A stretch of DNA of 38,024 nt, taken from contig CALFUK010000105.1 in the NCBI GenBank assembly GCA_937929945.1, forward strand, positions 1 to 38,024, read 5' to 3'. The position numbers and the translations under genes are program-made. Under the pieces are notes generated by a model that was not told the origin of the DNA, made no database searches, and saw nothing but the letters and a program-made list of their open reading frames with translations. Positions 1 through 38,024 of this stretch are shown here, one piece after another. Origin of the DNA: an uncultured Saprospiraceae bacterium. GTDB taxonomy: Bacteria > Bacteroidota > Bacteroidia > Chitinophagales > Saprospiraceae. Each line of letters opens with the position of its first letter. The first letter of the stretch is position 1.

Positions 1-1
1 C

Positions 2-1024
2 TCATAGCTCTAGTAAAAATTGCATGGTGTCTATGCCATCAGCATAATCTGTCAAAGTGGGTCTCTGTGCATGACCTAAAGGAAAAGAGTGTATACTTGG
101 AAGCTCTAATTTTGAAATGACGCATTGGACTTCAGACTCCCGCTCCTTAAGTGAATCCAGTACGGCAGGTATGTCCTGATAAAATTCATAATACACGCTG
201 GCTATACGCGAGGCTATCGATGTGGACTCCCTGAGTATGAGACTCCCACTGGCCAAAAACTCTTCCTTGTCCAGTAAAAAAATAGCGTAATTATAATCGT
301 AGTTGTTTTTGTATTTGTTATGCATGACCAGCTCCTTGAACTCATCGTGAAGAATGCCGAGCATGAAGTCAAAATTATATCCAGCAGGGACATATAGCTT
401 CGACACATTACGACAGCCGAGTCCAAAATAATCAAAGATGTCACTCCCCAAGGCCATCATTTCCTCTCGACTTTCATCACCAGTGAGTATCGCTACAGCA
501 TTTCTATTTCGTCGGATGATGTGTTTATGATTCCTGAAATAATATTCAAAGTGAACCGCAGAGTTGTTGCTGCCAGTAGCGATCACAGCATCATAGCCGC
601 TTAGCTTATCGACGCAGGTAAAATAGTCTGCAGTGCGCGGATCCACTTTTTCTAATTCACTGATCAGCAGCGGGATCAGCAGCTTGTCTTTGTCCGAGAG
701 CTTGATCATGCAGTGATGCCCTGCTATAAAACAGCTAAGGACATCATGAAATCCGACTAAGGGAATATTACCAGCTAAGATCAGGCCTACTCGCTGGGGT
801 GATCTATGCTGCTGTATCTGATACTGCTCCGTCCAGGCCTGTAACTTATCGAAAGCACAATATTCGTCCCTAATGGCAGTGATCGATTGAATAATATTCT
901 CTTGAGTAAACCACCTATTCTCCTGCTCTGCTCTCGTAAAAACGGACTTCATAGTTGCTTGGCCTAAGTCCATAAGTGCCTGTGACAGACCTGAGATAGC
1001 CTGCACTCTTTCTTCCAGTGTCAT
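2..1024 (-). CDS. LuxC-family acyl-CoA reductase
   Basis: Predicted NAD(P)H-dependent acyl-CoA reductase (LuxC, PF05893-like), which reduces a fatty acyl-CoA to the aldehyde in the cytoplasm. The 340-aa frame is complete, with ATG at 1024 and TGA at 2-4. Family-like features are the nucleotide-binding stretch VGLILAGNIPLVGFHD (about residues 79-94), ATGSNNSAVHFEYYF (149-163) and the likely catalytic Cys204 in GLGCRNVSKLYVP. LuxC itself is longer (about 480 aa); this compact length is what I recall for Bacteroidota versions. It starts 6 bp after the stop of the upstream pseudouridine synthase gene, so the two are almost certainly cotranscribed. The physiological substrate cannot be read from sequence, and no luciferase or LuxD/LuxE partner is visible. 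Confidence 0.85.
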   Translation of the reverse strand: MTLEERVQAISGLSQALMDLGQATMKSVFTRAEQENRWFTQENIIQSITAIRDEYCAFDKLQAWTEQYQIQQHRSPQRVGLILAGNIPLVGFHDVLSCFIAGHHCMIKLSDKDKLLIPLLISELEKVDPRTADYFTCVDKLSGYDAVIATGSNNSAVHFEYYFRNHKHIIRRNRNAVAILTGDESREEMMALGSDIFDYFGLGCRNVSKLYVPAGYNFDFMLGILHDEFKELVMHNKYKNNYDYNYAIFLLDKEEFLASGSLILRESTSIASRIASVYYEFYQDIPAVLDSLKERESEVQCVISKLELPSIHSFPLGHAQRPTLTDYADGIDTMQFLLEL

Positions 1025-1030
1025 ACGTTA

Positions 1031-2086
1031 TTACAATTTCTTATGTGTGACATAGTGTCTCCATTTATCCAGAACCTGAGTAAAATCTTCAGGAAGATCA
1101 GAATCAAACTTGACGTATTCCTTCGTTCTGGGATGTATAAATCCTAAGGACTTAGCGTGAAGTGCTTGTCTGGGCATGATCTTAAAGCAATTATTGACAA
1201 ACTGCTTATACTTAGTGTATACCGTACCCTTGACGACTAAATCTCCTCCGTACATTTCATCGCTGAAAAGAGGATGATTGAGGTATGACATATGGACTCT
1301 GATCTGGTGAGTCCTACCTGTCTCCAGCTTACATTTAATCAGGCTGACGTAATATAAATCTTCGATGACTTCATAATGAGTGATCGCGTGTTTACCAGAT
1401 TCTCCATCGGGGAATACGTGGCGCTTTCGTCTGTGAGTGGGATGCCTGCCAATGTGCTCATTAATGGTGCCTGAGGGCTCGTCAAAGTTACCCCAGACAA
1501 GGGCATAGTATTCTCTATCGATGCTGTGATCGAAAAACTGCTTCGCTAATAGAGTCATCGCTTCTTCTGTCTTAGCGATCACCAGTAGACCTGTTGTGTC
1601 TTTATCTATTCTATGGACCAGGCCAGGCCGCGAGCTGGGATCACCTGGCATCACGGGTAACACAGTCTCAGCAAAATAATGGGCTAATCCATTCACTAAT
1701 GTACCCGTGTAGTTACCGATACCCGGATGTACGACTAAGCCAGCAGGCTTATGTATGATCAGTAACTCTTCGTCCTCGTATCTGATGTCCAGATCCATCT
1801 TTTGAGGGACTAAGTCACCTGTCTCGAATGGAGGTCTGGGTATAAATAGAGTGATTAATTCGTTCGGGCTTATTTTATAATTTGGCTTAATGGATTTACC
1901 ATCTACCAAGACCATATCATTGCGACAGGCATTTTGAATTCTATTTCTAGATACCGCTTCGAGTTTATCCACCAGATAGTGATCAATGCGCATCGGCGTC
2001 TGACCTGGATCGACTTTAATTTCCTTTCGCTCAAACTTTACATCTTGAGTCATATCTGCTGGCTGCGTATCTGTCGTATTATCCAT
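1031..2086 (-). CDS. rluD: RluD-like 23S rRNA pseudouridine synthase
   Basis: Predicted RluA/RluD-family pseudouridine synthase that isomerises uridines in structured RNA, most likely 23S rRNA. The 351-aa protein has an N-terminal S4-like RNA-binding domain (about residues 30-85, with MRIDHYLVDKLEAVSRNRIQ). The catalytic domain follows, with IIHKPAGLVVHPG (110-122) and the hallmark HRIDKDTTGLLVIAKT (158-173), where Asp161 is the expected nucleophile; GRTHQIRVHM lies further on. Length is close to the usual 320-350 aa. The ATG at 2086 gives a 20-30-residue leader before the S4 domain, normal for Bacteroidota. It is first in a two-gene unit with the acyl-CoA reductase. The exact target uridine is assigned by family resemblance only. 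Confidence 0.92.
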   Translation of the reverse strand: MDNTTDTQPADMTQDVKFERKEIKVDPGQTPMRIDHYLVDKLEAVSRNRIQNACRNDMVLVDGKSIKPNYKISPNELITLFIPRPPFETGDLVPQKMDLDIRYEDEELLIIHKPAGLVVHPGIGNYTGTLVNGLAHYFAETVLPVMPGDPSSRPGLVHRIDKDTTGLLVIAKTEEAMTLLAKQFFDHSIDREYYALVWGNFDEPSGTINEHIGRHPTHRRKRHVFPDGESGKHAITHYEVIEDLYYVSLIKCKLETGRTHQIRVHMSYLNHPLFSDEMYGGDLVVKGTVYTKYKQFVNNCFKIMPRQALHAKSLGFIHPRTKEYVKFDSDLPEDFTQVLDKWRHYVTHKKL

Positions 2087-2107
2087 ATGTATCTTAAGTA
2101 GACAAAA

Positions 2108-2138
2108 ATATCAGTTTAATGTGTAACAAAACTGATAT
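2108..2138. promoter_or_regulatory. Inverted repeat in rluD leader
   Basis: A perfect 10-bp inverted repeat, ATATCAGTTT / AAACTGATAT, is separated by an 11-nt loop. It lies 22 bp upstream of the rluD-like ATG. It could be an operator or a 5'-UTR hairpin; there is no T-run that would make it an obvious terminator. Function is inferred only from position and symmetry. Confidence 0.4.
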
Positions 2139-2312
2139 AAAAGTAAATCGATGAAATAATTCTTACCTATCGTGACCTTAAAGGGTATTGATGTCGGATA
2201 CTACTATGTAAAGGCATCATAGAGTCCCAAAATGACCGAGTCATCATTAAGGCTATGCATCATAGCTCCCTATATGATGAAGTACTTGGATAAGAATGCG
2301 AAACTTCGGTGT

Positions 2313-2831
2313 TTAGCTGTGTAGTGTAATGTCAGACCTCAAGCCTAATTCTACGACGCTGACGTCTTTCAGCTTAGCTGCTACAATACTAAATTTAATG
2401 ATGGTTCTGAACTTATGAAAGCCGACAATACCACAGGCTCCAGGATTCATGTGTATGAGTGAGAGGTCTTTATCAGGCATGATCTTTAAGATATGCGAAT
2501 GACCACATATATACAGATCAGGTCTTTCTTTGGTTAGAATAGCCTTAACTCGCTTATTATATCGGCCAGGATAGCCTCCGATATGGGTCATAAACACTTT
2601 AAGCCCATCACATTCGAAAAGCTCATCGAGTGGAGTCAGTTCTTGCATCTCTTTATCATCTATGTTACCATATACGATGCGGAGAGGCTTTTTTAATTCT
2701 TTCAGCTGGTCCAAGACTTCTATATTGCCGATGTCTCCACCGTGCCATATTTCGTCAGCATCCTGCAAATGTGGGATGACGTCAGCTCCTAAATAACTAT
2801 GTGTGTCTGAGATTAATGTAATGCGCTTCAA
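2313..2831 (-). CDS. YfcE/MJ0936-type metallophosphoesterase
   Basis: Predicted small cytoplasmic binuclear-metal phosphodiesterase of the calcineurin-like superfamily (YfcE/MJ0936 type). All expected metal ligands are visible in 172 aa: D9-T-H11, G-G-D33, G-N56 in YGNIDD, H83 in MTHIGG, and H111-S-H113 in CGHSH. Family length is 160-185 aa. The start appears to be TTG at 2829-2831: the conserved beta strand (KRITLISDTH) begins at residue 2, no in-frame ATG precedes it, and an in-frame TAG lies about 20 bp upstream. It is separated from rluD by 226 bp, so it probably forms its own unit. The natural substrate of this family is generally unknown. Confidence 0.88.
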   Translation of the reverse strand: MKRITLISDTHSYLGADVIPHLQDADEIWHGGDIGNIEVLDQLKELKKPLRIVYGNIDDKEMQELTPLDELFECDGLKVFMTHIGGYPGRYNKRVKAILTKERPDLYICGHSHILKIMPDKDLSLIHMNPGACGIVGFHKFRTIIKFSIVAAKLKDVSVVELGLRSDITLHS

Positions 2832-2962
2832 ATGCTTAGAATTTATAATTTTCTATGGTATGAAGCGCACTACTATTGATTGATATGCAACGCATCACTT
2901 CAACTCTCTACATTAAAATAACTTTATGCTTCCCGATGGATTATTCATTCAGGAAACTAAAA

Positions 2963-3802
2963 CTATTTAGATGCTTTAGGTTTAGAAGTGGTTGCTGATT
3001 TTCTTGGTCTACCTCTTCTGGCTACTGGCTTAGCCGCTGACACTGGCTTCTTAGCTGCAGGTGTCGTTTTGCTTCCTGTAGATTTTGCTGCAGTAGCTGT
3101 CTTGGCTTTTGCTGGTCTACCTCTTTTAGCAGCAGGCTTAGTAGTAGATTTAGCTGTGGTTGACGCGGCTTTGGCTGGTCTACCTTTTTTTGCAGCTGAT
3201 GCAGCCGTAGTTTTAGCTTTGGCTGGTCTACCTCTTTTAGCAGCTGGTTTGGCTACACTTTTAGTAGCTGTCGCTTTTTTCACTGCAGTGGCTTTTTTTG
3301 CAGCTGGCTTAGTTGTAGCCTTTTTAGCGGCTGCGGTCTTAGCTCTTGCTGGTCTGCCTCTCTTTGCTGCTGGCTTAGCAGTGGCTGTTTTGGCAACTGT
3401 AGTTTTAGCTTTTGCAGGCCTACCTCTTTTTGCTGCCGGCTTAGCAGTTGATTTTGCAGTGGCTTTTTTAGTGACCGTTGCTTTTGCTTTTGCAGGTCTG
3501 CCTCTTTTTGATGCTGGCTTGGCGCTTTTCTTAGCTGCTGGCTTTGCTTTTTTAGCAGCAGGTTTTGCTTTCTTAGCTGCTGGCTTAGCTTTCTTAGCAG
3601 CAGGTTTTGCTTTTTTAGCAGCAGATTTTTTCTTAGTGGATGAAGCCTTTTTAGAAGCTTTTTTAACAGAGGGTTTTGCTGATGCTTTTTTCAGAGCAGC
3701 TTCTTTTTTCTTCAATGCCTTCTCTGCATCTTTCACCTTTTTCTTAGCTGCCTTTACAGCTTCTTTCAATTTTTTTATTTCCTTTTTACCGGCCATATTC
3801 AT
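2963..3802 (-). CDS. Histone H1-like protein with seven AT-hooks
   Basis: A 279-aa nucleoid-associated protein made almost only of Ala, Lys, Pro, Thr, Arg and Gly. Residues 5-40 are Lys/Ala/Glu-rich and predicted helical or coiled coil. Residues 62-92 are a tandem KAKPAAK heptad repeat. From residue 99 there are seven AT-hook cores with central GRP at about 101, 127, 149, 191, 207, 228 and 264, mostly in the context AAKRGRPAKAK. AT-hooks bind the minor groove of AT-rich DNA, so a chromatin-compacting or architectural role is likely; Lys/Ala/Pro-rich histone-like tails are known in bacteria and recall eukaryotic H1. Start choice is ambiguous between M1 (3802) and M3 (3796). The repeats invite length variation between strains. 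Confidence 0.85.
   Translation of the reverse strand: MNMAGKKEIKKLKEAVKAAKKKVKDAEKALKKKEAALKKASAKPSVKKASKKASSTKKKSAAKKAKPAAKKAKPAAKKAKPAAKKAKPAAKKSAKPASKRGRPAKAKATVTKKATAKSTAKPAAKRGRPAKAKTTVAKTATAKPAAKRGRPARAKTAAAKKATTKPAAKKATAVKKATATKSVAKPAAKRGRPAKAKTTAASAAKKGRPAKAASTTAKSTTKPAAKRGRPAKAKTATAAKSTGSKTTPAAKKPVSAAKPVARRGRPRKSATTSKPKASK
3527..3619 (-). repeat. 21-bp tandem repeat (KAKPAAK) in H1-like gene
   Basis: About four tandem copies of a 21-bp unit code for the heptad KAKPAAK near residues 62-92 of the H1-like protein. The copies differ mainly at silent positions (for example gca/gct Ala and aaa/aag Lys codons). Such in-frame repeats usually vary in copy number by slippage. Confidence 0.7.
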
Positions 3803-3816
3803 TTATTAATTATAAA

Positions 3817-3830
3817 ATATTGTGCAATAT
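3817..3830. promoter_or_regulatory. Palindrome upstream of H1-like gene
   Basis: The 14-bp perfect inverted repeat ATATTG-TG-CAATAT lies 14 bp upstream of the first ATG of the H1-like gene. Its position suits an operator or mRNA-leader element. No clear TAnnTTTG promoter was found in the 108-bp gap 3803-3910. Confidence 0.3.
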
Positions 3831-3910
3831 ACGCTTATTACAATTTATTCGAACGCAAAATGAGGTTTTCTTAGCTATTCCTGCACTGCTGACATTTAGT
3901 CTTTAGTTCG

Positions 3911-6900
3911 TCAATGATCATTTTCTAATTTATACATCTTAATCGATTGCATAATTCCACCACCTTTCACTTGGCATATTAATAATCCTGTTGACTTAGT
4001 TTGGCTTAGATCAATATTCAAATAATTTTCTCCCTGCTCCATTTCTTGGATCTTAGATATCAGTCGCTTTCCTGTTAGATCATATACAGACCACTGGTAA
4101 GTTCCGGCCTCTTCTGTCTCGATTTTCACAGTGGTTAGATTGGTAAAAGGATTCGGTACATTCTGGTTGATGATCAATTCATTGTGCTTCATGTCCCAGT
4201 CTGACGACAAATGAACTGCATCTAATTGATGATTGTATATTTCATTAGCTATTCTTGGAGATTGAAGATTAATTGATTGCTTTATATCGAAACTATTACT
4301 CTGGACCTTATTTCGAAATACGACTGAAAATAAAGATTGTTCGCTATCGATCAAAATTTCATTTTCGTAAGTGTTAGATATAAATATGCTTCCCGCACTT
4401 AGCTTATACCGATTCTTTGGAATGACTTGTCCATCATGAGCTAATAGACTGATGATTTCTATATCTGTCTCATCATATTCGAGACCATACTGCCAGCCAT
4501 AGATAGAAATTTTGTCCTCGGGATAAAATGAAATATGCACCAATCCATCTCCCTTATCATTCGTTTCTTTAGCTGTAAGTGCGATTGTATTTCTATTTTT
4601 TGATTTTAGTTTTTTATTATCATGACTCACACTACCATTCACATCACCCATTTTAACAGAGATCACAGCTATATCATTCTGTATTTCTTGTAAGTTATTG
4701 ATGGATATTCTGTCTGGAAAAAAATAAGGCTTTTCTGGATCAGCAAATTCAAAAGCTGAATTAATAAAAGTCCAATTCTGATTAATCGGAAATGTACTAC
4801 TATAACCCAAAATGACTTTTCTGATGTGCAATAAATCAGAAACGGAAATCGACTTTGATCCATCGACATCCGCAGCTACTAATTTGTAAGAAGATTCTAT
4901 TTTTTTATGACCCAAAATATGTTGCTGTAGCGTAATTATGTCTAATGTGCTCACTCCGTCAGATACCTCACCATAGCCTTCAGGAATTAATTCATGTTGA
5001 TGTTGAGGATTCACCGCATCAAATGAAAATTCACCTTGGCTACCCGTCATGATAGACCTTTCTTCGTCATTTTCCATTTCTTTCAGTCTGATCATCATAT
5101 TTTCTATTCCATTCAAAGAGACATCAAGTACTTTTCCAGAAATAAATCCGCTGCTGGTATCATTTTCTGAGCAGACATTAAAATTATCAGTGACCTTAAT
5201 CATGACTTGACAAGAACTATAATTACCATCCTCAACTATTGCAAAAACTTCTAACTCTTCGACATAAGCTACTCCCGCTCCATCTGAAAATTGTTGACAG
5301 CTGATGATTTTAAGAATCTCCTTAGGATCGGTAGAAAAGGCATAGGTGAAATCTGATTCGACTCCACACGACAGAGATACATCCTTGATAAAATCTTTGG
5401 CCCAAATCTCGCTTTGCCCATCCACACCCAGAGATACTGCTACCTCAGCTATGCATATCTGATGGATCGTCAGTTGATTTTTTATTTGTACATCGATATC
5501 ACATTGGCTTCCATTTCCACAGCCATCTACGACCTGGAAGCTAATCAGGTGTCTTCCAGCAGGAAGTGATGCTGACACCAGAGCTCCTTCACCCATCAGG
5601 GCTGAATCCAATTCACCAGTCTGATAGAGGTCTATGGCATAAGAATAATGTAACTCGGACAAGGTACATGCGTCTTCAGCCAGCATCTGCAGTGACACAT
5701 GTGCATCACAGGCTCCAGCTTCTGCATTGATCACTACATCCTCGCATCCAGTGACGAATTGAGGCACAGTATCATCATTCACTTTTATTTGTTGCACATG
5801 AGTCCAATACCCGTCCGAGGCATTTGATCCTGGATCGTATTTACACCAATCTATGACCGACCATGTTCTTAATATCTTAGCACAGGCTTCATCCGTATCG
5901 TAGAATACTTGATCTTCATAATTATAAGCCACATTGCCACAATCTTTGTGATTAATGACCGGCTCACCAGTCTCTTGCAAATGTTCTTCTGTATAGTGAC
6001 ATACAGATAAGACTTTATTCCTCGGCCACTTGATATGATGTGCTTGGACTGGATCATGATCAGACAATGTGATCTGCTGGATGCAGGTTTCCCAATTACC
6101 ATGATGATCAGACACCTTCCACTCACGGTATATATCTCCTATTCCACAAGCATTCATAGCTGACTTATCGTCTTGATACTCCATACTCATACCACAATTA
6201 TCATAGGCATCTGGCTCACCATTCGTGAGTGATGTATTATGATAATCTTGATCGCAGTGCAGTGATATAGCTTCAGGACAGTGATTGATAATCGGCTTCA
6301 CCTTATCCTGAATGCTAATCTGAGTGTGACAGTCTGAAAAATTACCGAAAGCATCAAATACACGCAGGATAACTTTATGATGATCTTCATCTGTATCATT
6401 ACAGCAGAAGTACAGCTCATCTCCAAATTCGCTGTCCTCCTCTCTGCCCGCACAATAGGTCTTTTCTCTTTTTATTTTTTGATCGACGATAGCGCAGTTA
6501 TCATAGCTATGATGATTTAATTGGTCAGCGATGAGGGTGGCAAATCCTTCTCCCGTCAGCGTAACGACCGTATTTTTCTCGCATATCGCAATAGGTGCCT
6601 GCTTATCTTTAATGATAAATGTTTTATGTGCTTTAGAGCTATGACCACACTCATCCGTCACTGTGTATACCATATATATCGTATCCAATGGAATATCGGT
6701 AAACCCAAAGCTGCCATCATCATGACGGATCAGGCCCTCAGATGTTAGCTTATCATATGGGTCGGACTGAGCTATTTTTATTTTATAAGAGAGCTCATAG
6801 GTCGTCGGTGAGCAGTCATACACTTCTAATGGAAAGGGTACTGTATCCATCCTAGCTGTGCAGTCCTCACTATTGAGACTGAAGTATACTGGCTCATGAT

Positions 6901-7855
6901 CATAGACCAAAATAGGCGCAGCATCATCTTCCAATTTAATCACTTGATCTCTGACCAGGCTCTCCCCTGTGCACCAATCGATCACATGCCACTTCCGCAA
7001 TATTTTAGACTCATTGCCACAAGTAGCAAACTGAGTGTCTTCAAATTTCACCTTGATGTTATGACAAAACTCTCCCCCTGGTGATCCCGTGCCATAGGGA
7101 TAGGGCTGCGTCGATGGAAATCCGCTATCTAAAAATTCAATTTGATTCGCTCTCCCAATACTATCATTATGAAATATGGTAAAATCACACGAAATGGCTG
7201 GATAATGCCTCCCATCGTAATCGTGGGGAAAGCTTATCTCATCCAGACCTTGCTGCTTCACATAAATGGTCTGCGTGCAGCTATAAGCATAATCTGACAT
7301 ATTATGCATCGTCCAGGTCCGGTATATGATTTGGCTGTATTTATCCTCTGGACAAATAAATTCTTCGATGTGATCTTCGTATGACATGCGATATGCACCA
7401 CACTTCGAGCCGATTAGTTCGGGCTCGTCCATGTGCCATAGGGTATCAGGATAGCTGCTGCAAGGCACGATGATGTCACCACATCCACCAAACTCAGGAA
7501 AAATTTTGCTATCTACGAATAAGGTGGCCCAACAAGAGACTGAGGACGTCGGATGTGTGATGGTGACCTTAAGCTCCTGCCCTACTTCAGCGGCAGTCAT
7601 GGTGTGATCTGGAATGATGGACCCACGTTTATCTTCCACCTGGATCAGGTAGTCTACATAGCGGTCTGGATTTTCTAAGATATGATCAGCTCTAACTTCA
7701 ATTTGACAATTTTCTTTGAGTGATATTTGGATCGACTCATTACAGACGAGGCCTTCTTGAGCACTTATCTGCACTTGGCTACATAGTAAAGAGACACCGA
7801 TCAATATGCATTGACACAGGTGCTGTATGCTAGTGTATTTTGGTGTGGTGATCAT
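3911..7855 (-). CDS. T9SS type-A secreted HYR/dockerin-like protein, 1314 aa
   Basis: Large predicted surface or released protein, exported by Sec and then the type IX secretion system. I place the start at ATG 7855, giving a signal peptide ending near QISAQ; a frame extension to a GTG at 7900 would run through a terminator hairpin and bury the signal. Next comes an N-terminal module (about residues 36-130, CNESIQISL...CWATLFVD) shared with the two neighbouring giants. Several HYR-like beta-sandwich repeats follow, with the signatures WHVIDWCTG (about 293) and WSVIDWCKY (about 667). A CnaB/carboxypeptidase-regulatory-like segment (about 900-950), a dockerin-like region with Ca-loop DVDGSKSISVSD (about 1000) and a type-A sorting domain (NQNVPNPF to the end, about 1228-1314) complete it. 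No enzyme motif is visible; adhesion or matrix function is inference. Confidence 0.85.
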   Translation of the reverse strand: MITTPKYTSIQHLCQCILIGVSLLCSQVQISAQEGLVCNESIQISLKENCQIEVRADHILENPDRYVDYLIQVEDKRGSIIPDHTMTAAEVGQELKVTITHPTSSVSCWATLFVDSKIFPEFGGCGDIIVPCSSYPDTLWHMDEPELIGSKCGAYRMSYEDHIEEFICPEDKYSQIIYRTWTMHNMSDYAYSCTQTIYVKQQGLDEISFPHDYDGRHYPAISCDFTIFHNDSIGRANQIEFLDSGFPSTQPYPYGTGSPGGEFCHNIKVKFEDTQFATCGNESKILRKWHVIDWCTGESLVRDQVIKLEDDAAPILVYDHEPVYFSLNSEDCTARMDTVPFPLEVYDCSPTTYELSYKIKIAQSDPYDKLTSEGLIRHDDGSFGFTDIPLDTIYMVYTVTDECGHSSKAHKTFIIKDKQAPIAICEKNTVVTLTGEGFATLIADQLNHHSYDNCAIVDQKIKREKTYCAGREEDSEFGDELYFCCNDTDEDHHKVILRVFDAFGNFSDCHTQISIQDKVKPIINHCPEAISLHCDQDYHNTSLTNGEPDAYDNCGMSMEYQDDKSAMNACGIGDIYREWKVSDHHGNWETCIQQITLSDHDPVQAHHIKWPRNKVLSVCHYTEEHLQETGEPVINHKDCGNVAYNYEDQVFYDTDEACAKILRTWSVIDWCKYDPGSNASDGYWTHVQQIKVNDDTVPQFVTGCEDVVINAEAGACDAHVSLQMLAEDACTLSELHYSYAIDLYQTGELDSALMGEGALVSASLPAGRHLISFQVVDGCGNGSQCDIDVQIKNQLTIHQICIAEVAVSLGVDGQSEIWAKDFIKDVSLSCGVESDFTYAFSTDPKEILKIISCQQFSDGAGVAYVEELEVFAIVEDGNYSSCQVMIKVTDNFNVCSENDTSSGFISGKVLDVSLNGIENMMIRLKEMENDEERSIMTGSQGEFSFDAVNPQHQHELIPEGYGEVSDGVSTLDIITLQQHILGHKKIESSYKLVAADVDGSKSISVSDLLHIRKVILGYSSTFPINQNWTFINSAFEFADPEKPYFFPDRISINNLQEIQNDIAVISVKMGDVNGSVSHDNKKLKSKNRNTIALTAKETNDKGDGLVHISFYPEDKISIYGWQYGLEYDETDIEIISLLAHDGQVIPKNRYKLSAGSIFISNTYENEILIDSEQSLFSVVFRNKVQSNSFDIKQSINLQSPRIANEIYNHQLDAVHLSSDWDMKHNELIINQNVPNPFTNLTTVKIETEEAGTYQWSVYDLTGKRLISKIQEMEQGENYLNIDLSQTKSTGLLICQVKGGGIMQSIKMYKLENDH

Positions 7856-7881
7856 CAGGTGGTTTGAATTACGAATTACCC

Positions 7882-7920
7882 TAAAAAAATCAACCTGCAC
7901 CAGACTTTTCTGGCACAGGT
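7882..7920 (-). terminator. Rho-independent terminator after the 1376-aa gene
   Basis: A hairpin at 7893-7920 (ACCTG-ca-CCAGA, loop CTTT, TCTGG-ca-CAGGT) reads on the minus strand into TTGATTTTTTT (7882-7892). It begins 14 bp past the stop of the 1376-aa gene and ends about 27 bp before the ATG of the next gene in the same direction. It therefore either separates the two transcripts or acts as an attenuator between them. Confidence 0.7.
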
Positions 7921-7934
7921 ATCCTCCTAAGTAA

Positions 7935-10900
7935 TTATCGAATCAGGAACATCTTCTTAGTAATCGAATGTTCCTCATTCGAAATATTGTAATAATAAAT
8001 GCCATCTGATGCTAAGTCTTCTTCGGATATGATCCACTGAGAATGACCAGATGGGTATATGTGTGACTCTTGCGAAATCAATTCGCCGTCTACTCCATAA
8101 ATGGAGAGTGTCATTTCTGATTGAGCTGGCAGATAAAACCCAATTGTAGTGGTTGATACAAATGGATTCGGCTGATTCTGATGGACGGTTAATTCATCGT
8201 CTGATTCAGCATTCTGATCGAGAAGTAGAGCGACTACTTCTATCTGATCATTATGATCTGCCATGTACATTTCAGAGCTAAACGGTGAGTGGCTGATGAC
8301 GGGTGGTTCAGTCCTGTCATACCCGCTCACGGTGAATAGCTTATCTCCTTTCTGCATCCTTCGAGAGAAAGCGTCAGACATTGAGATTTTTATGATGGTT
8401 CTACTATCATTCAGACTGGTCGAGAATTGTATATCTGCTGGGAATAATTCCGAGCTGACTTTCAGATCCATATGCGATCCTTCAAATGACAATTCTGCTT
8501 GCAGTCCTATTATCTCTATCTTCTCTGGTATATAGAATTCAATTTCCTTGCCAACTTTTCGATACTTGATGTTTTGGACATTTATTTCTCTTTTTTCTGG
8601 ATGATGTAATCCTGCCTGATAAGACCCATTGACATCCCCTGTCTTGATGGCTATGATATCCCGCTCCACCTCAGCATCCACCATGTCCATGATCATAATC
8701 GACTCGCTCACTGGAAATGGATCAGTCGTATCCGAGATGCCCACTGATTCGTCTACGAATACCCAAGCTCTGCCTCCTGGTAGCTGGTCAGTCTTAGCCA
8801 CTAAGAGACTCCTGAGCGTCACAAGATCTGTAGCTGACACTCCATTAGAATAGTTAGCATCTGCAGCTATGATTTGATAAGGCGAATCAAATGTCTTCAC
8901 ACCTAATATATGCTGCTGGATAAGTACCAGATCTAAAGTGCTGACTCCCGCTACATGGTCGCCTTCCTTCACACAGTCGAGCTGATAATTGTCATACATC
9001 GCTAAATCACTGAAGGCATAACTTCCCTCTGTGCTGGTCATACTCCGTTTCTCTTCAGTCGCAGAGGAGAGGCGCACCTCTACATCTGGTATCATCATGT
9101 CCTGAGGACTGTGGATGTGACCACTGATTTGTCCTGCAGATCCTATGGCGACTGTACTGTCACAGTCTATCCCATTATTCTGCAAGCGCATGTAGGTCTG
9201 GCAGAAATCTTGATTGCCCGCCTCGTCTGTCACATATATAAATAACTCAATCAAGGTCTCAGTCTTCCCATCTAAGTCAGTACAGTCCACACTCATGGCG
9301 GGTATCAGCTCCGTATCGGAGAATGATATCGTGAGCTCCGAAGCAGCTGTGCAGTTGTCTTCAGACTTTAGGTCAAAATCATTCGCCCAGACCTTAGCTG
9401 CCTGATCCTCACTGTCTAATACCACGACCAGACTGGATACACAGACAGGGCTCGGTGTCTTTTGATCTTGAATCTTGAGCTGCTGACTGCAGCGACTCTG
9501 ATTACCACAGTCATCCTCTACTTCCCAAGTGATGGTGTGGTCCCCCACACCAAATACTTGATCCACTATCTTGTCACCTGATCCACTCAGGTCCACCTCA
9601 CCGTCCGCGTCAAAATCGATGTGATGCTTCCAGCGCAGATCATCATTGACACAGGAGTTATCTACAGCCGAAGCCATCAGCTCTGGCACTCTGAAAGAAC
9701 AGGCTGATTCAAAAATCAAATCTGCTATCGCGACATCATCGCATCCTGAGGTAAATTCTGGTTTGCTGGAATCTTTGATCTCGATCACCTGCGTGTGATT
9801 GAAGACTCCATTAAAAGTGGTCTGTGGATCGAATCGGCACCAGTCGATCACTGTCCAATCTCTCAAGATCTTGATGCAAATGTTATCTTCTTCATTATAA
9901 AACTTAGTGTCGGTGTAGTTCGCCTTTGGTTCAGAACATGGCAAGTCTGAGAAGCGAGGCTTACTGTACCTATCCTCTAAGTCATCAGACTCATACCCTT
10001 CTGCGGTACAGTCATCGATCACAAGGTCTTCTGGCCAGGTGATGTGATACGCCTCTGTTCCGAAGGCTTCCTTTGAGCCGACGTATATCACCTGGGTACA
10101 ACTGCTTTCATTTGCCCTGTCATCGTAGGCCCTAAACGTCCTGATGATCTCTCCGACTCCGCATTCATTCAGGTGATAGCTGACGGTATCCTCGGTCATC
10201 AGGGCACAGAAATCACTGAAGACGGCCTGACCATATGGTCTGAAGTCTGTGATATAATCTCCACAGTCGATCAGTGTATCCTTAGGACAGCTGATCACTT
10301 TAGGTGCTTCATTATCTTGAATTTTCACTTTGGTCCAGCAGATATTAGCGTTACCATGTTGGTCTGTGACCTTCAGCTCTACTTTGATGATTTGTCCTAT
10401 GTCTTCACAGCAGAATTTGATCTGCTCTGACCATTTTCTTATAGAATCACACGCATATCCATCCACCTTACGCAGCAGTCGAGATGTGATACTACAGTTA
10501 TCCCAGCTACCGTCATCGATGGCTCTATAGTCCGCCCATGACTGCCCATGCTCACTTAGGCCGATCGTGGTCTCATCATCACAGATGGCGATGGGCGCTC
10601 TTTTATCCTTGATACTTATTTTACTAAAGGCTTCGCTGCTATTCCCACAGTCATCTGTGACCGTATATCTTATTGCAATAGAATCAGACTGCAGCTCCAC
10701 ATCTTTGAAGGCAATCTGGTGATTTATCTGATCTATAGTCACGCCCTGCGTCTTATAGTCGTCTGAATCTAAGGCAGTGTCATTCATCTCCTGATATGCG
10801 ACCGTCAGCTCATAGTCAGAACAATCCTCTACCTCAGGATAAGCCAGCGTGAAATTAGCATCGCAGTCCAGCGCATCAGAGATCACCTCTTGATGGACCA

Positions 10901-12065
10901 GTGCCGATACTTGGGGTGGAGTCCGATCATAGACATGGATGTATTGATCTTGCTCGGCGACCTCACCTGTACACCAGTCGACGACCTGCCAAGTCCGTTT
11001 AAGCTTATAGGCTGCATCTCCACATCCATCGAATTTTAGATCTTGATACTTCACCTCGATATTACCGCAGAGTAGACCCTGAGGTCTGCCTGTGTAGTCA
11101 GGATCAGGCATACCTGATGCGAGCATGGGCCACCCATCTTCTTGCCCCGCTTCTTGGCAGTCGAGTGCCAGCTCATCATCCATATCCCCGGGGTAGCTCA
11201 TAGCATGTATGTCTGCTTTATGGATGTAGATGGTATCCATTGATTTTACTTGTTGATCAGCTGCCGTGGTGAGTGTCCACTGGCGGTACATGACATTGCC
11301 ATATCCGCCGTGACAGTCAGACACCGACATCGAGTCCTGATACCTGAGGCGCATGTCCTCACAGTGATGGAATGCGGATACAGAGTAGTTATGATCACCA
11401 GTCAGCTCCATGTGACCTTCGATGGGAAATGCCTGCATGGCATGAGGACTATAGTCTTCATGGCACTGGAGTTCATATCTGCTATGCCGCAGCACAGGTA
11501 TATTTTTGTCTTCAGCTTTGATATAACCCCAGCAGTTGTTGCCAGAGCAGAGCTGCGATATGATGACTTCTATGTCTCTGCCGATGTGTTTACCCTGAAT
11601 CCTCTCCGCAGGGATGATGCTGCCGTCAGTATCTTTCAGGGTGACCTGATAAGAGCTGATATCGTACTGCATGTCTTCTAATATGATATCGGGGGTGATG
11701 CGCATATCGCAGTCAGCATCAAGGGATACTTTCACAGCTTTATTGCAGGCGAGGCTCTCGCTCCTCTCTATGACGATGGGATATTCTCTTCTGAAAGTTC
11801 CGCCTTCGTAGATGAGTTTGATGACCTGGTTAGTCGAGTTTCCCCATCTGATGTTGACTTGGCTGGCACTCTGTTGTGTCATGGTACCCGCTGTAACTGG
11901 TGTAATGGACCAAGGAGTGGCTGATGTGGCTGGACTATCTATGCTGTAAGTTATTGATGAGCCACTACAAATGAAGAAGTCTCCTGTTACATTTTGCGCA
12001 TATGCACACTGTGATAAACATAACAAGAGACTCGCTTTCAGTGCTATAAGTAATGGTTTATACAT
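7935..12065 (-). CDS. T9SS type-A secreted HYR/dockerin-like protein, 1376 aa
   Basis: Paralogue of the adjacent 1314-aa and 4332-aa proteins. A signal peptide (residues 1-23, ending CAYAQ) is followed by a short extra N-terminal beta domain (about 24-95). The shared module CNKAVKVSL...CSGNNCWG comes next (about 103-180). HYR-like repeats carry WQVVDWCTG (about 360) and WTVIDWCRF (about 740) and GCDDVAI-type starts. A CnaB-like segment (about 970-1025) and a dockerin-like region follow, whose second loop, DANYSNGVSATD, still fits an EF-hand-like spacing. The protein ends in a type-A T9SS domain (NQPNPF, about 1292-1376, ending KKMFLIR). Many Cys-Asp/Asn pairs suggest disulphide- and Ca-stabilised beta sandwiches. 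A surface structural or adhesin role is inferred; no catalytic motif was found. Confidence 0.86.
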   Translation of the reverse strand: MYKPLLIALKASLLLCLSQCAYAQNVTGDFFICSGSSITYSIDSPATSATPWSITPVTAGTMTQQSASQVNIRWGNSTNQVIKLIYEGGTFRREYPIVIERSESLACNKAVKVSLDADCDMRITPDIILEDMQYDISSYQVTLKDTDGSIIPAERIQGKHIGRDIEVIISQLCSGNNCWGYIKAEDKNIPVLRHSRYELQCHEDYSPHAMQAFPIEGHMELTGDHNYSVSAFHHCEDMRLRYQDSMSVSDCHGGYGNVMYRQWTLTTAADQQVKSMDTIYIHKADIHAMSYPGDMDDELALDCQEAGQEDGWPMLASGMPDPDYTGRPQGLLCGNIEVKYQDLKFDGCGDAAYKLKRTWQVVDWCTGEVAEQDQYIHVYDRTPPQVSALVHQEVISDALDCDANFTLAYPEVEDCSDYELTVAYQEMNDTALDSDDYKTQGVTIDQINHQIAFKDVELQSDSIAIRYTVTDDCGNSSEAFSKISIKDKRAPIAICDDETTIGLSEHGQSWADYRAIDDGSWDNCSITSRLLRKVDGYACDSIRKWSEQIKFCCEDIGQIIKVELKVTDQHGNANICWTKVKIQDNEAPKVISCPKDTLIDCGDYITDFRPYGQAVFSDFCALMTEDTVSYHLNECGVGEIIRTFRAYDDRANESSCTQVIYVGSKEAFGTEAYHITWPEDLVIDDCTAEGYESDDLEDRYSKPRFSDLPCSEPKANYTDTKFYNEEDNICIKILRDWTVIDWCRFDPQTTFNGVFNHTQVIEIKDSSKPEFTSGCDDVAIADLIFESACSFRVPELMASAVDNSCVNDDLRWKHHIDFDADGEVDLSGSGDKIVDQVFGVGDHTITWEVEDDCGNQSRCSQQLKIQDQKTPSPVCVSSLVVVLDSEDQAAKVWANDFDLKSEDNCTAASELTISFSDTELIPAMSVDCTDLDGKTETLIELFIYVTDEAGNQDFCQTYMRLQNNGIDCDSTVAIGSAGQISGHIHSPQDMMIPDVEVRLSSATEEKRSMTSTEGSYAFSDLAMYDNYQLDCVKEGDHVAGVSTLDLVLIQQHILGVKTFDSPYQIIAADANYSNGVSATDLVTLRSLLVAKTDQLPGGRAWVFVDESVGISDTTDPFPVSESIMIMDMVDAEVERDIIAIKTGDVNGSYQAGLHHPEKREINVQNIKYRKVGKEIEFYIPEKIEIIGLQAELSFEGSHMDLKVSSELFPADIQFSTSLNDSRTIIKISMSDAFSRRMQKGDKLFTVSGYDRTEPPVISHSPFSSEMYMADHNDQIEVVALLLDQNAESDDELTVHQNQPNPFVSTTTIGFYLPAQSEMTLSIYGVDGELISQESHIYPSGHSQWIISEEDLASDGIYYYNISNEEHSITKKMFLIR

Positions 12066-12527
12066 TCATTCTCGATTTTAGTGGTAGACTCTTCATGTTT
12101 CAAAATACCAGGGTGAAATGTCAATCTGGAAATGACTAAGCTGATACTATCATCCACTGACATGTCTGAGTTATCTGCGTCTTAGACCTTTCATATTCGA
12201 ATAAATCTACATCTATCGTAAATCCAAGAACTGCGCCAAATACATGATGGAAATTGCTAATTTGATAGGAAGAAAAACACATTAAATATTATCATAATGT
12301 ATAGAAATCACAGATTCAATTGTTTAAATAACAAAATGGCGTTCCCAATAAGTATGAAAAAAATATTGAATGTAATTGGCTGATTCTCAAGGAGAAACCG
12401 ATCCTTGGAGATAATTGATAAAGTGAGTATTGAATATCTATTTGAGAAGGATCAATCTCTCTTGCGTAGTTCGCTTGCAGATAGGACATCTACCTGAATT
12501 CTACGTATATTAATGCTAAATTGAAGA
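12066..12527. other. Divergent intergenic region, 462 bp
   Basis: This gap separates the minus-strand 1376-aa gene from the plus-strand 545-aa gene, so it should hold both promoters. It is AT-rich, particularly 12270-12380. No exact TAnnTTTG match was found on either strand. A loose 7-bp inverted repeat (GATCCTT / AAGGATC, near 12401-12452) is the only symmetry noticed. No credible small gene was seen. Confidence 0.5.
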
Positions 12528-14165
12528 ATGGCTTACTTCGATCAGAAGTTCATCATGATCATATGGTTAGGATCACTCAGTCAAGTGTGTCTTAGCGGAT
12601 CGGTATATGCAGCTGTGATGATGGAGATCTGTGATAATGCCATAGATGATGATGGTGATGGTCAGATTGATCTTAATGACGAAGATTGTACTTGTGTCAT
12701 CTTAGAGCCGACATCCTTGATCCCCAATCCTTCTTTTGAAGATATGATCTGCTGCCCTCGTAATCGAAGCCAACTCAACTGCGCTGATGTGTGGATTCAA
12801 GCATCTGAACCAACGACTGATTTCATCCATGACTGCGGATGGCAAGGCTGGGAAAACCTCCCTCCCCCAAGACCTTTCCCCGATGGTGAAGGCATCTTGG
12901 GATTTAGAGACGGGCGACTGGGTGGCAGGGACAATGGCTCGAATGACGGAGATCAGCTCAACTGGAAAGAGTATGCTGGTGCATGTCTGCTCTCACCCCT
13001 GCGAGCCAATAATTCTTATCGGTTTGAATTTCAAGTTGGATTCATAGACTACTTACAGTCTCCTTCCATCAATATCACCTTCTTTGGGACGACTGACTGT
13101 GAGCATCTACCATTTGGCCAAGGTGATGCCAGACTGGGATGTCCGACTAACGGGCCTGACTGGATCCGATTAGGGTCCAAACTTATTTCTACCGTGCCTA
13201 ACACCTGGAAAAAGGGCTTTATTGATGTGACACCTACTCAAGATATTACAGCTATAGCAATAGGACCGGACTGCCCAGCTACACGAGCTTCTGTTAATAC
13301 CTATTACTTCTTTGATGAATTAATCTTAGCTGATGCCCAATCATTTCAGTATAATATAGCGGAAGTAGGACATCCATGCGAGGATGACTTTCGACTATCC
13401 GTGCTCGAAGAAGACAATCGAGAGTATCAATGGTATAAAGATGGCATCGCCTTGTTATCTGAGACTCGACATGAGCTATCACAGATCTACGGCGAAGGTC
13501 AATATCAGGTCCGCTTGATATCGGATGGCAGCTGTAATCTGGTCACACCCTATCAGCATACCATACCCCTGATCGATCAGTCGATCAGTCAAACCATCTG
13601 CGCAGACGACATTTATTTATTTGGGTCTGAAGAATTGACTGCCTCAGGAGTATACAGCCAGATTTTCAAAAATCAATACAGCTGTGACAGTACCGTCAAC
13701 CTAAGCTTAGATGTGAGAGCACCTGTACATGACACTATCCAAGCCAAAATATTTGTAGGAGAGCGATATGACATCGAGGACTACTCTTTCCAAACATCAG
13801 GTGACTATAATATACCCTTGTTTACGGATGTTGGATGCGACAGCTTAGTCCAGTTAGAATTAGCTTATTACCAGCTTTACTCCCCTAATGCCTTTTCGCC
13901 TAATGATGATGGAGTCAATGACGCTTTCACCGTACAGGGTGATGATGATTTAATCGCAATCACCAGCCTCGTGATATTCGACCGCTGGGGAACGGAAATC
14001 TACACCCTGCAAAATATTGATGGCGAGGGTCCTGATGATATCAGCTGGGATGGACGCATCAATGGCGATCTGGTACAACCAGGGATCTATACTTATGCTG
14101 TCGGTGTGATCATGGATGATGAAAAGCGAAGACGCTTTATGGGGTCGGTATCTGTGGTGCGTTAA
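12528..14165 (+). CDS. Secreted protein with gliding-associated (type-B) C-terminal domain
   Basis: A 545-aa exported protein. The N-terminal signal peptide (cleavage near SVYAA) is followed by the Asp-rich, Ca-binding-like motif CDNAIDDDGDGQIDLNDEDC (about residues 35-54), common in Bacteroidota surface proteins. A domain resembling a carbohydrate-binding or jelly-roll fold (about 60-275; NPSFEDM, GWEN, ITFFGTTDC) and Ig-like segments follow. The C-terminal region (about 455-545) begins with SPNAFSPNDDGVNDAF and contains FDRWG and GIYTYAVGV. This is the TIGR04131/CHU_C gliding-motility-associated sorting domain used by type-B T9SS substrates. It is the only plus-strand gene inside the type-A cluster and converges on the 4332-aa gene with an 18-bp gap. 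Ligand and role are unknown. Confidence 0.85.
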   Translation: MAYFDQKFIMIIWLGSLSQVCLSGSVYAAVMMEICDNAIDDDGDGQIDLNDEDCTCVILEPTSLIPNPSFEDMICCPRNRSQLNCADVWIQASEPTTDFIHDCGWQGWENLPPPRPFPDGEGILGFRDGRLGGRDNGSNDGDQLNWKEYAGACLLSPLRANNSYRFEFQVGFIDYLQSPSINITFFGTTDCEHLPFGQGDARLGCPTNGPDWIRLGSKLISTVPNTWKKGFIDVTPTQDITAIAIGPDCPATRASVNTYYFFDELILADAQSFQYNIAEVGHPCEDDFRLSVLEEDNREYQWYKDGIALLSETRHELSQIYGEGQYQVRLISDGSCNLVTPYQHTIPLIDQSISQTICADDIYLFGSEELTASGVYSQIFKNQYSCDSTVNLSLDVRAPVHDTIQAKIFVGERYDIEDYSFQTSGDYNIPLFTDVGCDSLVQLELAYYQLYSPNAFSPNDDGVNDAFTVQGDDDLIAITSLVIFDRWGTEIYTLQNIDGEGPDDISWDGRINGDLVQPGIYTYAVGVIMDDEKRRRFMGSVSVVR

Positions 14166-14183
14166 GCGTGTAGAAGTCCTTGA

Positions 14184-17100
14184 TTACTTCAACCGAATCA
14201 TCTTGCCTGTTTCTGATAATTCCTTAGACTTCACATGAAATAACAAGACTCCAGTACCAGCTAGATCAGTCAGATCAATGGCCATTTGATTATGACCAGC
14301 GATACCAGTTGCAAACTGGTTCAACATAACTGTACCGCTGACATCATAGACTGTGAGCTTCACGTCTTGAGTCGTCGTCAGGTAGAATTTGATGACTGTC
14401 TCATCCTTAAATGGATTGGGATCATTATGTAAAATATCAGCCGTCCGCTGAGTCACTTCTTCATAGACTAATGCTACAGCCGCAGGTGCAAGACTCTCAA
14501 TCAGATAGGCGATGGAAGGCGGTGCATCGTCTACGCTATCAGTATTTGCTATAGATAGCATATCAGAGACAAGACCTGACTCAAGAGCTTTATATTTCAA
14601 GGTCAGGACTTCATTACTTTTTCTTTCAGCAGATGGCTTACCCATCCAGATCAGCTCCGTAGTCTCTCCGCTTTTTTGATACTCCACGCTGCCCTCTGTA
14701 GTCGCCACATGTAAGAGCTCTAATCCACTATGCTGCAGCGTGGTATGTACCGCAGCTATTGATTCTTCTGTAGATGAGATCGCCAGAGTGATGATTTCTC
14801 CTGCCTCGACTCGTCGATCTACAGTTGAAAGTAGAACAGATTTTTGATTTCGGGATGTCGCAGTCGATGCCAGATCGACCAAAATATCATTTGTCAGATT
14901 CCCCACCTTCACACCAATAAAGTCTTGCTTAGTCATCGCTCTGTTTAGCCGCTCTATCTGGATTGATTCAGGCGCATCCCAGGGACTGCCAGGATCAGCA
15001 AACTCATAATCAGCTGGTACAAATCTCCAACTGTCATTATCAGGAAAATTAGGAATGTTGCCTAAGATCAGCTTGGTCAGGATCACCATATCAATAGCCG
15101 TGATATTGCCATCACGATTGATATCTGCTGCCAGTAGGTGATAGGGAGAAGCTAATCGATCGATATTCAGAATGTGGCTTCGCAGCCTGACCAGGTCAGC
15201 TGTAGTTACGCCACTGAGATGATCATTGTCTTTGTATGCTACCAGCTCATAGTCTTGCAGGTAGGGATTATTCAGAAAGCTATAAGCTCCCGTCTCTCCA
15301 GTTTGTGCCTTCAGTGGATACTCGTCTAAGTCAGCATTCAGGGTCACCTCCACATTTTCTAGTGGCTGAGCTGTAGTCGTCACTATCTGTCCAGCAATGG
15401 TGAAAGCCGTCCTTCCATCCGCAGGAATCGTATCACAGCTACCACTAAGCAGTATAGAGACAGGACATCGAGCTCCATTACCATAGCTGTCCCACACCCA
15501 GACATCTAGCTCTGATACCAGCCCTAAGTCTACACAGCTCAGGCTGATATTCTGCTGCTCAGCGAAGCCTTCTTCTTCAGGTCGGATGGGCTCCGCATCT
15601 CTGCCCGTGATACTGAAGTGCGCTACACCACAGTTATCATAGCTACCTAAATCAAAATCACTGGCCCAGATCTCCGCTTGCTCTTCTTCACTGATAGATG
15701 CTGTAGATACGCCTTGGATGCAGACGGGCACAGGCTTTGTATCATCTTCAAATATAATGATCGATTCTTCTCTGACTTGATTACCGCAAGCATCGCTGGC
15801 AATCCATTCTACCTGATAGCTGTCGCCAGCACTCCCCTCTCCTGACATGATGATTATCGTATCTGAAAATGAAGTGGACGAGCTGATCAATCGATCTCCT
15901 TCGGACACAGAGACTTGCCAATTGACATAGGCATCTCTTAGATTACCATCACCACAGAAATCCATCGCCATAGCGTGGATCATACCTGATATATCACAGG
16001 CGGCATCCTCTTGCTTATCCTGCGTGACACTGGAGCTCACGAAGAAAGTATCTTGCACTACAATCTGAGGATCAGTATCATCTATAATTTTCAAGATTTG
16101 ATCAAACTCATAATAGCCATCCTCACTTACCTCAGTGTACCTGAAGTATACTCTCTCGGCTCCTCCTGCTGTAAGCGTATCGACTCCACAGAAAGTGCAT
16201 GCACCCTGCGCCCAGTCTTCTACCGCTTCGAATTGATCGGCCTCAGCTTCAGAAGCATTAGGCGTCCAGAGACACCAGTCTATCACGCTATGACGCTTGA
16301 TGATGCTCATGCAGCTCTCAGCTGCCTGGATGGTATCAATAGCCACCGTGTAAGCGACAAGTGAACAGGCGGGATCACACCACAGTACTTGCGAGTCAGA
16401 ATCTATGGCTACACAGCTAAAAGACTCACCCATGGCAATGTCGGCGCTCTCCTCCACTACAGTCAGCGAATCACACTCAATGTTTTTACCCATGCGAGTC
16501 GATCCATCAAAATGCTTCGGCCACTTAATGGTAAAGGGATCGAGCAACTGGTTCTCAGTACTAATGGTGATGGTCTGTGTGCAAGTGACCTCCCCTTCAG
16601 AAAATACACCATCGTCATCAGCATCGATGTACCACTTTCTGACCACAGAGCTGATGCTGCACCCTGCAGATAGCTCAGTCTCAGATGCCAGGCGAATGGA
16701 TGCCGCCTCACATATACCACCAGAACTCTCTGGTATTTCTACTGCCTTAATATCGTCAGTACATGAGATTGTGATATCCTCACAGGTGATTTCAGGTTCG
16801 ATTTTATTGGCTAAGATCACCTTGACCCAGCAATCCGTGTAATGTCCATAAAGATCATTCTCAACAAAATTAGTGGATTGGCTCAGTCGATTTTTATTTC
16901 TTCGGTCAGGGATCAGCGTCGGACTGGCCAGCTCTTGGACCATACGCCGAGGGTCCACGGCACCTGCTCCAGGATCTCGATCAAAGACCCTCACGACGAC
17001 CATTACTTCTGTCTGATCGACGTCCGCACAGCAGAAGCTGGTCTGATCATCGAAGAAGACCTGCCTGCCGATATCTACACCCAATACCTTTCTATTCTCA

Positions 17101-20100
17101 TCAAAATAAGTGGCTCTGAAGTCATCCGCCTCTTCGTTACCACAAGAATACCTGTAGGCGAAACTGGGATCTGGCTGGAGGTCATAGTCAGGGCTTCGCC
17201 TCGGTCCCTTGGTATTCCAAAAGCCTACTTCGGTGCCTCTTAGATCTGCTTCTCGGATCACTTTGAGCCAGACCTCACCACAACCAAAGTCATGACTCCC
17301 CGCATCAAAAGCATCAGCATGGACCACTGCCAAGTCTCCCTCTGTAATGCTGACTTGCAGCTCATCGACACAAGAGGCCACTGGTGCTATCTGATCTGAG
17401 ATGTGCAGATACATGGAGTCGACAGTCCGATTATCACATTCATCCACAGCTGTCAATGTCAGCAGTACGGGTGAATTATCCTCCCAGAGATCCAAGACGA
17501 AGCCATCCTCTATCCTTCCCTCGGAAGTCTGCCACTGTAGTGATATCCGATCCGTGGATGAGCAATCATCATGGACCACTACCGCGGGCAACTCAAAAAT
17601 AGCCGAACAATCAGTGGTCTGTATACTGATATCCTGATCGAGAAGCGGGCTAAATGCAGGCCCTTCATCATCATTATTCTCTATCTGCTGCATGGGCAGT
17701 GTCCTAAACTGCTGATCACACCAATCAATGATGGACCACGAACGCAAGACCTTCACCCCACTCCCACATGCTGGCACTACGATATCCTCATAGTCTACGA
17801 TATATCCACAGTACTGCTCTGCTATGGGAATCGGATTTAATCGAGTCACAGATTGTCGCACGCGGTCGAATCTGATGCTATCCCTCAGCTCTTTATTGAT
17901 CAGCTCTACCAGAAGCGATTCACCATCGATGAGCCGTTCGACTTTGACCGTATCCACTCTGTGTTGGTAGTGTACGGTTACTGGCACTTCGATGCTTGCA
18001 TTGCGTTTCAGTGTGTCTCCATCAGCATTCTTCAATATAAAGTATGGGTATGACTGACTGATGGCTATAGAGTCAGAAAGAGCATTATTTGCTTGATTCA
18101 AATAAGCAAAAATACTATCTGGATGAGTCGATGCTCCACAGGGCAGTGCCACGTGTAGAGGGCTCTGTATATCCGAAATTTGAGCTGGACGCTCTACGTA
18201 GGCCTGGGTTATTAAATTAATTTTCTCCGAATCTCCTGCATGATTCACGATCGTCCCGATATAGCTGATGATCGATCTGGTACCAGCTCCACAAAAGTCT
18301 TCATCCACAGTGATTCGGCTGGTTAGCTCAGTGACTTCTTGAAAGCATGAACTTCTCAGCGTAGACTGTGCTTCTGATAGACTCATGAATCCATTGGAAG
18401 CAATAGCATCCCTGAAAAAGCCTCCCCTGACTGACTCATTGATGCCACATTGCAATTCACAATCCTGAGCGGGTGCACAATCAGTCGTCTGGAGCGACAG
18501 ATTAAACTCTCCGGTGACTGTCTCTTGATTACCTTCTATTACAATACTGTAATCTCCAGGATTAGCTCCTGGAATAATAATTTGCATATTCGACGAGATA
18601 TTTGCTCTACTCACTACGACCTCACCATTAAGACTGACAATGATAGTAACATCTGCGACGCACCAATCAACAGGTCCACCGACTCCACAGTTATATTTTA
18701 ATTCAGTCTCATAATCGATGATGATATCTTGGCAGTCACTCTCGATAATGGTCTGAAACTCTAAGCGACTTCCTAATGAAAAATCTGCTTCTATGTCTTG
18801 TCTCGTACCTAAGACAAATTCGCATGGAGATGACAAGATTGGCCTCAGCTTGATTTCGACAGCCAGCTCTCCCCAGCAGCTGTTGCCAGTGCAGAGATCT
18901 GTCAACTGGTATTGCAGTGTCTCTCCCTCTAGCGTTTTGGTAATGACTGCTGAGTCTAATACTGATCCACCCTCACGGGTCAGCGTGACATCGAAGAAGC
19001 TCAAATCAGTATCTGCTTCTAATAATAGATCTGGAGTCACCCTGTAGCGACATGAATCACCAAGTGAGATTTGGACTCGATCATTACAGGCCAGAGCCTG
19101 ATCCTCCTGGACGACGAGGCTTATCTCTGACGGATTACTCTCGCATCCAGTCGGAGATATGCAGGTGATAAATAGCGTCTGCGGGAAGCTAAGTGCTACA
19201 TCCAGCTCATCAATGTTAAAATCATTTTGCACACCGCTTAAGACTGGATCGCTGCCCGTTGCAGGATGTTGTAGGTATATCTGATAGCTGCATTCATCTG
19301 GAAACAATCCTGTGGCGCAGTAGCTGTGCATACCCAAATCAGTGACATCATCTACTTCCTGGATCTCCCACTCGTCAGTCGGAATAAAGAGTCGGCTGCC
19401 ATCTGCACGGCCTTCGGAGATCTCACAGTTACGGACGAATGACTGATTGGTCCCAAAATCTAAAGCACTCCCAATGGTACCGATCACGTCTATAAATGCA
19501 CCTTCGGGATCGACTAAGACTATGTCATCATTCCCATTAAAATTAGTTGCCGCATTGAGCAAAACATCAGATAGGTCCAGCATGACACTATCACTCGCAC
19601 TATTACATATCACCAATACATCATCATCATTGATCACGACTCCATCAGGAAAGAAAGTGGCTGCTGCCGTACTGTTTCCATTATTATAAATCTGAATGCT
19701 CCAGTCGGTCAGGTCTACGGCATCGCCTGTTCCGTTGTATATTTCCAAGCACTTATTGCGACTGGAGCCTTCTAAGTATTCACTGAAAAAGAGTGATGCT
19801 GCCTTGACAGGTTTTTCAGACTTGCCCGCCTCGATCAGGACATTAATGATATCTCCTGAGCACACGGTCAATAATTCGTCAACAACTGGCGGAGAGAGCT
19901 CGCCAGCGCAAAGATTAATGACCACTGGATCAAAGTCGTCATTACCGACTGTAGGGTCGTCGTCATTCACTAAATCAGGAGCGCTACCAGCGTCATCGCC
20001 AGGCTGAGAATCTATGTCTGGCAGATTAAAGGCATTAGTCGCCCGTGTGATCTCTGCATTATTAATGATGATATCCTCGGTGAAGGCAGGGTGAATCAAA

Positions 20101-23100
20101 AAGTAAATCGTCACTGTCACCTGATCTCCTAGGGCTAAGGAGGATAAGCTGAATGCACCACTACCAAGATCAGTCACTGCCACAGCATTATCCAGCTGAG
20201 TTTGTAACATTGCTGAGGAGATGCTCTGATAGCTCAGCGCCATCGGATCAAAGTAATCTGACACCACGATTTCGCCAGCATCTACGTTTCCTTGATTGAA
20301 GATGGTGATGTCGAAGCTGACTGCGTCGCCTGTGTTAAAAGGTGCTATGGAAGAAGGGCTCAGCTCCTTCGTCAGTGCTATATCAAAAATGCATCGCGGC
20401 TCGTCATAGACAGCTGTGTCACCACATAGCAGCATCATATCTTGTTGGCAGCTTAGTCCCTCATTCACACGCCCAAAGCTGGCAGTAGCAGACACCTGCC
20501 AGCCATCATCCGTCAACATCAATGATTGACTGCTAGTCGTGGCATCCCCCTCAGTTACCATAATATCGATACTCGTCAGCCCTTGAGCGGGGCCAGCATT
20601 AGCTAAGAATGAACCCTCGTAGCTGATGAAATCGAGGACCGTACCTGATGCAGAGACTAAGGCTATCCCATCGGGACCATTCTGTAAGCCATCTATCTCA
20701 AAAACCAGCGCCCCACAATCAGGATCGGTAACTTGGCCAGACAATGCGATGGGCATACCATAGGTACTGCCTGAAGATCCGTTATATAAATGCAGCTCAT
20801 AGCCCATCAGGTCAGTTCCTGCCGAAGCAGTGATCTCCACCATTTCATTCTCATCTGGCCCAGCATTATCATAGTGCAATTCTGATATATAGATCTCCTC
20901 ACTTGCTGCTGAGAGTGGCCCATCGAGTACCGTTAGTTCTATCCCCTCAGAACCATCAGCTATTAGATTCAGTTCTGTGGCAGTGAGCATCAGGCATCCA
21001 TCTGCATCAAGGTCGGCATACTCGAATTCGCCGATCTGCTGTCCATCGATCATCACATTAAATTGGCTGTCATTACCATTAGAAGTATCTAAGCAAAGTT
21101 CTATTTCATAGAGGCCTGCTTGCTCAGGATTACAATCAGCCATAATGGATCTGATGCCTAGCTGACAAAGCTCGACTGGATCACAGCCGCAGTCCTCTAT
21201 CAGATCCACTGAGCTGATATCATAACAATAATCATCGAAAGGAGCTTGCTGCAATAGTAGTGGATCTGTCTCACTGATTGCTGAGAGAGCATTGACTTCG
21301 GATAAAAAGCTATCTAGGTCCGTGCTGGCTACAGTGAAGGCATAGACCGTATAATTCGTATTGTCTGGAAGTGAGGCAAAGCCTCCATGCTGATTTGGGA
21401 TGCCGATAATAGTACCAGCATTATCTTGATCAACTAAGACATACAGCAGCTCATAATCATCCGCACTGCCCGAGGCTTGTACTTGGATGGAGTATGGCTG
21501 ATCAGCCGTACAGTCGCAGCTTTCTTGCTCTCGGCAGTCTACTTCAAAGACCGATAGACTGGTGAAACACTGGGGCGCATCCATATCTTCAATGATGATC
21601 TCTACTTTACCCTGCTTACTATCTGAGCCAATATAAGCCAGTCCATTAATCTCGGTGACAGTAGGGTATTCTATGGTGATGCTACCGTTGATCGTGATGC
21701 TATAGCCTCCCAGCTGACCATCCCCACCAGTCACACTGGATATGATGACACTATAGCTACCATCCCCACTGCACTCCGCAGCCGCGACAGCTTCGATGGG
21801 GCTACAGCTGGTACAGTCCAGCTCAGTAATGACTTTACTCGCCGAGGCTATACAGCCATTTTCGTCTACCACGGTCACGGCATACTCTCCGGCCGAGCTG
21901 ATGCTCACGGTAGGCCCGTCAGTATCACCCATGATCGTAGCACCATTAGCTGTCGTCCAGCTATAGCTACTGAATCCTGCGTCCACTTCTAGCTCCAGAG
22001 TTGAGGGGGATCCTGTACCCTGCTGACATATTTCTGAATCTCCTGTGATACTTACTGTAGGCAGGGGATTGATCGTATAATTGACCAAACCTTCTGCTGT
22101 GCAGACGCCTCCATCTGTATAACTATAAGTGAATGGTCCTGTACTCGGATCTACATCGGTAGGATCCATGATGACACCAGCAGCATCTGACCAAGTGAAA
22201 CTAAACGATGGAAAATCCATTTCCAAGTCCGTCAAATCCACGCGTGACACATCTGCACATACCGCTTGATCCTCGATCGGCAGGTTAGGTAGAATGGAGA
22301 CCAATGTCTGAACAAAGCCAGAAGAATTGCAGAATTCATTATTGGATTCGTCTTCTACTGAGATGATTTGATAGCTACTATTGCTATTAGGCGTGACGGT
22401 GACCATCGCTCCATTCACCACACTCGTCAAGGTAATTTCTGCTGTGGAGGCATCGCCATCACTGTCGATCATTACGGTATAGGGACCAGAGCCTTCATCG
22501 ATATTAATGATAAGATCAATGGAATCTCCAAAGCAAATCTCAGGTACAGACACCATTAGCTCAGCTCGACATGGCTCACAAGAACAGTCTTCGAACAGCT
22601 CGACAAGCTGCCAGTCATAGCATACGTCCATAAAGGAGGAAGTCTGCGTCAGAATCGCATCGCCAGCTTTGATTTCCCTGAGTATCCCGACCAGTGCACT
22701 GAATGTCGAAAAGTCATTCAGATCAATCGTAAAGGCATAGACCACGTAATTTATATTATCAGCTAATGAACCAAAGCTCCCTGTCTGATTGGGTGGAGCC
22801 ACGATCTGTCCACCTGCATCTTGGTCAACTAAAACATACATCATGCTCGACTGATTAGCGTCCGCTGTCGCTTGTACATTGATGCTATATGGATTCTGCT
22901 GCGAGCAGTCACAGACCTCTTGATCGGCACAGTTTAATTCAAAGACGTAAGTGGTCACCTGACAGGCGCTGGCATTTTCATCAATGATTAATAATGTAAT
23001 AGCTGACTGGACTCCATCTGATCCATCATAAACAAGATCAGGAATCATGACATCTGTAGGGTATGAAATCTGGACCACTCCTGGTATCTCTACGGTATAG

Positions 23101-26100
23101 TCATCTCCTATTCCGTCACCTCCCGATATACTATTAATTATGATTGAATAAGACCCATTATCCGAACAGACAGATTCTATGTCAGTCATAATCGGTGAGC
23201 ACGGTGTACAATCTTGCTCTTCGATCATGATGGACGTAGACGCCTTACAACCCTGATCGTCAATAACTTCTAATTGATACTCGCCTCCAGTAGTCACGAC
23301 GATGACCGCCGGATCAGCAGTGGTTATGATGATACCACCATCAGATGAGGCCCAGAGGTAGGACGCAAATCCAGAATCCGCCTCCAGCGTCAGTGAGCTT
23401 GGTAGACCTGTACCTGACTCGCAAATAATACCTCCGCCTGAGATAGATACTGACGGAAGCGGATTCATGTTCACATTGATGGTGCCCTCCGCTGTGCACA
23501 CCCCGCCATCGGTATAGCTGTAGGTGAATGGCCCTGTGCTGGGATCTACATCTGTCGGGTCTGTTATATCGCCATCAGCATTAGACCAAGAAAAGATAAA
23601 TGGTAGATTCATCTGCAAAGCGACGAGATTGATACTCGTCACATCCGAACAAATCTCTTGGTCCTCTATGGGCAGCGCTGGCAATACAAAAACATCGACC
23701 ACCGCTGGTCCGAGATTTTGACAGACCTCATCATTATTAGATTCATCGATCACGGCGATCAGTTGGTAGATCGTATTCATGAGCGGTGCCACCATAACTG
23801 AGGCACCACTAAGTACGCTGGTGAGCGTCATTTCTACAGTATTAAAATCTCCATCAGTGTCAATCAAGACTTCATAAGGTCCTTCACCTTCAGCAACATT
23901 AATGGTAAGTTCTACTTGATCACCCAAGCATATTTCATCCGTCGACACTTCTATACTGGCTTGACAGATCGTGCAGTCACAATTTTCTTGAATACTCATC
24001 ACTTCAAAACTATAGCAAAGGTCGCTGTAAGAGGATGCGGGAGTTATACCTGTAGCTTCCGTGATGACAATCGCATTTTGCAGGGCGAGCTGTAGAGATA
24101 AAAGATCACTGTCTAAGACACTAAATGCATAAACATTATAGCTAGATTGATCATCAGGAAGAGAGCTAAATACACCCGTCTGGTTGACAGCGATGATGAC
24201 ATCATTATTATCCACCAGCGCATATAACATACTATACATACTCCCTTCGGCACTGGCCTGCACTGAGATGGCGAAAGGGTCAGGTATGGTACAGTTGCAC
24301 TGAGTACGCTCGCTGCATCGCAGCTGAAGTACCTCGACACTGTATGCGCATCCATTCGCTTCATCGGTGAAGTTGAGCTCGAATTTATCATTTTGATTCG
24401 TGTAGCTGAAGTCCTCTAAAACACCAGTGGCAGGCTGTGAGCTGGCAGAGGTATTCGCCTGCGACTCGACAATGGTGAATGTACTTGCAGAAGCTAACTC
24501 GTACATGACATCAAAGCGATTCCCAATGGATGAGCAGATGGGGAAAGCGACCACTGCAAGCTCTGGACAAACGGAGCAACTCATCGGAGGAGCTATGGTC
24601 ACGGCGCTAAGACAGTCCTGAACATCTGCATCAGTCATCTCAATAGTGATCGGTCCATTCGAAATTAGATACGGCCCATAAGACACAGTACTCCCGTAGG
24701 CCAGTCCGGTATTGCCCTTGTCATCATCGAATGATAAACTCGCCGAAGGAAAATCATTCGTGGCATCCACGGTCAAATCAAAGGTGTAAGTATCATCATT
24801 CGGATCGGCTGGGGTACCCGAATCACTGCACTGGAGATTCTGCGGATCAGACACAGTTATGCTGCAGCTGGCATCAGAACAAGTCACTGGAGCTGATACC
24901 TGAATATCAGCTAAGCAGGCAGGGTCATCCTCATCCATCAAGATGATCGAAGTCGCTCCAGCACTGATCAGGAAGGGACCATAAGTTAAGGTCGTGCCGT
25001 AGCTGATAGCTGTATTCATCATGTCATCGCTGAAGCTTTGGGATGCCATGATATCCGTATTAGAGCCGCTGACAAATACCTCAAAAGAATAGGTATCATC
25101 AGAGGGATCGCCAGGTGTGCCAGCATCTTGACAGCTGGGATCAGCCACTACATCTGCTGTGATCGTACAGAGAGGATTAGAACACAGCTCAGGAATGGAT
25201 ATATCTACTTGGTTAGTGCAGTTAGGGTCGTCTGCGTCTGTGAGCACTAAGGTCACAGTACTGCCAGCAAGCGTACCGATGGGCAGCATAGAGGCAGAAT
25301 AGCCATTCAGACCATAGGTTCCCATCTCATTTGCAGACAGACCGACCGCTGTCCCATCAAAGATAAATCCAGTATTAAAACTATTGGGATCTCCCTGGAT
25401 CAAGGAAAGGCTAAATCCGAAAAAATCATCTCGTGGGTCATCGGGTGTAGCATTATCATCGCATGGGAATACAGTGTGCATGACATTGACAATATCACAA
25501 TTGGGGACCGAACAGGTCGCAGGTATCGACAAGTCCAAAGCAAATTCGCAGCTCGGATCATCCTGATCTACGATTGTCAAGGTGACAGTCGAAGCGCCAA
25601 TGGAATTGATGTTAATCATCGGAGAGCTGTAGTCTAAGCCCGTACCATAGCTCCCTGTCTCTGCACTAAGGAGCCCGATCGCTGTCCCGTCAAACATGAA
25701 TCCTGTGTTGAAATTCACAAGATCTTCTTGCGTGACATCGAGCGTAAAGCTGAAGAAATCGTCAATGGGTGTACTCGTTGTACCATTGTCGCTGCATGAA
25801 CTAATGATCAAATCGACTGCACTGATTTGACACTGTGGACAGCCACAATCTGTAGTCACTTCATAAGGCATAGTATCAGTGTAACAGAAGCCTGCAAAAG
25901 TCGCTGACTGGCTGACCGTAAGCGCATCAGAGATCGAAAGACCGATAAGATCATCCAGTGCTTGCTGCATCGCTGATAGATCTGTGTCGGCGACATTAAA
26001 GGCATAGACAGCGACTTGGCTACCATCACCTGCTAAGCCAGCGAATTCGCCATTTTGATTGATCGCAGTGACGATAGCTTGATCATCAGTCAGCACGTAG

Positions 26101-27182
26101 AGCATGCTGTAATCATCACCATTGGCGGCAGCTTGGCCTGATACTGTCAGAGGCATGTCTGATGTACAATCACAGATCGTCAATGCAGCACAATTCATTT
26201 GTAAGACATCGTATGTGGTCACACAAGACGTCTCATCATTATCTGAGACCGTAAGCGTGATTTTATCGTTTTGGTTAGTATACGAATATGTACCGAATGA
26301 CTGTGGCAGGTTTGCCGCACTAAAGGTCAAGAAGCTCCCTTGAGAATTGACTACGGTATAGACGTCACTGCATTGGTCAGGGTCTCCCCCACTGACAGCA
26401 TCAATCGATATGGTGAAGCTGCCATCAACATTGCAGACTGGATGAGCCTCTACTGTAATCTCAGTGCAGTCAGTACAGCCACAATTTTGACTGAGCATAG
26501 CCATCTCAGACGTATAGCAGTATTGATCAAATGGTGTAGAGGCTGATAAAAGATCATTGATGGAACTCCCCACAAGAGCATTCAGCTCGATAAGAAGATC
26601 TGACAAGTCAATGGAGGCGACATTGACAGCATGGCTCTGGTAAGCAGCAACATCGCTTAGATTTGAGAAAGTCCCAGATTCATTGATCTCTAAGATGATG
26701 CCGAGTGCATCCGTCAGGACATAAACCATATCATAATCATTAGCTTCTCCTGAGGCCTGAGCATTAATATTCAGTGGCCCATCTGCACAGCAGTCACAAG
26801 TGTACAGCGCTGAGCAATGGACTGAAAAGACATCATAGCTCAGCTCACAGGGTGGTACTGAAGCATCGGTGATGGTCAGTGTCACCTTCTGAGCATTCTG
26901 TGTCAAGGCGGTGTCATAGCAAAAGTCTGTTAATAGGACATTACCGCTGATACCAGTCATCAACTGAGTGCCGAGGCAATTATCATAGCTGATGCTGTAT
27001 GGCCCGACGCCCCCTGTGATAGAGGACACATGAATCTCAAAGTCCAGACCTACCGCCACGCAAGTAGCTTCAGCTTCCACCTCGATCAGCGCTGAGTCAT
27101 ATGCATGACCAGCTTTAGCCTTTGCGCAGAAACACACACAAAGCAAAATCAAGACCGATATAAAGCGATTGACGTTCGACAC
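14184..27182 (-). CDS. Giant T9SS type-A secreted repeat protein, 4332 aa
   Basis: One uninterrupted frame of 13 kb. It starts at GTG 27182 (no in-frame ATG before the signal peptide, LILLCVCFCAKAKA). Residues about 25-2000 hold nested Cys-rich repeats: five CDC...CGC modules (about 124, 337, 960, 1424 and 1890), four domains with a DP-DD-Y/F-F core (about 440-870) and a near-exact 465-aa tandem duplication. Then come a lamin-tail-like domain (about 2080-2240), a DUF11-like domain (about 2265-2400) and a second lamin-tail-like domain (about 2450-2600). The module shared with its paralogues starts near 2700, followed by HYR-like repeats with IIDWC/VIDWC (about 3154 and 3632), a CnaB-like and dockerin-like part (about 3925-4050; DINRDGNITAID) and the sorting domain (NDPNPF, about 4253-4332). 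It is probably a long surface adhesin or stalk; function is inferred from architecture. Confidence 0.85.
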   Translation of the reverse strand: MSNVNRFISVLILLCVCFCAKAKAGHAYDSALIEVEAEATCVAVGLDFEIHVSSITGGVGPYSISYDNCLGTQLMTGISGNVLLTDFCYDTALTQNAQKVTLTITDASVPPCELSYDVFSVHCSALYTCDCCADGPLNINAQASGEANDYDMVYVLTDALGIILEINESGTFSNLSDVAAYQSHAVNVASIDLSDLLIELNALVGSSINDLLSASTPFDQYCYTSEMAMLSQNCGCTDCTEITVEAHPVCNVDGSFTISIDAVSGGDPDQCSDVYTVVNSQGSFLTFSAANLPQSFGTYSYTNQNDKITLTVSDNDETSCVTTYDVLQMNCAALTICDCTSDMPLTVSGQAAANGDDYSMLYVLTDDQAIVTAINQNGEFAGLAGDGSQVAVYAFNVADTDLSAMQQALDDLIGLSISDALTVSQSATFAGFCYTDTMPYEVTTDCGCPQCQISAVDLIISSCSDNGTTSTPIDDFFSFTLDVTQEDLVNFNTGFMFDGTAIGLLSAETGSYGTGLDYSSPMININSIGASTVTLTIVDQDDPSCEFALDLSIPATCSVPNCDIVNVMHTVFPCDDNATPDDPRDDFFGFSLSLIQGDPNSFNTGFIFDGTAVGLSANEMGTYGLNGYSASMLPIGTLAGSTVTLVLTDADDPNCTNQVDISIPELCSNPLCTITADVVADPSCQDAGTPGDPSDDTYSFEVFVSGSNTDIMASQSFSDDMMNTAISYGTTLTYGPFLISAGATSIILMDEDDPACLADIQVSAPVTCSDASCSITVSDPQNLQCSDSGTPADPNDDTYTFDLTVDATNDFPSASLSFDDDKGNTGLAYGSTVSYGPYLISNGPITIEMTDADVQDCLSAVTIAPPMSCSVCPELAVVAFPICSSIGNRFDVMYELASASTFTIVESQANTSASSQPATGVLEDFSYTNQNDKFELNFTDEANGCAYSVEVLQLRCSERTQCNCTIPDPFAISVQASAEGSMYSMLYALVDNNDVIIAVNQTGVFSSLPDDQSSYNVYAFSVLDSDLLSLQLALQNAIVITEATGITPASSYSDLCYSFEVMSIQENCDCTICQASIEVSTDEICLGDQVELTINVAEGEGPYEVLIDTDGDFNTVEMTLTSVLSGASVMVAPLMNTIYQLIAVIDESNNDEVCQNLGPAVVDVFVLPALPIEDQEICSDVTSINLVALQMNLPFIFSWSNADGDITDPTDVDPSTGPFTYSYTDGGVCTAEGTINVNMNPLPSVSISGGGIICESGTGLPSSLTLEADSGFASYLWASSDGGIIITTADPAVIVVTTGGEYQLEVIDDQGCKASTSIMIEEQDCTPCSPIMTDIESVCSDNGSYSIIINSISGGDGIGDDYTVEIPGVVQISYPTDVMIPDLVYDGSDGVQSAITLLIIDENASACQVTTYVFELNCADQEVCDCSQQNPYSINVQATADANQSSMMYVLVDQDAGGQIVAPPNQTGSFGSLADNINYVVYAFTIDLNDFSTFSALVGILREIKAGDAILTQTSSFMDVCYDWQLVELFEDCSCEPCRAELMVSVPEICFGDSIDLIINIDEGSGPYTVMIDSDGDASTAEITLTSVVNGAMVTVTPNSNSSYQIISVEDESNNEFCNSSGFVQTLVSILPNLPIEDQAVCADVSRVDLTDLEMDFPSFSFTWSDAAGVIMDPTDVDPSTGPFTYSYTDGGVCTAEGLVNYTINPLPTVSITGDSEICQQGTGSPSTLELEVDAGFSSYSWTTANGATIMGDTDGPTVSISSAGEYAVTVVDENGCIASASKVITELDCTSCSPIEAVAAAECSGDGSYSVIISSVTGGDGQLGGYSITINGSITIEYPTVTEINGLAYIGSDSKQGKVEIIIEDMDAPQCFTSLSVFEVDCREQESCDCTADQPYSIQVQASGSADDYELLYVLVDQDNAGTIIGIPNQHGGFASLPDNTNYTVYAFTVASTDLDSFLSEVNALSAISETDPLLLQQAPFDDYCYDISSVDLIEDCGCDPVELCQLGIRSIMADCNPEQAGLYEIELCLDTSNGNDSQFNVMIDGQQIGEFEYADLDADGCLMLTATELNLIADGSEGIELTVLDGPLSAASEEIYISELHYDNAGPDENEMVEITASAGTDLMGYELHLYNGSSGSTYGMPIALSGQVTDPDCGALVFEIDGLQNGPDGIALVSASGTVLDFISYEGSFLANAGPAQGLTSIDIMVTEGDATTSSQSLMLTDDGWQVSATASFGRVNEGLSCQQDMMLLCGDTAVYDEPRCIFDIALTKELSPSSIAPFNTGDAVSFDITIFNQGNVDAGEIVVSDYFDPMALSYQSISSAMLQTQLDNAVAVTDLGSGAFSLSSLALGDQVTVTIYFLIHPAFTEDIIINNAEITRATNAFNLPDIDSQPGDDAGSAPDLVNDDDPTVGNDDFDPVVINLCAGELSPPVVDELLTVCSGDIINVLIEAGKSEKPVKAASLFFSEYLEGSSRNKCLEIYNGTGDAVDLTDWSIQIYNNGNSTAAATFFPDGVVINDDDVLVICNSASDSVMLDLSDVLLNAATNFNGNDDIVLVDPEGAFIDVIGTIGSALDFGTNQSFVRNCEISEGRADGSRLFIPTDEWEIQEVDDVTDLGMHSYCATGLFPDECSYQIYLQHPATGSDPVLSGVQNDFNIDELDVALSFPQTLFITCISPTGCESNPSEISLVVQEDQALACNDRVQISLGDSCRYRVTPDLLLEADTDLSFFDVTLTREGGSVLDSAVITKTLEGETLQYQLTDLCTGNSCWGELAVEIKLRPILSSPCEFVLGTRQDIEADFSLGSRLEFQTIIESDCQDIIIDYETELKYNCGVGGPVDWCVADVTIIVSLNGEVVVSRANISSNMQIIIPGANPGDYSIVIEGNQETVTGEFNLSLQTTDCAPAQDCELQCGINESVRGGFFRDAIASNGFMSLSEAQSTLRSSCFQEVTELTSRITVDEDFCGAGTRSIISYIGTIVNHAGDSEKINLITQAYVERPAQISDIQSPLHVALPCGASTHPDSIFAYLNQANNALSDSIAISQSYPYFILKNADGDTLKRNASIEVPVTVHYQHRVDTVKVERLIDGESLLVELINKELRDSIRFDRVRQSVTRLNPIPIAEQYCGYIVDYEDIVVPACGSGVKVLRSWSIIDWCDQQFRTLPMQQIENNDDEGPAFSPLLDQDISIQTTDCSAIFELPAVVVHDDCSSTDRISLQWQTSEGRIEDGFVLDLWEDNSPVLLTLTAVDECDNRTVDSMYLHISDQIAPVASCVDELQVSITEGDLAVVHADAFDAGSHDFGCGEVWLKVIREADLRGTEVGFWNTKGPRRSPDYDLQPDPSFAYRYSCGNEEADDFRATYFDENRKVLGVDIGRQVFFDDQTSFCCADVDQTEVMVVVRVFDRDPGAGAVDPRRMVQELASPTLIPDRRNKNRLSQSTNFVENDLYGHYTDCWVKVILANKIEPEITCEDITISCTDDIKAVEIPESSGGICEAASIRLASETELSAGCSISSVVRKWYIDADDDGVFSEGEVTCTQTITISTENQLLDPFTIKWPKHFDGSTRMGKNIECDSLTVVEESADIAMGESFSCVAIDSDSQVLWCDPACSLVAYTVAIDTIQAAESCMSIIKRHSVIDWCLWTPNASEAEADQFEAVEDWAQGACTFCGVDTLTAGGAERVYFRYTEVSEDGYYEFDQILKIIDDTDPQIVVQDTFFVSSSVTQDKQEDAACDISGMIHAMAMDFCGDGNLRDAYVNWQVSVSEGDRLISSSTSFSDTIIIMSGEGSAGDSYQVEWIASDACGNQVREESIIIFEDDTKPVPVCIQGVSTASISEEEQAEIWASDFDLGSYDNCGVAHFSITGRDAEPIRPEEEGFAEQQNISLSCVDLGLVSELDVWVWDSYGNGARCPVSILLSGSCDTIPADGRTAFTIAGQIVTTTAQPLENVEVTLNADLDEYPLKAQTGETGAYSFLNNPYLQDYELVAYKDNDHLSGVTTADLVRLRSHILNIDRLASPYHLLAADINRDGNITAIDMVILTKLILGNIPNFPDNDSWRFVPADYEFADPGSPWDAPESIQIERLNRAMTKQDFIGVKVGNLTNDILVDLASTATSRNQKSVLLSTVDRRVEAGEIITLAISSTEESIAAVHTTLQHSGLELLHVATTEGSVEYQKSGETTELIWMGKPSAERKSNEVLTLKYKALESGLVSDMLSIANTDSVDDAPPSIAYLIESLAPAAVALVYEEVTQRTADILHNDPNPFKDETVIKFYLTTTQDVKLTVYDVSGTVMLNQFATGIAGHNQMAIDLTDLAGTGVLLFHVKSKELSETGKMIRLK
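21165..21525 (-). repeat. CDC...CGC module, copy 5
   Basis: Starts SCDCTADQPY, with core YELLYVLVDQD, NQHGGFASL, VYAFTV, CYDIS, ending DCGCDPVELC. It is the last copy before the lamin-tail-like part. Confidence 0.75.
21165..22590 (-). repeat. Super-repeat copy B (about 465 aa) in the giant gene
   Basis: Second copy of a roughly 1.4-kb tandem unit. It runs from CRAELMVSVPEICFGD through DPSTGPFTYSYTDGG and GEYAVTVVDENGC to the fifth CDC...CGC module. It parallels copy A domain by domain in the same order. The protein stays nearly identical in places while DNA differs at many third codon positions. Confidence 0.8.
22572..22920 (-). repeat. CDC...CGC module, copy 4
   Basis: Starts VCDCSQQNPY, with core SSMMYVLVDQD, NQTGSFGSL, VYAFTI, CYDWQ, ending DCSCEPC. 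It closes super-repeat copy A. Confidence 0.75.
22572..23985 (-). repeat. Super-repeat copy A (about 465 aa) in the giant gene
   Basis: First copy of the tandem unit. It runs from CQASIEVSTDEICLGD through DPSTGPFTYSYTDGG and GEYQLEVIDDQGC to the fourth CDC...CGC module. It is directly adjacent to copy B with no spacer. Confidence 0.8.
23964..24306 (-). repeat. CDC...CGC module, copy 3
   Basis: Starts QCNCTIPDPF, with core YSMLYALVDN, NQTGVFSSL, VYAFSV, CYSFE, ending NCDCTIC. This copy leads into super-repeat copy A. Confidence 0.75.
24590..25800 (-). repeat. Four tandem DP-DD-F/Y domains in the giant gene
   Basis: Four consecutive domains of about 80-100 aa (roughly 25510-25800, 25205-25470, 24895-25140 and 24590-24830). 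Each opens with Cys-x-Asp and a DDFFxF or DDTYxF strand and ends with a DxDDPxC-like turn and SxPxxCS. Copies 1 and 2 share FNTGFxFDGTAxGL; copies 3 and 4 share YGxTxxYGPxLIS. This looks like duplication of an already duplicated pair. Confidence 0.75.
25831..26178 (-). repeat. CDC...CGC module, copy 2
   Basis: Starts ICDCTSDMPL, with core YSMLYVLTDD, then NQNGEFAGL, VYAFNV, CYTD, ending DCGCPQC. Spacing matches copy 1. Confidence 0.75.
26466..26810 (-). repeat. CDC...CGC module, copy 1
   Basis: A module of about 115 aa. It begins with a Cys pair (TCDCC), continues with a YDMVYVLTD core, FSNL and a CYTSE element, and ends NCGCTDC. The same plan recurs four more times in this protein. Confidence 0.75.
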
Positions 27183-27205
27183 TTCGTTATTTTGACCAGG
27201 CCTTC

Positions 27206-28261
27206 TTAATTGCCGTTAGCTGGAAATTTTATGATTTTGGCATCGCAGCTTACTACAGGACAATCTGGGATTGCCACGGAGACTGCTTGGCCTAAGCAGC
27301 TAGCATCAACTGCATCTATGACATTGACATTTATAGAAGTGGCAGTCGTAGGACCTGTCATCGTCACATCAAAACAGATAGTACCATCTGCCTGAGCAGT
27401 CAAAGAAGAAATGATCGCATTAGCATTATCGACATCGATCAAATTATAATCTCCAGATCCGCCACTGACATCTGCGCAGACGGTGTAGCTAGCATCAGAG
27501 GCAGTACAGGCACCATCAGCAGTCACTGTGACATTCGTGATGGAGCAAATTGGTGCAACAGGAGAGCAGCCCGTATTGGTATTTGGAGCTGGTGCGTTGT
27601 CGGAGTAGACGGCGATATTGTCGATGGCGATGTCTTCATCTGCTGCTAACAGATTATTGATCGATATATTGATATCCAGTGTATTTCCTGTAATCGATAG
27701 AGGCGCACAGAAGGTGGTGAATACATCTGTAAGTAATACACCATCAGCGAGTCCATCAACATCACAATCAAATCCTGGTGTCGAGTTCACTGAGGTTGCC
27801 GACGATTCAATTACAAATAACAATTGTCCTGTTGCACCATCTACCACAGCACCTAAACTAAATGAAGAATCTCCATCCCAATCTTCATTTCCGTCAGCAG
27901 CCGTATCCTCAGCGACATCAAAACAAATGACGATACCAGCTTGACCTGAAATATCTATACCCCCTATAGAAGCATTTACATTAGCGCCTTGAGTCAGACT
28001 ACAATTTGATGCTCCGCTACCAGTGTCCTGCGCTCCCAGAAAATTACCTGTAGCGCCATTATAATTTACTGAAGAGGCTATAGTCAGATTAGTAATTCCA
28101 AAATAATCAGCAGCATCACCAACTCCACAGATCATATCTATAGTCGTCGTGGCAGTCGTATTAGAGCCATCAAAATCCTCAATAAAAATTTGGGCTTGCA
28201 GGGGCTCGTAAAAATAAAATATGAATAAAGCTGTGGCGATGAGGGTAAAGGTCTTTCTCAT
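27206..28261 (-). CDS. Secreted 351-aa protein lacking a sorting domain
   Basis: Start placed at ATG 28261 (a TTG three codons upstream is less likely). A signal peptide (MRKTFTLIATALF...LQAQ, about residues 1-24) precedes a beta-rich domain starting IFIEDFDG with Cys-linked and Asp-rich segments (NEDWDGDSSFSLG, DIAIDNIAVYSD). This resembles the jelly-roll or concanavalin-like N-terminal domains of Bacteroidota surface proteins. One Ig-like repeat follows (about 240-335, CSITNVTVTADGAC) of the style seen in the giant protein. It ends CDAKIIKFPANGN with no T9SS domain and lies 23 bp upstream of the giant gene's GTG, so the two are probably cotranscribed. It may be a periplasmic or released partner, or an ancestor shortened by loss of its C-terminus. 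Function unknown. Confidence 0.75.
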   Translation of the reverse strand: MRKTFTLIATALFIFYFYEPLQAQIFIEDFDGSNTTATTTIDMICGVGDAADYFGITNLTIASSVNYNGATGNFLGAQDTGSGASNCSLTQGANVNASIGGIDISGQAGIVICFDVAEDTAADGNEDWDGDSSFSLGAVVDGATGQLLFVIESSATSVNSTPGFDCDVDGLADGVLLTDVFTTFCAPLSITGNTLDINISINNLLAADEDIAIDNIAVYSDNAPAPNTNTGCSPVAPICSITNVTVTADGACTASDASYTVCADVSGGSGDYNLIDVDNANAIISSLTAQADGTICFDVTMTGPTTATSINVNVIDAVDASCLGQAVSVAIPDCPVVSCDAKIIKFPANGN

Positions 28262-28286
28262 ATCAATCAATAGTTTTCGTTATGTC

Positions 28287-28313
28287 GACACTGCTCCTGC
28301 ATAGAACAGTGTC
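28287..28313. promoter_or_regulatory. Inverted repeat upstream of the 351-aa gene
   Basis: A perfect 7-bp inverted repeat, GACACTG / CAGTGTC, with a 13-nt loop ends 26 bp upstream of the ATG at 28261. It may be an operator or leader hairpin for the 351-aa/4332-aa gene pair. Assigned from symmetry and position only. Confidence 0.35.
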
Positions 28314-28579
28314 ATTCTAAACTACAATAATGAGATGTAAATATTTATTTTTTCAGATATGAACTTCTTGGCTTTTGATTTAGATTTAATATCTATATCA
28401 TTATTATAAATAAACAGCACTCTTTCTGATATATACATATTACACAAATACCATATAGTATATTTAGGAGAACTGATACCTGTATAGCATGCAGAACATA
28501 CTGCCTTAGATAAGTATCTTCTGCCCGTCACTTTCTGATAGTTTATGTCTAATTACAAGTACCTCCTAATAATCAAAAT

Positions 28580-28608
28580 AGGCCAATCATTAATAAACCG
28601 ACTGGCCT
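28580..28608 (-). terminator. Terminator-like hairpin of the fadJ fragment
   Basis: AGGCCA (28580-28585) pairs with TGGCCT (28603-28608). It occupies the same place relative to the stop codon as the hairpin behind the intact fadJ, but the stem is shorter and the flanking A-run on the plus strand is weaker. Confidence 0.5.
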
Positions 28609-28873
28609 TCTATTATTGTCAGAAAAATTAGTACGAAGCTATGCGGAAGCTGCTCCCATTTCACCTTTAACTTCGTAATCATAGATCGACTTACCAGCTG
28701 CAGCCAGATCTCGTAATGACTGTGGCACTGTCCATCTCGGACCATACTTATCCTTAAACGCATCACAGTCTGCGACGAACTGATCCATACTTATAATATG
28801 GATATAAGACAATGCCCCACCTGCATAGATTTAAGTTTCCCCAGCCAGTCATAAAACCAATGTCGACATCCGC
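28580..28873 (-). pseudogene. fadJ 3'-end fragment with its terminator
   Basis: This segment matches the last roughly 75 codons, stop codon and terminator of the intact fadJ-like gene at 33507-33800, in the same orientation, 4927 bp away. In the 227-nt ungapped part (28604-28830) I count about 21 mismatches, near 91% identity. The translated tail (DQFVADCDAFKDKYGPRW, then LRDLAAAGKSIYDYEVKG) is conserved with many silent changes. After 28830 a net 1-nt insertion shifts the frame and homology stops near 28873. There is no start codon or upstream remainder. It is best explained as the stump of a diverged fadJ homologue left by recombination or insertion. Confidence 0.85.
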
Positions 28874-28956
28874 ATGCTCACTACAGAAACACACTTTTTT
28901 TTTTCAATAAGGGTAAGAAATTAATTATGTGCTGAATATAGAGCTAAACATTATCT

Positions 28957-31900
28957 ATGAAAAAATCAGCCGTCATCATTACATTTATCTTCTCGCAATT
29001 AATTCTGCTAACTGGTCAAACAGATACAACTGATTCCCATTGTTTTCCATTTTTAGATATGATAGGTGACACTATTCCAACTGGAAGCTATCGTTCTGCT
29101 GCGTACATTAGATCAAATGGCATCATCATTGAGTCTGAAAACGTAGAATTAGTAGCGCCTAATTCCATTTCACTTGAGCCTGGATTTGCGGTAGAAAGTG
29201 GAGCACAATTGACCATTGCACTTGACGGTTGCGAACCCGATCCTGCTCCGTACCCACCATTAGTATTAGTTTCTAATTCTGGAGATCCATACAGCCCACC
29301 TCGCCCCAATAATGAGAACCAACGAGTCATGAATCATTGTGAGGTATGCGGTCACTTTTTATTGGAATTCTTTGACAATAATGTAGGATTTGATGATTCT
29401 GATTTGGTTCTGGCAGAACAAAGAAGAACAGTGGCCTGTGATGTCTTTAAAGATATTTCTGCATTAGTCGTCAATCCTAACCTCCCACCAGGAACCGTTA
29501 GAATAGAAATCATGCCTTCTTTTATTGATGATAGCGGTGGCTCTCTTGCAGTGGCAGAAGTATGGCACGCCTTAGGATTCAATGACGGCATAGATGACAG
29601 CGGAGTCTGGCGAACCATCATGACAGGAAGAAATGCATGGGAGCATTTAGATGTTATTGGTGCCACTGCATGGCCTCATGGAAGACTTTCTGTCAACTTT
29701 GATTCTGCCAGACCATATGTATATAATGACTCGGTGAGGAATCTCTGTGTGAATGCTGGTGAAAGAGATTTTTACTCTATCGTACTTCATGAAGCAATGC
29801 ACTTATTGGGAGTCTATTCACTATTAGATGGTGGGCATCCTAACCGTCTCAGTCACCTGACAGATTTAACCTTGAGTCGATTTCAGCATGTTTATTCCCG
29901 ATTTGATCAGCATGTTTTCTCGTCTGGCTTACCCATAATCTCCTACAACTCTCCATTTGTTTTGGGCCCTAATATGTCTGCCCCATTACTCTTTGATTGT
30001 CCTGTTCCTAACAATATATTTTTCAATGGCAGCACTACAGCTAATCAATCCATATTTACAGGAAAAGAAAGTGGTATGTGGTGGGATAGTAATTTAAGCC
30101 ATCTGAACTGTATAGAAGATGATACATACACGACTAACCCAACCATTTCTCCGGGCACAGTCCAACGCATCCCCCACCCCAATGAAGTGACCATACTTCA
30201 GGACCTTGGCTACAGTATAAGTGGAACTTACGGCACCATGAATTGTCCAGCCGACCCAGAGTGTAATCCTTCAACCAATTGCAATACTCAAGATCACGTG
30301 CCTTTTGGTAGTTATACTGTTAATCAAAGTCATGATCTATGCCACATCGGAGTGAATGATCAGTATACTGGATTAGAATCAGGAATTCCATTTACGATTA
30401 ATGCGACTGGTACAACTGGCTACTTAGACAATGATATCTTCCCATTTGGTCCAAGCACCCAAATTACTGTACAGACTAATCCAGATGCAGGAATTGCTGT
30501 TTTACTTCCTAATGGTGATATTGAATTTACGCCAAATCCAACATTTTTTGGAACCACATATTTGCTTTATGTAGTAGAGTGTCCTCAGTCTCAGCAAGGT
30601 AACATTACCTATATCATTTTGGATGTAGATCCACCTCAATTGGCATTATGTGATGCCGGTGCTTCGACTTGTGAAAATATATTGTGTTGGGGTGACTTTG
30701 AAGATTTTATACCAGGACAATTCTATGCTCAAACGCCATACAATAGTTTTGGAACTGAGTGTTTAGGTGCAAGCCGGTCTGTTGATATATGTCATGATAT
30801 GGTTAATAATAATAACTATGCGAATGTGAATACTGCAATTGATGAGATCATATTGTTACCATTAAGCTCTCCCCTTTTACCTGGTTGTACTGCGACAATT
30901 GATTTCTCAATGGGATTCAATAGATTCAATGTTGATGAAACTAATCCTATACCTGGGGTAGTCCATATGTGGATGAGTGAAGATTCACCTTGTGAAGTTA
31001 ACCGTAACGACCTTGGATGGGTATGCAATGCATCCGGCCAAATAACGCAGACTCCAAGTCTAAATGGAATATATACAACAACATGCTCTAATCCAACTAG
31101 GATTTTCGAAGTTGTAAATATTCATCGAGATGATACTTACTTGGGTTCGCCAAATCCTAGAGGCGTATGCATTCATGATCTACAAATGGACTCATATTCG
31201 GTGACTTGGCAGAACAATACAGGTAAAACCTTAAATCAATTTTACATAACAGGTTCACCTACAGGTGGAGGCTTTGCAAAATTTGATGACATCACAATTA
31301 CATCCAGTTGTCTGGCTAACGAAGTCACGATTACTGCTAATCCTGATCCAATCGAACTATGTGGGACTAATGATGGCTCTATCGCATTCACTCTATGCAG
31401 CGCTCCTTCTTCTACTACAATAACAGCTATTGACTATGAAGCTGTGGCTACTATCCCTGCACTACGCAGCATCAATATTAATAATCCTATTGGCAGTGTT
31501 TTAATAGCACCAGGTAGCTGCCAGACGATCTCCTTCACTTTCAATTCTGATCTTCAACCAGGCGATGCAGCGTCCATAGAACTACATACAACCAGTAACA
31601 ATAGTTGTGTATCAGGAAATTCTAATGCATCAGTCGACATTAACTTATTGCATCAGATTGATATCCAAGCCAATCCAATAAACATGCGAATTTGCCCTGG
31701 AGAAATATCTACCATTGATTACACCATATGTAATAACGGGCCACAGATTGCGAGTTTTGATTATAGATCTTTGAACCTTCTCAGTCCTTCAAATTTTATT
31801 CAGATCATTCCGAATGCATTCTTTAATTCATTTGGTCAAAGTGCTACTCCCATGATACTCACACCAGGAGCTTGTACAACGATACAATTAGAATTCACTG

Positions 31901-33345
31901 CTTCTATCAATCCTGGGGAGCAGGTGATTATTGTCTTTAACATTGACGAAGCTCAGACTTGTACTTCAGGAGGACCTAATACTTGGACCACAGTGACTCC
32001 AGCTGAAAATGTAACAGTCACAACAACACCGGCTATTTTAAATCTCTGTAATGGTCAAACTTCAGATATTTCGTACACAGTATGTAATACAACAAGTGCT
32101 ATTACACTTCCCATTCCATATACCATCACCGTACCAATGGGTATCAATTGTACTAACTGTACAGGTACAATACCTAATTTAACAATTGGTACTTGTGAGA
32201 CTATCACCATTACAGTAGAATCGAACTTGCTACCAAATACTGGTGGCTGGGCAGAATTAGAACTGGGCGGCAGCTTGTACTGTCTCACTGGGAACAATAG
32301 AGCAGCAATACTCACTCCGCAAGAACTCATTATCAACCCATTACGTCCAAGCTTGGACATCTGTCCCGGCTTCACTGATCAGATCGAATATGAAATAATC
32401 AATAACAACAATGCTACTATTAGCTTTGATTATGCATTGTGGGCTCTCGGTCCAGATCAGAATGTCGTAATGAATCCAGCTGCAGGAACGATTACGGCCG
32501 CTCCTGGACGTACTGTATTAACAGTAGATATTACAAATAACAATCCTCTTGGTTCTATTGTCACCATTCGTCTTGTACCAGTTGACTTAAATCATTGCAT
32601 TGCGTTTGGCTCTAATCTAAATGTCGTCGTCAACACCCCGCAGAACTGCTTTTTCCTGGACGGTCAAGTCTTTCTGGGTGGTGTCCGAAAAGATTTTGAT
32701 CCTTCCTTTTGTGAGCTCATGATGTTTAAAGATGTAGCCATTCCAAATCAAAGCCCTTATACTGCTTTAGGATATGCGAGCACTACCTGCTTTACAGATG
32801 ATTTCTATCCTTGGGCCACTCTTTCAGTGGAGGTCATTGATTGGGTATTTGTAGAATTGAGGGACCTAATCAATCCAAACATGGTGATATGTTCCAAGGA
32901 TGCTTTATTATTAAATGACGGTCGAATATTTGACCCTCAAAGCCCTCAAGGTGTATTCTTGCCATTGTCATTTCATGATGTTCCGCCTGGAGATTATTTC
33001 GTTGTAGTCAGGCATCGAAACCACTTAGATGTTATGAGCGACGCCCCAATTAATTTTAGTCTAAATACTGTTTCAACAATTAATTTTTCAAATGGTAGTC
33101 AGGCAGCTGGATTTCAGAATGTCGCAGCATACAACAGCTTATGTAATCAAATCACTTTATGGTCACTTTATGCTGGCGATGTCAATGATGATGGCGTTAT
33201 CAATGCATCCGATCGTTCTTCGATCTATAATGCATTGGGTGATACGGGATATATAATTAACGACATTGTAGCAGAAGGAATAGTTGACCAGCTTGATCAA
33301 GATCGGGCATGGGATAATCGAAATAAAGTGAGCAATGTACCTTAA
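28957..33345 (+). CDS. Secreted zinc metallopeptidase-like modular protein, 1462 aa
   Basis: A signal peptide (MKKSAVIITFIFSQLILLTG) is followed by a 3-coathanger-stack-like domain (about residues 45-90, SISLEPGFAVESGAQLTIAL). A peptidase-like region (about 110-430) contains H278-E-A-M-H282-L-L-G, a possible third zinc ligand H382 in SNLSHL, and a closing ILQDLGY, as in many Bacteroidota secreted metallopeptidases. Next come Ig/cadherin-like domains, a Cys-containing domain near 570-785, and four tandem DUF11-like repeats (about 790-1230). A module with WVFVELRD and VVRHRNHLDVM (about 1290-1370) leads to a dockerin-like end (DVNDDGVINASD to WDNRNKVSNVP). No canonical T9SS domain is visible; this ending looks natural rather than truncated. 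The gene is more AT-rich than its neighbours and stands between two fadJ tails. Protease activity is inferred. Confidence 0.8.
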   Translation: MKKSAVIITFIFSQLILLTGQTDTTDSHCFPFLDMIGDTIPTGSYRSAAYIRSNGIIIESENVELVAPNSISLEPGFAVESGAQLTIALDGCEPDPAPYPPLVLVSNSGDPYSPPRPNNENQRVMNHCEVCGHFLLEFFDNNVGFDDSDLVLAEQRRTVACDVFKDISALVVNPNLPPGTVRIEIMPSFIDDSGGSLAVAEVWHALGFNDGIDDSGVWRTIMTGRNAWEHLDVIGATAWPHGRLSVNFDSARPYVYNDSVRNLCVNAGERDFYSIVLHEAMHLLGVYSLLDGGHPNRLSHLTDLTLSRFQHVYSRFDQHVFSSGLPIISYNSPFVLGPNMSAPLLFDCPVPNNIFFNGSTTANQSIFTGKESGMWWDSNLSHLNCIEDDTYTTNPTISPGTVQRIPHPNEVTILQDLGYSISGTYGTMNCPADPECNPSTNCNTQDHVPFGSYTVNQSHDLCHIGVNDQYTGLESGIPFTINATGTTGYLDNDIFPFGPSTQITVQTNPDAGIAVLLPNGDIEFTPNPTFFGTTYLLYVVECPQSQQGNITYIILDVDPPQLALCDAGASTCENILCWGDFEDFIPGQFYAQTPYNSFGTECLGASRSVDICHDMVNNNNYANVNTAIDEIILLPLSSPLLPGCTATIDFSMGFNRFNVDETNPIPGVVHMWMSEDSPCEVNRNDLGWVCNASGQITQTPSLNGIYTTTCSNPTRIFEVVNIHRDDTYLGSPNPRGVCIHDLQMDSYSVTWQNNTGKTLNQFYITGSPTGGGFAKFDDITITSSCLANEVTITANPDPIELCGTNDGSIAFTLCSAPSSTTITAIDYEAVATIPALRSININNPIGSVLIAPGSCQTISFTFNSDLQPGDAASIELHTTSNNSCVSGNSNASVDINLLHQIDIQANPINMRICPGEISTIDYTICNNGPQIASFDYRSLNLLSPSNFIQIIPNAFFNSFGQSATPMILTPGACTTIQLEFTASINPGEQVIIVFNIDEAQTCTSGGPNTWTTVTPAENVTVTTTPAILNLCNGQTSDISYTVCNTTSAITLPIPYTITVPMGINCTNCTGTIPNLTIGTCETITITVESNLLPNTGGWAELELGGSLYCLTGNNRAAILTPQELIINPLRPSLDICPGFTDQIEYEIINNNNATISFDYALWALGPDQNVVMNPAAGTITAAPGRTVLTVDITNNNPLGSIVTIRLVPVDLNHCIAFGSNLNVVVNTPQNCFFLDGQVFLGGVRKDFDPSFCELMMFKDVAIPNQSPYTALGYASTTCFTDDFYPWATLSVEVIDWVFVELRDLINPNMVICSKDALLLNDGRIFDPQSPQGVFLPLSFHDVPPGDYFVVVRHRNHLDVMSDAPINFSLNTVSTINFSNGSQAAGFQNVAAYNSLCNQITLWSLYAGDVNDDGVINASDRSSIYNALGDTGYIINDIVAEGIVDQLDQDRAWDNRNKVSNVP

Positions 33346-33388
33346 ATCACAAACCTCTTTAGAGTTTCTATAGTTTCGAAAATTGGAG

Positions 33389-33420
33389 AGCAGAAGAATA
33401 ATTTCTTCTGCTTTTCCTTT
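33389..33420 (+). terminator. Terminator of the metallopeptidase gene
   Basis: A perfect 10-bp stem, AGCAGAAGAA / TTCTTCTGCT, with a TAAT loop is followed by TTTCCTTT on the plus strand. It lies 43 bp after the stop codon of the 1462-aa gene. Classic Rho-independent form. Confidence 0.85.
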
Positions 33421-33502
33421 TGTCGGACTTTACTAATAAATCCATCTATCACACCTTAAAAACTTAATCAAAGATCAATTAGATCACATACTCAAGTCAA
33501 CA

Positions 33503-33535
33503 CAAAAAGGCCAGACATTTCACAATGCCTGGCCT
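33503..33535 (-). terminator. Terminator of the thiolase-fadJ operon
   Basis: AGGCCAG (33508-33514) pairs with CTGGCCT (33529-33535), with a CAT/ATG inner extension after one mismatch. On the minus strand it reads into TTTTTGTG. It lies 30 bp past the fadJ stop. With the preceding plus-strand hairpin it insulates the convergent genes. Confidence 0.8.
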
Positions 33536-33565
33536 TCTATTATTGTCAGAAAAATTAGTACATAG

Positions 33566-35740
33566 CTATGCGGAAGCTGCTGCCATTTTACCTTTGACTT
33601 CATAATCATGGATCGACTTACCAGCTGCAGCCAGATCTCGCAGTGACTGAGGCACTGTCCATCTCGGTCCATACTTCTCCTTAAACGCATCACAGTCTGC
33701 AACGAACTGATCCATGCCTACAAAATCGATATACGATAATGCTCCACCTGCATAGATCGGGAATCCCCAACCCGTCACTGAGCCAATGTCGCCATCAACA
33801 ACAGAGTGCAAGACACCTTCATCAAGACATCTGAACGCCTCCAATGACTGCCTGTGCAGTAAGCGCTTAGCGACAGTCTCCTTATCCATCGTCTCTACAT
33901 CACTCTTAAAAATCTCTTCTAATTTTGGCCAGATTCTCTTTTTACCATTTTCTGGATAATCGTAGAATCCTGCTCCTTCTTTCTTACCCTTACGCCCATG
34001 CTCTTCGACCAGCATCTTAGTGATCTTAAAGTTACGCATCATAGATGCATCTTTCTCCAGATCAGGATTGCTCTCCATGACATGCAGACCTAATGTCAAT
34101 GATACCTCATCAGATACAGCTAATGGACCTACAGGCATACCTTTAGTCTTTGCAATATTCTCGATCATCACTGGTGGTACGCCTTCATCCAATAAGAATA
34201 ATCCCTCAGATGTATAAGTTCCAAAACATCTAGAGGTGTAAAATCCTCTGGAGTCATTCACGACGATGGGTATCTTTCTGATCGCCATGACATAGTCCAC
34301 GGCAGCAGCAATCGCCTTATCTTCTGTCTTCTCTCCGACGATGATTTCTACCAGTGGCATTTTATCTACTGGAGAAAAGAAGTGTATTCCAATGAAATTC
34401 TCTGGTCGCTCAGAAGCCTTAGCTAAGAGCGTGATCGGGATCGTGGAGGTGTTAGACGCATATATCTTATCCGCAGCGAGGACAGCCTCTGTTTGCTTAG
34501 TCACTGTCGCTTTCAAGTCTGGATTTTCGAAGACCGCCTCGATCACCATATCGCAGCCTTCCATATCAGCAGGATCAGCTGTGGTATGGATTCTGGATAA
34601 GAGCGCATCCGCAGCTTCTTGCGTCATTCTGCCTCTACCCACTCTCTTCTTCACTAATGCCTCTGAGTAAGCCTTGCCTTTATCAGCTCCTTCTTTTGTG
34701 ACGTCTTTCAGCACCACATCCATACCCGCATACGCTGATACGTAGGCGATACCCGCTCCCATCATGCCTGCACCGAGGATGCCCAGTTTTTTGATTTCAT
34801 ACTTTGGCTCGTCTTTCGGTCTGGCGACACCTTTTTTAGCAGCCGTGATGCCTAAGAAGCCTGTCCTGATCATATTACGCGCTTCCTTAGAGGTAATGGT
34901 ATCCGTGAAGTAGCGAGCCTCTATCTCCAGCGCTCTGTCGATAGGTACTTGGAGACCTTTGTACACCACACTCATGATATTAGTCGCTGCTGGATAGTTG
35001 CCGTGGGTCAGCTTTCTGAGATTTCCGATTCCCCCCATGATCACTTGCGCACCTGTGGGTGACATGACGCCACCGCCAGGTATTCTGTATTTCTTATTAT
35101 CCCAAGGTTGCACTGGTGACTGATTTTCAGCAATCCATTTTTTAGCAGCTGGGATGAGATCTTCTGGCTTCTCTACCACTTCGTTGATCAGCTTAGATTT
35201 CAGTGCCTTCTCTGGTGAGTGCTCAGTCCCTTGTAGTAATGCCATGAGTCCATTCTGCAGCCCCATTAGATATGGTATCTTGATGGTCCCACCACCACCA
35301 GGCAGCAGGCCTACTTTTACTTCAGGACATCCTATTTTTATCTTGGGATTATTCACACTGATTCTGTGATGACAGAGTAAGGCGAGCTCCAGACCACCGC
35401 CTAAAGTGTGTCCATTGAGACAAGCTACGAATGGCTTTCCTGATTTCTCTATTTCTCTGAATGACTTATGCATTTGTAAAGCATTATTCAGAAATTCTTC
35501 TTTATCCGTGATGGGCTTTTCCAGTTGCTTCAGGTCAGCTCCTGCCATGAACATGGACTTAGCTGACTGAATGATGATGCCCTTCACCGAGTCGTTATTG
35601 ATCAGCTCATTCGCCGCTTCAATGAAGGAACTGATGAAGTCGAAACTGAATAAATTTGTGGATTCTGACTTATTATCCATGGTGATGACTGCTACATCAC
35701 CATCCATTTCATAAGTCAATATATTTTTATCAATTGCCAT
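33566..35740 (-). CDS. fadJ: FadJ-type enoyl-CoA hydratase / 3-hydroxyacyl-CoA dehydrogenase
   Basis: Bifunctional beta-oxidation enzyme that hydrates 2-enoyl-CoA and oxidises the resulting 3-hydroxyacyl-CoA with NAD, in the cytoplasm. The crotonase domain (about residues 1-200) carries the two expected catalytic glutamates, E118 in GGGLELALLCHHR and E140 in GCPEVKVGLLPGGGGT. The dehydrogenase part has the Rossmann motif LGILGAGMMGAGIAY (about 317-332) and the active-site region FIGIHFFSPVDKMPLVEII (about 450-470). The C-terminal 3HCDH domains run to residue 724, matching the roughly 715-730 aa of FadJ/FadB. The ATG at 35740 is 36 bp after the thiolase stop, so they form an operon. A diverged copy of its last 75 codons lies at 28580-28873. 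Confidence 0.95.
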   Translation of the reverse strand: MAIDKNILTYEMDGDVAVITMDNKSESTNLFSFDFISSFIEAANELINNDSVKGIIIQSAKSMFMAGADLKQLEKPITDKEEFLNNALQMHKSFREIEKSGKPFVACLNGHTLGGGLELALLCHHRISVNNPKIKIGCPEVKVGLLPGGGGTIKIPYLMGLQNGLMALLQGTEHSPEKALKSKLINEVVEKPEDLIPAAKKWIAENQSPVQPWDNKKYRIPGGGVMSPTGAQVIMGGIGNLRKLTHGNYPAATNIMSVVYKGLQVPIDRALEIEARYFTDTITSKEARNMIRTGFLGITAAKKGVARPKDEPKYEIKKLGILGAGMMGAGIAYVSAYAGMDVVLKDVTKEGADKGKAYSEALVKKRVGRGRMTQEAADALLSRIHTTADPADMEGCDMVIEAVFENPDLKATVTKQTEAVLAADKIYASNTSTIPITLLAKASERPENFIGIHFFSPVDKMPLVEIIVGEKTEDKAIAAAVDYVMAIRKIPIVVNDSRGFYTSRCFGTYTSEGLFLLDEGVPPVMIENIAKTKGMPVGPLAVSDEVSLTLGLHVMESNPDLEKDASMMRNFKITKMLVEEHGRKGKKEGAGFYDYPENGKKRIWPKLEEIFKSDVETMDKETVAKRLLHRQSLEAFRCLDEGVLHSVVDGDIGSVTGWGFPIYAGGALSYIDFVGMDQFVADCDAFKEKYGPRWTVPQSLRDLAAAGKSIHDYEVKGKMAAASA

Positions 35741-35750
35741 GATTGTCTTT

Positions 35751-35766
35751 ATTTAAATGTTTAAAT
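35751..35766. repeat. AT palindrome between thiolase gene and fadJ
   Basis: The 16-bp inverted repeat ATTTAAA-TG-TTTAAAT sits in the 36-bp intercistronic gap, just before the fadJ start. All A/T, so it is a weak hairpin. It could affect fadJ translation or be an AT-rich ribosome-binding region by chance. Confidence 0.3.
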
Positions 35767-35776
35767 GATAATGAGC

Positions 35777-36982
35777 TTATACTCTTTCGATAATAGTCGC
35801 GATACCCATGCCACCGCCTATGCACAGTGTCACAAGGCCTGTCTTCTTATCTTGTCTCTCTAACTCGTCAATGAGCGTACCCATGAGAATACATCCTGTC
35901 GCTCCCAGTGGATGACCCAAGGCTATAGCTCCACCATTCACATTGATCTTATCCATTGGAATGTTAAGGTTATCTCTCATCAGCATCGGTACCACAGCGA
36001 ATGCTTCATTGATCTCATACAGGTCAATATCAGAGGCTTGCATACCCGCCTGCTTCAGCGCTTTCTCACTGGCTGGCGTCGGGCCAGTCAGCATGATCGT
36101 GGGATCAGTCCCGTATACTGCCATGGCTAAGACCTTGGCTCTTGGCTTTAGTCCTAAAGCCTTACCTGCTTCTCCATTCCCCACTAAGGCAATAGCAGCT
36201 CCATCGACTATAGCAGAAGAGTTACCTGCGTGATGCACATGATTGATTTCAGCTAATTCTGGGTATCTATCGATGGCCACCGCATCAAATCCTCCCATCT
36301 CGCCCATCATGGCGAATGAAGGCTGCAGTCCTGATAGAGCCTCTACAGTGGTGCTGGCTCTTACATTTTCATCGTGTGCCAAGACTGTGATACCATTCAC
36401 GTCTTTCACTGGTATTCTTGATTTGAATAGCTCTGCCTTTTCTGCAGCTACCGCCTTCATCTGAGAATGGTAGGCGAATTCATCTACATCTTGTCGAGAA
36501 TAGCCATATTTAGTCGCAATTAAATCTGCGGATATCCCTTGTGGAATTGTATGCCCGGGCATGGCCACTGCTGGGTCCATCATCATCGCTCCACCATCTG
36601 AGCCCATCTTCACTCGACTCATACTCTCTACTCCACCTGCGATCAGTAGCTGAGAGAATCCTGATTTGACATAGGCAGAAGCCTGATTAATCGCTTCTAA
36701 GCCTGAACCGCAAAATCGATTCAGCGTCACTCCACAGAGATGATCTCCATAGCCAGACTGCTGAGCTGCCGTCTTCGCAATATTCGCGCCTTGGTCCATC
36801 ACCTGTGATACGCAGCCGAGGATGACATCTTCCACCATTTCTGTCTTTAGGTCATGTTTTTCTCTAAGTTCAGTCAGACACTGTGTCGCAAGCTGCGTCG
36901 GAGTAATCCCGATGAGCGCTCCCTTCTTATTTCCTCTCCCCCGTGCTGTTCTGATAGCATCATAGATATAAGCTTCTGCCAT
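35777..36982 (-). CDS. Acetyl-CoA C-acyltransferase (thiolase)
   Basis: Thiolase catalysing the last beta-oxidation step, CoA-dependent cleavage of 3-ketoacyl-CoA. In 401 aa the three catalytic signatures are present: nucleophile Cys91 in [15 protein letters not shown], His357 in [15 protein letters not shown], and Cys387 in CIGGGMGIA. Length fits FadA/FadI-type degradative thiolases (about 390-435 aa). It is the first gene of the operon with fadJ and is read divergently from a TetR regulator 164 bp away. A FadA/FadI name is not assigned because chain-length class cannot be told from sequence alone; a biosynthetic acetoacetyl-CoA thiolase is less likely next to fadJ. Confidence 0.93.
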
Positions 36983-37030
36983 TTTAAGTTTATTTTTTTG
37001 ATAATGTGATTCAATAAAAGTAAGAACTGG

Positions 37031-37046
37031 ACAGCGCTATCGCTGT
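37031..37046. promoter_or_regulatory. Second palindrome, possible operator
   Basis: ACAGCG-CTAT-CGCTGT is a perfect 6-4-6 inverted repeat with the same geometry as the palindrome at 37071-37086. The two centres are exactly 40 bp apart. Its sequence differs from that of the other palindrome, so it may bind another protein or form an mRNA hairpin in the thiolase leader. Confidence 0.4.
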
Positions 37047-37070
37047 GGCCGAGCTACAAATATGAATTAA

Positions 37071-37086
37071 TTGACACTAATGTCAA
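37071..37086. promoter_or_regulatory. Candidate TetR operator of the fad operon
   Basis: TTGACA-CTAA-TGTCAA is a perfect 6-4-6 palindrome in the 164-bp divergent gap. It sits just upstream of the tetR promoter match and immediately downstream of a minus-strand TAnnTTTG match (37099-37106) facing the thiolase gene. That is where a repressor would block both. Typical TetR operators are 14-20-bp palindromes; binding is inferred. Confidence 0.6.
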
Positions 37087-37091
37087 AATAT

Positions 37092-37123
37092 TTTGGAACA
37101 AAGCTATTATATAAATACATTTG
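37092..37123 (+). promoter_or_regulatory. Bacteroidota-type promoter of the tetR gene
   Basis: The -33 element TTTG (37092-37095) and -7 element TACATTTG (37116-37123, exact TAnnTTTG) are spaced by 20 bp. They predict a start site about 15-20 bp before the ATG at 37147. Confidence 0.6.
37099..37106 (-). promoter_or_regulatory. Candidate -7 element for the thiolase-fadJ operon
   Basis: CAAAGCTA on the plus strand is TAGCTTTG on the minus strand, an exact TAnnTTTG match facing the thiolase gene. No good TTTG -33 partner is visible about 20 bp upstream. It lies between the two elements of the tetR promoter, so the two promoters would overlap. Confidence 0.4.
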
Positions 37124-37146
37124 AAGCCTTAGTTATTGTATAACAG

Positions 37147-37797
37147 ATGGGAACAGATATCACTAAAAAGGTAGGCAGGCCAATTGGGTCCACGGATCTT
37201 AAAATGGAACAGCTCTATCAGACTGCCCTTAGGGTCTTTGGAGACAGGGGTTTTGAAGCGACTACACTGACAGAGATCGCCCTCGAAGCCGGTATCACCC
37301 GCTCTAGCATCAACTATCACTTCGGCAGTAAGATGGAGTTATGGAAGAGGACTATCGATTATTTGACAAATCAGTTCATTAATGAATTTCACAGCAATCA
37401 AAAATTCCACAAAGATTTAGATGACATCAGCTTACTGCGGGTGGTAATCAGACAGATGGTGCACTTCTGGGCTAAGGACAATGGTTTCGGCCGCATGGCT
37501 TACAGAGAAATGAATCAGCCAGGAGAAAGAGCCGATTACTTTATCGAAAATATGATGTACCCACTGGTCAATCTGACGAAAGATGTCTTCGGAAGACTCA
37601 GAAAGCAAGGTGTCATCAAAAAATTTGACAAGCAATACCAACTCTCCATCATCCTCGGTATGGTAAGTTATATTTTTGCGAACTCATACATGTTCGAAAA
37701 AATGCACGGTGTCAATACCCAAGACGAGGCATTGATCGATGAGCATGCTGATGCAGTCATCGACATCTTCTTTAATGGAATCAGAATGAGTCAATAG
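37147..37797 (+). CDS. TetR/AcrR-family regulator, divergent from the fad operon
   Basis: A 216-aa transcription factor. The N-terminal helix-turn-helix (about residues 14-62) shows the family pattern ALRVFGDRGFEATTLTEIA followed by LEAGITRSSINYHFGSKMEL. The C-terminal part (about 70-216) is a helical ligand-binding and dimer domain containing YREMNQPGERADYFIENMM. Length is usual (190-220 aa). Divergence from thiolase-fadJ across a gap holding a palindromic operator suggests it represses that operon and probably itself, with a long-chain acyl-CoA or fatty acid as inducer. This resembles the logic of Bacillus FadR or Pseudomonas PsrA but is not shown by sequence identity here. Confidence 0.9.
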   Translation: MGTDITKKVGRPIGSTDLKMEQLYQTALRVFGDRGFEATTLTEIALEAGITRSSINYHFGSKMELWKRTIDYLTNQFINEFHSNQKFHKDLDDISLLRVVIRQMVHFWAKDNGFGRMAYREMNQPGERADYFIENMMYPLVNLTKDVFGRLRKQGVIKKFDKQYQLSIILGMVSYIFANSYMFEKMHGVNTQDEALIDEHADAVIDIFFNGIRMSQ

Positions 37798-37853
37798 CGA
37801 AAATTCGCAACTCCTCTATTTAAAAAAATTTGAATATATAGATTACTGATATT

Positions 37854-37878
37854 AAATAATTTATATATATAATTATTT
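37854..37878. repeat. A/T-only perfect palindrome
   Basis: AAATAATT (37854-37861) and AATTATTT (37871-37878) flank a TATATATAT loop, in a 90-bp stretch with almost no G or C after tetR. It is a cruciform-prone element 26 bp before the minisatellite. As a terminator for tetR it would be weak because the stem has no G-C pairs. Confidence 0.4.
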
Positions 37879-37904
37879 ATAATAAAATATAGGAGTCTCA
37901 GTAT

Positions 37905-38024
37905 TTGACCACCTATCTGACCACCTATCTGACCACCTATCTGACCACCTATTTGACCACCTATTTGACCACCTATGTGACCACCTATCTGACCACCTAT
38001 CTGACCACCTATCTGACCACCTAT
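37905..38024. repeat. 12-bp minisatellite, ten units, running off the window
   Basis: Ten head-to-tail copies of NTGACCACCTAT with no gap. Only the first base varies; in order the units begin T, C, C, C, T, T, G, C, C, C. The other eleven positions are identical in all units. A partial TAT precedes the first copy, and the array continues past the window end. The period is a multiple of three: plus-strand translation would be (LTTY)n, but a TAG lies 15 bp upstream and no ATG is seen. The minus strand would read (IGGQ)n. Confidence 0.9.

Follow-up and report, generated by a model that had tools for sequence, protein, structure and literature searches.

The stretch of DNA analyzed here (the window; 38,024 nt) is one contig (C105) of a 211-contig draft genome of 5.07 Mb from an uncultured Saprospiraceae bacterium, with an estimated contamination of 0.04. 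The locus under study consists of a complete fadJ-type gene with a 401-aa gene on one side and, on the other, a metalloprotease-like gene on the opposite strand, beyond which a second, broken fadJ 3′ end is found (Table 1). The fadJ product is matched over its full length, with scores of 540 bits against a cut-off of 869 and 475.5 against 968.45 (PRK11154 / TIGR02440). As the match is full-length and the equivalog cut-offs are missed, we call the gene fadJ-type and not FadJ proper. The adjoining 401-aa gene, which from its position we take to be a fadA-like thiolase, keeps its order with fadJ and a TetR gene in two congeneric genomes (G001 and G002).

Table 1. Features at the fadJ locus, with positions counted from the first nucleotide of the window.
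Feature	Position	Strand	Remarks
354-aa predicted secreted protein, beyond the fadJ remnant	27206..28270	-	Neighbor of the fadJ fragment
Orphan fadJ 3′ end, decayed, with degenerate terminator-like hairpin	28574..28897	-	Robust core 28602-28830
1462-aa probable secreted metalloprotease-like protein gene	28957..33345	+	Domain, motif and profile matches
Terminator-like hairpin 3′ of the 1462-aa gene	33385..33425	+	-19.5 kcal/mol; 0/200 shuffles as good
Matching end of intact fadJ, with terminator-like hairpin	33503..33819	-	Core 33529-33757
Intact fadJ-type multifunctional fatty-acid oxidation gene, 724 aa	33566..35740	-	NCBIfam FadJ/FadB best, under equivalog cut-offs
401-aa gene adjoining fadJ	35777..36982	-	Order conserved in G001 and G002

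The core of the duplicated fadJ end is a direct repeat of 229 nt, in which the two copies are 91% identical with a spacing of 4927 nt. It continues at 79% identity (28838–28870 and 33764–33796), and gapped local alignment widens the homology to the full extents given in Table 1, with 82% identity over 328 columns when gaps are counted. The longest identical run between the copies is about 33 bases. Searched against its whole own assembly, the fragment matched itself and the fadJ end alone (E = 1.5e-90, far beyond chance), and no third copy of the tail was found in this draft. The fragment comes without the remainder of fadJ and carries a one-base indel near codons 660–661. In the fadJ frame, traced backward from the stop codon, codons 662–724 are open and the sequence upstream of codon 662 is closed. 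A terminator-like hairpin can be folded in either copy, at −23.9 kcal/mol in the intact one and −15.1 kcal/mol in the fragment; the loop is strongly diverged between the copies, yet the stem pairs in both. A first-pass annotation of this DNA had described a fadJ end duplicated together with its terminator, in direct orientation around a metallopeptidase gene, with one copy broken, and this description is borne out. Its figure of about 91% identity applies to the core and is too high for the repeat as a whole.

The gene between the repeat copies is present once in the genome, where no second full copy was found, and its product is probably a metalloprotease-like protein. A 3-coathanger stack domain (NF045639) covers residues 46–93 (32.7 bits, cut-off 26), and residues 257–419 match the metalloprotease profile NF038122 at 21.7 bits, below the cut-off of 80; an Ig-like match is also sub-threshold. 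The sequence HEAMH at residue 278 corresponds to the HExxH zinc-binding motif typical of zinc metalloproteases, and among 18 aligned relatives HExxH is kept in all 18 and LHExxH in 17. The retention of this motif together with the profile matches makes “metallopeptidase” a fair name, with the function being predicted. Pfam offers no family for the catalytic stretch at E values up to 1, and a single-sequence AlphaFold2 model of the catalytic region (mean pLDDT 31.6) was set aside. A type IX sorting domain was not detected in the protein, so its predicted secretion is read from the N-terminus and the domains. The catalytic region is matched in 16 of 298 genomes of the order, our genome included, and the other matches are 26–40% identical. 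The C-terminal part of about 200 residues (window 32700–33345) is a shared module: it is matched by 14 proteins of another genome (G007) at 31–43% identity and also elsewhere in the order.

The ancestry of the fragment was examined in a maximum likelihood tree of 74 codons and 18 sequences, in which the fragment and the local fadJ were joined by 16 further fadJ genes. The comparison covers codons 649–659 and 662–724; codons 646–648 were dropped for unclear alignment and 660–661 for the indel, and G001, whose tail is missing, was left out along with more distant fadJ relatives. The fragment and the local fadJ grouped apart from the 16 others with a support of 99, and the fragment is thus the sister of its own genome's fadJ end. 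The branch leading to the fragment has a length of 0.124, that leading to the intact copy 0.0057. All ten replacing changes that could be polarized fell on the fragment branch (codons 650, 654, 655, 672–675, 688, 711, and 718); the replacing change at codon 720 could not be polarized. All 16 outgroups have G650, S654, D672, V674, and G675, and the intact residue is kept by 11 of them at V655 and at F673, by 15 at H711, by five at E688 and by one at K718, so that eight of the ten changes hit residues kept by at least 11 of the 16 outgroups. The residue of the fragment is seen in one outgroup at codon 711 and in none at the other nine codons. Silent changes are harder to polarize because third positions are near saturation relative to G002 (30–50% identical in windows of 60 codons). 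Placed by eye from shared states, five to seven lie on the fragment and three codons changed on the intact copy, with the silent changes at codons 653 and 669 left unplaced. A sliding comparison with G002 gave no sign of a hybrid fadJ, though here too third positions are near saturation.

To place the locus among its relatives we compared the genes behind fadJ. The congeneric G002 has a single fadJ end followed by a CHAT-domain gene and a subtilase gene, which are oriented as the 1462-aa gene is here. G002 (L059) is thereby a relative with the arrangement that the first-pass annotation had proposed to look for, one fadJ end and no metallopeptidase gene. It contains three matches to the 1462-aa protein, all outside the catalytic part (14 of 58 first-look candidates scored). 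Between the N-terminus of its subtilase and that of the 1462-aa protein there is a weak match (30%, E = 0.001), and this N-terminal module has further weak matches elsewhere in these genomes. The block 28850–33540 has no DNA match in G001, G002 or G007. In G001 (C146, L063) the contig breaks off at fadJ codon 665, in the part of the gene that occurs twice here, and a repeat in that genome could be the cause of the break. In four loci of distant relatives tested out of 18 listed (L048, L050, L051, and L056) the next gene is a CoA-transferase. Relatives of the 354-aa gene and of a 4332-aa gene next to it are on the same contig as fadJ in G002 and on another contig in G001. An amidohydrolase is found there in G001 and G002, and its relative in our genome lies on another contig. 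In G002 some 10 kb and several other genes separate the relative of the 354-aa gene from fadJ, so that neither tail can be assigned to the ancestral place. The gene content behind fadJ thus differs between genomes and the slot appears to be fluid. The state just before the duplication was seen in none of the genomes examined.

A second fadJ tail was found in none of the 10 relatives with at least 5 kb behind fadJ. This check drew on 44 locus records. Several came from the same genome, and in most the sequence behind fadJ was no longer than 1.5 kb, where a tail 4.9 kb away could not show. Five records gave second hits, of which one is our fragment and four lie inside the fadJ/3-hydroxyacyl-CoA dehydrogenase gene itself. 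A DNA search of 40 genomes gave two hits outside our own (G012 and G024), both the ends of their own fadJ; at genus distance this search is insensitive, and it missed G002's own fadJ end.

Taken together, we consider that the fragment arose long ago as a duplicate of the local fadJ 3′ end, is non-functional, and was orphaned when the protease gene was placed beside fadJ, and we give this reading a probability of about 0.6. A rearrangement or a one-sided homologous integration would have set the 1462-aa gene beside fadJ and thereby made the second tail. The event that we favor is an integration anchored by fadJ homology at one end with an illegitimate join at the other; a variant would be a circle with a fadJ end that integrated by a single crossover. 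After either event the new gene would have a complete fadJ on one side and an orphan tail on the other, and this tail would then have drifted and decayed. The fragment would have no product of its own and may serve at most as a weak terminator and as upstream sequence for the protease gene. Excision of the block through the direct repeats is possible.

The anchored integration is ranked first because the left flank (28271–28610) and the block (28850–33540) match only themselves in the genome. A tandem duplication of the fadJ end and its downstream region, with one copy of that region later lost or replaced, would need no imported DNA and would make the fragment the sister of the local fadJ, as observed. 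Losses or replacements evidently occur behind fadJ, since the slot differs between our genome and G002. After a tandem duplication the downstream region should nevertheless be present twice unless one copy was lost, and neither the left flank nor the block has a second copy. The scars expected from such a duplication with later loss, or from the single crossover of a circle, would be similar. We hold the tandem origin to be rather unlikely and the foremost of the alternatives.

Events of the favored kind are known. Homology-facilitated illegitimate recombination, in which one end of the incoming DNA is homologous and the other is joined illegitimately, is on record for three naturally competent species and, at low frequency, for Escherichia coli (PMC3240628). 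Such an event would leave the layout seen here. In our case it would be read from an old scar, with the event, its donor and its frequency unobserved; the layout as such fits a homologous anchor at one end and a non-homologous junction at the other, with no empty site from the same species to set beside it. At type VI effector loci of Vibrio and at Rhs loci, orphan genes and gene ends are attributed to sequential displacement, for which recombination of this type has been proposed (PMC5361080). Those loci resemble ours in that new genes appear at a conserved anchor and displaced parts are kept downstream. They differ in that the anchor here is a housekeeping gene and the displaced end is the decayed tail of a metabolic gene, and no toxin–immunity array is present at fadJ. 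Ordinary partial duplications and pseudogene remnants are also comparable: they are sisters of the local gene and have lost constraint, as has the fragment, which clusters with the local fadJ and carries ten of ten polarized replacing changes as well as an indel. The fadJ remnant differs from them in flanking an unrelated gene, which implies that an insertion or rearrangement accompanied the duplication. We therefore regard the locus as an ordinary old rearrangement scar, a new example of a familiar kind and not a new system. What it offers is a record, with a relative age, of the way in which a secreted-enzyme gene came to lie next to a housekeeping gene.

The pattern of silent and replacing changes bears on whether the fragment was once functional. 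Over the 74 codons the copies differ at 26 nucleotides, 14.5 of them silent and 11.5 replacing; for codons 678–724, the 47 codons counted in the first-pass annotation, its count of seven silent against four replacing is exact. If both copies had drifted freely, the observed differences would be too silent (P = 0.0007–0.0094), but fadJ itself is under constraint, which makes this null the wrong one. When one copy is constrained and the other drifts, a silent excess is expected, and the intact copy's own silent changes contribute to it. A model of this kind, in which the intact copy is constrained while the fragment drifts freely, predicts 53–61% replacing changes against 44–46% seen and is not rejected (P = 0.10–0.33; codons 678–724 alone, P = 0.09–0.22). 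Two equally constrained copies are rejected (P < 0.01, at an assumed dN/dS of 0.1). Taken by itself, the fragment branch is compatible with neutrality when its ten replacing changes are set against five to seven silent ones (P = 0.08–0.49); with nine silent ones neutrality becomes doubtful (P = 0.018–0.084). The contrast in replacing and silent changes between the fragment and intact branches is not significant by itself (P = 0.07–0.21). Hence a silent excess between two copies is not a sign that both were functional. Part of the fragment branch may have been under constraint for a time, though nothing requires it.

These results also bear on the proposal that the metalloprotease gene arrived together with a foreign, formerly functional fadJ end. 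The excess of silent differences over the prediction for two freely drifting copies would fit such an origin, as would the patchy occurrence of the catalytic region among the 298 genomes. The first-pass annotation had adopted the former argument; it compared the copies without assigning changes to branches, and its reading of the excess as a functional past is not supported. With the changes polarized, all the replacing ones are found on the fragment. Over the 74 codons the fragment shares 88% identity with the local copy and no more than 66% with any of the 16 others, and its GC3 (0.37) is close to that of the local copy (0.38). That annotation had named strict sisterhood with the local fadJ and a neutral substitution pattern as what would speak against a functional past, and the tree gives the former, while the changes come close to the latter. 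A foreign origin is therefore improbable, with a very close relative, within about 10% divergence, as a possible donor.

The silent divergence between the two fadJ ends is about 0.31. The duplication is thus old, in agreement with the earlier statement that it is not a fresh tandem duplication, and it is younger than the split from G002. Divergence is uneven along the fragment, at 20% for codons 649–675, the side nearer the protease gene, and 7.5% for codons 676–724 (P = 0.008, post hoc), a pattern not expected under a single neutral clock. Recombination between the repeats that homogenized the middle, or gene conversion of the 3′ half, is a possible cause.

That our genome and G002 carry different protease genes in the same orientation behind fadJ, a metalloprotease-like one here and a subtilase with a CHAT-domain gene in G002, could suggest that blocks of secreted-protease genes are repeatedly exchanged in the genus at the 3′ end of fadJ as an anchor, the repeated fadJ tail allowing them to be swapped or excised by ordinary recombination. 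We find this very doubtful.

An assembly artefact, in which two strains of one population were joined at a shared fadJ end, might be suspected as the draft is split into 211 contigs, of which the window is one, and both congeneric relatives are titled metagenome-assembled genomes. It is highly improbable, as the fragment, with its indel and its changes at conserved residues, is unlike a working strain allele, the longest identical run is short for a false join and the estimated contamination is 0.04. Site-specific elements inserting into gene 3′ ends restore the end on one side and leave the displaced tail on the other, which is the layout here, but such an element is the least credible origin, as the sole long gene between the repeats has no recombinase domain that we could find, no transposase or integrase family was found by Pfam in 11 window proteins (fadJ and the 401-aa gene excluded), the homology extends over some 320 bp in place of a short identical core, and a second tail was seen in 0 of the 10 relatives with sufficient flanks; a mobile element with its own recombinase was accordingly rejected.

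The 354-aa protein encoded beyond the fadJ remnant has a C-terminal third that matches larger proteins of G001 (59%) and G002 (45%), in which its N-terminal part is unmatched. Beside it, a 4332-aa protein (14184–27182) carries lamin-tail, DUF11, dockerin and type IX sorting domains. In G001 and G002, too, relatives of the 354-aa gene have large genes beside them, and the large gene of G002 matches the 4332-aa protein at up to 45%. Two adjacent large paralogs (3911–7900 and 7935–12065) are 28.7% identical over nearly their whole length, and both carry a type IX secretion C-terminal sorting domain. A 279-aa protein with AT-hook matches is encoded at 2963–3802 by a gene with several short tandem repeats. 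At the opposite end, a 12-bp tandem array (37902–38024; 10.2 copies, 96% matches) reaches the contig end, and the assembly probably breaks within it.
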